From positions 310,001 to 374,000 of the forward strand of contig CAJVGD010000010.1 of the NCBI GenBank assembly GCA_910890315.1: a stretch of DNA of 64,000 nucleotides, in the 5' to 3' direction. This stretch comes from Serendipita indica DSM 11827 (taxonomy: Eukaryota; Basidiomycota; Agaricomycetes; Sebacinales; Serendipitaceae). Each line of letters opens with the position of its first letter. Positions within the stretch are counted from its first letter, which is position 1. Shown one piece after another: positions 1 to 64,000 of this stretch. The notes under the pieces were generated by a model. That model had not been told where the DNA came from. It was given only the letters and a program-made list of their open reading frames with translations, and did not search any database. A program made the translations under genes and the position numbers.

Positions 1-451
1 CTATTCTAGATGGTGATGTGCCCGTTGAGTGCGCTGGTGTCGGTAACGGGCGCGGCCAAAGTCGAGGTCCGATGTGAAAGTGCTCTTTTCGCTTGGTGCA
101 AGGGCCACCGTTCAATTCGACGTCGGCGAGTTTAACAATTAACGTCAAAATTTTCGATTAATATTCTCCAACTCTAATCAGCTCTCAGAACATCTCGTCA
201 CCCAAATGGTTTGGGTCAAATCACATGTTTTTGGGGGCATTGTCTATCTAACCTATATGATACAATCTGCACGACGCTCATAGACGTCAGTCTGCTTTCT
301 GACTATGGGAGAAACAGGGGCTGAGGTGTGGCGGTCGAGGGTTGTAAAAGAAAGGGCGAGCAAGGTCGACGAGTCGCCTCTCGAGAAAGAACGGTGGCCA
401 GAAGAAGAGCAGGAGGGGGGAAATCAAGGATTCAGGTCGGAGGTATCACGG
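1..451. other. gene-free left edge, 3' flank of TPS2
   Basis: I see no supported gene here. The stretch follows the stop codon of the leftward trehalose-phosphatase gene and presumably holds its 3' UTR. Small open frames around 330-550 run into and overlap the opposite strand of that gene and show no recognisable protein. Confidence 0.5.
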
Positions 452-3400
452 TTATAGATGCGGATTTGGGTGCTCGATACCAGGCGTGCGAATTGGCGTA
501 TCCACACCAAGGACTGGAATCCGCTTCGGAATCGGGAGACCGACAAGCTTGAGCATCGCATCTACGACTTCGTCCGCAGACGTCACATGCCAGGCCGCGA
601 GCGTCTTCTTACTTGGGTGGCCCACAGTTGTCGAAAACAGTCCTTGCTGCGTGAGCGAGAGTGTCACGGCGTCTTTGGTAGCTTCCTCGCCGTCGATCAG
701 TTTGGCAGACTCGGGCGGCTGCATGACACCTTGGGTTGTGCCGACAGGGAAAAGCGTACAAAGAGCACGGAACATGTCTTCGTCCGTCTTTGATATTCGT
801 CAGCTTTTCATCACGATAACAAGTCGTAAACGGACCTTGTCGTCACCAGCGCAGAAGACAAACTCGGCATTGGGGTTCCTGTACAAGATTCGCTTGACAA
901 TCTCGCCCTTGTTGACGGCAATTGGTCGGACTTCGAGGTTCTTCTTGCCAACCAAGACTATACACTGTCAGCTATGCTTATTACAAGCGACAAGAGTATA
1001 CCTTCAATCGGCCTCTTGGCCACCAAGTTGTTCTCCAACAAGTCGAGACATTGCTTGCACTGGAACGATCTAAATCTCCCATCAGCATACCATAAGCGAA
1101 GTCTGAAAGATTACATACCCCCACTCGGGATCAGCCGCACGATAATGCCACGTAATCGAGCTCTTCTTCATCTCGACAAAGCTTCCCGTCGTCCTCTAAA
1201 CCACACATCAACCAATCATCCCCATCTTTTTGCTCAACGCACCTCGGTATAATACTCAAACAGCTCCTCGACCTCTTGCATCCAAGTCATGTCCAACGTC
1301 TCGGTCAAATTCGTCCATTTTGTCGTCCCAGGCTCGCGGATAAACGATCCGTGTTCCGCCGAGAAGCCGACATTCTTCAAGTGTCCAAGATGATGCTCGA
1401 GGAATCCACTGTCACGTCCGGAAATAATGTAAACCAAATTCCTCGGATCTTCGGACAACTTTTGCAGAGCCTGGAGCGTCGCCTCGGATGGGACGGCCAT
1501 GCTGGGGACTTTGACGATGGGCGTAAGGGTGCCCTATTCAGCAACAGGATTAGTCAAGTCATCTCTAACCTTCCAAAAAAGAAAACCCACGTCATAATCA
1601 AAGAGGAGCAATCGCCGTTTGGCGGTCTTGTACGCCGTCTCGAGCGCGCTCTGGTCCATGTATGGCGTCTGGTGCGCCGTATTCTCGGTTCCAATCTGCG
1701 AGAGTAACATTCTGACGAGGATAGCGGCCCAGGTATGAGAAGTGTGCGTCGTCACAACCTTGTAAAGTGCAGCCTGGCGCGACGCTCGCTCTTCTTCAGG
1801 CATCAGCAACCCGCGGTTTATCATTGCCGCGACACCCTATACATTCCATCGTGCGATGATGGCAAAAAAGATAAAGCGCCGATAACGACGGTTGATGTTG
1901 GGCAGATGGATTTGGGGGATTGGCCGGGCCCAAAAAGGGTGAGAAGAAACAACGTCAGTCGCCAATCAAACACGTTTTCGGAAGGATTATGAGCCAACAA
2001 AAGAACGGGCCAATCGCGATGGTGTCAAAGATGTGCGCGTGGCCGCCAAAAGCGGAAAAGTGCGCCAAAGATTGCGCCCAGGGAGAGAAATCGGGAAAAA
2101 GGGTCAAAAAACCAACTCACACCAAGGTCCCACGGATTGATCTGCCTATCAGTTCAAATCAGCACGTGCGTTTTTGTGATCGACGCCACTCCGAAAGCGC
2201 ACAAAAGCGCAGCCGAAAGGGCAAGAAAAAATGTAGCGCGGGCGAGGTGAGCAGGATGTGGCGCAGAGATAACAATGTATAGAGATGCGATGGAAAGAGG
2301 TGACGACGGAGATGAGACTTACAATGCATCTGACATGGTATGCGAGATACCCATGAATTCGGATAAGATGAGCGGTGCCTTGTTCGTATTCTGTTGACAA
2401 ATGACGTATTCCATCGATGTCGTGTTCATACCGTCACGCAACGGCGTGATGAGTGCGAGGTCGGCGACAGACAAGAGCGCGTAAAAGTCGTCCTTTTTGA
2501 TCGTCTGGTGGCTGAAAGACGTCAGGTTTCCCGTCTCCCTCAGTCTTGTCGGAAAAGACGTACTAATGATGGACTGGGATAAAGTCCAAGCTACCATAAT
2601 CGCCGTTAATGTGCGCGACCAACTCGGAAACCTGTCTCTCAAGCTTGGGCTCATCGGTCAAACTAGGAGATGTGACCTGGATCATGACAACGTTTCCACG
2701 CCACTGTGGATAGTCCTTGAGGAGGCGTTCAAACGCCTTGAGCTTTTGGACGATTCCCTTGACGACGTCGAGCTTGTCGCGGGCAATGATGATCTTCTTG
2801 CCCTCGTAGAGCGAGCGAAGCGTGGCGAGTTTGGGCGCGACACCGGGACGCAGTCTGGAATAGCGTAAGAGGGGCGCACTGCTACAAGTAATCACGTACA
2901 CGTCCTGATGGATGCGATCTGCATCTACTCCGACAGAGCAATGCAAGATGCGCGTAATCTGACCTGCGACATCGATTCCTCCATGCACGCTCTCGTATCC
3001 GCAGACACGAACGCACGACGAACCAAAGTGGCGTCCATACGAAAACTTTTGGAACACGACAAGGTTAGCACCGAGCATGCCGTCCAAGATTTCGCGACGT
3101 CCTGCATGAGGATGAGCAATCTAGCGTCCGAGGTACATCAAGGAACTCACTCGGCAAGCAGCGAACACCTCTGAACTAGGGAAAGGCGTGTGGACGAACA
3201 GGCCAACATAGGCATCTGCCGTCGTCTTGGAGTAGCTCTTGAAGATTCTTGGGAGGAGGAGCAAATGGTAATCGTGTACCCAGATGAGATCTCCTGGCTG
3301 GTAAATCTCTGCTAGTTTCTCTGCATAGGCCTCATTGGCGCGCAAGTAGGCGGTCCAGTGCTCAGATTCGGGGGTGACTTCCTTTGCAACGTCTTGCCAG

Positions 3401-4256
3401 AGGAGGTAGTGGAAGAGTGGCCAGAGGGCTACAAAGGATTCGATCAATTACTATGGAAACTCTGTAGGACGTACTGGTCTTGCAATACCCCTCGTAGTGT
3501 CCGTGTGCAATCTTGTCGTCCAAGAAGACTGGGACGTAGTTAATCTTCTGCTTGCCCTCACCACCATCCAAAACGGACTGGTAGTTTGTAATCTCTGTGG
3601 TAATCTCCTTTTTGTCTTCATCCGTCAGAGTGCTCGTTGGGACAGCACGGCGCTGACTCGAGCCTGGTGTCGGCGTGGTCTCAATGTCGCCTGTCCAAGC
3701 GAGAATGACTTGTTCGTGGGTGGCGCACAAGGATCGGATGCCGGAGATCATGGCTGTGTGGCCTCTACGGGGAGCGAGCTGCCATTTCGAGTTTGAGTTT
3801 ATCGAAAGCGTCGGATTGCTGTCATTGACTGTCGGCGAGAGAATAGTCTCTTCTGGAGGATTCACTATATCCATACTAGTCAATATCCTCGATCAGCCAA
3901 AAAAGCCGGCGGCTGATGCCACCCCCCAAATCCCCCAACAAATGCAAGGACTACTGACCAGTTTTGTGCGCCTTTTCGGCCTCGAGGGATACGATATCCT
4001 TGACGGGCGTCTTTGGAGGGCTCGCTGGTGCACCCGGAGCATCTGCGCTGTCGGTTGCGGTGGCGGGAGCTCTGAGCGAGGTGATGATGGGCAGATAATG
4101 CGTGACGTGGATAATTCGTCCGCTGAGTTTTGTCCCTCTGGCCTTTAGATCGTCCTCGAGCTGGGCCACGACGGCGCGAACACCTGCGAGGGTCGACTCT
4201 TGACTCGTCTCGCCCTGGATGTCGAGCGAGTATTCGCTGGGATAGTTGTGGTCCAT
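452..4256 (-). CDS. TPS2: Trehalose-6-phosphate synthase/phosphatase (Tps2-type)
   Basis: Two-domain trehalose enzyme: a glycosyltransferase-20 (TPS) region followed by a HAD-type trehalose-6-phosphate phosphatase that releases trehalose in the cytosol. The start at 4256 is followed by the family's N-terminal motif GRIIHVTHYLP. Further in are HDYHLLLLPRIF (about 3270), the RDKLD..KG sugar-nucleotide motif (about 2790) and TPLRDGMN (about 2430). The phosphatase motif DYD|GTLTPIVK is split by an intron near 1535-1590, and GDDK|TDEDMF is split near 775-830. The C-terminus KKTLAAWHVTSADEVVDAML is typical of Tps2. There are about ten introns; one of about 275 nt (roughly 1850-2124) follows a tiny exon encoding INPWDLG and is much longer than the rest. 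In yeast Tps2 the TPS half is inactive; that is family knowledge, not tested here. No break seen. Confidence 0.95.
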
Positions 4257-4459
4257 GTCTGCGTGCAGATGGCTTACAAGGTCCTCGGGGGGATCTTATA
4301 TCGTCGGGTCCAACGAAGGTTTCGATTCTGCGTCATCGTCGCAACTGCCATATTTGGGCCGCAACGTCGAAAAGGCGGCGAATCAACGGACAATACATCG
4401 ATTGGGCAAACGTGGGTCGTACATATTTATTACAGCTACTTGCAGTAATGCCGACGGGC

Positions 4460-5450
4460 TCAGTACCTCGATCCCGTCTGCGTCGCTTCGTCGGTCAACG
4501 GCACGTACTGATAAAGAGGTGAGATGGCGAAACACGTTTGAGAGCACATACTCGGACTCCAAACAATCGTGTCTTCTTCACATTTCCCTCGGCATCCTTG
4601 TCCACCGTCCATATATCCTGGTCACCGCCATCTGGTCCGACAGGGATGAACATTCTACCCAGAAGTTATTCCCTTTAGCCTTTGTAAGGAAAGGGAAAGA
4701 CCGAAATTTACATACCTTCCTGGTGCTTTCAGCATATCGATCAGTGCTTGGGGGATTTCGGGAGCTGCCGCCCCGACATGAATAACGTCGTACGGCGCAC
4801 CGGCGGCCCATCCTAGATTCTCCGTTATCAGACAATAAACCTGGCGCAGGAGTACCCACCCTTTCGACCATCACCCGTGACCATGACAATCTCCCCCTTG
4901 TCCAACGCACCCCCCAACCCATCACTCTTGAGATTCCCGACAGACCAATCGACAAGCGCACGAATGTGCTCAATCCCAACAACTTTGCCTGGTGAGATTG
5001 CCGAAGGGGTTACGGTCCCTTTGGTCCTTGCCGACGAAGTCGTCTTGATAAGATGATGAAAGACGGCAACAGTGTATCCAGAGCCACTGCCTACATCGAG
5101 AATGTGTGCGTCTGGATGGATCCAAGGGAGGAGATACTCGGATGCGTGAGCGTGCATATGTGGCGCTGAAATGGTTGCACCGTGCCCAATTGTTCTACAA
5201 TAGTGAGTATACCAAGTCTACATGCAATATAGGACGTACTGAGGTGCATCATCGTACGCATATCCCTTGAGACGGACATAGTTTGCACGGTCGACGCGCT
5301 TCATGGCCTATAACACCGTTATACAAGTACTCACAGTATATTAGTCTACAGCTTGTATACCTCTGCGACGACATCACTCCGGATTAGCCCGCGCTTTTGC
5401 ATATTGTTGACGAGTTCTTCATTGGTATCACCGCTTGAAATCCAGGCCAT
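4460..5450 (-). CDS. PCM1: Protein-L-isoaspartate O-methyltransferase (PCMT)
   Basis: SAM-dependent repair methyltransferase that methylates isoaspartyl residues in aged proteins. I chose the ATG at 5450 ([20 protein letters not shown]), which matches the usual PCMT N-terminus. Next come [10 protein letters not shown], the family block [10 protein letters not shown], the SAM-binding motif [15 protein letters not shown] (about 5090), the [16 protein letters not shown] block (about 4770) and [15 protein letters not shown] (about 4620). The last exon encodes [15 protein letters not shown] before the stop at 4460-4462. Several introns of about 45-60 nt are needed, and they have good GT-AG ends. 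It lies about 200 nt upstream of the Tps2 gene on the same strand and is divergent from the decarboxylase gene, only 130 nt away. No damage seen. Confidence 0.94.
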
Positions 5451-5580
5451 GGTTGATACAATGTTGACAAGACTTTTGGTGTTGATATGTCGTTGAAACT
5501 GTCGCCTGAGGGGGCTAATGAGCATACACAAAGGGGCGTAATGGATGATCAGGTTTATCAACAGCACAGGGCGCAAATAG
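5451..5580. promoter_or_regulatory. Bidirectional promoter region between PCMT and the PLP decarboxylase
   Basis: Only about 130 nt separate the two divergent start codons at 5450 (-) and 5581 (+), so both 5' UTRs and core promoters must lie here or overlap the genes. I see no unambiguous TATA or known operator. Confidence 0.5.
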
Positions 5581-7469
5581 ATGGATCTTCTACCCCACCT
5601 TGTTGCCCTTTTCTCCAACGATGCATCTGAATCAGATCATAAACACGTGATCATCGACCATTTACGATCAAACGTCCCTGTCACTGCACCAAAAGCTGAT
5701 ATTGTCACTGCTGCACGCGCACTCGTCAATGTAGTGCCGGAAGAGGGATGGTCTACAAATACTGTCCTTGCGCATCTACTTCAAGATATTGCATCTGGTC
5801 TCGCAAGAGGCGCTAGTGGACCTCGGTATGCCTCCTTTCCATCCCTCGACTTGACTGACCCAACCAGATTCTTCGGATTCGTAACAGGTGGTGCACTTCC
5901 TGCTGCACAGGTATGTATTCTACTCTTTCGTCTACTTTCTACTAACAGCAATTCAGTGCGCAGACATTCTCACCACCATCTTTGATCAAAACGTCCAAGT
6001 TCATCTACCAGTACGCATATTCCATACTTATGAGCATATCTAGATCTCGATCCAAAGGATGAGACAATTTGTACCGCCCTTGAACACAAGACGCTCCTGC
6101 TCATCCTCGACCTCTTCAACATTCCCCGCGAGACATTCGCTGTAGGATCCTTGACGACCGGCGCTACAGGGAGCAATGTCCTCGGACTTGGTAAGCCCAT
6201 CTTTCTACTCTACTACTATATTGACCCTTCGGTAGCATGCGGTCGTGACGCAGCGATCCAACACGCCCTCTCAAATTCATCATACAGTACAGGAGACGAC
6301 GGGATTCCTCCAAATATCACAATCCGCGTTCTCACCGACCGACATCACGCTAGCATCGAAAAAGCCGCAGCCCTCGTTGGCATCGGGAGACGCAATGTCA
6401 AAAGCCTGGAACATACAATTCGCCCATTCGCTCAAGCCCTAGAAGACGAGCTCAAGGCATCCACGGTCCAAGGAAAGAAAGTAGCGACCATTGTCGTCGT
6501 CAGCTTTGCAGAAGTCAACACTGTATGTCGCCTGAGCCGGAGTACAAAAGCTGAAGCTGGGTCTAGGGCGACTTTACAGATTTGACTGGAGTACGTGATG
6601 TGTGTGATCGATATGGTGTGTGGTTGCACGTCGACGCCGCGTTTGGTGCAATGGCGTGTTTGTTACCCGAATACGCACACATTAGCGAGTGGATGGCACA
6701 GGCCGACAGCCTTACATCTGACGGTACTCTCTCCTTGCGTGGTGAAAAGTTCACAATTGACAAGTCTCGGAAGGACACAAGTGGTTCAACGTCCCCTATG
6801 CATGCGGCATCTTCTATTGCCGCTCACGACAACTGCTCACTTCTATCCTCGCGGGTAGCGGCGCAGTGCCGGCATATCTATCCACTTCTCACTCCTCCAA
6901 TGAAAACCTGGACTTGGAGTGGACGACCACCGTCCCTTCTCCGCTGCATACCAACATCGAAAACTCGCGCCGGTTCATCGCGTTGCCTCTATACGCCGCC
7001 CTCCTTGCTATGGGTCGCCAAGGGTATGTCGATATCGTCCGCCGAAATGTCCAGTTTGCACGGAACCTATCAGAGTGGATGTGTTCTGAAGAAAATGGTG
7101 GCGGGAAGTGGTTCGAAGTCCTCAATCTCCGCGACGTCAAGGTTTCAGAAGGAACGAGTTCGAAAGAAGAACAAGGCGAGAAGAAGATGGTGCCGCTCAA
7201 CGTTGTCCTCTTCCGACCAAAAGACACCGACGATGTCCCTACGGCTTATCGTCGCTCTACTCATCGTGGTAACAAAGGCACTGCTACGCTCATCCGTGAC
7301 GTCAACGCCACCAAAAAGTTGTACGTCTCCCCTGGTGCGTACTCGGCAGATGATGGGTGGCGCCGTGAGGATTGCTGTTTCAAATTGGATGACGGGGTAC
7401 ATGGATGATGGGGCCGACTTGGAGGCCGTGAAAGATGTGCTGAGAGGACTTATGCGGGTAGATTCGTAA
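5581..7469 (+). CDS. PLP-dependent group II amino-acid decarboxylase (frame change near the 3' end)
   Basis: Pyridoxal-phosphate decarboxylase of the aromatic-amino-acid/glutamate family. The start MDLLPHLVALF leads to PRYASFPS and FGFVTGGALPAAQCADILTT. Further on are GATGSNVLGLACGRD (intron near 6190-6236), HVDAAFGAM (the Asp that pairs with the PLP ring nitrogen) and SDGHKWFNVPYACGIFY, whose Lys forms the Schiff base and is assembled across an intron at about 6724-6773. The expected family C-terminus AVRIAVSNWMTG lies in a different reading frame from the preceding exon; the switch falls at about 7330-7365 and no plausible GT-AG intron restores it. Either a one-base indel has truncated the protein or the sequence has an error. 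The end given is that of the expected frame. The substrate cannot be told. It converges on the next gene, 48 nt away. Confidence 0.85.
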
Positions 7470-7517
7470 CTTTCACTCGTAGATAAATCACTCGTCGCAG
7501 TATACGCGAGCCGAGAG

Positions 7518-8734
7518 CTATGTACGTGTCGACTGCGTACCCAGACACTCTTTTACACGATAGTCCCAGTATCTGTTCATAAATTAGCTTGATGATGCCG
7601 CGTTAAATCATACGTACCGCTTTCTCATCGTGTCGTGTTCCTCTGCCAGACTAGTAAAAAGCTACTGTGCATGAGACATGGAATTAACAACGACAATGAT
7701 ACGCACCTCTGCCGCCTTGGTTGTATCTCCCTCTTCCAGGCAAATGTCAGCCAGGAATTCAATCGCGAGAGCACAGGGCAACGACGCTGACGACGACGGC
7801 CGTGGGTTGTCTAAATCCAATACTTCCTCCTCTACAACAGGTCTCTCCTCTCTTGGAGTCGTATACAGTACTACAAAGTCCTTGAGAGTAGCATACTTGA
7901 CCTCCACGCGATCTAAGATACCTCGGAGGTAATTCCACGCAGAGAGGTTATTTGGCGCGACCGCAATCTTCTGCTTGGTGAAATTAATTTCCCTCCTGAG
8001 AACCTGCTCCCTGTCTTCGTCTCCCTCTCTCACACCAGAATCAAAGACGACAAAGAAGCGATGATGCCACGCTGAATTGTTCCTCACGTCTTCTTGGAGG
8101 AGCAACTCGACGGATGGCAACTCTAGGCTCCACAAATCTTCTTGATCAAAGTGCGCGAGAAGCCACTGACGATAGGCCCATGTGTGATAGTTCTTTGAAT
8201 CGACGGCGAGGACTTTGGAGATGAAGCTGAGCTCTGCTGCTGGTTGTGCGTATTTGAGGAGGAGTAGCTTGCGATGGTGCCATACTTGATAAAACTTCAT
8301 GTTTGTCAATGCGAGCTCGTCCATCAGCGCCAACTCTTTGTCCAACGGCGCCTCTAGTTCAAGGAGTGTATCGTATCGGTACTGCCTATATCCAATCACG
8401 TCAATCAAGTTCGCTGGCTTGTAATTATAGACGAACCAGACGGTGTAATGTGCCGGATTCATGCGGATGATATGCTCTGTGAGCTCGAGCACGCGCTGCG
8501 ACTTTTCTCCCTTTGCAACAATCCCACGGAAGTAATCCATTGCATCCTTGTCTGTAATGATGTTTTATTCGGTCTATCCACGCAAGCTAATTCGTACGGA
8601 CATTCGGGTGGGTAGAAGATGGGCACGAGCGGGTTTGTCAGGTCGCTCTGATCTAGTGGCTGCACGCCTTTCCATTCCTCGCGCATCGAATACAAGAGTG
8701 GTGGCGGAGGATCCGAAGCTGGCTGTTCGCTCAT
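7518..8734 (-). CDS. RAM2: Protein farnesyltransferase/geranylgeranyltransferase-1 alpha subunit
   Basis: Shared alpha subunit of the CaaX prenyltransferases, which pairs with a beta subunit to attach farnesyl or geranylgeranyl to Ras/Rho-type proteins. The ATG at 8734 opens MSEQPASDPPPPL; an intron at about 8559 precedes DYFRGIVAKGEKS. PFTA repeats are plain: NPAHYTVWFVYNY, NMKFYQVWHHRKLLL, DSKNYHTWAYRQWLLAHF, NNSAWHHRFFVV and NNLSAWNYLRGIL. Two further short introns lead to ELFTSLAEEHDTMRKRYWDYR and the stop at 7518-7520. The length (about 340 aa) fits the family. It lies about 105 nt downstream of the ASCC2-like gene on the same strand. No defect seen. Confidence 0.94.
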
Positions 8735-8840
8735 CGTTGTGGTCTGGTCCAAGTACTCTCCCACTTTCACAAATTTCATTTGAGAACGGTTGCCTCGGAG
8801 CACTTGACATGAATCTTTGTTAATGAGCAGATTATCGAGG

Positions 8841-11194
8841 TCATGTCTCCGCAGGAGCTCCCCGAGCCATTTTCTTATCGTGACCACGCCCACGAGCTCG
8901 ATTCTTGTTCCGCTCTTTCCATGCCCTATCACGCGCTGTGTTCTCGTCTCCACCTGACCCGCGTCCACGGCCACGGCCTCGACTGCCACCTCCTCTAGCC
9001 TTTCCTCGTGGCTCTCCCCCTTGAGCTTGCGCTTGTTCTCGTGGGTGATGAGAGCCCGTTTCGCCTTTGAGCTGTGAATGAGATTCCCCACCCCGCCGTG
9101 AAGGACCAGCTTCGTTGATCCCGTCCACAGGATGGAGTGCCTTGTTCCCTCTAAACTCATGCTTTTGAAGGATCTTGTTCTTTCGGGGCTACAGAACAGT
9201 TATAAACCCTTCTAAAGTGTGGTCTGGATACGTACGTTGCGTTCGAGCACGATACGCCACCCCTCAAGTTGCTCGTGGCTCCAGCCTGTCCGCGATCAGC
9301 TTTCAGTTTCATTTTACGAGGCTACATCACTGACCTGTCTTGGCGCTCAAGTCCGCCCTCTCCTTGGACTTTCTTGTTGCCGAATCACGATCGAAGACCT
9401 TTGGATCGTTAATGTAGGCAAGCTCCAATATCGTCTCGATCTTATTTGTATCCTATAGATTCATGAGCACGGCCAAGGAGAGATGATACCAAACTCACTG
9501 GCTCATCGTCCGATGCATCGCTCTCTTCTCCGTCCCCTGCAACGCTGACATTTCCAACAGAGTCATCCAGCTCATCAAATTGATCGTCGTCTTCGTACTC
9601 ATACGGTGTCTTGCGTGAGCCGCGTTGACGATCCATCTCTTCCTCGTCGTCCGAAGTCACTTCAGCTCGTCGCATAATCTCTGCTTTCATCTCTTGTATC
9701 CATGATTTATCTTGCATCATCTCGTCTGCATTATCACTGTGGGAATGTCAACTTTCACTCTTGTGAAACCCGCAGGAGTAGGACTTGCCGCTTCTTCCCT
9801 ATCCTCAGACTTGACAAATCGATGAGTTGGTCATCAAACACGTTGCGTCTTTTCTCCACGGCTTCCATCGACGCGTCTATGACAGTAGATTGCCCAGAGG
9901 GTTCGGCGGCGTCCATGAGTTCAATCGGGATCGACCCATCCAAGAGCGAGGCAATTAGCTTGTCCTTGCCATCTTCACCTCGATACGTGGGGTGTTGGAG
10001 GCAACGCCTTAGGAATTCGGGATCTTGGTCAGGTAGGATCTCTAAAACGTGCACGATGACTTCCTCAATCCTGCTTTCATCTTCTACCTACATAATTGTC
10101 ACCCAATATGTCTAGAACATGAAAATATACTCACCTGTGCCTGGGTAGCTCGTCCTTTGCCCTTCGTTGTCGTCGGGGGAAAGTCTCTTGTCCTCGCCAA
10201 CGGTGTCTTCTCCACATCCGCGTCATGGAAGAGAGTTTGCAGTATAGCGGACTCCATGTGAACGTTCTCTCCATACGGAAGGAAAATCTGGGTCAGATGG
10301 CGAATCTTCATATCGTCAGACTGGACACCGAGACTATCCAGGATGGCGGAAAATGCAAAGAGGTTTTCATAGTCGACCAGTAATGGCGAGTCGAGAAGTG
10401 CCGCCGTTTGAGTATTGCCGTTCCTCGTCGCCTTGGTCAAATTCATCATCGTGTCGAGGAGTAGCTCCCTCGAAGATGCGTTATCAACGAGGTACGTGAC
10501 ACAGTCGTGTAGGATGTCGAGGATGCAGATCTTGATTCTGAGCCAAGTCGCCCCCCAGTCCGAGTGCTCGGGTGTGCCGGGAAGCGAGCCTCGTATGCTT
10601 GGTAGAATCGTATCATAGATCTGCATGAGATATGAGAGGCCCTTTGTATTGTTAGGCGAGAGAAAAGCCGCCATTATCGAGGAGGTTTTTGGTGCGAAGA
10701 ATGGCGGCGAGGACGTGTAGGATGCGATGAAGGGATGTCAACGTTTGCGTTGGAGGAACTCGTGCTCCGAAGCAAGTTTGAACGATACCATTCACACCCG
10801 TCAAGAGTTCCTGGCAGCGTTCGATTGTGAGTGTCCGCTGGAGGCTGGCGTCGAGTTCGTCATACTTTCTCCCTTGTGATGAAAGAATCGCATCTACGAT
10901 TGTAGACGTTCGCACTCTCGCGGAATCGCGAAGGGCGATGGCCTCGAAGAGTTGATACGCTTTGCGAAGGAGTTGCTCATCCACTGTCTCGTTATTGAGG
11001 TGCGGACTAATCGAAGTCATGGCAATATCCTCGAAGAATGCTTCTAGGAAGCGGACCGAGGAGAGGACATCTTGCTGGTCTTTTGTCTGGAGGATGTGCG
11101 CGAGCTCGACGCCCAGTGCATTCTCTACGGCATTGTACTTTTCATTGGAGAACCGTGTCCTCGCAGCACTTGGTCTGAATGTTGGCAGTACCAT
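8841..11194 (-). CDS. CUE3: ASCC2/Cue3-like CUE-domain protein
   Basis: Resembles activating signal cointegrator complex subunit 2 (yeast Cue3), a ubiquitin-binding part of the ribosome-quality-control trigger complex that splits collided ribosomes. The N-terminal helical part runs from MVLPTFRPSAARTRF through FLEAFFEDIAM and LHRILHVLAAIL. The CUE domain is clear at about 9940-10050: VLEILPDQDPEFLRRCL and GEDGKDKLIASLLDG. It is followed by an acidic stretch (about 9500-9650) and a C-terminal Gly/Arg-rich tail (RGRGRGRGSGG, about 8960), a likely RNA-binding extension. Introns are short. The start at 11194 is the least certain point: it lies only 66 nt from the divergent PIG-S start and at the left edge of the amplified block. 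Confidence 0.88.
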
Positions 11195-11260
11195 TCGGTG
11201 GCCGTGATTAGGTTCAAGAGATTATTCAATACATCACAGTTTGGTCTCGTCCGTCACGAC

Positions 11261-13114
11261 ATGGAACACGACGTGCGACAGGATGAGACCACGGAACAAA
11301 GAGAGAATGTAGCAGAGGACCAAGTCCAACTTCCTGCCGTCTCACACCAGGAGAGTCGACTGCTCCAGCGGATTTTGCTGGCGTACTGGGCTGTTGTATT
11401 GGCGTGTTTACCCATCTGGTGGAGCATGACCAGCATACAGCGACTTCCATTGCCAGTTTCAAGAATTCTTGTACAGCAGCAGACTATTTCCGAGGTATGC
11501 CTTGACACGAGACTCCGACACTTTCAATGAATTGACACAAGATAGTTTACAGAGCGGATACCAGTCGCCATACAGGACCATCATGGTCAAGAGGTGGATG
11601 CATCTTTTCAAAGGAGCGTTCAGCATGCCATCGACGAATGCCGGGTCGCCAGCGCAGAGGATTGGCGATCATTCGAGGTTCAAATCGTGTCCAGCACGTC
11701 GGAAGGTACAATATAATCACATTTGAGACTTTTCTTGGCTCAAAATCCGCAGGAGTCGTCTCTGGATACTCTGTTTCGGTGCGTCAAGACGGTCAGCTGT
11801 ACCACGTCGTGAACGGACGAAACCTCGATTTTCATGGGAAAAGTAGCGCTAATGGTATGATGCCAGACCTCGTACTTGATTGAATAATTTAACGCACAAC
11901 TAGACGCACACGACCTCGGAAAGCTCCTCTGTCAGCTTCTGAACCCAACAGCTGGGCGTCCGGCAGACAATCGGGTCACACAATATGCCTCGAACATACG
12001 AATATCACTATCTCTATTAAATGAAGACGCAACCCAGACTACGAAACGAGGATGGGGAGCAGAGAGACTGATCCAGGGTAAGCACCAAGTTTAGTCCTCG
12101 AAATAACAGCTGACTTCGACTTAGAGAATATACATCCAATCTTGGAGGCTCTTTCTCAAGTTCACAACTTCACTATTGAGAGCCAGGTCCAATACCATGC
12201 GCCACTGGCTTTTGAGCCACCTCGACGTCAACAGGGCGAACATGATTACTATTCTCTGGGCGAAGACGAACTGAAGATATTTATCAACTCGGCTGAATGG
12301 ACGCTCTGTATGCGCGTTCCTTCACCTCTGACGGATCACTCACCTCGTTGCCAGCATCAAAGATAACCAACGACCCCGTGATTCACCTAATCGCATTCAT
12401 CCCATCTATGAATCACTCGCCAATGCACATCTACGACGAGAAGAATCATCGCCCGCTAGACGCACCGGGCTTCATCATCCCTCAGTGGGGCGGGGTGGTG
12501 TTGATGAACAATCAGGTCCTTTCAGGATTCCATGCGCTCACAGAAACCCAGGCCTTCTCCACGTTCCGCACCCAGCTCCTCACCCTACTGGGTGTCCCCG
12601 CGCTTCCATCGAATGTGAAGTTCGCTGAGACTCATAGTGGTTCGTTGTCCGAATGGCAAGTGGACGCACTCCTGAGGAAAAGAACGCGAGAGAATGCAGA
12701 GGGCAGCATCCAAGCACTCACAAGCATCGTCAAGCTCGTTGATCAGCTTGAAAATATGCCGGTTGGTCCAGATGTGCGGGACGACGTGCTTCGGTCGCTG
12801 GAGGAACTCGAGTTTGTACGTACCTTGCTTTCTCACTTGCATAATCTGGATCCGAGTTGTGACGAAAATCCTCGTAGATACAGAGTACTAATGGCGGGAA
12901 TGCCTCCGAGCGTTTCGCGAACTCACGTCGAGCTCTGGAATACTCTTCTCGGGCATTCTTCAATCCCGGAATGGTTGGACAACTCTACTTCCCCGCAGAG
13001 CACAAGTATGCCATCTACATGCTCTTCGCCCCTGCATCGATGCCGCTTATCGTAACAGGTTTGAAGATGGCAAAGGGTTGGTTCAGGAAGAGAAGGGAGA
13101 AGAAGATAGAATGA
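11261..13114 (+). CDS. GPI17: GPI transamidase subunit PIG-S (only whole copy)
   Basis: PIG-S/Gpi17 is a subunit of the ER GPI-transamidase that attaches GPI anchors to proteins, with two membrane spans and a lumenal domain between them. The ATG at 11261 is followed about 40 residues on by membrane span 1 with the family signature (ILLAYWAVVLACLPIWWSM, then TSIQRLPLP). Lumenal blocks are NPTAGRPADNRVTQYASN, NFTIESQVQYHAPL, DPVIHLIAFIPS, GFIIPQWGGVVLMN and LENMPVGPDVRDD. The last exon gives FFNPGMVGQLYFPAEHKYAI and the second membrane span (YMLFAPASMPLIVTG), then a basic tail and the stop at 13112-13114. About six short introns. Every junction I followed reads through. This is presumably the only functional gene for an essential enzyme subunit; five broken relatives lie downstream. 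Confidence 0.92.
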
Positions 13115-13310
13115 AGTATGAGTCTGGCTTGCTAGGTACGCTACTTTAGCACATATAATTCCATTGTCGGAGGGTTTAGACGAACAGTTGACCTAAAAGC
13201 ACATTTGTAGACGCATCCTCGCGCAGATTTCAGCTGGGAAGATAGATAATTGCGCAATTCACCTAGTTTAGACGGAATGGTTCAAAATATCTGCTATTGA
13301 TCGGATTTTA

Positions 13311-14531
13311 TCCCCTGACCGTAACGAAGTGGAGGGAAGGGTCTGACAGGCCCTCACCAGGCAGAGTAATTGAAATGCCTGCACGATTTTTACCTAATAT
13401 TTGGCTCCTCGTCAAACTGCGGCGGCCACTTGAAAGGCCCGCTCGAGCCTTTATCCTAACTCTTTGTTGGCCCGAGCTCACTGGCCTCCCGTCCGACCTT
13501 TGCGCTCCCAATGCATATAAGTGAACTTTGTCAGCTAATTGTACAGGCTGACCGCAGCTTCTTGGCCTATCCTCCCCGGTTTCTTGACTTCAGCCCCGAT
13601 GCCGAAAGGCGAGTCAAACTTGCCCACCCTTCGTTCAACAATTCGGGGCTCTATCAGTATCTTTTAATGCTTCTGCATACGAGGAAGCAGCAATGCTGCC
13701 ATTAGCTTCCCTGGCACCCGACACTCTGGCTCGCCACATTCATCTGACTGGAAATATTGACAAACATCTGGGCCACCTCACCCAATTCATTGAGTTTTGT
13801 TACACGCGACAGACTCTCACCAGTACGTTCTCCCTATCACTATGGATTGTACTGACACTCCCGAGACAACACCCTCCCGCTCGAACACGTTCAGTTTGGC
13901 TTTGAAGTCTACTCACCGCTGACTTTTTCTCCTGTAAAGCTATCTAATTTGCCACCTCAAGGTGCGTCGGACCTCTTGATACTCCTGGACTTACTCTGAC
14001 TGCCTGTAGGTGTTGCCGGCGCTGCCTGTATACCCCGCGGGCATTCCAATGTCGTTTCACACGAGCCTCTGCGCTCCCTTTCACCGGTCAGAGACGTTTA
14101 TGTCACTCGTTATCCGTTGAATTTGCATGCATCTGTTGTTTCCAGGAGAGACGTTGCTCCCTTGAGCATTGTGAGCGTATCACCAACTGAAACTTTACGT
14201 TCTTTTGTCAAACAGCTTACTCCTATGCACCGGAGTGCGAGCTCCAGCAGATCAACAGAAAGAGGACTGAAGACTCGGGTCCATAGTCTTAGTGCCCCTC
14301 ACAATCTCCGCCTACGTGCTCTGTCTCCTCCTGGATCCGGATGGCGCGATTGCTTTTGTTTGTCATTTAGGTTTCTGATGAAAGCTCCTATTTCGTTCAC
14401 ACCCCTCCTCCTTGTTTATTGCGAGTGTCTAGGGGGCCCTACATGAATTGTGTGTATAACGTATATTTCGCGATAAATCGTCGAGCTCAAAAGGACATAA
14501 AGGTCAGGGGTCCGCCCGGAGGGTCCTTCAG
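13311..14531. mobile_element. Insertion of about 1.2 kb, possible non-autonomous Helitron2/Helentron (copy A)
   Basis: Comparison with unit 4 (about 35,505-35,515), where the site is empty, brackets an extra segment starting TCCCCTGACC and ending CCTTCAG; the empty site reads CTTA joined to TACTCAC. The 5' terminus CCCCTGACC recurs inverted as GGTCAGGGG about 25 nt inside the 3' end, followed by a small hairpin (TCCG-CC-CGGA). Asymmetric terminal inverted repeats plus a 3' hairpin and no clear target duplication suit non-autonomous Helitron2/Helentron elements. I see no replication initiator or helicase coding. The interior has intron-like GT..AG pieces but no protein I recognise. It lies between the PIG-S and NLR1 3' ends. 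An alternative is a small TIR DNA transposon whose target duplication is lost. Confidence 0.42.
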
Positions 14532-14770
14532 TACTCACACGCCTTGATTAGTTGGCCAAGGGAGCTGCACAAGTATGACGAAGAAGTGTAACAAAGGAAG
14601 AAAGCATTTTGAACGGCCAGACGGTTGGACACCGCTCAAAAGGTATCCAGCACATTGGGCGTACACGCGGTTTCGAAGCTCAGGATATCAGATTCAATCG
14701 CACCGAGAAAATTGGGAATATTTACATACATGCTCGCATAACAAGTAGAATAACAGTTGAAATACATTAA

Positions 14771-17700
14771 TTATGATAAAAAGAAAAGGAATCGGGATGC
14801 ACGCCTACGAGGCTCACGAGATTGCTTGGAAATGATACGCTCGAGAAACATCTTGGATTTCAAAGTATTGGGATGATCTTCGCCCAATACCTCAACGCAT
14901 AGATTCACGACCTCTTGCAGGAGGTTTCTGGCCTCCTGAAGCCAATCAGACTTGCCAAACATTTCGGAAGGACTGGAGGAGGTAGCCAGATGACCTCTTG
15001 CAAAGATCTTTAGCGTCACCGGAGGTTTTCGTTTTTGGGCATTGTGCAGCTGAGCACACTTGAACAGTGTGAAACCGAGATTGTACATTGCCCAAATGGT
15101 GTCCAAGTGGCGGGGTCCAAGTATGTCGAGCCGCAAGTCGAGTACCTCACGCTCCATCTTCTCAGCCTCGTCCAACCGACCACGGTCAGACAGTGTGTTT
15201 GCGAGGTTGCCCATTGCCATAATGGTGTCTGGGTGGCGTGGTCCAAGTATCTCGAGCCGCAACTCGAGTACCTCACGCTCCATCTTCTCGGCCTCGTCCA
15301 ACCGACCACGGTCAGACAGTGTGTTTGCGAGGTTGCCCATTGCCATAATGGTGTCTGGGTGGCGTGGTCCAAGTATCTCGAGCCGCAAGTCGAGTACCTC
15401 ACGCTTCATCTTCTCGGCCTCGTCCAACCGACCACGGTCAGACAGTGTAGAAGCGAGGTTGCCCATTGCCGAAATGGTGTCTGGGTGGCGTGGTCCAAGT
15501 ATCTCGAGCCGCAAGTCGAGTACCTCACGCTTCATCTTCTCGGCCTCGTCCAACCGACCACGGTCAGACAGTGTAGAAGCGAGGTTGTTCATTGCCTTGA
15601 TGGTGTCTGGGTGGCGTGGTCCAAGTATCTCGAGCCGCAAGTCGAGTACCTCACGCATCATCTTCTCGGCCTCGTCCAACCGACCACGGTCAGACAGTGT
15701 GTTTGCGAGGTTGCCCATTGCCTTGATGGTGTCTGGGTGGCGTGGTCCAAGTATCTCGAGCTGCAAGTCGAGTACCTCACGCATCATCTTCTCAGCCTCG
15801 TCCAACCGACCACGGTCAGACAGTGTAGAAGCGAGGTTGTTCATTGCCATAATGGTGTCTGGGTGGCGTGGTCCAAGTATCTCGAGCCGCAAGTCGAGTA
15901 CCTCACGCTTCATCTTCTCGGCCTCGTCCAACCGACCACGGTCAGACAGTGTAGAAGCGAGGTTGTTCATTGCCTTAATGGTGTCTGGGTGGCGTGGTCC
16001 AAGGATCTCGAGCAGCAAGTCGAGTACCTCACGCTCCATCTTCTCAGCCTCGTCCAACCGACCACGGTCAGACAGTGTAGAAGCGAGGTTGCCCATTGCC
16101 TTAATGGTGTCTGGGTGGCGTGGTCCAAGGATCTCGAGCTGCAAGTCGAGTACCTCACGCTGCATCTTCTCGGCCTTGTCTAACTGACCATCCTTCCGCA
16201 GCAAACCGGCAAGTTTCCACATCAGAAATAGTGAGTCTTCGTCCCGTTTGCCTTCCGCCGAATCACATCGTGGAAGTGCGGCTTCCAACAGCTTTTGGCA
16301 TGCCTTCCAGTTCCCCAAAGAGTAATAAAGTTCGTGGAACGCCAATCCGCGTGCCACGCTCTCTGACTGCACCGACCGAGGGATGCTGTCGACGTGAGGG
16401 AGCAGCTGCCAGAACCACTCATTGCTATCCTCAACAGGCCGGATGGCACCCAGTAACAGTTGTGCTGTCGTGTGCATATAGCGTCGATTCTCTTCTTCAC
16501 CCAGACGATCCTTGATGTACATCTGAAGTAGAGGGTGAACTGTGTAGAATGACCCGTCGGTCGAAACGTCGATAAATGACGCTTGCGACGCCGAGTCCAC
16601 AATCTCCTGGAATGTAATCTCATCCCACTTGGAGCCCAAGAACCGCAGGTTCGAGATGAAAGTCTTGTCACTCTCTGGAGGGGGGAGACTGTCCCTGACT
16701 GTGTATGTGGTAAAGCCAGAGCTTATTGATTGCTTAAACAGGTCCTTTGGAATCAATGAGTGGTGAAGAAATGCGCAAAGCTTCAGGAAGTCTTGTGTAT
16801 TTGCCGGTAGCTCGTTAAAGGATAGGTCGAATGCGGTATATGTGGAGAAAGCGTACTCCGTGCCAATGTCGGGCTGTTTGCGTAGGAGTCGATCTCGATA
16901 CTGATGAAATGTTTCGAGGTACGTATGGAGGCTGCGCGTCTTGCGAATATACGCTCCGGCTTGCGTAATGGCAAGCGCCAGCATCCCTAGCTCGCGAACA
17001 ATCTCCAGAGATTCGACGTCCGAGGTAGGGGTGATGTTGGCGATTGTATGCAGAAGATTCACCGCCTCGCTCTCCTCGAGACCACCGACATGAACCGCAT
17101 CGTCGGGAGCGTATTTGACGCACCCGCTGTTCCTTGTGGTAATCAGAGTTGCCCCGTGAATAGAACGGGGGAGATATGGAAAAAGGTCGAGTTCTGGCGA
17201 GTCGGCGTTGTCGATGTATAGTAACCAGCCTTTCTCCTTTCCGTCGAGATACGCGAATGCATCCTTCCACGTCATCTTGCTATACCCCTGGCCTAAGGAG
17301 CGAATTGACAGTTCCAAATCCGCCTCCAACTGTGATTGGCTGGAGGCATCGACCATGATCACTCGAGTAAACCTGACCAGGGATTAGAGACTGTCCAGAT
17401 AGCCACCATATGACGTACTTGGCTTCGTGCTCCTGAATCCAGTTCGTTGCGAGCTGAGTCTTGCCCGCCCCTCCAAGTCCATATAGTATACACCGTGGTT
17501 GATGCTTTCCGCGACTCTCTGGAAGCAGCTTCTTCGTAATGAGGGACTCAATTTCTTTTCTTTCGATGTAACTTCTTGACAGAGGTGGACGCGGTTTCGG
17601 CATCATGGCCTCTTCGGATTCTCCCTTTGCTGTATCTGCATTTCCATCAGCGAAGTAGAGATGATATGTTGGATACTGACTGCGAAGTTCGTTCTCTTTG

Positions 17701-18791
17701 ACCCATTGCTTGCTCACTGTCGCCGGCGCACTGTCGACGTAGGCTTTAAGATAGAAATGGACCGTCTTATAGTCATCACTCTCCCTGGATGAGAATCGGA
17801 CCAGATTGCGATGATTCGCGTGAAGAACGATTGTCCTCGCGTTGCGGTCACCGGGAACAATGGCCGAATGATGTGGGACGTTCTGCCGTTCTATCAATAT
17901 TTGATCCTTGGATATGAGTATACTCACTATTTCACCTTGATTCTTGATGCCAGATGTTGCATACTCTTCGCAGAAGAATATGCTGCTGAACTTCTCGCTT
18001 GCCGCGACATACAGACGCTGTGTATTCTCAAGCTCGCTCGAGTGTTCTCGAAGGTCTTTCAGGATCACGTCTGTCGTCTCCATGTACACGGATGCCCAGC
18101 GATTGATTACTTCCCGGAAACTACTGCCTTCGAGACCGGAGTGTGGGGTTCCAAAGAATAAAATCCCATGTGTTGATACTAGAGTGTTCCGAAGTTCACC
18201 ACTGGATTCCAGGTTCTGATTATGACAGATGACCAGGGCCTATGCACGCGTCAGTGGCTGGTATCCATCGACAGTACTTTTACAAACCGATTTGAGAATG
18301 ATACCTCCGATGTCGTGCGCAATGAAGACGATGGGGCGCTGGTCGTTGATCAGGCAGGGTCCAACCGTTAGAGACCGACTCACACGAGGAGCGTCGTTCC
18401 GTATCCGTGAGAGTGCATTAGCGAGCCCTTGAGCATGTCGAGCAATAGTCTGAGTTGATACGCATTCCTGACTGCGGGTATCGGCATCGTATCCATAGCT
18501 GAGGATTCGGGCATTGGGCAAGTCGGAAGGCAAGAAGTCACGTAGCCAACACACTCCCTTGTCCGTCGTCCACGTCTTCTCTCTATGTCCTTGCAGGCCA
18601 TGAATAGCGACAATACTGCAGTAGGCAGAGGTATGCTCAGCGGCGAGCACGTGTAGAAAGTGAACGGTTTACTCGACTGTAGGATCATTTCCAGGTGTAA
18701 CCTCGAGGAATCCAAGATGATCTAGCTTTGAATGCTGATTCGAAGGTGACGGCTTGCGGCTTTCTGAAGCCAAAAGTCTAGATTGGTCCAT
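14771..18791 (-). CDS. NLR1: esterase-like / NB-ARC / TPR STAND receptor, looks whole
   Basis: Fungal NOD-like receptor of about 1,240 aa in seven exons. The ATG at 18791 opens MDQSRLLASESRK. Residues about 38-300 form a PGAP1/DUF676-like alpha/beta-hydrolase: VDIVAIHGLQGHREKTWT (oxyanion-loop motif), RPIVFIAHDIGGI at the nucleophile elbow (Asp in place of Ser), ILFFGTPHSGLEG, and ANHRNLVRF with the likely catalytic His. The NB-ARC part has the P-loop GLGGAGKTQLATNW (about residue 358, near 17,465), Walker B LLYIDNAD, the sensor ATLITTRN and the GMLALAITQAGAYI helix. From about residue 770 there are nine near-identical 42-aa TPRs, then a short degenerate tail ending RFLFFLS. Such STAND proteins are thought to bind a ligand through the repeats, oligomerise through NB-ARC and trigger the N-terminal domain. 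All exon joins I followed keep frame. Confidence 0.92.
15040..16195 (-). repeat. TPR coding array of NLR1, 9 x 126 bp
   Basis: Nine ILGPRHPDTI-type motifs at 126-bp spacing encode 42-aa TPRs of the form DTIxAMxNLAxTLSDRGRLDE followed by AEKMxREVLDLxLEILGPRHP. The x codons vary between repeats (K/M/S/W, G/N/Y, S/N/F, M/K/E/Q, R/Q/L), while the rest of the unit is nearly constant even at silent sites. Confidence 0.95.
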
Positions 18792-19283
18792 GACGACCTG
18801 CGAGGGTGAATGGGTGGGATGCAGAGTATTCTCCAATCGTGAACGAGTATTGGGCACTATTCAGGGAGGAGATGGTCGAGGACAAGCAGCAGTCATGTCT
18901 TTGCAACGAGGCGCTAGAGGCTGGCACGAATTGCCATTCTCCTTGCCAGCTTACAGAATGGTAAGACCCAGCTTGGTTGGTCCTTCCACTTCGACCAAGT
19001 GAAACCCAGGAGTATCAGCGACCCGACGAATGCGACTGCCCTGATATACTCTGAGAGATGTCCCTCTTAGGTGTCTCGCCGGTAACCCTACGCGAGTGTT
19101 TGGGTGCTCCAAATCGAATCTCCTAGTGTTCATTCTTTGAGTGACTCGTTTGCTCGGATACAAAATATGGACAGCGGCCACTTCGTCATGGCAGTTCAAC
19201 AAATGTGGCCATAGTCCATTACCCACAGCAGGAACCAACTAGGCGACGCCATTTAGCGGCCATGATCGAGTCCAATTGGAGAC
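18792..19283. promoter_or_regulatory. NLR1 upstream region and unit 1/2 junction
   Basis: About 490 nt between the NLR1 start and the truncated PIG-S of unit 2. It is near-identical to 26,622-27,118 upstream of NLR2, so the NLR promoter was duplicated with the gene. I see no definite TATA box or binding site. Confidence 0.6.
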
Positions 19284-20345
19284 TCAATGCAGAGAGATTG
19301 ATCCAGGGTAAGGACCAAGCATGGTCCTCTCGATATAACAGCTGACTTCGACTTAGAGAATATGCATCCGATCTTGGAGGCTCTTTCTCAAGTTTACAAC
19401 TTCACTATTGAGAGCCAGGTCCAATACCATGCACCACTGGCTTTTTTTGAGCCACCTCGACGTCAACAGGGCGAACATGATTACTATGCTCTGGGCGAAG
19501 ACGAACTGAAGATATTTATCAACTCGGCTGAATGGACGCTCTGTATGCGCGTTCCTTCACCTCTGACGGATCACTCACCTCGTTGCCAGCATCAAAGATA
19601 ACCAACGACCCCGTGATTCACCTAATCGCATTCATCCCATCTACAAGCCACTCGCCAATGCATATATACGACGAGAAGAATCATCACCCATTGGACGCAC
19701 CGGGCTTCATCATCCCTCAGTGGGGCGGGGTCGTGCTGATGAACAATCAAGTCCTTCCAGGATCTCATGCACTCGCAGAAACCCAAGTTTTCTCCATATT
19801 CCGCACTCAGCTCCTCACCTTACTGGGTGTCCTCACCCTTCCATCGAATGTGAAGTTCGCAGAAACTCATAGTGTTTCTTTGTCCGAATGGCAAGTGGAC
19901 GCACTCCTGAGGATGAGGACGCGAGAGAATGCAGAGGGCAGCATCCAAGCACTCACAAGCATTGTCAAGCTCGTTGATCAGCTTGAAAATATGCCGGTTG
20001 GTCGATCCCCTGCGGGACGACGTACTTCCGTGATTTGAGGAACTCGAGTCTGTACGTACCTCCTCATAAATTTGTGTATGGATCCAATTTCTGACGAAAA
20101 TTGTCGTAGATACGGAGTAGTAACGGCGGGAGTGTCTCCGATCGTTTTGCGAACTCATGTCGAGCCCCGGAATGTTCTTTCGGGGATTATTCAACCCGGG
20201 AATGGTCTGGCAACTCTACTTCCCCGCAGAGCACAAGTATGCAATCTATATGCTCTTTGCCCCCGCGTCGATGCCGCTTATTGTAACAGGTTTGAAGATG
20301 GCAAAGGGTTGGATCAAAAAGAGAACGGAGAAGAAGATAGAATGA
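19284..20345 (+). pseudogene. PIG-S relic 2 (5' half deleted)
   Basis: Matches PIG-S from the exon boundary near 12,060 to its stop. The 5' half, including membrane span 1, is missing: the text passes straight from the unit's upstream sequence (GACTCAATGC) to AGAGAGATTGATCCAGG, whereas unit 3 still holds the intervening 5' half. The body retains GFIIPQWGGVVLMNNQVLPG, and the 3' exon still encodes a second membrane span (YMLFAPASMPLIVTG). A frame change near 20,005-20,035, around LENMPVG, breaks it. It is a gene remnant with no start of its own. Copy 2 is close to copy 1 in sequence, so it is recent. Confidence 0.9.
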
Positions 20346-20541
20346 AGTGTGAGTTTGGCTTGCTAGGTACGCTACTTTAGCACATATTATTCCATTGTCG
20401 GAACGTTTAGACGAACATTTGGCCTGAAAATACATTTTTGGACGCATCCTCACTCAACTTTTAGCTGGGAAGATAGATAAGTGCGCTATTCATCTAGTTG
20501 AGACGGAATGGTTCAAAATATCTGCTATTGATCGGACTTTA

Positions 20542-21755
20542 TCCCCTGACCGTAACGAAGTGGAGGGAAGGGTCTGACAGGCCCTCACCAGGCAGAGTAA
20601 TTGAAATGTCTGCACGATTTTTACCTAATATTTGGCTCCTCGTCAAACTGCGGCGGCCACTTGAAAGGCCCGCTCGAGCCTATCCTAAGTCTTTGTTGGC
20701 TGACTCACTTCCTCCTCCCGTCCATTCTTGCTCTGTGCATATCAGTGAACTTTGTCAGCTAATTGTACAGGCTGACCGCAGCTTCTTGGCCTATCCTCCC
20801 CGGTTTCTTGACTTCAGCCCCGATGCCGAAAGGCGAGTCAAGCTTGCCCACCCTTCGTTCAACAATCCGGGGCTCTATCAGTATCTTTCAATGCTTCTGC
20901 ATACGAGGGAAGCAGCAATGCTGCCATTAGCTTCCCTGGCACCCGACACTCTGGCTCGCCACATTCATCTGACTGGAAATATTGACAAACGTCTGGGCCA
21001 CCTCACCCAATTCATTGAGTTTTGTTACACGTGACAGACTCTCACTAGTACGTTCTCCCTATCACTATGGATTGTACTGACACTCCCGAGACAACACCCT
21101 CCCGCTCGAACACGTTCAGTTTGGCTTTGAAGTCTACTCACCGCTCACTTTTTTTCCTGTAAAGGTATCTAATTTGCCACCTCAAGGTGCGTCGGACCTC
21201 TTGATACTCCTGGACTTACTCTGACTGCCTGTAGGTGTTGCCGGCGCTGCCTGTATACCACGCGGGCATTCCAATGTCGTTTCACACGAGCCTCTGCGCT
21301 CCGTTCACCGGTCAGAGACGTTTATGTCACTCGTTATCCGTTGAATTTGCATGCATCTGTTGTTTCCAGGAGAGACGTTGCTCCCTTGAGTATTATGAGC
21401 GTATCACCAGCTGAAATTTTACGTTCTTTTGACAAACAGCTTACTCCTATGCACCTGAGCGCGAGCTCCAGCAGATCAACGGAAAGAGGACTGAAGACTC
21501 AGGCCCATAGTCTTAGTGCCCCTTACAATCTCCGCCTACGTGCTCTGTCTCCTCCTAGACCCAGAGGACGTGACTGCTTTTGTTTGTCATTTAGGTCTCT
21601 GATGAAATCTCCTATTTCGTTCACACCCCTCCTCCCTGTTCATTGCGAGCGTCTAGGGGGTCCCACACGAGTTGTGTGTATAACGTATATTTCGCGATAA
21701 ATCGTCGAGCCCAAAAGGACATAAAGGTCAGGGGTCCGCCCGGAGGGCCCTTCAG
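20542..21755. mobile_element. Insertion of about 1.2 kb, possible non-autonomous Helitron2/Helentron (copy B)
   Basis: Near-identical to the segment at 13,311-14,531, at the same site relative to the PIG-S and NLR 3' ends, with the same ends (TCCCCTGACC ... inverted GGTCAGGGG, hairpin, CCTTCAG). Since it sits at the same point, it was most likely copied along with the unit and not inserted twice. Small indels (for example near 20,690 and 21,300) separate the two copies. Confidence 0.42.
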
Positions 21756-21994
21756 TACTCACACGCCTTGATTAGTTGGCCAAGGGAGCTGCACAAGTGT
21801 GACGAAGAAGTGTAACAAAGGAAGAAAGCATTTTGAACGGCAAGACGGTTGGACACCGCTCAAAAGGTATTCAGTACATTGGGCGTACTCGCGGTTTCGA
21901 AGCTCAGGATATCAGATTCAATCGCGCCGAGAAAATTGGGAATATTTACATACATGCTCGCATAACAAGTAGAATGACAGTTGAAATACATTAA

Positions 21995-24900
21995 TTATGA
22001 TAAAAAGGAAAGGAATCGGGATGCACGCCTACGAGGCTCACGAGATTGCTTGGAAATGATACGCTCGAGAAACATCTTGGATTTCAAAGTATTGGGATGA
22101 TCTTCGCCCAATACCTCAACGCGTAGATTCACGACCTCTTGCAGGAGGTTTCTGGCTTCCTGAAGCCAATCAGACTTGCCAAACATTTCGGAAGGACTGG
22201 AGGAGGTAGCCAGATGACCTCTTGCAAAGATCTTTAGCGTCACCGGAGGTTTTCGTTTTTGGGCATTGTGCAGCTGAGCACACTCGAACAGTGTGAAACC
22301 GAGATTGTACATTGCCGAAATGGTGTCCGAGTGGCGGGGTCCAAGTATGTCGAGCCGCAAGTCGAGTACCTCACGCTCCATCTTCTCAGCCTCGTCCAAC
22401 CGACCACGGTCAGACAGTGTGTTTGCGAGGTTGCCCATTGCCTTGATGGTGTCTGGGTGGCGTGGTCCAAGGATCTCGAGCTGCAAGTCGAGTACCTCAC
22501 GCATCATTTTCTCGGCCTCGTCCAACCGACCACGGTCAGACAGTGTGTTTGCGAGGTTGTTCATTGCCGAAATGGTGTCTGGGTGGCGTGGTCCAAGTAT
22601 CTCGAGCCGCAAGTCGAGTACCTCACGCATCATCTTCTCGGCCTCGTCCAACCGACCACGGTCAGACAGTGCAGAAGCGAGGTTGCCCATTGCCGAAATG
22701 GTGTGTGGGTGGCGTGGTCCAAGTATCTCGAGCCGCAAGTCGAGTACCTCACGCATCATCTTCTCGGCCTCGTCCAACCGACCACGGTCAGACAGTGTGT
22801 TTGCGAGATTGTACATTGCCGAAATGGTGTCTGGGTGGCGTGGTCCAAGTATCTCGAGCCGCAAGTCGAGTACCTCACCCTTCATCTTCTCGGCCTCGTC
22901 CAACCGACCACGGTCAGACAGTGTAGAAGCGAGGTTGTTCATTGCCGAAATGGTGTCTGGGTGGCGTGGTCCAAGTATCTCGAGCCGCAAGTCGAGTACC
23001 TCACGCATCATCTTCTCAGCCTCGTCCAACCGACCACGGTCAGACAGTGTGTTTGCGAGGTTGCCCATTGCCAAAATGGTGTCTGGGTGGCGTGGTCCAA
23101 GTATCTCGAGCCGCAAGTCGAGTACCTCACGCATCATTTTCTCGGCCTCGTCCAACCGACCACGGTCAGACAGTGTAGAAGCGAGGTTGTTCATTGCCGA
23201 AATGGTGTCTGGGTGGCGTGGTCCAAGTATCTCGAGCCGCAAGTCGAGTACCTCACGCATCATCTTCTCAGCCTCGTCCAACCGACCACGGTCAGACAGT
23301 GTGTTTGCGAGGTTGCCCATTGCCAAAATGGTGTCTGGGTGGCGTGGTCCAAGTATCTCGAGCTGCAGATCGAGTACCTCACGCATCATCTTCTCGGCCT
23401 CGTCCAACCGACCACGGTCAGACAGTGTGTTTGCGAGGTTGCCCATTGCCATAATGGTGTCTGGGTGGCGTGGTCCAAGGATCTCGAGCCGCAAGTCGAG
23501 TACCTCACGCATCATCTTCTCAGCCTCGTCCAACCGACCACGGTCAGACAGTGTGTTTGCGAGGTTGCCCATTGCCAAAATGGTATCTGGGTGGCGTGGT
23601 CCAAGTATCTCGAGCTGCAGATCGAGTACCTCACGCTTCATCTTCTCGGTCTCGTCCAACCGACCACGGTCAGACAGTGTGTTTGCGAGGTTGTTCATTG
23701 CCTTGATGGTGTCTGGGTGGCGTGGTCCAAGTATCTCGAGCCGCAACTCGAGTACCTCACGCTTCATCTTCTCGGCCTCGTCCAACCGACCACGGTCAGA
23801 CAGTGTAGAAGCGAGGTTGCCCATTGCCGAAATGGTGTCTGGGTGGCGTGGTCCAAGGATCTCGAGCCGCAAGTCGAGTACCTCACGCATCATCTTCTCA
23901 GCCTCGTCCAACCGACCACGGTCAGACAGTGTAGAAGCGAGGTTGCCCATTGCCGAAATGGTGTCTGGGTGGCGTGGTCCAAGTATCTCGAGCTGCAGAT
24001 CGAGTACCTCACGCTGCATCTTTTCGGCCTTGTCTAACTGACCATCCTTGCGCAGCAAATCGGCAAGTTTCCACATCAGAAATAGTGAGTCTTTGTCCCG
24101 TTTGCCTTCCGCCCAATCACATCGTGGAAATGTGGCTTCCAACAGCTCTCGGCAAGCGTTCCAGTTCCCCAAAGAGTAATAAAGTTCGTGGAACGCCAGT
24201 CCGCGTGCCACGCACTCTGACTGCACCAACCGAGGGATGCTGTCGACGTGAGGAAGCAGCTGCCAGAACCACTCATTGCTATCCTCAACAGGCCGGATGG
24301 CACCCAGTAACAGTTGTGCTGTCGTGTGCATATAGCGTCGATTCTCTTCTTCACCAAGACGATCCTTGAGGTACATCTGAAGTAGAGGGTGAACCGTGTA
24401 GAATGACCCGTCGGTCGAAACGTCGATAAACGACGCTTGCGACGCCGAGTCCACAATCTTCTGGAATGTAATCTCATCCCACTTGGGGCCTAAGAACTGC
24501 AGGTTCGAGATGAAAGTCTTGTCACTCTCTGGTGGGGGGAGACTGTCCCTGACAATGTATGTGGTAAAGCCAGAGCTGATTGACCGCCTAAACAGGTCCT
24601 TTGGAATCAATGAGGGATGGAGGAATGCGCAAAGTCTCAGGAAGTCTTGCGTATTTGCCGGCAGCTCGTTAAAGGATAGGTCGAATGCGGTGTATGTGGA
24701 GAAAGCGTACTCCGTGCCAATGTCGGGCTGCTCGCGTAGGAGTCGATCTCGATACTGACGAAATGTTTCGAGGTACGTATGGAGGTTGCGCGTCTTGCGA
24801 ATAAACGCTCCGGCTTGCGTAATGGCAAGCGCCAGCATCCCTAGCTCGCGAACAATCTCCAGAGATTCGACGTCCGAGGTAGGGGTGATGTTGGCGATTG

Positions 24901-26621
24901 TATGCAGAAGATTCACCGCCTCGCTCTCCTCGAGACCACTGACATGAACCGCAACGTGTGGAGCGTATTTGACGCGTGCGTTTGTTGTAATGAGTCGGGA
25001 TTTGAGATAGAACAGGGAGTATGGAAGGAGGGAGTTTGGCGGTCGGTTGGCGTCGAGGCGTAGTAACCAGCACATTCCATCAGATACGCCAGGTCCATCC
25101 TTCCATCATATGGCATGGGCTGGGGAGGCATTGACCGTGTTCAAATCCATTCCAACTTTGATTGGCTGGAGGTGGTCGACCATGATCACTGAGTAGGCAT
25201 GACCATGATTGAGAGGATTTGAGACTATCCAGTAGTGTAACGTATATGGTACTGTGTCCGTTCCTGAATCCAGTTCCTTTCCAGCTGAGTCTTGCCCGCC
25301 CTCCAAGTCCATATAGTATACACCGTGGTTGATGCTTTCCACGTCTCTCTGGAAGCAGCTTCTTCGTAATGAGGGATTCAATTTCTTTTCTTTCGATGTA
25401 ACTTCTTGACAGAGGTGGACGCGGTTTCGGTATCATGGCCTCTTCGGATTCTCCCTTTGCTGTATCTGCATTTCCATCAGCGAATTAGAGATGATATGTT
25501 GGATACTGACTGCGAAGTTCGTTCTCTTTGACCCATTGCTTGCTCACTGTCGCGGGCGCACTGTCGACGTAGGCTTTAAGATAGAAATGGACCGTCTTAT
25601 AGTCATCACTCTCCCTGGATGAGAATCGGACCAGATTGCGATGATTCGCGTGAAGAACGATTGTCCTCGCGTTGCGATCACCGGGAACAATGGCCGAATG
25701 ATGTGGGACATTCTGCCGTTCTATCAATATCTGATCCTTGGATATGAGTATACTCACTATTTCACCTTGATTCTTGATGCCAGATGTTGCATACTCTTCG
25801 CAGAAGAATATGCTGCTGAACTTCTCGCTTGCCGCGACATACAGACGCTGTGTATTCTCAAGCTCGCTCGAATGTTCTCGAAGGTCTTTCAGGATCACGT
25901 CTGCCGTCTCCATGTACACGGATGCCCAGCGATTGATTACTTCCCGGAAACCACTGCCTTCGAGACCGGAGTGTGGGGTTCCAAAGAATAAAATCCCATG
26001 TGTTGATACTAGAGTGTTCCGAAGTTCACCACTGGATTCCAAGTTCTGATTATGACAGATGACCAGGGCCTATGCACGCGTCAGTGGCTGGTATCCATCG
26101 ACAGTACTTTTACAAACCGATTTGAGAATGATACCTCCGATGTCGTGCGCAATGAAGACGATGGGGCGCTGGTCGTTGATCAGGCAGGGTCCAACCGTTA
26201 GAGACCGACTCACACGAGGAGCATCGTTCCGTATCCGTGAGAGTGCATTGGCGAGCCCTTGAGCATGTCGAGCAATAGTCTGAGTTGATACGCATTCCTG
26301 ACTGCGGGTGTCGGCATCGTATCCACAGCTGAGGATTCGGGCATTGGGCAAGTCGAAAGGCAAGAAGTCACGTAGCCAACACACTCCCTTGTCCGTCGTC
26401 CACGTCTTCTCTCTATGTCCTTGCAGGCCATGAATAGCGACAATACTGCAGTAGGCAGAGGTATGCTCAGCGGCGAGCACGTGTAGAAAGTGAGCAGCTT
26501 ACTCGACTGTAGGATCATTTCCAGGTGTAACCTCGAGGAATCCAAGATGATCTAGCTTTGAATGTTGATTTGAAGGTGACGGCTTGCGGCTTTCTGAAGC
26601 CAAAAGTCTAGATTGGTCCAT
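21995..26621 (-). pseudogene. NLR2: 14-TPR paralogue with a scrambled ATPase core
   Basis: Closest sister of NLR1. Same start (MDQSRLLASESRK, 26621), same esterase-like exons with AHDIGG, same introns, and the same C-terminus through KQSREPRRRASRF. It has 14 TPRs, five more than NLR1. Between about 24,950 and 25,340 it departs sharply from NLR1: many small deletions and substitutions hit the P-loop exon end (GLGG is followed by RARL, not AGKT) and the stretch up to the Walker B region, leaving the two halves in different frames. Sequence on both sides returns to near identity. As read, no working NB-ARC can be made. The patch may be real decay or a poorly resolved stretch of the assembly. Confidence 0.85.
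22265..24045 (-). repeat. TPR coding array of NLR2, 14 x 126 bp
   Basis: Fourteen 42-aa units of the same form as in NLR1, with the variable codons drawn from the same small sets (S/K/L/M after DTI; G/N/Y after AM; N/S after NLA). Some neighbouring pairs of units recur almost exactly (for example around 22,940-23,180 and 23,190-23,430), pointing to duplication of two-unit blocks. Confidence 0.95.
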
Positions 26622-27099
26622 GACGACCTGCGAGGGTGAATGGGTGGGATGCAGAGTATTCTCCAATCGTGAACGAGTATTGGGCACTATTCAGGGAGGA
26701 GATGGTCGAGGACAAGCAGCAGTCATGTCTTTGCAACGAGGCGCTAGAGGCTGGCACGAATTGCCATTCTCCTTGCCAGCTTACAGAATGGTAAGACCCA
26801 GCTTGGTTGGTCCTTCCACTTCGACGAAGTGAAACCCAGGAGTATCAGCGACCCGACGAATGCGACTGCCCTGAGATACTCTGAGAGATGTCCCTCTTAG
26901 GTGTCTCGCCGGTAGCCCTACGCGAGTGTTTGTGTGCTCCAAATCGAATCTCCTAGTGTTCATTCTTTGAGTGACTCGTTTGCTCGGATACAAAATATGG
27001 ACAGCGGCCACTTCGTCATGGCAGTTCAACAAATGTGGCCATAGTCCATTACCCACAGCAGTAACCAACTAGGCGACGCCATTTAGCGGCCATGATCGA

Positions 27100-28470
27100 G
27101 TCCAATTGGAGACTCAATGCATCCAATTTTGGTCCTGTCCATCACGACAATGAAATACAGTCCGACAAGACGAGACGACCGTGCGAAGCCAGAATGGAGC
27201 GGCAAGAAATTCAATTTCCTGCCGTCTCACACCAGGAGAGTCAACTGCTCCAGCGGATTTTGCTGGCGTACTGGGCTGTCGTATTGGCGTGTTTACCCAT
27301 CTGGTGGAGCATGACCAGCATACAGCGACTTCCATTGCCAGTTTCAAGAATTCTTGTACAGCAGCAGACTATTTCCGAGGTATGCCTTGACACGAGACTC
27401 CGACACTTTCAATGAATTGACACAAGATAGTTTACAGAGCGGATACCAGGCGCCATACAAGACCGTCATGGTCAAGAGATGAATGCATCTTCTCAAAGGA
27501 GCGTTCAGCATGCCATCGAAGAGTGCCGGGTCGCCAGCGCAGAGGATTGGCGATCATTCGAGGTTCAAATCGTGTCCAGCACGTCGGAATGTACAATATA
27601 ATCACATTTGAGACGTTTAATGACTCAAAATCCGCAGGAGTCGCCTCTGGATACTCTGTTTCGATGCGTCAAGACCGTCAGCCGTACAACGTCGTGAACG
27701 GACGAAATCTCGAATTTCACGGACCAAACAGTCCTAACAGTATGGTGCCAGTTCCCGTACGCGATCGAGTAATTCAACGCAAAACTAGATGCACACGACC
27801 TCGGAAAGCTCTATCGTCTTCTGAACCCAACAGCTGGGCGTCCGGCAGACAACCGAGTCACACAATATGCCTCTAATACACGATTATCTCTATCCCTATT
27901 AAACGAGGTCACAACCGAGACCACGAAACGAGGATAGGCAGCAGAGAGATTGATGCAGGGTAAGGACCAAGCATGGTCCTCTCGATATAACAGCTGACTT
28001 CGACTTAGAGAGTATACATCCGATCTTTCAAGCTCTTTCTCAAGTTCACCACTTCACTATTGAGAGCCAGGTCCAATACCATGCACCACCTGCTTTTGCG
28101 CCACCTCGACGTCAACAGACTGAACATAGTTATTATGCTCTGTACGAGGGCTAACTGGAGGTATTTATCAACTCAGCTGAATGGAAACTCTGTACGCGCA
28201 TTCCTTCACCTCTGACGGATCACCCACCTCGTCGCCAGCATCAAAGATAACCAACGACCCCGTGATTCACCTAATCGCATTCATCTCGTCTGAAATCACT
28301 CACCAATGCACATATACGACGAGAAGAATCATCGCCCGCTAGACGCACTGGGCTTCATCATCCCTCGGTGGGGCGGAGTGGTGTTGATGAACAATTAGGT
28401 CCTTCCAGGATTACATGCGTTCACTCAAACCCAGATCTTCTCCACGTTCCGCGCCCAGCTCCTCACACCA
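27100..28470 (+). pseudogene. PIG-S relic 3 (3' part deleted)
   Basis: Begins with a fair copy of the PIG-S 5' exon (QLLQRILLAYWAVVLACLPI, then PVSRILVQQQ), then follows the gene through the NPTAGRPADN and HFTIESQVQYHAPP regions. It has in-frame stops near 28,152 and 28,396, and it stops matching near 28,465, where it jumps to sequence equivalent to the 3' flank at about 13,150. The second membrane span is gone. The 5' half is the part that unit 2 lost. Confidence 0.9.
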
Positions 28471-28914
28471 CCTCAGTCGCACTGTTTCATTTTCGGAACG
28501 TGTAGACTAATAGTGGGCCCGAAAATGCATTTATGATCTCTATCTTCGCGCAGGAAATGGAGTTGGAAAGATGCAGAATCTCACTACTCATCCAGATTAG
28601 ACAGAATAATTTTGGAAGATCTATAATTGGTGCCCGGATCTTATCCTCACACGCCTTCAGTATTTGGCGGAGAGAGATGTACAGAGGGTGAAGAAATGGA
28701 GCAAACAGAGGAAATATGTTAAGCGGTAAGATAGTTGGACACCGCTCAAAAAAATAGACAATACGTGGGTGTGCTTACAGTCCCGAAGCTCAGGATATCA
28801 GATTCAATCGTGTAGTGAGAAATGGGAAATAGTTATGTGTATGCTCGCATAACAAGTAGAATGACAGTTGAAACATATCAATTAAGATAAAAGGAAAGGA
28901 ATCGGAATACACGC

Positions 28915-31900
28915 CTACGAGGCCCGAGATTGCTCGGAAATAATATGCTTGAGAAACACCTTGGATTTCAAAGTAGTAGGATGATCTTCGCCCAAGACCT
29001 CAACGCATAGATTCACGACCTCTTGCAGGAGGTTTCTGGCTTCCCAAAGCCAACCAGACTCATGAAACATTGAGGAAGGACTGGACGAGGTAGCCAGATG
29101 ACCACGCTTGAACAGTGTAGAAGCGAGGTTGATCATTGCCGAAATAGTGTCTGGGTGGCGTGGACCAAGTATCTCGAGCTGGAAATTGAGTACCTCACGC
29201 TGTATTTTCTCTGCCTCGTCCAACCGACCACGGACTGACAGTATAGAAGCTATGTTGCTCATTGTTGCAATGGTAGCTGGGTGGCGTGGTCCAAGTATCT
29301 CGAGCTGCAGATCGAGTACCTCACGCTGCATCTTCTCAGCCTCGTCCAACCGACCTTGGTGAGACAGTGTGCTTGAAAGGTTGTTCATTGCTGAAATAGT
29401 GCCTGGGTGGCGTCGTCCAAGTATCTCGAGCCGCAAGTCGAGTACCTCACGCTGCATCTTCTCAGCCTTGTCCAGCCGACCACGGTGAGACAGCGTATTT
29501 GCGAGGTTGTGCATTGCCGAAATGGTGCCTGGGTGGCGTGGTCCAAGTATCTCGAGCCGCAGATCGAGTACCTCACGCTGCATCTTCTCAGCCTCGTCCA
29601 GCCGACCACGATCATACAGTGTATTTGCGAGGTTATTCACTGCCATAATGGTGTCTGGGTGGCGTGGTCCAAGTACCTCGAGCCGCAGATCGAGTATCTC
29701 ACGCCGCATCTTCTCAGCCTCGTCCAGATGACCACGGTCGGACAGTGTATTTGCGAGGTTGTTCATCGCCATAATGGTCTCTGGGTGGCGTGTTCCAAGC
29801 ATCTTGAGCCGCAATTCGAGTACCTCACGCTGCATCTTCTCAGCTTCGTCCAGCCGACCACAGTCAGAGAGTGTATTTGCGAGGTTGCCCATTGCCGAAA
29901 TGGTGTCTGGGTGGTGTGGCCCAAGTATCTCGAGCCGCAGGTCGAGTATCTCGCGCCGCATCTTCTCAGCATCGTCCCACTGACCACGGTTAGACAGCGT
30001 ATTTGCGAGGTTGCTCATTGCCATAATGGTGTCTGGGTGACGTCGTCCAAGTATCTCGAGCTGCAAGTCGAGTACCTCACCCCGCATCTTCTCAGCCTCG
30101 TCCAACTGACCACGGTCAGACACTGTATTTGCGAGGTTATGCACTGCCGAAATGGTGTCTGGGTGGCGTGGTCCAAGTATCTCGAGCTGCAGATCGAGTA
30201 CCTCACGCTGCATCTTCTCAGCCTCGTCCAACCGACCACGGTGATACTGTATAGAAGCGAGGTTGTTCATCGCCGAAATGGTGCTTGGGTGGCGTCGTCC
30301 GAGTATCTCGAGCCGCCAGTCGAGTACCTCACGCTGCATATTTTCGGCCCGGCCCAACTGACCATCCTTCCACAGCAAATCGGCAAGCTGGTCCATCACA
30401 AATACTGATTCTTTGTCCCGTTTACCCTCGGCGCAATCAAATCGTGAAAGCACAGGTTCTAATAGCTCTTGGCACGCTTTCCAGCGCCCCAAAGAGTAAT
30501 AAAGCTTGTAGAATGCCAATGCGTGTGCCACGCTCTCTGACTGCACTGATCGAGGGATGCTGTCGACGTGGGGTAGTAGTTGCCAGAACCACTCATTGCT
30601 ATCCTTCACAGGCCGGATGGCACCCAGTAGCAATTGTACTGTCATGCGCATATAGCGTCGGTTCCCCTCTTCAGCCAGACGGTCCTTGATATACATCTGA
30701 AGTAGAGGGTGAACCGTGTAGAATGACCCGTCGGTCGAAACGTCGATAAATGACGCTTGCGACGCCGAGTCCACAATCTCCTGGAATGTAATCTCATCCC
30801 ACTTGCGGCCCAAGAACCGCAGGTTCGAGATGAAAGTCTTGTCACTCTCTGGAGGGGGGAGACTGTCCCTGACTGTGTATGTGGTAAAGCCAGAGCCTAT
30901 TGATTGCTTAAACAGGTCCTTTGGAATCAATGAGTGGTGAAGAAATGCGCAAAGCTTCAGGAAGTCTTGCGTATTTGCCGGTAGCTCGTTAAAGGATAGG
31001 TCGAATGCGGTATATGTGGAGAAAGCGTACTCCGTGCCAATGTCGGGCTGCTTGCGTAGGAGTCGATCTCGGTACTGACGAAATGTTTCGAGGTACGTAT
31101 CTAAGCTGCGCGTCTTGCGAATATACGCACCGGCTTGCGTAATTGCAAGCGCCAGCATCCCTAGCTCGCGAACAATCTCCAGAGATTCGACGTCCGAGGT
31201 AGGGGTGATGTTGGCCGTTGTATGCAGAAGATTCACCGCCTCGCTCTCCTCGAGACCACCGACATGAACCGCACCATCAGGAGCGTAGTTGACGCACCCG
31301 ACGTTCCTTGTGGTAATCAGAGTTGCCCCGTGAATAGAATGGGGGAGATATGGAAGGAGGTCGAGTTCTGGCGAGTCGGCGTTGTCGACATATAGTAACC
31401 AGCCTTTCTCCTTTCCATCAAGATATGCCACCGCATCCTTCCACGTCATCTTGCTATATTCCGGACCCAACGAGCGAATTGACCGTGCTAAATCCGCTTC
31501 CAACTGCGATTGGCTGGAGGCATCGACCATGATCACTCGAGTAAACCTGACCAGGGATTATGAGCTGTCCAAATAGTCACCATATGACGTACTCGTCTTC
31601 GTGTTCCTGAACCCAGTTCGTTGCGAGCTGAGTCTTGCCCGCCCCTCCAAGTCCATATAGTATACACCGTGGTTGATGCTTTCCGCGACTCTCTGGAAGC
31701 AGCTTCTTCGTAATGAGGGACTCGATTCCTTTTCTTTCGATGTAAGTTCTTGACAGGAGTGGACGGGGTTTTGGCGTCATGGACTCTTCGGATTCTCCCT
31801 TTGCTGTATCTGCCTCACCATCAGCGAATTAGAGATGGGATATTGGATACTGACTGCGAAGTTCGTCTTCTTTATTCCATTTCTTTTGCACTGTCAAAGG

Positions 31901-33037
31901 CGCATTATTGATGTACTCTTTGAGATAGTAATGGACCGTGATGTAGTTGTCATTCTCTTTGGATGAGAATCGGACCAAATTGCGATGATTTGCATGAAGT
32001 ACGATTGTCGCCGCATTGCGGTCCCCGGCGATAGTAGCCGAGTAATATGGAACATTCTGTAATATTGTAAGATATAATACTCGAGTACCAACCAACTCAC
32101 AAGTTCTCCTCGATTCCCGACACCGGCCATCGCATAACCTTCGCAGAAGAAGATGATACTAATCTTCTCGCTGGCCGCGACCCAGAATCGCTGTATGTTC
32201 TCGAGTTCTGTCGAATGAGATCGCAGATCTTTGAGAATAGCGTCTGTTGTCGCCATGTATACGGACAGTATAAAATTGATTCCCTCGAGGAAAGTGGTTC
32301 CCTCGACGCCAAAGTGTGGAGTTCCGAAGAAAAGGATCCCATGTGTCGAAACGAGAATATCCCGAAGGTGACCTTTGGATTCCAACCTTTGATTGTGGCA
32401 GATAACCAGTGTCTACCAGAGCGGGATGTCAGTTGCCGGCTCTTGGAGTCGAGTGCTACAAACCCATTTGAGGATAATACCTCCTATGTCGTGTGCGACA
32501 AAGATAATGGGGCGCTAGTCGTTGTTGAGAGAACGATCAGCCGTTCAAGAGAGGCGCACTTACACGAGGAGCATCTTTCCGGACCCGTGAGAGCGCATTG
32601 GCGAACCCTTCTGCATGCCGACTCATCGTTTGAGTTGATACACATTCGCGACTGCGGGTGTCGGCATCGTATCCATAGCTGAGGACTCGGGCGTTGGACA
32701 AGTCGGAAGGCAAGAGGTCGCGTAGCCAAAACACTCCATCATCTGTTGTCCAGGTCTTCTCTCTGTGACCTTGCAAGCCATGGATAGCGATAATACTGCA
32801 GTGGGCAAAAGCGCGCTCAGCGGCAAGCACACATAATAGGTGAGTGGCTTACTCGACAATAGGATTAGTTCCGGCGGAAATTTCTAGGAATCCGAATTCT
32901 TCTAGCTTTGATTGGGGCTTCGACGTCGACACGGCGCTAGTGCTCGAAACGAGAAGAGGCATGTACTGGTCTATCCCCGCCCTAAGCAGAATGATAGAGC
33001 ATGCTATAGAGAGTAGAGCAATCGAGTAGAATGCCAT
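28915..33037 (-). CDS. NLR3: esterase-like / NB-ARC / TPR receptor with a hydrophobic N-terminus, looks whole
   Basis: Same exon plan as NLR1, about 1,260 aa. The ATG at 33037 opens MAFYSIALLSIACSIILL, an uncharged stretch that could act as a signal anchor and is absent from NLR1 and NLR2. A downstream Met (MPLLVSS) could start a soluble form. The hydrolase-like part has IIAIHGLQGHREKTWT, RPIIFVAHDIGGI (Asp at the nucleophile site), ILFFGTPHFGVEG and ANHRNLVRF. The P-loop is GLGGAGKTQLATNW (about 31,650) and Walker B is LLYVDNAD. Ten TPRs follow, more diverged from each other than in NLR1/2, ending KHIISEQSRAS. I found no frame break. With NLR1 it is one of two copies that look able to make protein. 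Confidence 0.9.
29105..30370 (-). repeat. TPR coding array of NLR3, 10 x 126 bp
   Basis: Ten 42-aa units with ILG[PR][RH]HP[DGAES]TI cores. Identity between units is lower than in NLR1/2 and differences are spread over more codons, suggesting an older array with less recent homogenisation. The last four units are shared almost exactly with NLR4. Confidence 0.92.
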
Positions 33038-33488
33038 GACGGAATGGACTGAAATGTGCTGTAACCAACAACTGCAACAGTATAGAATGGCACAGAGGCA
33101 CAGCGTGCCAGTGCCGACGCAAAAAGGCCAATTGTCGACGTCAGGTAAGCGTGCTATCCTTGTATATTCCTGTGTGAATCGAATTCACTTTCGGCGGCGT
33201 GATGGGCCGGGCCAAGTTTGAGCTGCTAGTCTGCCGAGAGTCGAGAAGACCTAGGCTTCTCCGATAAAGACGTGGTCGACTCTGCCTCGCCAGTCGTGAG
33301 TATTGGGCCACCCAAATACCAGCTCAGTGTCCTCAAGTCAGCTGTGTCTATCTCTGTTCTCTGCGAACACCCCAGATGATCCAGTTCACAGATATTCAGA
33401 AGGACAATGACCACTGCATATATCAATAAATATCGGTGTACCGGCCAGTGGCAGTGACCCATTCCACTTTGGCCCCATCCATCGCACC

Positions 33489-35305
33489 ATGGGACATCAA
33501 CGTCTACAAGAAATGTAGCAGAGCAAAGAGTTCAACCTTACTATCTCACGCTACCCAAAAACTGTCGCTTCAGTGGGTTTTCCGACGCATTCTTGTCATA
33601 TCGCCATGGTTGCCTATCTCAGGGAGTTTGAACGGCTTGGGTGGCAAGATTCAAGAATATCGGTGCTCCAGTAAACCATTACGCCAGACGAATACCCCAA
33701 TCCCTTCGACGGAGCACGGGATTAAGGCATACATAGCGGATACTGTTCATCATACGAGGCAACCGTGGTTGAGAGATGGATGCACCTTTTCAAATAAGTA
33801 CTCAACGGGGCATCGAAGAGCATACTCTTGCCAACGCGCGGGATTGGCACCCACTCGATGTTTAATTCGTGTCCGACGCGTCAATAGGTCTGATGTGGTC
33901 ACCTTGGGAGAAACACGATTCGGGATATTCTGTTTCGATGTATCAAGACGGCCACGAGTATAACGTTGTGAAGGGATGAAACTTCGAGTTTCATGGGTTG
34001 AGCGGCTCTGATTGTGCTAACTCTAGTTCTAGTATTCAATCGCATCTCTGGTTGCCCAAATACACATATGACCCCGGAAAGCCCCTCTGTCAACTTCTGA
34101 ATCCAATAGACTGGGGCGCACCAGCGGACGACTGAATCACAAAGCATGTATCCAGCATGCAAATACTGCTCTCACTTTAAATGCGGGGCGCAGACAAGAA
34201 GGCGAATGAGAATGGGCAACGGAGAAATGAATTCAAGGTGAGCTTCCACTTCGGTCCTCTCACAGCAATACTGACTTCGATCTAGGAGATGCACATTCAC
34301 CCTTGGAGGCACTCTCTCACGTTCACAACTCTACCGTTGATAGCCAAGTCCAATACCACGCCCCACTTGCGTTTGAGCTGCCTCAATATCAGCAGACCGA
34401 ATATCATAACGCCCTCGCGCCCGAGTGGCGCGGATCATAGCTATTATGCGCTAGGAAGGGATGAACTGAAGATATATATCTACTCAGCTGAACGGATACT
34501 TTGTACGGGCATTTCTTCACCTCTGACGGATCACCCACCTCGTTGCCAGCATCAAGGATAACCAACGGCCCCGTGATTCACCTAATCGCATTCATCCCAT
34601 CTATGAATCACTCGCCAATGCACATATACGACGAGAAGAATCATCGCCCGCTAGATGCATCGGGCTTCAACATCCCTCAGTGGGGCGGGGTGGTGTTGAT
34701 GAACAATCAGGTCCTTCCAGGATTCTATGCGCTCACAGAAAACCAGGTCTTCTCCACGTTCCGCACCCAGCTCCTCATCCTACTGGGTGTCCCCGCGCTT
34801 CCATTGAATGTGAAGTTCGCTGAGACTCATAGTGATTCGCTGTCCGAATGACAGGTGGACGCACTCCTTAGGAAGAGGTCGCGAGAGAATGCAGAGGGCA
34901 GCATCCAAACACTCACAAGCATCGCCAAACCCATTGATCAGCTTGACAATATGCCGGTTGGTCGAGACGTGCGGGACGACGTGCTTCAGTCCCTGGAGGA
35001 ACTGAGTCTGTACATACCTCCCTTATTCCTTCGTGTTTGGATCCAAGCTCTGACGAAAATTGTCGTAGATACAGAGTAGTTATGTCGGAAATGTCTCTGA
35101 GCGTTCTGCGAACGCACGTCGAGCTCTGGAATATTCTTCTCGGGCATTCTTCAACCTAGGAATGGTTGCACAACTCTACTTCTCCGCAGAGCACAAGTAT
35201 GCGATCTACATGCTTTTCGCCCCTGCGTCGATGTCGTTCATCGTAATGGAACTGAAGCTGGTAAAGGGTTGGATCAAGGAGAGAAGAGAGAAGAAGATGA
35301 AATGA
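33489..35305 (+). pseudogene. PIG-S relic 4 (full span, decayed)
   Basis: The only relic that still spans the gene end to end: an ATG at 33489 in the PIG-S start context, a heavily changed membrane-span-1 exon, then good matches from about 34,500 (NHSPMHIYDEKNHRPLD, NIPQWGGVVLMNNQVLPG) to the last exon (AEHKYAIYMLFAPASM). A stop falls in SLSE just before the QVDALLRK block (about 34,850), and there are other frame changes upstream. The 5' half is near-identical to relic 5, the 3' half closer to the intact gene. Confidence 0.88.
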
Positions 35306-35777
35306 AATATGATCCTGGCTTGCTAGGCACACCAGTTCAGGTGCACTTTGCTCCATTTTAGGAACGTGTAGACGAACGGTTGGCCTGAAGATGCAGTTGT
35401 GGACGAATCCTCGCACAAATTTTAGCTGGAAAGATAGATAGTTTCGCTATTCATCTAGTTGAGATCAAATGATTCTGAAAGATCCACTATTGATACCTGG
35501 ATCTTATACTCACATGCCTTGATTAGTTGGCCGAGGGAGCTGGGTAAGTGTGATGGAGAAGTGCAACTAAGGCGGAAAGCACTTTCAATGGCAAGACAGT
35601 TGGACGCTGCTCAAAAGGTATACAGTACGTTGGGTGCTCGCGGTCCCAATGCTCAGGATATCAGATTCAATCGTGCACGGAGAATTGGGAACAGTTCTGC
35701 GCATGCTCGCATAACAAGTAGAATGACAGTTGAAATACATTAATTAAGATAAAAAGGAAAAGAATCGGAATACACGC

Positions 35778-38700
35778 CTACGAGGCCCGAGATTGCTTGG
35801 AAATAATATGCTTGAGAAACATCTTGGATTTCAAAGTAGTAGGATGATCTTCGCCCAATACCTCAACGCATAGATTCACGACCTCTTGCAGAAGGTTTCT
35901 GGCTTCACGAAGCCAACCAGACTCATGAAACATTGCGGAAGGACTGGACGAGGTAGCCAGATGACCACGCTTGAACAGTGTAGAAGCGAGGTTGATCATT
36001 GCCGAAATGGTGTCTGGGTGGCGTGGACCAAGTATCTCGAGCTGGAAATTGAGTACCTCACGCTGCGTTTTCTCTGCCTCGTCCAACCGACCACGGACTG
36101 ACAGTATAGAAGCTATGTTGCTCATTGTTGCAATGGTAGCTGGGTGGCGTGGTCCAAGTATCTCAAGCCGCAGGTTGAGTACCTCACGCTGCATCTTCTC
36201 AGCCTCTTCCAACCGACCTTGGTGAGACAGTGTGCTTGCAAGGTTGTTCATTGCCGAAATGGTGCCCGGGTGGCGTCGTCCAAGTATCTCGAGCCGCAGA
36301 TCGAGTACCTCACGCTGCATCTTCTCAGCCTCGTCCAGCCGACCACGGTGAGACAGTGTATTTGCAAGGTTGTGCATTGCCGAAATGGTGCCTGGGTGGC
36401 GTGGTCCAAGTATCTCGAGCCGCAGATCGAGTACCTCACGCTGCATCTTCTCAGCCTCGTCCAGCCGACCACGATCATACAGTGTATTTGCGAGGTTATT
36501 CACTGCCATAATGGTGTCCGGGTGGCGTGGTCCAAGTATCTCGAGCCACAAGTCGAGTACCTCACGCTCCATCTTTTCGGCCTCGTCCAACCGACCACGG
36601 TCAGACAGTGTAGAAGCGAGGTTGCCCATTGCCATAATGGTGTCTGGGTGGCGTGGCCCAAGTATCTCGAGCCGCAAATCGAGCACCTCACACTCCATCT
36701 TTTCGGCCTCGTCCAACCGACCACGCTCAGACAGTGTGTTTGCGAGATTGTGCATTGCTACAATGGTGTCCGGGTGGCGTGGTCCAAGTATCTCGAGCCG
36801 CAAGTCGAGTACCTCACGCTTCATCTTCTCGGCCTCGTCCAACCGACCACGGTCAGACAGTGTAGAAGCGAGGTTGCCCATTGCCATAATGGTGTCCGGG
36901 TGGCGTGGTCCAAGTATCTCGAGCCGCAAGTCGAGTACCTCACGCTCTATCTTTTCGGCCTTGTCCAACCGACCACGGCCAGATAGTGTATTTGCGAGGC
37001 TGTGCATTGCCGAGATGGTGTCCAGGTGGCGTGGTCCAAGTATCTTGAGCCGCAAGTCGAGTACCTCACGCAGCATCTTCTCAGCCTCGTCCAACCGACC
37101 ACGGTCAGACACTATGTTTGCAAGGTTGCCCACTGCCGAAATGGTGTCCGGGTGGCGTGGTCCAAGTATCTCGAGCAGCAAGTCGAGTACCTCACGCTCC
37201 ATCTTTTCGGCCTTGTCGAACTGGCCATCCTTCCACAGCAAATCGGCAAGTTCCCCCATCACAAATAGTGAGCCTTCGTCCCGTTTGCCTTCCGCCAATC
37301 ACATCGTGGAAGTGCGGCTTCCAACAGCTCTCGGCAAGCCTTCCAGTTCCCCAAAGAGTAATAAAGTTCGTGGAACGCCAATCCGCGTGCCACGCTCTCT
37401 GACTGCACCGACCGAGGGATGCTGTCGACGTGAGGGAGCAGCTGCCAGAACCACTCATTGCTATCCTCAACAGGCCGGATGGCACCCAGTAACAGTTGTG
37501 CTGTCGTGTGCATATAGCGTCGATTCTCTTCTTCACCAAGACGATCCTTGATATACATCTGAAGTAGAGGGTGAACCATGTAGAATGAGCCGTCGCTCGA
37601 AACGTCGATAAATGACGCTTGCGACGCCGAGTCCACAATCTCCTGGAATGTAATCTCATTCCAATTGGGGCCTAAGAACCGCAGGTTCGAGATGAAAGTC
37701 TTGTCACTCTCTGGCGGGGGGAGACTGTCCCTGACTGTGTATGTGGTAAAGCCGGAGCTGATTGACCGCTTGAACAGGTCCTTTGGAATCAATGAGTGGT
37801 GAAGAAATGCGCAAAGCTTCAGGAAGTCTTGCGTATTTGCCGGTAGCTCGTTAAAGGATAGGTCGAATGCGGTATATGTGGAGAAAGCGTACTCCGTGCC
37901 AATGTCGGGCTGCTTGCGTAGGAGTCGATCTCGATACTGACGAAATGTTTCGAGGTACGTATGGAGGCTGCGCGTCTTGCGAATAAACGCTCCGGCTTGC
38001 GTAATGGCAAGCGCCAGCATCCCTAGCTCACGAGCAATCTCGAGAGATTCGACGTCCGAGGTAGGGGTGATGTTGGCGGTTGTATGCAGAAGATTCACCG
38101 CCTCGCTCTCCTCGAGACCACCGACATGAACCGCACCGTCAGGAGCGTAGTTGACGCACCCGACGTTCCTTGTGGTAATCAGAGTTGCCCCATGAATAGA
38201 ACGGGGGAGATATGGAAGGAGGTCGAGTTCTGGCGAGTCGGCGTTGTCGACGTATAGCAACCAGCCTTTCTCCTTTCCATCAAGATATGCCACCGCATCC
38301 TTCCACGTCATCTTGCTATATTCCGGACCCAACGAACGAATTGACCGTGCTAAGTCCGCTTCCAACTGCGATTGGCTGGAGGCATCGACCATGATCACTC
38401 GAGTAAACCTGACCAGGGATTAGGGGCTGTCCAAATAGTCACCATATGACGTACTCCTCTTCGTGTCCCTGAATCCAGTTCGTTGCGAGCTGAGTCTTGC
38501 CCGCCCCTCCAAGTCCATATAGTATACATCGTGGTTGATGCTTTCCGCGACTCTCTGGAAGCAGCTTCTTTGTAATGAGGGACTCGATTCGTTTTCTTTC
38601 GATGTAAGTTCTTGACAGGAGTGGACGGGGTTTTGGCGTCATGGACTCTTCGGATTCTCCCTTTGCTGTATCTGCCTCTCCATCAGCGAATTAGAGATGG

Positions 38701-39900
38701 GATATTGGATACTGACTGCGAAGTTCGTCTTCTTTATTCCATTTCTTTTGCACTGTCAAAGGCGCATTATTGATGTACTCTTTGAGATAGTAATGGACCG
38801 TGATGTAGTTGTCATTCTCTTTGGATGAGAATCGGACCAAATTGCGATGATTTGCATGAAGTACGATTGTCGCCGCATCGCGGTCCCCGGCGATAGTAGC
38901 CGAGTAATATGGAACATTCTGTAATTTTGTAAGATATAATACTCGAGTACCAACCAACTCACAAGTTCTCCTCGATTCCCGACATCGGCCATCGCATAAC
39001 CTTCGCAGAAGAAGATGATACTAATCTTCTCGCTGGCCGCGACCCAGAATCGCTGTATGTTCTCGAGTTCTGTCGAATGAGATCGCAGATCTTTGAGAAT
39101 AGCGTCTGTTGTCGCCATGTACACGGACAGTATAAAATTGATTCCCTCGAAGGAAAGTCGTTCCCTCGACGCCAAAGTGTGGAGTCCCGAAGAACAGGAT
39201 CCCATGTGTCGAAACGAGAATATCCCGAAGGTGACCCTTGGATTCCAACCTTTGATTGTGGCAGATAACCAGTGTCTACCAGAGCGGGATGTCAGTTGCC
39301 GGCTCTTGGAGTCGAGTGCTACGAACCCATTTGAGGATAATACCTCCTATGTCGTGTGCGACAAAGATAATGGGGCGCTAGTCGTTGTTGAGAGAACGAT
39401 CAGCCGTTCAAGAGAGGCGTACTTACACGAGGAGCGTCTTTCCGGACCCGTGAGAGTGCATTGGCGAACCCTTCTGCATGCCGACTCATCGTTTGAGTTG
39501 ATACACATTCGCGACTGCGGATGTCGGCATCGTATCCATAGCTGAGGACTCGGGCGTTGGACAAGTCTGAAGGCAAGAGGTCACGTAACCAAAACACTCC
39601 ATCATCTGTCGTCCAGGTCTTCTCTCTGTGACCTTGCAAGCCATGGATAGCGATAATACTGCAGTGGGCAGAGGCGCGCTCAGCGGCGAGCACCTGCAGA
39701 AAGTGAGTGGCTTACTCGACAATAGGATTAATTCCGGAGGAGATTTCTAGGAATCCAAATTCTTCTAGCTTTGATTGGGGCTTCGAAGTCGACCCGGCGC
39801 TAGTGTTCGAAACGAGAAGCGGCATGTACTGGTCGATCCCCACCCTGAACAGAATGATAGAGCATGCTATAGAGAGTAGAGCAATCGAGTAGAATGCCAT
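35778..39900 (-). pseudogene. NLR4: mosaic paralogue with two one-base frame breaks
   Basis: The ATG at 39900 opens MAFYSIALLSIACSIILF, as in NLR3, and the hydrolase-like exons (AHDIGGI) match NLR3. The NB-ARC to pre-TPR part (about 37,260-38,050) instead matches NLR1/2 (for example GEEENRRYMHTTAQLLLGAI), the first TPRs are NLR1/2-like, and the last four TPRs and the tail (KHIISKQSRAS) are NLR3-like. Two one-base differences break it: an extra base near 39,150 in the GTPHFGVEG exon and a missing base near 37,297 between NB-ARC and TPRs. P-loop GLGGAGKTQLATNW and Walker B LLYVDNAD are intact. If either indel is a sequencing error, much of the protein would still be open. Confidence 0.85.
35965..37235 (-). 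repeat. TPR coding array of NLR4, 10 x 126 bp
   Basis: Ten units in two populations: the upstream units carry the NLR1/2-type SDRGRLDEAEKM form, the last four carry the NLR3-type YDRG/SHRG/SHQG forms. The boundary near 36,500 marks a recombination point. Confidence 0.9.
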
Positions 39901-40343
39901 GACGGAATGAACTGAAATGTGCTGCAGCCAACAACTGCAACAGTAGAGAATGGCACAGAGGCACAACCTGCAAGTGCCAACACAAAAGGCCAATTATCGA
40001 CGTCAGGTAAGTTTGTTGTCCTTGTATATTCCTGTGCGAGTCGAATTCACTTTCGGCGGCGTGATGGGCCGGGCCAAGTTTGAGCTGCTAGTCTGCCGAG
40101 AGTCGAGAAGATCTGGGCTTCTCCGATAGAGACGTGGTCGACTCTGCCTCGCCAGTCGCGAGTATTAGACCACCCAAATACCAGCTCAGCGTCTTCAAGT
40201 CAGTCGTGTCTATCTCTGCGAACACCCCAGATGATCCAGTTCACAGATATTCAGAAGGACAATGACCACTGCATATATCAATAAATATCGGTGTACCGGC
40301 CAGTGGCAGTGATCCATTCCACTTTAGCCCCATCCATCGCACC

Positions 40344-41325
40344 ATGGAACATCAACGTCTACAAGAAACGTAGCAGAGCAAAGAGTTCAACCTTACTATC
40401 TCACGCTACCCAAAAACTGTCGCTTCAGTGGGTTTTCCGGCGCATTCTTGTCATATCGCCGTGGTTGCCTATCTCAGGGAGTTTGAACGGCTTGCGTGGC
40501 AAGATTCAAGAATATCGGTGCTCCAGTAAACCATTACGCCAGACGAATACCCCAATCCCTTCGACGGAGCACGGGATTAAGGCATACATAGGGATACTGT
40601 TCATCATACGAGGCAACCGTGGTTGAGAGATGGATGCACCTTTTCAAATAAGTACTCAACGGGGCATCGAAGAGCATACTCTTGCCAACGCGCGGGATGG
40701 GCACCCACTCGATGTTTAATTCGTGTCCGACGCGGAAAGCCCCTCTGTCGACTTCTGAACCCAATAGATGGGGCGCACCAGCGGACGAATGAATCACAAA
40801 ATATACATCTAGCATGTCAACACTGCTCTCACCTTTAAATGCGGGGCGCAGACGAGAAGACGAATGAGAATGGGTAACGGAGAGATGAATTCAAGGTGAG
40901 CTTCCAGTTCAGTCCTCTCACAGCAATACCGACTTCGATCCAGAAATGCACATTCACGCTTGGAGGCACTCTCCCACGTTCATAACTTTACCGTTGACAA
41001 CCAAGTCCAATACCACGCCCTACTTGCATTTGAGCTATCCCGACCTCAACACACCGAACATAGTTACTATGCATTTAGAGAAGATCAATTGAGGATGCTC
41101 ATCAACTCGGCTGAATGAACGTTCGGCATGCACCTACTTTATTCTCTGATCAACTCCTTATCTTGTTCTCAGCATCAAAGATGACCAACGACTCCGCGAT
41201 TCACATAATTGGGCTCATAACATCGACAAATCACTCGCCACTAGACATATACATGAGAAGATCTGTCCGCTTGCAGGATTCGATTGTAAAGAGGATCAAT
41301 GCAACTGATTTTTGGCCGTAACCAG
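40344..41325 (+). pseudogene. PIG-S relic 5 (internal deletion, 3' truncated)
   Basis: The 5' part is near-identical to relic 4 (from before the start codon to about 40,735). It then lacks about 200 nt that relic 4 has, joining CGACGCG to GAAAGCCCCTCTGTCGACTT, and goes on through decayed versions of the LLNPTAG, HNFTIES and DSAIHIIGLI regions. It fades out after about 41,320 with no second membrane span. Non-functional. Confidence 0.85.
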
Positions 41326-41566
41326 AGTGATTCGCACTCACTGCGGTTGAATTCAGGTCCTTACACACCTACGCGCATTGTTTGGCTGAAACAAATGCAT
41401 TGAGGGTGTCGAACGAAAACAGTGGCGAGAGACATGTTGCAAATCCTGCGATAGATAATTCCTGTTCGTTCAAAGAGCGAATTTCGTAGTGCTGTATTAA
41501 TTGATTCTACAATACTTGACGATTAGAATCGAAAGCAGTCTACATGACAAACAAGGACCAAATCAT

Positions 41567-44500
41567 TCATGAAAATAGCACAGGCAAGTATCTGGTCAAA
41601 GGTCTCCTACGAGAGCCATGATGAGATTTCTCCGCCATAACGAGCTCGAGAAGCGATTCCAACTCCGAGGTATTGGGAGTTTCTTCACCAGGGACCTCGC
41701 GCCGTAGCTTCATGGCCTCTCGTAGGAGATTTGCGGATTCCTCGAGCTGACCAGACTTCTGAAGTATAAAAAGAGAATGGGATAAGGCACGGAGAGCCTT
41801 GCGTCGTCCAAGGATTCTGGGTAACAATGATTTTACCCCTTGCTCTATCTTTTCGGCCCCGTCCCTCTGACTACGCCTATACAATGTAAGAGCGAGGTCC
41901 CTCATGACCATTATCGTGTCTTTATGCTGTTGTCCAAGTATCTCGAGCCGCAGTGCGAGTACATCTCGCTCCAGCTTTTCAGCCTCGTCCAGCTGACCAC
42001 GGTTATACAGTGTGATGGCAAGATTGCGCATCGCCGAGATAGTATCTAGATTTCTTCTTCCAAGGATCTCGAGCCGCAAAGCAAGCACCTCTCGCTCCAA
42101 GGTTTCGGCCTCATGTAAATCGCCACGGTTGGACAGTGTAATGGCAAGATTCCCCATCGTCGAAATCGTATCGATATTTTTTCTTCCAAGGATCTCGAGC
42201 CGCAAAGCAAGTGCTTCTCGCTCCATCTTTTCGGCCTCGTCCAGCTGACCGCGATCGCGGACTGTGACCGCAAGGTTATGCAACGCCGAGATAGTGTCAA
42301 GATGCCGTCGTCCAAGTATCTCCGTCTGCAACGCGAGTACCTCTCGCTCCATCTTTTCAGCCTCGTCCCACTGACCACACTTCCATAAAGTTGTAGCAAG
42401 GTTGTTTACTGCCACGATAGTATCTGGATGGCGTTTTCCAAGGATTTCGAGCCGCAAAGCAAGCACCTCCCGTATCAGCTTTTCAGCCTCATCCAACTGA
42501 CCACCCTTGTGTAATGTAGCGGCAAGGCTATTCATCGCTGATATGGTATCTGGATGCCGTTTTCCAAGTATCTCGACCCGTTGGGTAAGTACTTCTCGCT
42601 CCATCTTTTCAGCCTCTTCGAGCTGGCCACGCCTGTATAATGTAGCAGCGACATTCCTGGTTGCCGAGATGGTGTCTGGGTGCCGTTGACCAAGGATCTC
42701 GAGCCGCAATGTGAGTACCTTTCGCGCCATCGTTTCGGCTTTGTCCAACTGACCACTCCTTGATAATGTATCTGCAAGGTTGCTCATTGCTGAGATGGTA
42801 TCTAGATGCCATTCTCCGTGGATCTCGAGCCGTAATGCAAGCACATCACGTTGCATCTTTTCCGCTCTGGACAACTGACCGTCACGTTGCAGCGCATCGG
42901 CTAGTCGGCTGATAACAAATAGTGAATCTTCATTCCTCTGGCCTTCGTTTTGACCAAGCTGGGTAAGTGCAGGCTCCAACAGCTCTTGACACGCCTTCCA
43001 GTTCCCCACAGAGTTATAAAGTTCGTGGAACGCCAATGCGTGCGCCACGCTCTCCAATTGTACCGATCGAGGAATTCTGTCGACATGAGGAAGCAGTTGC
43101 CAAGACCACGCATTGCTATCTTTAATGGGCCGGATAGCACCTAGGAGGAGTTGTGCGGTCATGCGTGCATAACATCGACCCTCTTCTCCTCCAAGACGAT
43201 CCTTGAGATACATCTGAAACAGTGGATGAAACGTGTAGAATAGGCCGTCGGATGAAATACTGATAAACGACCCATGCGATGCTGGGTCGACAATCCTCTG
43301 GAATGCAACCTCATTCCACGTGGACCCAGGAATTTTTATGAGCCTCGAAATGATAGTCTGGTCACTCTCGGGAGGGGGAAGGCTATTCCGGACCGAGTAT
43401 GCGCTAAATTCGGATTGTATTGACCGCCTAAATAGGTCTATTGGAATCAGCGAGTAGTGGAGGGATGCACACAGTTTGAGGAGCTCCTGTGTATTTTCTG
43501 GGAGGTTTTTGAAGAACAGATCGAAGGCGGCGTATGTCGAGAACGCGTATTCCGCGTCAATTTCTGGCTTGCTACGTAGAAGTTGATCTCGATGCTCATG
43601 GAATGTGTCCAGATACGTATCGAGGCGCCGAGTGTTGCCAATATATGCTCCGGCTTGGGTAATTGCCAGCGCAAGCATACCCAGCTCCCGAACAATCTTG
43701 AGAGATTCAACATCGGACGCAGGTGCGACGTTGGCAATTGTGTGGAGAAGGTTCACGGCCTCGTTGTCCTCCAGATCGCCGACATGGACTGCACCATCCC
43801 GAGCGTATTTGTTACAGTGAGCGTTTCTTGTGGTAATCAAAATGGTTCCGTGAACACTACCAGGGAGGTATGGACGAAGTTCGAGCTTTTCCGAATCGGC
43901 GTTGTCAAAGAATAGTAGCCAACCTTTCTCCTTGCCGTCGAGATACGCAACTGCGTCATTCCACGTCATCTTAGCGTACTCCGGGCCTAAGGAGCGAATG
44001 GACCGCTCCAAATCCGCCTCTAGATGCTGTTGGCTGGAAGCGTCGACGAAAATCACCCGACTGAAACTAGAGAAAGAAAGTCAGGCACTATTTAGATGAT
44101 GCTCACAATCCGTACTTGTGTTCGTGATCCTGGATCCATTTCGTCGCGAGCTGGGTCTTTCCTGACCCCCCGAGTCCATATAATATGCACCGTGGTTGAC
44201 GTTTCCCCTGACCTGTCTGTAGCAGCTTCTGTGTGATGAGATATTCGATATTCTTTCGTTCAATGTAGGTCCTTGACGGGACTGGACGAGGTTTCGGCAT
44301 CACGCCCGGTTCAGGGGCAGATTTTCCCTTGGCCGCATCTACACGCCGATCAGCTAAATAGAGAATGATGGAGTGGCCACGAACTGCGGCAATCGTCCTC
44401 TCTGACCCATTCCTTGCACACAGCCTCCGGCCCGTGGTCGACGTAGGCTTCGAGATGGTAGCGAACTGTCCTATAGTTGTCGTTCCCTTTGGATGTAAAT

Positions 44501-45504
44501 CGGACTAAATTGCGGTGATTCGCGTGAAGAACAATTGTCGTCGCGTTGCGGTCGCCAGCGATAATGGCCTTGTGATGTGGGACATTCTATCCCTGCGTCA
44601 GCTTTATTCCATAGATAAATATATACCCACCACTTCGCTTAGATTACTGATGCCCGACGTTGCATACTCTTCACAGAAAAATATGCTGCTGATCTTCTCA
44701 CTTGCAGACGCGTACAGACGCTGTATATGCTCGAGTTCACTCGAATAATCCTCTAGATCTTTGAGGATTATGTTTGTCGTCTCCATGTACACCGACGCCA
44801 AGCGATTGAGCACTTCATGGTAGGTGGTGCCTTCAAGGCCGAAGTGAGGAGTCCCGAAGAAAAGAATTCCATGTGTGGATACTAGAATGTTCCGAAGTTG
44901 ACAATCCGAATCCAGATTCTGGTTATGACAGATGACCAAGGCCTACGAGAACTTCAGCAGCCATCTATCGAATTTGATGGTACAAACCGATTTGAGAACT
45001 ATACCTCCTACGTCGTGTGCAACGAAAATAATAGGACGCTAAACCTCGTTCAGATAGTCCTCAGCCATTAGGGGCCAACTTACCCGAGGAGCGTCTTTTC
45101 GTTCCCTCGAGAGTGCATAGGCGAACCCATCAGCATGTCGACCCAAAGTCTGAGTCGATACGCACTCTCGACTGCGGGTGTCGGCATCATATCCATAGCT
45201 GAGGATTCGGACATTGGGCAAGTCGGAGGGCAAAAGGTGTCGTAGCCAACAAACTCCGTCGTCCGTCATCCACGACTTCTCCCTGTGACCTTGCAGGCCG
45301 TGTATAGCGACAATACTGCAAAGGGGAGCAGGGACGCTCAGCGTGGGGCAAGCCGTAGAAGGTGGGAGGACTTACTCGACAATAGACAATAGGATCATTT
45401 CCAGGAACAAGTTCAAGGAACCCAAGATCATCTAACTTTGACCCAGGCTTTGAATCTGACGACTTTCCGCTCTTTGAGACTAGAACAGGTGTAGATCTGT
45501 CCAT
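41567..45504 (-). pseudogene. NLR5: divergent paralogue, broken at the first exon/intron border
   Basis: The most diverged of the set by eye. The ATG at 45504 opens MDRSTPVLVSKSGKSSDSK. A 7-nt tandem duplication (TATTGTC, about 45,387-45,400) at the end of exon 1 puts the next exon out of frame; everything after it is open. The hydrolase-like part has RPIIFVAHDVGGI (Asp again) and ILFFGTPHFGLEG. The P-loop is GLGGSGKTQLATKW, Walker B is LLFFDNAD and the sensor TILITTRN. About eight or nine TPRs of LEILG[KRQ]RHPDTI type follow, then a longer unique tail ending TRYLPVLFS. A downstream start or another splice choice might still give a protein lacking the first 40 residues, so the pseudogene call is tentative. 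Confidence 0.75.
41800..42900 (-). repeat. TPR coding array of NLR5, about 8-9 x 126 bp
   Basis: Units with ILG[KRQ][RQK][HN] cores, clearly diverged from one another. This is the least homogenised array of the six. Confidence 0.88.
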
Positions 45505-45939
45505 ATCGGCCTGCGGAGACGATGTTGCGGAGCGCAGGACGTTCTTCAAGCGTGAATGAGTATTGAGCACTTCGCGAAGAAGGTCCAGGACAAGCAACGC
45601 TCGTGGCTTTATCACTAGCGTTGCACGGCGCTAAGAGGGTGGCGAGAACGGTCCAGACAATGCGAGCCAACGTCTCTGCTGATGCCGTTTACGGCAACTT
45701 CGATCAGTGACTATGTCCATTTGTGTATTCGGTATCTTTGGTTGGATGATCGCTGCAAGTCGAGGTGCTGCCGAGACCTTTTTGATCGGACATTGGAGGC
45801 AAGGTCGGAAATCAACTGCCGTCCCAAGAAACCCTAGACTTTTTTATTCTTCTGTGACTACGATAAAGCACCACTCATGAGAATTTTACTGGGTTGGGCG
45901 AGAGGTGGAGAGCAAGTCGTCGTGAGAATTACCACACCA

Positions 45940-46125
45940 TAAATAGCTTGATTAGGCCTGGCAACATTCAGACCAAAACTGTCCTGTCAAATCTCTGGAG
46001 TGTCGCTCGCCAGTCACCTATATCTAAGCTGTTGACCGCTGATAATTGCATTTTATTGGCCCTTTGATGTCCTCGGCGGCCTCGTCAACGATTGACCATG
46101 ACTCTGACCCCTCGTGTCTATGCTT
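45940..46125. repeat. NLR upstream segment shared with the GST promoter region (copy 1)
   Basis: Runs from AATAGCTTGATTAGG through CGCTCGCCAGTCACCT, CTGTTGACCGCTGAT and TTATTGGCCCTTTGATGTCC, and matches 54,425-54,610 with moderate divergence. It marks the right-hand end of the amplified unit. Confidence 0.8.
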
Positions 46126-46169
46126 CTGCCTGTCTGATGGTCCATGACTAGTATCAAACGACCCCGTGG

Positions 46170-47215
46170 CCTGTCACAAGAATACTGTTGCAGCACCAGA
46201 CTCTGCCTGACCGATGCATCAAGTCTCGGGACTTGCATCCGACTGAGGGGAGTCCGTTCATCACACGAGGCAGCCATGATTGAGAGGTCGATGCGTCATT
46301 CCGAACAAGTCCTCAGCGGGCCGTCGACGAGCGCCATGTTGCCAGCGCAGAGGATTGGAAACCATTCGAGGTTCAAATTGGGGCAGGCGTCCGGGGGCCT
46401 GATTCGTAATTGAATAGATATGACTCAACAACTACACAAATTATCTCTGGATACTCCGTTTTGGTGCCAAGAGTCAACCCTGGATTCGTGAACGGACGAG
46501 ACCTCAAATTTCATAGATGAGGTGGCTCTAATGGTGCTATTTCATTCCTAGTACTCAACTACATTACTGGTCGACCAACTAGAACCGCACGACCTCGGAA
46601 ACCTTTTCTGTCAGCCGCTGAACCCAACAGGTGGGCGCCCAGCGAGCAACCCAGGCGCATTATACGCCTCTCGCATGCGAATCACACTATCTCTACTCAA
46701 TGAGGACGTAGAAAGAACCAACGAAGGGAGGATGGACGGATTCGGGGTAAGCCCTAAGTTCCGCCCTGTCGAAGTAGCAGCTGACTTCGCCATAGAGGAT
46801 ATACACTCGAGGTTCCTTACCAAGCTCACAAATTTACCTTGAGAGCCAAGTCCAATACCGCGCACCACTTGCGTCTGAGCCGCCTCGACATCAACACGCT
46901 AGACATACTTATTATGCACTTGGAAAACATGAACTGACCATGGTAATCAGTTCGGATTAACGGTTGCTCTGTATGCGCATTCCTCCGCCGCGGACGAATC
47001 ATTCACCTTGTTGGAGATAACCAATCTCCCAGTGATTCACCTAATCGCATTTATAGCATCGGTGAGCACTCTCAAATGCACATTTTTGACGAGAAGAACC
47101 ATTAGATGCACCGGGGTTCATCAACTCCCTGGGGTCGACTTCCCATTCTCCGCCATTGATCCCGGAGTATTGCGCCTATCTATCTTGTTGGACGACGCAG
47201 ATGTGCTGGATTGAG
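46170..47215 (+). pseudogene. PIG-S relic 6 (both ends lost)
   Basis: Starts with a trace of the end of exon 1 (a match to the ILVQQQTISE coding region), runs through the equivalent of exon 2 (GCCAGCGCAGAGGATTGG), LLNPTAG, the FTIES region and LPVIHLIAFIAS, and loses the match soon after the GFIIPQWGG region. Many small deletions. The first and second membrane spans are both absent. Oldest-looking relic. Confidence 0.82.
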
Positions 47216-47386
47216 GCCAAAGAAAAAGAAGTCGAGGAAACCCTTGAAAGTCAGGGTACCTGCGACGGCTGTCGTAGTTTGCATGGTCCTGCTTGCACCG
47301 TTTTCGTTGTGGAAAAGGCAATCAAGGTTTTCTTCGTTCTCAAGACGTCAATTTCTCTGGTCTGTAAAAAAGGCGCGGTGTAGATA
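47211..47386 (+). other. Unassigned open fragment between PIG-S relic 6 and NLR6
   Basis: One frame reads RPKKKKSRKPLKVRVPAT followed by a hydrophobic stretch (AVVVCMVLLAPFSLW) and a basic, Ser-rich tail up to a stop at about 47,383. It has the look of a cytosolic-basic/membrane-anchor N-terminus but has no ATG in frame, and nothing like it occurs in the other units. Function unknown; may be chance. Confidence 0.25.
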
Positions 47387-47689
47387 AGTCAATAACGATC
47401 TAATGACCTACAAGCCACGCAGCAAATGCATAATAGCTTGGATGATCCATTCGAAAAATAAGAAGAGATGTGACAATGAACCGGTACGAGATTAAGAAAT
47501 TACTGGGACATAACGTGCTCCCATGCCAACCACCTCAGGTATCACCTTTGGGCCTCTCACGTGAGACCTCGAGATTCTTCAAGTTGACTTGAGAATGTTA
47601 TTTCAGGATCAAACGAGGAGCTGAAAGGCTTGGCTCATTCAGAGAGTCTGGGCATAAGGGGAGTACGTACCTGTCGCTGCAACTTTGCA

Positions 47690-50600
47690 GCCTCTTCCAG
47701 CTGACCACGGCCGCGCAGTGTAGCGGCGAGATTATTCACTGCCGAGATAGTGTCTACGTGGTCCTGTCCAAGCAGCTCCTGTCGCAAGGCAAGCACCTCT
47801 CGCTCTATCCCTTCAGCCTCATCTAACCGACCAAGCCAGTAGAGTGCACTAGCAAGATTGGCCATTGTTGAGATAGTGTCTAGATGGCTTCGTCCGAGAA
47901 TCTTGAGCCGCAAGGCCAGTATTTCCCGCTGCATCGTTTCCACCTCGCCCCACTCACGACGCTTGTGGAGTATAGCGGCAAGATCGCTCATTGCTGAGAT
48001 ATTTTCCGGACTTTGCAGCCCAAGTGTCTCGAGTAGCAATGCAAGCACCTCGCGCTGCATTGTTTCGGCCTTGTCAAACTGCCCGCGATCGCTGAGTGTA
48101 ACTGCAAGGTTACTCATCGCTGAGATAGTATTCAGGTGTCGTTTTCCAAGGATCTCGAGCCGCAACGCGAGTACATCTCGCTCCAGCTTTTCTGCCTCGT
48201 CCAACAGACCGCTATCGCAGAGGGTAGCGGCAAGGTTATGCATCGCCGAGATGGTATCCAGGTGTCGTTTTCCAAGGATCTCGAGCCGCAATGCGAGTAC
48301 ATCTCGCTCCAGCTTCTCTGCCTCGTCCAACTGACCACAGTTATAGAGTGTAACGGCAAGGCTGCTCATCGCCGATATGGTATCCAGATGACGCTGTCCG
48401 TGAGTCTCAAGCTGCAAAGCAAGTACCTCCCGCCTCATCTTTTCGGCTTCCTCCAGTTGGCCACGCTTCTCCAGTGTAATGGCAAGGTTTCCCATTGCCG
48501 ATATGGTATCCAGGTGTCGTTTTCCAAGGATCTCGAGCCGCACCGCGAGTACATCTCGCTCCAGCGTTTCGGTTTCCTCCAGTTGGCCACGCTTCTCCAG
48601 TGTAACGGCAAGGTTTTCCATTGCCGATATGGTATCCAGGTGTCGTTTTCCAAGGATCTCGAGCTGCACCGCGAGTACATCTCGCCCCAGCTTTTCTGCC
48701 TCGTCCAACTGACCACGCTTCCCCAGTGTAACGGCAAGGTTTCCCATTGCCGATATGGTATCCAGATGACGCTGTCCGTGTGTCTCAAGCTGCAAAGCAA
48801 GTACCTCCCGCCTCATCTTTTCGGCTTCCTCCAGTTGGCCACGCTTCCCCCAGTGTAACGGCAAGGTTTTCCATTGCCGATATGGTATCCAGGTGTCGTT
48901 CTCCAAGGATCTCGAGCTGCACCGCGAGTACATCTCGCCCCAGCTTTTCTGCCTCGTCCAACTGACCACGCTTCCCCAGTGTAACGGCAAGGTTTCCCAT
49001 TGCCGATATGGTATCCAGGTGTCGTTTTCCAAGGATCTCGAGCCGCGCCGCGAGTACATCTCGCTCAAGCTTTTCTGCCTCGTCCAACTGACCACGGTTA
49101 TGGAGTGTAACGGCAAGGCTGCTCATCGCCGAGATGGTATCCAGATGACGCTGTCCGTGAGTCTCAAGCTGCAAAGCAAGTACCTCCCGCCTCATCTTTT
49201 CGGCTTCCTCCAGTTGGCCACGCTTCTCCAGTGTAATGGCAAGGTTTCCCATTGCAGATATGGTATCCAGGTGTCGTTTTCCAAGGATCTCGAGCCGCAC
49301 CGCGAGTACATCTCGCTCCAGCTTTTCGGTTTCCTCCAGTTGGCCACGCTTCTCCAGTGTAACGGCAAGGTTTCCCATTGCCGATATGGTATCCAGGTGT
49401 CGTTTTCCAAGGATCTCGAGCCGTAAAGTGAGTACATCTCGCTCCAGCTTTTCTGCCTCGTCCAACTGACCACGGTCATAGAGTGTAACGGCAAGGCTGC
49501 TCATCGCCGATATGGTATCCAGATGACGCTGTCCGTGAGTCTCAAGCTGCAAAGCAAGTACCTCCCGCCTCATCTTTTCGGCTTCCTCCAGTTGGCCACG
49601 CTTCCCAGTGTAACGGCAAGGTTTTCCATTGCCGATATGGTATCCAGGTGTCGTTCTCCAAGGATCTCGAGCTGCACCGCGAGTACATCTCGCCCCAGCT
49701 TTTCTGCCTCGTCCAACTGACCACGCTTCCCCAGTGTAACGGCAAGGTTTCCCATTGCCGATATGGTATCCAGATGACGCTGTCCGTGTGTCTCAAGCTG
49801 CAAAGCAAGTACCTCCCGCCTCATCTTTTCGGCTTCCTCCAGTTGGCCACGCTTCCCCCAGTGTAACGGCAAGGTTTTCCATTGCCGATATGGTATCCAG
49901 GTGTCGTTCTCCAAGGATCTCGAGCTGCACCGCGAGTACATCTCGCCCCAGCTTTTCTGCCTCGTCCAACTGACCACGCTTCCCCAGTGTAACGGCAAGG
50001 TTTCCCATTGCCGATATGGTATCCAGGTGTCGTTTTCCAAGGATCTCGAGCCGCACCGCGAGTACATCTCGCTCCAGCTTTTCTGCCTCGTCCAACTGAC
50101 CACGGTTATAGAGTGTAACGGCAAGGCTGCTCATCGCCGAGATGGTATCCAGATGACGCTGTCCGTGAGTCTCAAGCTGCAAAGCAAGTACCTCCCGCCT
50201 CATCTTTTCGGCTTCCTCCAGTTGGCCACGCTTCTCCAGTGTAATGGCAAGGTTTCCCATTGCCGATATGGTATCCAGGTGTCGTTTTCCAAGGATCTCG
50301 AGCCGCACCGCGAGTACATCTCGCTCCAGCTTTTCGGTTTCCTCCAGTTGGCCACGCTTCTCCAGTGTAACGGCAAGGTTTCCCATTGCCGATATGGTAT
50401 CCAGGTGTCGTTTTCCAAGGATCTCGAGCCGTAAAGTGAGTACATCTCGCTCCAGCTTTTCTGCCTCGTCCAACTGACCACGGTCATAGAGTGTAACGGC
50501 AAGGCTGCTCATCGCCGATATGGTATCCAGATGACGCTGTCCGTGAGTCTCAAGCTGCAAAGCAAGTACCTCCCGCCTCATCTTTTCGGCTTCCTCCAGT

Positions 50601-51375
50601 TGGCCACGCTCCCCCAGTGTAACGGCAAGGTTTCCCATTGCCAATATGGTTTCCAGGTGTCGTTTTCCAAGGATCTCGAGCCGCAACGCGAGTACATCTC
50701 GCTCCAGCTTTTCTGCCTCGTCCAACTGACCACGCTTCTCCAGTGTAACGGCAAGGTTATGCATCGCCGAGATAGTATCTAGATGCCGTCCTCCAAGAAG
50801 CTCGAGCCGAGAAGCAAGTACCTCTCTCCCCATCTTTTCAGCTTTGTCAAACTGGCCGAGATCAGAGAGTGTAATCGCAAGGTTATCTAGCGCTGAGATA
50901 GTATCTGGATGTCGTTTACCAAGTATCTCTAACCGCAAATCCAGTACCTCTCGCTCCAGCTTTTCAGCCTCGTCCAACTGACCACGGCTATACAGTATAA
51001 CGGCTAGGCTGTTGATGGCCGAGATCGTTTCGGGATGCCGCTTCCCAAGGATCTCGAACCGCAAAGCGAGTACCTCTCTGCCCATCTGCTCGGCTTCCTT
51101 GAACTGGCGACGCCTCCACAATGTAGCAGCGAGGCTCTTGGTTGCCGAAACAGTATCTAGGTGCCTTGGCCCGGAGGTCTCAAGTCGAAAAGCGAGGACC
51201 TCTCGTTCCATCTTCTCCGCCTCCTCCAGCCGACCACACCTTGACAATGTTTCTGCGAGATTGCTCATTGCCGAGATGCTGTCTGGATGACGTTGTCCAC
51301 ACATCTCGAGTCGCAAAGTGAGTATCTCTCTCCTCAATTTTTCCGCTTCGTTCCATTGACTATCACGCTGGAGCG
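47690..51375 (-). repeat. TPR coding array of NLR6, about 29 x 126 bp
   Basis: About 3.7 kb of 126-bp units. The distal units at either end are diverged; the middle (about 48.2-50.7 kb) is nearly uniform, with alternating types (ETHGQRHLDTISAMSS, EILGKRHLDTISAMGN, EILGERHLDTISAMEN). Variation sits mainly at the residue after AM and at the two residues after TL (YD/YN, EK, GK, HN, CD, SD). Confidence 0.93.
48588..50603 (-). repeat. Two-copy higher-order repeat of 1,008 bp (8 TPR units) in NLR6
   Basis: Blocks at about 48,588-49,595 and 49,596-50,603 match base for base over long stretches at an offset of exactly 1,008 (8 x 126). For example, the TGTCTCAAGCTG at 48,781 is at 49,789, and the five-C tract at 48,847 is at 49,855. 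The shared tract dates the tract change before the block duplication. Confidence 0.9.
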
Positions 51376-54300
51376 CATCCGCTAGTTGACTCATGACATA
51401 TAGCGAGTCTTCATCCGCCTTGCCTTCGACAGTTCGATCGAGTTGAGAAACCGCGGGCTCCAACAACTCTTGACACGCCTTCCAGTTCCCCAAAGACTTG
51501 TAGAGCTCACAAAACGCCAATGCGTGTGCCACATTCTCCGATTGCATCGACCGAGGGATGCTGTCAACGTGAGGAAGCAGTTGCCAGAACCGCACATTGC
51601 TATCCTCGAAAGGGCGAATAGCACCCAGTAGGAGTTGTCGTGTCGTCCGCATATAGTGTCGATTCTCCTCTTCGCCAAGACGATCCTTGATATACGTCTG
51701 AAGGAGCGGATGAACCGTGTAGAATAAACCGTCGGTCGAAACGTTGATGTACGACGCTTGTGAAGCGGAGTCGATGATGTCTTGGAATGTAACCTCATCC
51801 CACGTGGAGTCCAGGACCCCCTGGAGGTCCAAAATGAAGGCTTTGTCACTCTCCGGTGGGGGAAGGTTTTCCCGGACTGTGTATGTACTAAATCCGAGGC
51901 GTGATGACCGTTCAAACATGTCTATCGGGATTTGCGAGTGGTGAAGGAATGCACATAGCTTCAGGAACTCCTGTGTTCTTGCCGGTAAAATGTCAAAGGA
52001 CAAGTCGAATGCGGTATATGTTGACGCTGTGTAATCTGTGCCAAGATCTAGCTGCCTGCGCAAAAGTCGATTCCGATGCCGACTAAAGGTGTCCAGGTAC
52101 GTATCGAGTCGCCGCGTACGGCGAATGAACACGCCTGCTTGACTAATTGCGAGCGCCAACAACCCCAGCTCTTGAACAATCTCGACAGAGTGGGCATCAG
52201 ATGTAGGTGCGACATTGGCAGTCGTATGGAGAAGAGTTACTGCTTCACCCTCTTCTAGATCTTTAATCGGAATGGCTCCATCTGGAGCGTACTTGATGGA
52301 TCACTGTTTCTCGTAGTGATGAGAATTGCTCCGTGAATGGAGCTGGGAAGGTATGGATGGAGCTCGAGTTCTGGCGAATCGGCGTTGTCGAAAAATAGCA
52401 GCCAGCGTTTCTCTTTGCCATCTAGATATGCGACTGCATCCTTCCACGTCATCCTGCTATATTCTGGGCCTAACGACCGAATTGATCGCTCCAAATCCGC
52501 CTCCAACTGTGTTTGACTGGAAGCGTCAACGACGATCACTCGATTAAAACTAGACAAAGATCAAAGATTGCTCGAATGGTACCCGTACTTCCCACCTGCT
52601 TTCGTGCTCCTGAATCCAGTTTATTGCGAGCTGGGTTTTTCCTGACCCTCCGATTCCATGTAGTATACACCGCGGTTGATGCTTCCCGCGACTCTCCGGA
52701 AGTAATTTCTGGGTAATAAGGGACTCGATTCTCCTTCGTTCGACGTAACTTCTTGAGAGCGGTGGACGAGCTTTCGGCAGCATAACCTCTTCAGATTCTC
52801 CTTTCGCCCCATCTTCACATTGCTTAGCCAAGTAGAAGTGATAGAATGGCTACTCACTGCGAAGTCCGTCCTCTTTGATCCATTTCTTAAGCACTGCCGC
52901 AGGTGCATTGTCGACGTAGTCTCTGAGATGGAAGTGAACCATCTTATAGTTTTCACTCTCCTTCGATGAGAATCGGACCAGATCGCGGTGATTCGCATGA
53001 AGGACAACTCTGGTCGCGTTGCGGTCGCCTACAATGACACCTGAATGATATGGTACGTTCTGTCATTCCGTCAATGCCTTGTCGTTAATTAGACAGTACC
53101 TACTGGTTCTCCTTTGTTCTTGATGCCCGACGTTGCATACCCTTCACAGAAGAATATGCTGTTAATCTTTTCACTTGCCGCGACATATAGACGTTGTATG
53201 TCCTCAAGCTCCGTCGAATTAGGCCGAATATTTTTGAGGATAATGTCTGTCGTCTCCAAATACACCGAGACCACGCGGTTCATTGCTTCGTGGAATGTGA
53301 TGCCTTCGAGACCGAAGTGTGGAGTCCCAAAGAATAGGACCCCATAGGTCGATACTAAGATATCCCTGAGTTCACCATTAGAATCCAGGTTTTGATTATG
53401 ACAGAGGACTAGAGCCTGCGAGAGCGTCAGCAGCTGCTGTCAATAGATAGTGGTACAAACCGATTTGAGAATGATCCCTCCTATATCGTACGCAATAAAA
53501 ATACAGGGACGCTATTTATTGTTTAGATAGTGCCCCGCCATTGGAGACTGACTCACCCGAGGAGCATTCTTCCGTATCCGTACGAGTGCCATGGCGAGCC
53601 CTTCGGCATGTCGACTCAACGTCTGAGTTGATACGCATTCTCGACTGCGGACGTCGGCATCATAGCCGTAACTGAGGACCCGGACGTTGGGGAAGTCGGA
53701 AGGCAAAAAGTGGCGGAGCCAACAAATTTCATCGTCCGTCGTCCAGGTCTTCTCTCTGTGTCCTTGCAATCCATGGATAGCGACGATGCTGCAGAAGGTA
53801 CAGGCGCGCTCAGCGACGAGCAACCGCGGGAGTGAGTGGCTTACTCGACGATAGGATTGGTTCCAGGGTCAATTTCCAGGAAGCCGAGATCATCCAGCTT
53901 TGATTCGTGTTTTTAGCTGACGACTTTCCGCTCTTTGAAAGGACAAGGGATGCAGATCTGTCCATCTCGAAGTGCGGAGACAGATTTGCGGGGTGCAGAA
54001 TGTTCGTCAGGCGTGAACAAGTATTGAAAGCTATTCGCGAAGGAGAAGGTCGTGGGCAAGCATTACTCGTGATTTTATCACCGGCGTTGCGGCGCTAAGA
54101 GAGTGGCGAGAACGGTCCAGACAATGCGAGCCAACGTCCTGCTAGTGCCACTTGCTGTCAGTTTGATCGGGGAGTATGTCCATTTGATTATTCGAGATCT
54201 TTGGTTGGCTGATCGCCGCAAGGCCGAGATGCTGGCGAGATCTTTTCACCGAATAGGCAAGTTCCGGAGTCATCTGTCATCTCGAGCAAGCCCAGATTTC

Positions 54301-54424
54301 TTTCTGATTCTGTGCTTATTCTAGAAGGGTGTTAGTGAGAAGGATCGCTGGGGCTTTGGTGGACGTGGAGACTAAATGGAACTCACTCTGTGATGACGGC
54401 TGAGAACTACGACTCTGGTACCCT

Positions 54425-54610
54425 AATAGCTTGATTAGGTTACGCAATATTCAGACCACAAACTATTTTGCCAATGGGGTCTCGCTGGACGAGGCTCGCC
54501 AGTCACCTGATATCTGAGCTGTTGACCACTGATTATTGCATCTTATTGGCCCTTTGATGTCCTCCGCCGTAGACGGGGATGGGCGGCCTCGTCGACGATT
54601 GGTCATAAAC
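54425..54610. repeat. NLR upstream segment shared with the unit 5/6 junction (copy 2); right edge of the array
   Basis: Matches 45,940-46,125. Just beyond it begins sequence unique to the GST gene's 5' region, so the last recognisable duplicated base is near 54,610. Confidence 0.8.
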
Positions 54611-54781
54611 TCTGCGCAGGAGTGGCTCGGTGGCATGCGCATCTTGGTCTCTCCCTCCTCCCTGCGCTCAACACCGATTCTCTTGAGAACATATATCCTC
54701 ACTTCCAGATCGTTTACGCACAACGCATCCAGCCCAAGAGTCGCAACTCCACCACTACGACATCACATACGCAGGTATACC

Positions 54782-56002
54782 ATGGCCGAAAACAACAGCA
54801 ACATTGGAGCACGCGACGTATCGAACATGTCGGACATCTCAAAGTCCAAGATGGAAAAAGACGGTAGCTACAACCGTCGTCCGTCGTCGTTTCGTAACTG
54901 GATCGAAAAGGGCGGCAAGTATGAGCCTGAAGCGGGTACGTTTTCTCTCTAACTCGGCATTCTCTTTACTGAAAAGCGGTTAGGTCGCTATCATTTGATT
55001 GTCTCTTACGCCTGTCCATGGGCTCATCGTACACTCATCACGCGAAAACTCAAGGGACTGGAAGATATTGTCTCCCTGAGTGTTGTATCTCCCCACATGG
55101 GCTCCAACGGTTGGCCATTCAAGAACGCGGACGAGTTCCCTGGCGCGACAGACGATGGAGGGATCATGGGTGCGCAGCACGTCAAGGACATCTATCTCAA
55201 AGTACAACCCGAATACGATGGAAAGTGCGTCAGTTTCTTCTATTCTCGGCGTCGGTCATGCCTGACGTCGCCATAATGAAAGGTTCACCGTGCCCGTCCT
55301 CTTCGACACCAAGTCTCAGTCCATCGTCAACAATGAATCCTCTGAGATTCTCCGCATGTTTAACACGGCCTTTAATGATATGATCGCCCCCGAACAAGCC
55401 AGTCTCGACCTCTACCCAGAGAATCTGCGAGACGAAATCGAAAAGTCGCACGAATGGGTGTACCCAACCATCAACAGTACGTCTATTCACTTGCTTCGAG
55501 TCAGCATTACTGACAAATGTGGTGTAGATGGCGTCTACCGCTCCGGCTTTGCAACCTCTCAATCGGCATATGAAGATGCCGTGACCAAACTCTTCGACTC
55601 GCTCGACCGAGTCGAAAAGATTTTCGAATCCCAAAAGTCGCAAAACGCAAACTCCAAGGGCGAATACTTCCTCATCAGTGACAGGCTCACGGAATCGGAT
55701 ATTCGATTGTACGACAATTGTTCGCTTTGATCCAGTCTACCACGGCCATTTCAAGTGCAACTATCGCACCATCCGTGATGGGTACCCGCTCATCCACAAG
55801 TGGTTGCAAAACCTGTACTGGAACTATCCTGCGTTCAAGGATACGACCGATTTCGAGCACATCAAAACGCACTGTAAGTCTTGCCTCCCAAATTTTACAT
55901 TGAGCTCATCAGTCGCTAGATTACTGGTCGCATCCACACATCAACCCGACCCGCGTCATTCCGCTGGGTCCGATTCCAAACATTCGTCCTCTCGATTCAT
56001 AG
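54782..56002 (+). CDS. ECM4: S-glutathionyl-hydroquinone reductase / Xi-class GST (2-nt frame break)
   Basis: Omega/Xi-type glutathione transferase that reduces glutathionyl-hydroquinones with an active-site Cys; relatives of yeast Ecm4. The ATG at 54782 gives [18 protein letters not shown]. Landmarks are [16 protein letters not shown] (catalytic Cys), the [14 protein letters not shown] block, [76 protein letters not shown] and [18 protein letters not shown] before the stop at 56000-56002. After DIRLY (about 55,710) the family sequence [14 protein letters not shown] continues in another frame; two bases (AC of an ACAC run) appear to be missing and no intron fits. An upstream in-frame ATG at 54635 would add an Arg/Ser-rich leader (MRILVSPSSLRSTPILLRTY) of mitochondrial type. 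Confidence 0.88.
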
Positions 56003-56117
56003 AAACCCGATGTAACCGAGAGAGCAGTGTATAGTACGACTACAGAACATCATACGCATAAGAGCACAATACGGCAGACTTAAAAAGCGATTCGATCCGA
56101 AACTATCACACGCAGCC

Positions 56118-57560
56118 CTAAGCAGTCGTGGTTGCGGTCGTATTTCCTCCCTTGGTATAGTCCTGTGAGGAGTGAGCAACAGAGCGGATAGAATTTGCCA
56201 TACGTACAGCCATCTCCGCGTCAAGATCTTCCGCAGTCTTCTTGGGACGCCTCGTCGATGCAGTGGCGCCTCCACGACCTCGTCCGCGTCCACGACGACC
56301 ACCAGCGGCAGCTCTGAGAGTTGATAAGACTTTGGCGGTGAGAATCTAAATAGACAAACCTGGGAGCGCCTCCACTTCCTGCAGCAGCGGCAGTCGAAGG
56401 TTGAGCAGCCGGCTTGGGAGCAGCAACTCGGTTGACAAGAGGCTGCTTGCCGGGGTCGACCACAATTTCAATCCTCATCGCGCGTTCTGTTGGGCAAAAT
56501 GAAAAGGGGGAGAAAAGAATACCATGATCAGTCTGGTCGTCCTACACATTGCCGGAACTGAGTTGAGAATATGCAGAGCTTCGTCCCGTAGGTGCACAAG
56601 TATTGCACCCCTAATCGTCGGTTCCCCCTAACGCTAGTAATGCGTGGCGAGGATGGGCTTTTTGTGGGAGCCACACGCGATCAAGCGACGGGCAAGTGTC
56701 CGTACTCCATTTCGGACAGTCAAAAAGCTAGTCTGGAGCTCAACTCGAGGCCGTGTCCGTCACACGGTGGTTAGAGGAGCATTCGCAGAACTACAAACAA
56801 CCAGAGTGCCATGCCTCACTCGTTGTTCGCCATCAGGTACAGACAGCGACCAGGATCAGCGTAGTGTCCTTGCTGGGTCTCGTAGAGTCATGTACCACGC
56901 CCGGACTCACGAGTAGATTCTCGGAGTTTGGGTTCACCGGACCCGACTAGAGTGCTTGAAGGCTCTGCGAGAGGGAAGAGAAAATTGAGATGTGACACTG
57001 ACTGCCATCGATGAGTCTGTTGTTGTACTGATCAAATGCCTTTTGGGCAGAGCCCGCCTCGCGGAAGATGACCGTCGCATGGCCAGACGATTTGCCTTGA
57101 GCGTTGTACTGGAGGATGCAAGACTTGGTAGGACCGACGGTCGTATTAAAGAGTTCCTGTCATATAAAGGTGAGCCCACGCTGACATTCTCGAAAAGGAT
57201 GACAAACCTTGATTTGGGCCTCGGTCACGTCTTGAGGAAGGTTAGAGACAATAATCTTTGTAGAAGTCGAGTTGGAGCTAGCAGCGACTGGAGCTGGGGC
57301 AGGGACTGCAGCTGTAGCGGCAGCGCGGCGCTTTGCCTGGACAGCAGGCATACCGCCCTTGCCAACGAGCTTTGCCTTTGCAGAGTTTGGGTTTGAGCGA
57401 CGAGGACCAGTTTTGCGGCGGTTACCCTTTTTCTCGGCGATGATCTGGCGGGCGGGTGGGTCGTCAACATTTTGGAACGGAGAGACGCGTGCAGAGCCGG
57501 TCAGCGATGGAAAACGTTGCATACAGCGTCGAGGGATTTGTCAAGAACCATTGCAGACAT
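56118..57560 (-). CDS. YRA1: ALY/REF-type mRNA export factor (THO complex subunit 4)
   Basis: Adaptor that couples splicing/transcription to mRNA export in the TREX complex. The ATG at 57560 gives MSAMVLDKSLDA; after an 80-nt intron comes IIAEKKGNRRKTGPRRSN. A short Ala-rich linker leads into one RRM: KIIVSNLPQDVTEAQIK (RNP2), FNTTVGPTKSCILQYN, GKSSGHATVIFREAGSAQKA (RNP1 region), then DQYNNRLIDGK|RAMRIEIVVDP across a long intron. A C-terminal RGG-like tract (GGRRGRGRGRGG) precedes the family's C-terminal box RPKKTAEDLDAEMADY, joined across a 45-nt intron. The order N-box, RRM, RGG, C-box is exactly that of the family. The stop is at 56118-56120. Confidence 0.93.
56487..57002 (-). other. Long (516-nt) intron in the ALY/REF gene
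   Basis: Needed to join LIDGK to RAMRIEIVV in phase. Most other introns in the window are 40-80 nt. A 5' splice site reads GTCAGT. A second acceptor (CTCTCGCAG, about 56,964) lies only 38 nt downstream of it and would give GKPSSTL and a premature stop about 30 codons on, so two splice outcomes are possible. No box C/D RNA was convincing inside it. Confidence 0.7.
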
Positions 57561-57754
57561 GATGGATTATCGAGAGCGGTTGTGCTGTTCAACAACGGCG
57601 AGTACGTGGAGTTTTGGTAGCGGACAAGAGATGGATGACCACCTGGCTTACAGCGACCACCCCCAATTCACGGTATCTAATGAATTTCTTGTTATATCTA
57701 TCAACTACATGTAATGTCCGTGAGTACCAGCCTGCAGTGTCCGGAGAGTATAGA

Positions 57755-60609
57755 CTAAAGTCCGATGCTAGACAAGAAATGAGACCAAGACTGACTATCA
57801 AAAGTGTCCGAAGGAGTCGTCGAATGAAAACCAGGTATATTGTGCGTGGTGGGCGAAGAGCCGCTCTGGACAGTCTCTTGGGGACTGAAAGTCGCAATTG
57901 GACTCCGGTATGGTGGCGTGTTCGTGTAGAGAGTGTGGTGTAGAGGACCAGCGCGGTCGTTTTGGGACTCAACCCTCATCGTGTCATCAAAGACCCATTG
58001 GGTCGGAGTCTGTAGCGTTTGCGACAGGTCGCGTGGTGTGTTGATAGAAGGAACTCGAGAGTGTGCCGAGTTTGGAGATACTGCAGAGGAGATGGAAAGG
58101 GATGGCGATGGTGAGGAGAACACGACGCCGTCCATTCTGTGAGGGGAGGGTGCTTGAGAGGAGACCGACAGGCTCAGTCTGCCGTTGTGCGGATGATAGC
58201 CAGGTGATGACGCCTGCCCTTCTTCCTGGTGGAGTGACCGCTTTGCAGACGTATAGAGTCGTTGAAGAACCTAGGAGCGCGTCAGCAACTTGGATTAGAT
58301 CAACCGCCTATAGCTACCTGCTTCGTGGCCGGAGATGTTTTATCCAAACCTGAAAGATAATTGCAACCCTCCTCTAGCGATTGAAATGCCGCGGCAGCAA
58401 GAGTGCAGAGAGGCTCTTTGACCACCAACGCGCCAAGAGAGACCTTGTACGCATAAGAGCCATGATTATTGCGAGAAGGGGATGACTTACCAAGCTACAC
58501 ATCATGTAGAGAGGCCAATGCGTCAAAGACCGAAGAGATGCTGGCTCGTTGTGAGCAAGCCATAGAATATGGCGCACAATGTTCCGAGAGCTGTCGTGGA
58601 CTGTCATCACCGAGCGAAGGAACCGATGTTTGAAAAGATCATTCTTCGAGTCGAGCAGTGCTCGAGCAAAGAAGGGTCGGTGAAGAATGATGAGGGTATA
58701 TTGTTGGATGAGGTGGACCTCGTGCTCTTGCAGTCGGAGAGAGAATTGTGGGTAATTGTCGGTATCCACTGCCATACATGGGTTTGAAGTGAACTTTTCC
58801 GGTAGTGGTGTGGCTCGAAGTTGCTTGTCGAGCGATATGATAAAGGCATAGCCAGGCACTTGAGAAGAAGACAACGCAGTCGTTGCGAGCTCGAGCAAGA
58901 TGGTGGAGCCACTGAGAAGAGGTGAGATCTAGTCAACGAAATCGTGCATAGGCTTACAATTGGTGTTTCCAGCGGTAGACTGTAAAGGATATCTTAGCGA
59001 CGCGTCGATCGTGGTATGAATGAGAACGTACAGTATGGATTTTCTCCCAATGACGTCAAGTCATCCATGGGCATTTCGCAATCAACCTGGAACCGGTTCA
59101 ATGACGGTGGTCGTCCGAGATGAGCGCTCTTGAAACCGCATGAGCGACGAAAGACAGGGACCAAAGGCGCGTACCAGGAATATATCAAACGTCCAGAGCT
59201 CGTAAAATGTTCTTCTCCTCTGCCTCGCTGTCAGCTTGGGACTGGATGAAATAGACAATACTCACTCTCTGAGCACTCTCTTCCGTTAGCTTCCAATGTT
59301 TAGAATCACGGTCTATCACAAGGTTAGATCTCGACTGAATCAACTGGCAGCAACTAACGGAGTCCCATCTGTGGCATGAATGAGTAAAAGGGTTGAAATG
59401 AGCCGAGTCGTACTCACAGCTTGAGCGTATTTCATAGCTTGACCAACTGCGATCCACGAACGCTCCGGAACCGCTGTGGCGTCATGATGAAGTAAAAATA
59501 GGGCTTGGAGGCCAATGACTTCGACCAACTCGAGAGAAACATTGATAGAGACGTCTTCCAGGACGAGGCATGTACGTGAAAGGGTAAAGTAAAGCGACGG
59601 TTGGAGCCAGTTGGCTGGCCTGTGAGGGTCGAGTTGAGCAGCGAGACCCATGACGATGAGCAAAAGACCAAGGCGGGAGGTTGTAAGCTGCCTAATGGGC
59701 GTTGAAATCAATTGGGTCATGAATGACGGCGTAAGGGGTTGGAATCTGTGGAAGGAGATGAAAAATGGCCCAATTGCTTGGGTATTTCGACTCACAATGA
59801 GAGCGAGTATTTGAAGTACGAATGACAAAATCCACGTAATCCATCTTCGTTTGGAATATAGGCTTCGATTTGACTGCGTAGTTGTGATAGAGAGGTCGGT
59901 GAGAGGAGCGTGGTAGGGATGCTGATAGCTTGTTCAAAGTCCGGACTCGTTTTGAACTCATTCTGTATCTGGGTCAGCAGATTGCGGGTCGCTGAGAGAG
60001 CACGCACATGAAGGATCCAAGAAGACGCAGCGCCTGGTCCGAGATACCGAGTTCCACCCTCGGAGTTTGGCAGCAGAGATCCAAAGGATAGAGTTGTCGT
60101 TTCCTCTGTTCCAACGGCATTGGAGGTCGGTTCCTCTTCCATCTCTTGATCTGCTTCTTTGCTGAGTCGTACTAGATCATCAGCTAGCAATGGATGCGGG
60201 CTTTGCTCCGTTCGAGCGTGGGCGGCCTGCAAAGCACCTTCGAGTTCTCGGATACGTTCGGAAAACAGGTCCAGTCTGCGTGAAATCGCATCGATGTTTG
60301 CCGGAACCTGACCAAGTAATCTATTACTGCCATTACCATGAGCTAAAACGATAGTGAATATCATTCAGCGCAGGGTCATAGAGGGCGTACCTGGCACAAG
60401 TTGGCCATCTGGGCAGATGCTGGCACAGTTCCGTCGCGTGCATTGGCCGCAAGGAACTTTGCGATCGCAACGAATCTGTACATTGTGAGCGAGTCAAGCG
60501 GAAGAGAAAGGAGGGCTACCTTGAGTCGCCGGCATTCGGCACAAGTAGCGCCGCTAGGTGCTTGAGTCCCTTTGCTCGTGGGAGATTTCCGACCTCGCTG
60601 AGACGCCAT
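57755..60609 (-). CDS. Zn2Cys6 fungal-specific transcription factor
   Basis: The ATG at 60609 opens MASQRGRKSPTSKGTQ. The binuclear zinc cluster is built across an intron: CAECRRLK|IRCDRKVPCGQC, then TRRNCASIC, which gives the C-x2-C-x6-C-x5-C-x2-C-x8-C spacing. A coiled-coil-like dimerisation stretch follows (LFSERIRELEGALQAAHA). Then comes a long helical middle region of the fungal_trans type spread over many short exons (HRPFFARALLDSKNDL near 58,700; SASSWILHV-like region near 60,010), and a Ser/Thr/Pro-rich C-terminus (SPSPSLSISSAVSP) that ends SQSWSHFLSSIGL. A nuclear regulator of unknown targets. Exon borders in the middle were not all worked out. Confidence 0.88.
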
Positions 60610-62053
60610 GAAAGAGTGTGCAAGAAATGAGAGGAGTGTAGGATTTGTTGTCGAGCAGCGGCAGCGTCCAGCCGTCTGACTTATATCTTGCCAGAGATGC
60701 TATTTCGATACTCGATATGTGGGCGTGACGGCATATATGGATGGTGACTGAGGAATATTACTTGGGATATGAGCATACACATGGCCGTTGTTTGCGAGGA
60801 ACGGGTCCGAGTGGCAAAGGGCATGGGCTGGCGCGCCCTGTGAGCTGAATCCGCTTTCATTCCGCGTCACCAAGGAGGCACTTTGAATAGATAGAACATG
60901 TTGCGAGGGCGGAAGGACATAACGCGTGCAACCCCGAGAATCTCACGAGGTCGGCCTGCCGATCTTTCAAGTTTATGAGTCACTTTCACGGGCACGTCAG
61001 TTACGCCAGCCAAATTAGATTCTGTATCACTCTTACCGAGGGTTTCAATTAACAAATATTTCTCCGACTACAGGCCACCCGAGTCCCCGTCCACACTAGC
61101 CTCTGTCCACCTTCGGAATCAAAGCGGCGGGCTTGTCGACGGCGGTCACCTCATGTGAGAAGTAGAGGCTCAATATGAGCGTCACCGTGGACACTAATGT
61201 CGAGCGACTTCGCGGGTCATCTCAAACATTGGCGGGTAGCCTATCCCAATCGCGATAGCGTAGATAAAATAAGGTCCTGTCAATTGAGCATAGCCAAACT
61301 ATTGGTGCGCTCGTTGTCAATGGGAGGCTTCGACTGTACAGCATACGTACTGGCTACGCTCCCGGCGTCCGCTCTCGAGACCCATCCATCATCAACGACC
61401 GCATCCGAGATCTACGACTGGCGCCAAATTGATGGCTAGTCTCTGTTTAGTGAGGTCGAATATGAGACTTACGAGCTCGCCCTCACGGAGAATGATGGCT
61501 TCATTCGCGCCCATTTCGTGAGAAGACAAGCCAAACTAATCCGGCACAAGGCGTACGGTCAAGATTCTCCGCTTTGTGTTCACGGTTATAGTGTCGAACC
61601 GCGCTCCGTTTCGCCCGTGGGTGCCTGTCATATTGCATTTGCCGACCGTCGGGGAGCCTTGTTCGCCTAGTTAGAGACCATCCCGGGCCATTAAAAATCC
61701 AATATTTGACTTATTTGTATCGATGAAAGGGTTTAGAAGTACTCTTCTCCAGATATTTCGGACGTAGCCGCACATAGAGGCCTCGGTATTCATGAATTAG
61801 TTTACCACGGACCCCTTCCGCGCAAGGGAATCGACATTGACGTATATTCTGATACAATCCCTGGTCATCTGCGAGAATGGTTGGGTGCAAGGTTGGAAAC
61901 ACCAACGGACATGCCAAGTTCAAGAGCGTAGCTGCAAGAAAGTGCGTATATAGACAGTGATACTAGAAGTCACGATGCGAGATAGACTAGAAGGCAAGAT
62001 GCAGGCATTGCCACTACTACTACAAGGTCAAAGAATACAGATCTAAGGAGCCA
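60610..62053. other. Intergenic stretch without a supported gene
   Basis: About 1.4 kb between the divergently placed 5' end of the transcription factor and the 3' end of the next gene. Small open frames (61,197-61,439 on +; 61,711-61,923 on -) show no domain, no codon pattern and no splice partners. The part next to 60,610 should hold the transcription factor's promoter. Confidence 0.5.
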
Positions 62054-63415
62054 TCACGTAGCTCTACGTCGAATCGTCTTATTTCGTTCCTCATCCGCAT
62101 CATAATCCACTTCTCCAACCTCAGTACTCGTCGTCGTTGGTGACAGAGAATCTGATGGAGGTGGGTCAACTGTAACGCGTATGTCCGGGAGATGCGTCAA
62201 AACTCGTGAATCCATCGTTATCTGCGCCGAATGTTCACTCGGTGCTCTATATGACTCGTCTTCAAAGCGAATCGACCGGTTCGAGCTGTGGAGCGAACGA
62301 GGCGGTGGTGGCGCGAGGTAAGCTCGATCCTGCGAGGACACATAGGAATGTGATATCGATATATCGATAGACGGCTCGTTGTGGCCCTGTATTGAGCCCA
62401 GGGGGTCTGTAACCTGCAAGGATGGCTGATATGACTCCTCGTAGACAGAAGCCTCTGAAGGGAGATAGGAGCGTGGAAGATAAGACGACTCGTAGTCACC
62501 TATTTCGTTGTCGTATGGTCGTTGAGAGGATATCATCGACGGTGCTGGACCTAAATCTTCCAGTCGAGTACGTCGCGTGCGAATAGTAGATGCCATATCG
62601 TCATACTCCTCTTCCATAGCCTCTTGGTTCACCTTCGACACCTCCAAAAGTTCCCACTCATCTTTGGAGACATCGGAGAGTCTCCAGAGTACTGATAATG
62701 CACCAACGCACAGTTCCTGGCCCGCAACGGGAGGAGCCGAGTCATGCACTGTGCCACGGACACGTTTCTCTCTCCTAGTTTCCGACGGCATGGCGATCAC
62801 ATAGGCCACTTGTACGGGAAGAGAGCTCGGGTGCCCTCGTTGCCCTTCGGGCAGTTCAGGTGCTCCAAGAGGATTGCGGTTGTTGGAGCGAAGGTATCGA
62901 GCAATCTGGACGCGCGAGCGCACATTCGACGTGAAAAATGATGGCGTCCGCAATAGGTGTAACAAATATCCGTCTGGAGGGATCAACGAACTTGGGAGTA
63001 ATGTCAAAGATAATGGCTGTAAAGATGTCAGTATTAGATCCTCGAACGAATGCGTGCTACTTGCCAATGTCTGTGGCAAGCTCAAACCATTGCGTTTCGT
63101 GGGACTCCCTCGGATGTCCAGCATCTTTTCCTCCATGACGGGTTTCTGATTAGGATGAACCTTCTTGCCAGATCGTCGCTGCTCCTCTGTCCCTTGGTCG
63201 ACCGTAAACGTAACCCGCGCGTGGCCACTGTCAACGGCCCGAATGAATCGCCTCCTATATTCCCTCCTTCTAAAGCATCCCCGTAGAGATAGCGCGGTCA
63301 CAGACCCAAGAATTAACCCGCCGACGACGATGGAGAGAATGTAAAACGGTTGTGCAACGGCACCCCACCCCCCCGCGTTCGTGTCTTTCGGCAAAGGATA
63401 GCGTGAACTAGTCAT
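62054..63415 (-). CDS. Unrecognised single-pass membrane protein with long polar tail
   Basis: Uninterrupted frame of about 453 codons from the ATG at 63415 (MTSSRYPLPKDTNAGG); the frame is open further upstream but without a better ATG. One membrane span (YILSIVVGGLILGSVTALSL, residues about 25-45) is followed at once by a basic stop-transfer stretch (RGCFRRREYRRRF), so the rest is probably cytosolic. Residues about 130-250 contain folded-looking segments (LILTSLQPLSLTLLPSSLIP; VAYVIAMPSETRREKR). The last 200 residues are Ser/Tyr/Pro-rich, with repeated ESY and SYLP words, and look disordered and phosphorylatable. I do not recognise the family. Lack of introns is unusual for this window. Confidence 0.7.
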   Translation of the reverse strand: MTSSRYPLPKDTNAGGWGAVAQPFYILSIVVGGLILGSVTALSLRGCFRRREYRRRFIRAVDSGHARVTFTVDQGTEEQRRSGKKVHPNQKPVMEEKMLDIRGSPTKRNGLSLPQTLASSTHSFEDLILTSLQPLSLTLLPSSLIPPDGYLLHLLRTPSFFTSNVRSRVQIARYLRSNNRNPLGAPELPEGQRGHPSSLPVQVAYVIAMPSETRREKRVRGTVHDSAPPVAGQELCVGALSVLWRLSDVSKDEWELLEVSKVNQEAMEEEYDDMASTIRTRRTRLEDLGPAPSMISSQRPYDNEIGDYESSYLPRSYLPSEASVYEESYQPSLQVTDPLGSIQGHNEPSIDISISHSYVSSQDRAYLAPPPPRSLHSSNRSIRFEDESYRAPSEHSAQITMDSRVLTHLPDIRVTVDPPPSDSLSPTTTSTEVGEVDYDADEERNKTIRRRAT

Positions 63416-64000
63416 CGGTAATAGTCTTTGATAAAACTTTCTGCAAGAATGGGCTATGAGCAAGGCACCGAGAAGAAGGCGAAAAAGGCACAACGATAAG
63501 GAAGTGCGGTTACAATCTGCTCGCCTTGCGGTTTTATAACGATAATTAGGCAGTTTTCTCTCAACGGCGCGTTGGAATTGGCATCGCGCCTCGAGGAGGA
63601 AAGCGGTCGAGCTCAAGTTTGGAACACGCTTGGATGCCTCTCCTCATGCCAGCCACGCCTCCCGCTTTACACGAGTTGTATGGACCAAATAGCCTCACTG
63701 CTTTCGAGTTGAGAGCGTAATTACGCATCTCGTGTTCGTTTTGTCCTGCATGTTGTGGCGTTTTGCACATTCCGACAGGTTAACTCAGGAGCGACGAGGA
63801 TCTTTTTGTCATAGCTGCCGCAGTTGGAACTTGACCAGCTATTGATACACCCACTTGGTATGCACGCATGTCCACTCTCACGAGCAAGGCCACTAGGAAT
63901 CGATAGGACACACCCGAAATACTTCAAGTACGTTATCCATATGAAATAAAGATAGATTCGGTGGAGGAATGGGCTGTGGACATTGAGCTCTATTGCAAAA
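63416..64000. other. Right edge, 5' flank of the membrane-protein gene
   Basis: No supported gene. Pyrimidine/purine-mixed sequence with short open frames only; presumably holds the promoter of the gene ending at 62,054. Confidence 0.45.

What the first reader, a model, noticed from the sequence alone, without database searches (positions are those of the whole stretch)
15040..16195. TPR repeats vary almost only at the ligand-groove positions (NLR1 and NLR2)
Across the 23 repeats of NLR1 and NLR2 the 42-aa unit is nearly invariant, also at silent sites. Exceptions are five codons: after DTI (K/M/S/L/W), after AM (G/N/Y), after NLA (S/N/F), after EKM (M/K/E/Q) and after LDL (R/L/Q). Numbered on the standard TPR, the first three are positions 2, 5 and 9 of helix A, spaced i, i+3, i+7 on one face, the concave face known to contact ligands. 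Changes such as AAC/TCT or AAG/ATG/TCG are all amino-acid altering. Homogenisation by recombination plus selection for diversity at the binding surface fits, as proposed for the WD40 repeats of HET-type STAND proteins.
Basis: partly seen in the sequence, partly recalled or inferred. Interest (0 to 1): 0.85.

Follow-up and report, generated by a model that had tools for sequence, protein, structure and literature searches.

The report
Fungal NLR repeats varying at ligand groove
Two neighbouring fungal immune-type receptor genes carry rows of almost identical helical repeats that differ mainly at a few amino acids predicted to line the ligand-binding groove, a real pattern that was already published for such receptors in other fungi.

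Summary
The pattern is real. NLR1 (9 units, 15104-16237) and NLR2 (14 units, 22328-24091) are minus-strand arrays of a 42-aa TPR unit. Without the divergent first unit of each, five codons (unit positions 4, 7, 11, 26, 33) hold 82% of nonsynonymous differences; dN there is 0.39, against dN 0.012 and dS 0.10 elsewhere.

The same positions stand out in 20 runs elsewhere in this genome (45% of nonsynonymous differences, 12% expected). Of the eight most variable positions there (4, 11, 14, 7, 26, 33, 15, 1), six match cargo-contact positions of kinesin light chain 1 by my mapping; 26 and 1 do not. Position 26 points inward (inference).

Best reading: homogenised TPR arrays with diversifying selection on the concave groove of NB-ARC/TPR receptors. 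Dyrka et al. 2014 (PMC4986451) published this for a Podospora TPR NLR and saw matching variable positions in a Penicillium array. So: new member of a known kind. Modest additions: replication within one genome, helix-B positions, a weaker bias in bacterial 42-aa TPR runs.

The parts
14771..18791 (-). NLR1 gene model: exons 18791-18673, 18615-18288, 18239-17419, 17372-14771 (three GT-AG introns set by eye), 1289 aa; possible SesB-like N-terminus / NB-ARC-like / TPR
   Evidence: splice model; Pfam: TPR_12 and TPR_10 strong; NB-ARC E 2.5e-4, 20.8 bits, under the 23.5 cut-off; DUF676 E 0.02, under its cut-off
15104..16237 (-). NLR1 TPR array, 9 in-register 42-aa units; first unit (16112-16237) divergent; a degenerate partial unit follows downstream of 15104
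22328..24091 (-). NLR2 TPR array, 14 in-register units; first unit (23966-24091) divergent; one more degenerate unit at 22202-22327 by a looser search
21995..25075 (-). NLR2 open reading frame (end of the NOD region plus array); upstream exons not modelled
29152..30411 (-). NLR3 array, 10 units, less homogenised (mean pS 0.23 within, first unit dropped); most variable positions 4, 7, 1, 11 (run of 11 units, 9 kept)
36015..37274 (-). NLR4 array, 10 units; most variable positions 4, 7, 11, 26, 15 (run of 11 units, 8 kept); its NOD part (37259-38398) is in another frame
41795..42928 (-). NLR5 array, 9 units, not homogenised (mean pS 0.58 within, first unit dropped); most variable positions 7, 14, 15, 11 (7 units kept)
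47755..51409 (-). NLR6 array with a 378-bp higher-order period and frame changes near 48889, 49645 and 49897; most variable positions 14, 7, 15, 26 in two of its three longer pieces, 7 and 14 in the third, position 4 low in all three

Best explanation
NLR1 and NLR2 are paralogous fungal NB-ARC/TPR-type receptors whose C-terminal sensor is a superhelix of nearly identical 42-aa TPRs. Unequal exchange and gene conversion within and between the two genes keep the scaffold uniform and reshuffle variant codons (shown: equal within- and between-gene silent distances and four-gamete pairs; that exchange is the cause is inferred). Selection keeps amino-acid variants at side chains that line the concave groove: helix A positions 4, 7, 11 (in other arrays also 14 and 15) and the inward helix-B positions 26 and 33. 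The units thus present different combinations to the ligand (15 combinations in 21 units). By analogy with known fungal TPR NLRs, binding of a non-self or altered-self protein would trigger the NOD and an N-terminal effector, leading to cell death (inferred; ligand, effector activity and phenotype are unknown).
For: Concentration at five codons with dN above dS. Replication in 20 runs outside the window: the five positions hold 45% against 12% expected, reached by 2 of 100000 random sets; dN at the five exceeds the run's own outside dS in 18 of 20. The nine-position KLC contact set holds 57% against 21% expected, 0 of 20000 random sets. Groove mapping; helix faces; model with mean pLDDT 94, nearest to KLC1 TPR domains, several peptide-bound, and also close to the Podospora 42-aa array 4y6c. 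Predicted convex helix-B positions 20, 24, 27, 28, 31, 35 have pooled entropies of 0.9 to 1.9 bits, against 2.6 to 3.6 at 4, 7, 11, 14, 15, 26. Homogenisation: NLR1 within 0.097, NLR2 within 0.120, between 0.105, NOD flanks 0.138; 16 of 351 distinct units occur more than once, some in different loci.
Against: One assembly, no isolates: polymorphism and array order are untested. Selection was inferred by counts; no codon model with recombination was run. In NLR1/NLR2 alone, post hoc, the clustering is only moderately unlikely (2512 of 100000). Two of 20 external runs, L019 and L022, show dN at the five below outside dS; L016+0 (15% at the five) and L020 (26%) concentrate elsewhere, for example at position 14. 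The 20 runs come from 16 stretches of one gene family, so they are not fully independent. Pooled entropy of position 33 (1.56) is no higher than that of convex positions 20 (1.82) and 31 (1.93), contact positions 8, 12 and 19 are rather conserved (1.63, 1.25, 1.22), and position 39, in neither set, is variable (2.67). Position 26 has no named ligand contact in the KLC text read. NLR1 and NLR2 units paired from the C-terminal end are somewhat closer (0.066) than average (0.105), so part of the likeness may be shared descent rather than exchange.
Confidence: 0.78

Rival explanations
1. Relaxed constraint: the groove side chains are simply free to change, while recombination wipes out other differences; no positive selection.
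For: Groove positions are surface positions, and TPRs in general vary there. A weaker bias is also present in bacterial TPR runs, most of them little homogenised (25 of 29 under 65% nucleotide identity; test).
Against: dN at the five exceeds outside dS in 18 of 20 external runs, about 12-fold in L007, whereas relaxed constraint predicts at most equality. Predicted convex positions vary less than most groove positions.
Confidence: 0.14
2. A targeted mutagenesis process (for example adenine-directed, as in diversity-generating retroelements, PMC10907252, passages) hits these codons.
For: In the 21 units all codons at positions 4, 7, 26, 33 can be derived from one A-bearing codon and their fixed bases are not A. 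In 16 runs an A allele is present at 111 of 164 polymorphic sites in the seven variable codons (68%), against 96 of 196 elsewhere (49%).
Against: In the same 16 runs 374 of 417 majority-A sites outside the seven variable codons are invariant, and 53 of 164 polymorphic sites inside them have no A allele. In the 21 units Asn8 (AAC) and Lys24 (AAG) change only silently. Silent diversity at the five codons is only about 1.6 times that elsewhere.
Confidence: 0.02
3. Assembly artefact: collapsed or chimeric repeats create the uniformity and the mixtures.
For: PMC12222747 (abstract and outline) states that short-read assemblies of such NLRs are unreliable; several arrays here contain frame changes. 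How this genome was sequenced is not known to me.
Against: Assembly error has no reason to place changes at groove codons and at amino-acid-changing bases, nor to repeat this in runs at other loci.
Confidence: 0.05

Closest known systems
[quoted passage not shown] Penicillium chrysogenum gi255934897 (UNK/AAA/TPR) (Dyrka et al. 2014, PMC4986451; section 17 read whole, other passages)
   Same: Receptor with highly conserved TPRs; in Pa_2_10340 three positively selected and other polymorphic positions, all on the concave side of a KLC2-based model; repeat-number polymorphism between isolates; matching variable positions in the Penicillium array.
   Different: Another fungus with a cluster of at least six arrays in the window; isolate polymorphism not tested here; helix-B positions 26 and 33 pointed out here. 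The published figure with the exact positions was not visible to me, so I cannot say whether it includes them.
HNWD genes het-d and het-e of P. anserina (PMC12222747, abstract and outline)
   Same: Near-identical repeats kept by concerted evolution with hypervariable sites under diversifying selection, in a fungal NLR.
   Different: WD40 propeller, not TPR superhelix; the recognised partner HET-C is known there, none is known here.
PLP-1 of Neurospora crassa (passage in PMC12881547)
   Same: NB-ARC with TPR repeats.
   Different: N-terminal patatin domain and a known partner, SEC-9, whose incompatible variant triggers cell death.
Kinesin light chain TPR domains (6fuz, 6fv0, 6swu) and the Podospora near-identical TPR-like array (4y6c, 4y6w)
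   Same: 42-aa TPR superhelix (repeat length of 4y6c recalled); KLC1 binds peptides in the concave groove at the homologous positions.
   Different: KLC is a motor adaptor; its repeats are not near-identical. For 4y6c only the titles were seen; the paper is not held.

Membership tests
Fungal NB-ARC/TPR NLR (STAND) | NB-ARC type NTPase domain | tested here: inconclusive
   Pfam NB-ARC E 2.5e-4, 20.8 bits, under the 23.5 cut-off; a P-loop (GLGGAGKT) is visible in the model
Fungal NB-ARC/TPR NLR (STAND) | C-terminal TPR array | tested here: met
   TPR_12 E 6.4e-126, TPR_10 E 1.3e-123
Fungal NB-ARC/TPR NLR (STAND) | N-terminal effector of the SesB-like (DUF676/abhydrolase) type | tested here: inconclusive
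   DUF676 E 0.02, 14.8 bits, under the 20.3 cut-off
High-internal-conservation TPR NLRs (Dyrka 2014) | repeats of at least about 85% identity over 100 aa or more | tested here: met
   mean aa identity 0.85 over the 9 NLR1 units, borderline because of the first unit; four six-unit NLR2 stretches 91-93% identical to six units of NLR1
High-internal-conservation TPR NLRs (Dyrka 2014) | excess amino-acid change at concave positions | tested here: met
   by counts, not by HyPhy models
High-internal-conservation TPR NLRs (Dyrka 2014) | repeat-number polymorphism between isolates | not testable with these tools
   a single assembly is held, without relatives
42-aa TPR class (KLC, 4y6c) | 42-aa helical-hairpin superhelix | tested here: met
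   model mean pLDDT 94.3, 12 helices in 6 units; Foldseek TM 0.72/0.85 to 4y6c and 0.81/0.77 to 6fuz
Diversity-generating retroelement target | changes confined to template adenines | tested here: not met
   53 of 164 polymorphic sites in the variable codons lack an A allele; 374 of 417 other majority-A sites invariant; no template or reverse transcriptase was searched for

The most novel reading that the evidence does not exclude
The 42-aa TPR array is a modular recognition surface shared by fungal and bacterial NLR-type receptors, with one small fixed set of groove positions per repeat (4, 7, 11, 14, 15 on helix A; 26, 33 on helix B) that reads an extended peptide repeat by repeat, so that specificity could be predicted from the string of residue combinations. 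The bacterial bias (29 runs; seven positions 24.7% against 16.7% expected, 0 of 20000 random sets), including a partly homogenised TIR/NB-ARC/TPR array (L031), does not exclude it.
Probability: 0.1. Interest if true: 0.8.

Novelty: new member of a known kind. Interest (0 to 1): 0.38.

Why it matters
It shows, with many arrays in one genome, how a fungus could keep diverse receptors without somatic recombination: uniform repeats shuffled by recombination, with variation kept where the ligand is expected to sit. It gives a concrete list of positions to test by binding assays and long-read population sequencing. The principle itself is already published (PMC4986451).

Tried and rejected
Adenine-directed or DGR-like mutagenesis: suggested by the codon lists and by the A excess at variable sites, rejected on balance. 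General mutational hotspot: in 16 runs with outside dS under 0.15 (143 units), bases 1 and 2 of the seven variable codons are about 10 times more diverse than elsewhere (0.24 and 0.29 against 0.026), base 3 only about twice (0.14 against 0.07). A ligand contact at position 26: six residue names tried gave no hit in PMC13078783, and C320 gave none in PMC6214655. A first bacterial search with a profile made from fungal units was too strict (6 runs in 5 loci) and was replaced by a generic motif (29 runs in 24 of 80 loci). Antisense ORFs over the array: the three antisense frames over the NLR1 array hold 3, 1 and 12 stops; taken as chance openness, not tested further. The paper on the Podospora 42-aa repeats (Marold et al. 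2015, recalled) is not held. Passages of PMC12258605 added nothing on repeat positions. Rows dropped before the counts: the first unit of each array; 12 of 46 runs with fewer than 5 units; units under 70% identity to their run's consensus; and 6 of the 34 longer runs, all outside the window, that kept fewer than 5 units.

Full report
What is there. NLR1 and NLR2 are on the minus strand. NLR1 can be modelled as four exons, 1289 aa. Pfam finds very strong TPR_12 and TPR_10 matches, a sub-threshold NB-ARC match and a DUF676 match well under its cut-off. The tandem repeats have a 126-bp period: 9 units in NLR1 and 14 in NLR2, 23 in all. Four more arrays of the same kind lie downstream in the window.

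Codon analysis. Numbering the unit from D of DTI, the 21 units that remain after dropping the divergent first unit of each array vary at amino-acid level mainly at codons 4 (S, K, M, L), 7 (G, N, Y), 11 (N, S), 26 (M, K, E) and 33 (R, Q, L). These hold 82% of nonsynonymous differences; dN there is 0.387, against dN 0.012 and dS 0.103 in the other 37 codons. With all 23 units the share is 60%. A minimum-event count gives 12 N and 1 S in the five against 8 N and 11 S elsewhere (Fisher one-sided p 0.0046); because the five were picked after looking, 20 N events were also placed at random, and 2512 of 100000 trials gave a best five as loaded. Of the same 20 N events 11 fall in the nine KLC contact codons defined below (binomial p 0.001), against 2 of 12 S events. 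Codon 11 forms a single two-allele block with the silent site of codon 10 (11 GCA-AAC, 10 GCT-TCT). There are 15 different five-residue combinations in 21 units.

Out-of-sample test. I fetched 25 stretches that cover every PF13424 match listed outside the window; only 112 of 884 candidates had been scored, so the genome may hold more. Of 46 in-register runs, window included, 34 have 5 units or more; 28 kept at least 5 units at 70% identity to their consensus, 20 of them outside the window, in 16 stretches. In those 20 the five positions hold 45% of nonsynonymous differences (12% expected); 2 of 100000 random sets of five reach this. Ranking by mean share: 4, 11, 14, 7, 26, 33, 15, 1. dN at the five exceeds outside dS in 18 of 20; the two exceptions, L019 and L022, have the highest dS. 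Less favourable results: L022 has 14% at the five, L016+0 15% and L020 26%, the last two with position 14 among their leaders. In the other six window runs the five hold 24 to 48%, and position 4 is not among the leaders in NLR5 and NLR6. The runs are paralogous, so they are not fully independent.

Structure. An AlphaFold2 model of six NLR1 units, with nine other six-unit stretches of the window as its alignment, has mean pLDDT 94 with helix A at about 2-15 and helix B at about 19-37 of the unit. The nearest solved structures are KLC TPR domains, several with bound peptide; the Podospora array 4y6c is rank 26. No coordinates could be read in the script box, so positions were mapped in three indirect ways. 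First, positions 4, 7, 11, 14, 15 are standard TPR 2, 5, 9, 12, 13, five of the seven most variable, concave positions of Magliery and Regan (PMC1261162, passages). Second, residues named as contacting JIP1 or TorsinA peptides in KLC1 (PMC6214655, passages) correspond by spacing to unit positions 4, 7, 8, 11, 12, 14, 15, 19 and 33 (R327 is 33); N469 was not mapped. That set of nine holds 57% of nonsynonymous differences in the 20 external runs against 21% expected, 0 of 20000 random sets. Third, on a helical wheel, helix-A positions 4, 7, 11, 14, 15 face 94 to 174 degrees away from the hydrophobic direction, and helix-B positions 26 and 33 lie 37 and 17 degrees from it, that is inward and not on the convex side. 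Predicted convex positions 20, 24, 27, 28, 31, 35 have pooled entropies of 0.9 to 1.9 bits; groove positions 4, 7, 11, 14, 15, 26 have 2.6 to 3.6, but position 33 only 1.56, and position 39, in neither set, has 2.67.

Homogenisation. Silent distances within NLR1 (0.097), within NLR2 (0.120) and between them (0.105) are alike and below that of their NOD flanks (0.138), while NLR3 and NLR4 units are about 0.19-0.22 from them and NLR5 units about 0.57. Units paired from the C-terminal end are somewhat closer (0.066), so some positional descent remains. Four-gamete pairs inside the unit: 25 of 45 in NLR1 (8 units), 39 of 78 in NLR2 (13 units); recurrent change could add to these. Sixteen of 351 distinct 126-nt units occur exactly more than once, some in different loci. 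NLR3, NLR4 and NLR5 are not homogenised in this way (within 0.23, 0.25, 0.58), and NLR5 still varies most at 7, 14, 15, 11, so homogenisation sharpens the picture but does not create it.

Bacteria. One scan of genome contigs gave 80 loci, the best of 162 relatives. A generic motif finds 29 runs of at least four 42-aa units in 24 of them; 4 of the 29 have nucleotide identity of 65% or more. The five positions hold 17.7% there (11.9% expected; 0 of 20000 random sets) and the KLC set 29.4% (21.4%; 1 of 20000). The effect is weaker than in the fungus and some runs share a genome. L031, a Desulfurivibrionaceae MAG, encodes a TIR/NB-ARC/TPR protein with nine units at 75% nucleotide identity whose most variable positions are 11, 4, 14, 26, 1, 7, 5, 15.

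Literature and verdict. Dyrka et al. 2014 (PMC4986451, section 17 whole and other passages) reported for the sesB-like/NB-ARC/TPR gene Pa_2_10340 that all positively selected and other polymorphic TPR positions map to the concave side, with repeat-number polymorphism between isolates, and that variable positions of a Penicillium array map to the same places. Nine searches of the held library were used. In the listings of those on NLR repeats no title dealt with helix-B positions of NLR TPRs, but I read only some passages, and the genome, being unnamed, could not be searched by name; so I do not claim absence from print. The finding is a sound example of a known phenomenon.

Noticed in passing
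47755-51409 and 35778-38398; also L006, L008, L013, L016, L018, L020: Several arrays change reading frame inside the array, and in NLR4 the NOD part and the array lie in different frames; decay, sequence error or introns are all possible.
   Followed up: partly
11900-13100 and 19260-20000: A stretch on one side of NLR1 recurs as a diverged copy on its other side (seen by eye), suggesting a segmental duplication that accompanied the NLR cluster.
   Followed up: no
18288-18320: The possible N-terminal hydrolase of NLR1 reads AHDIGG where I recall a nucleophile-serine motif (GxSxG) in SesB-like lipases; the effector may be inactive or of another type.
   Followed up: no
L031:2243-5287: Bacterial TIR/NB-ARC/TPR protein with a partly homogenised 42-aa array varying at the same positions.
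   Followed up: partly
L032:2771-6805: Insolitispirillum peregrinum protein with 14 in-register 42-aa TPRs and a C-terminal CHAT domain; most variable positions 14, 4, 11, 33.
   Followed up: partly
48095-51099: The NLR6 array has a three-unit (378-bp) higher-order period, suggesting that blocks of three units were amplified together.
   Followed up: no
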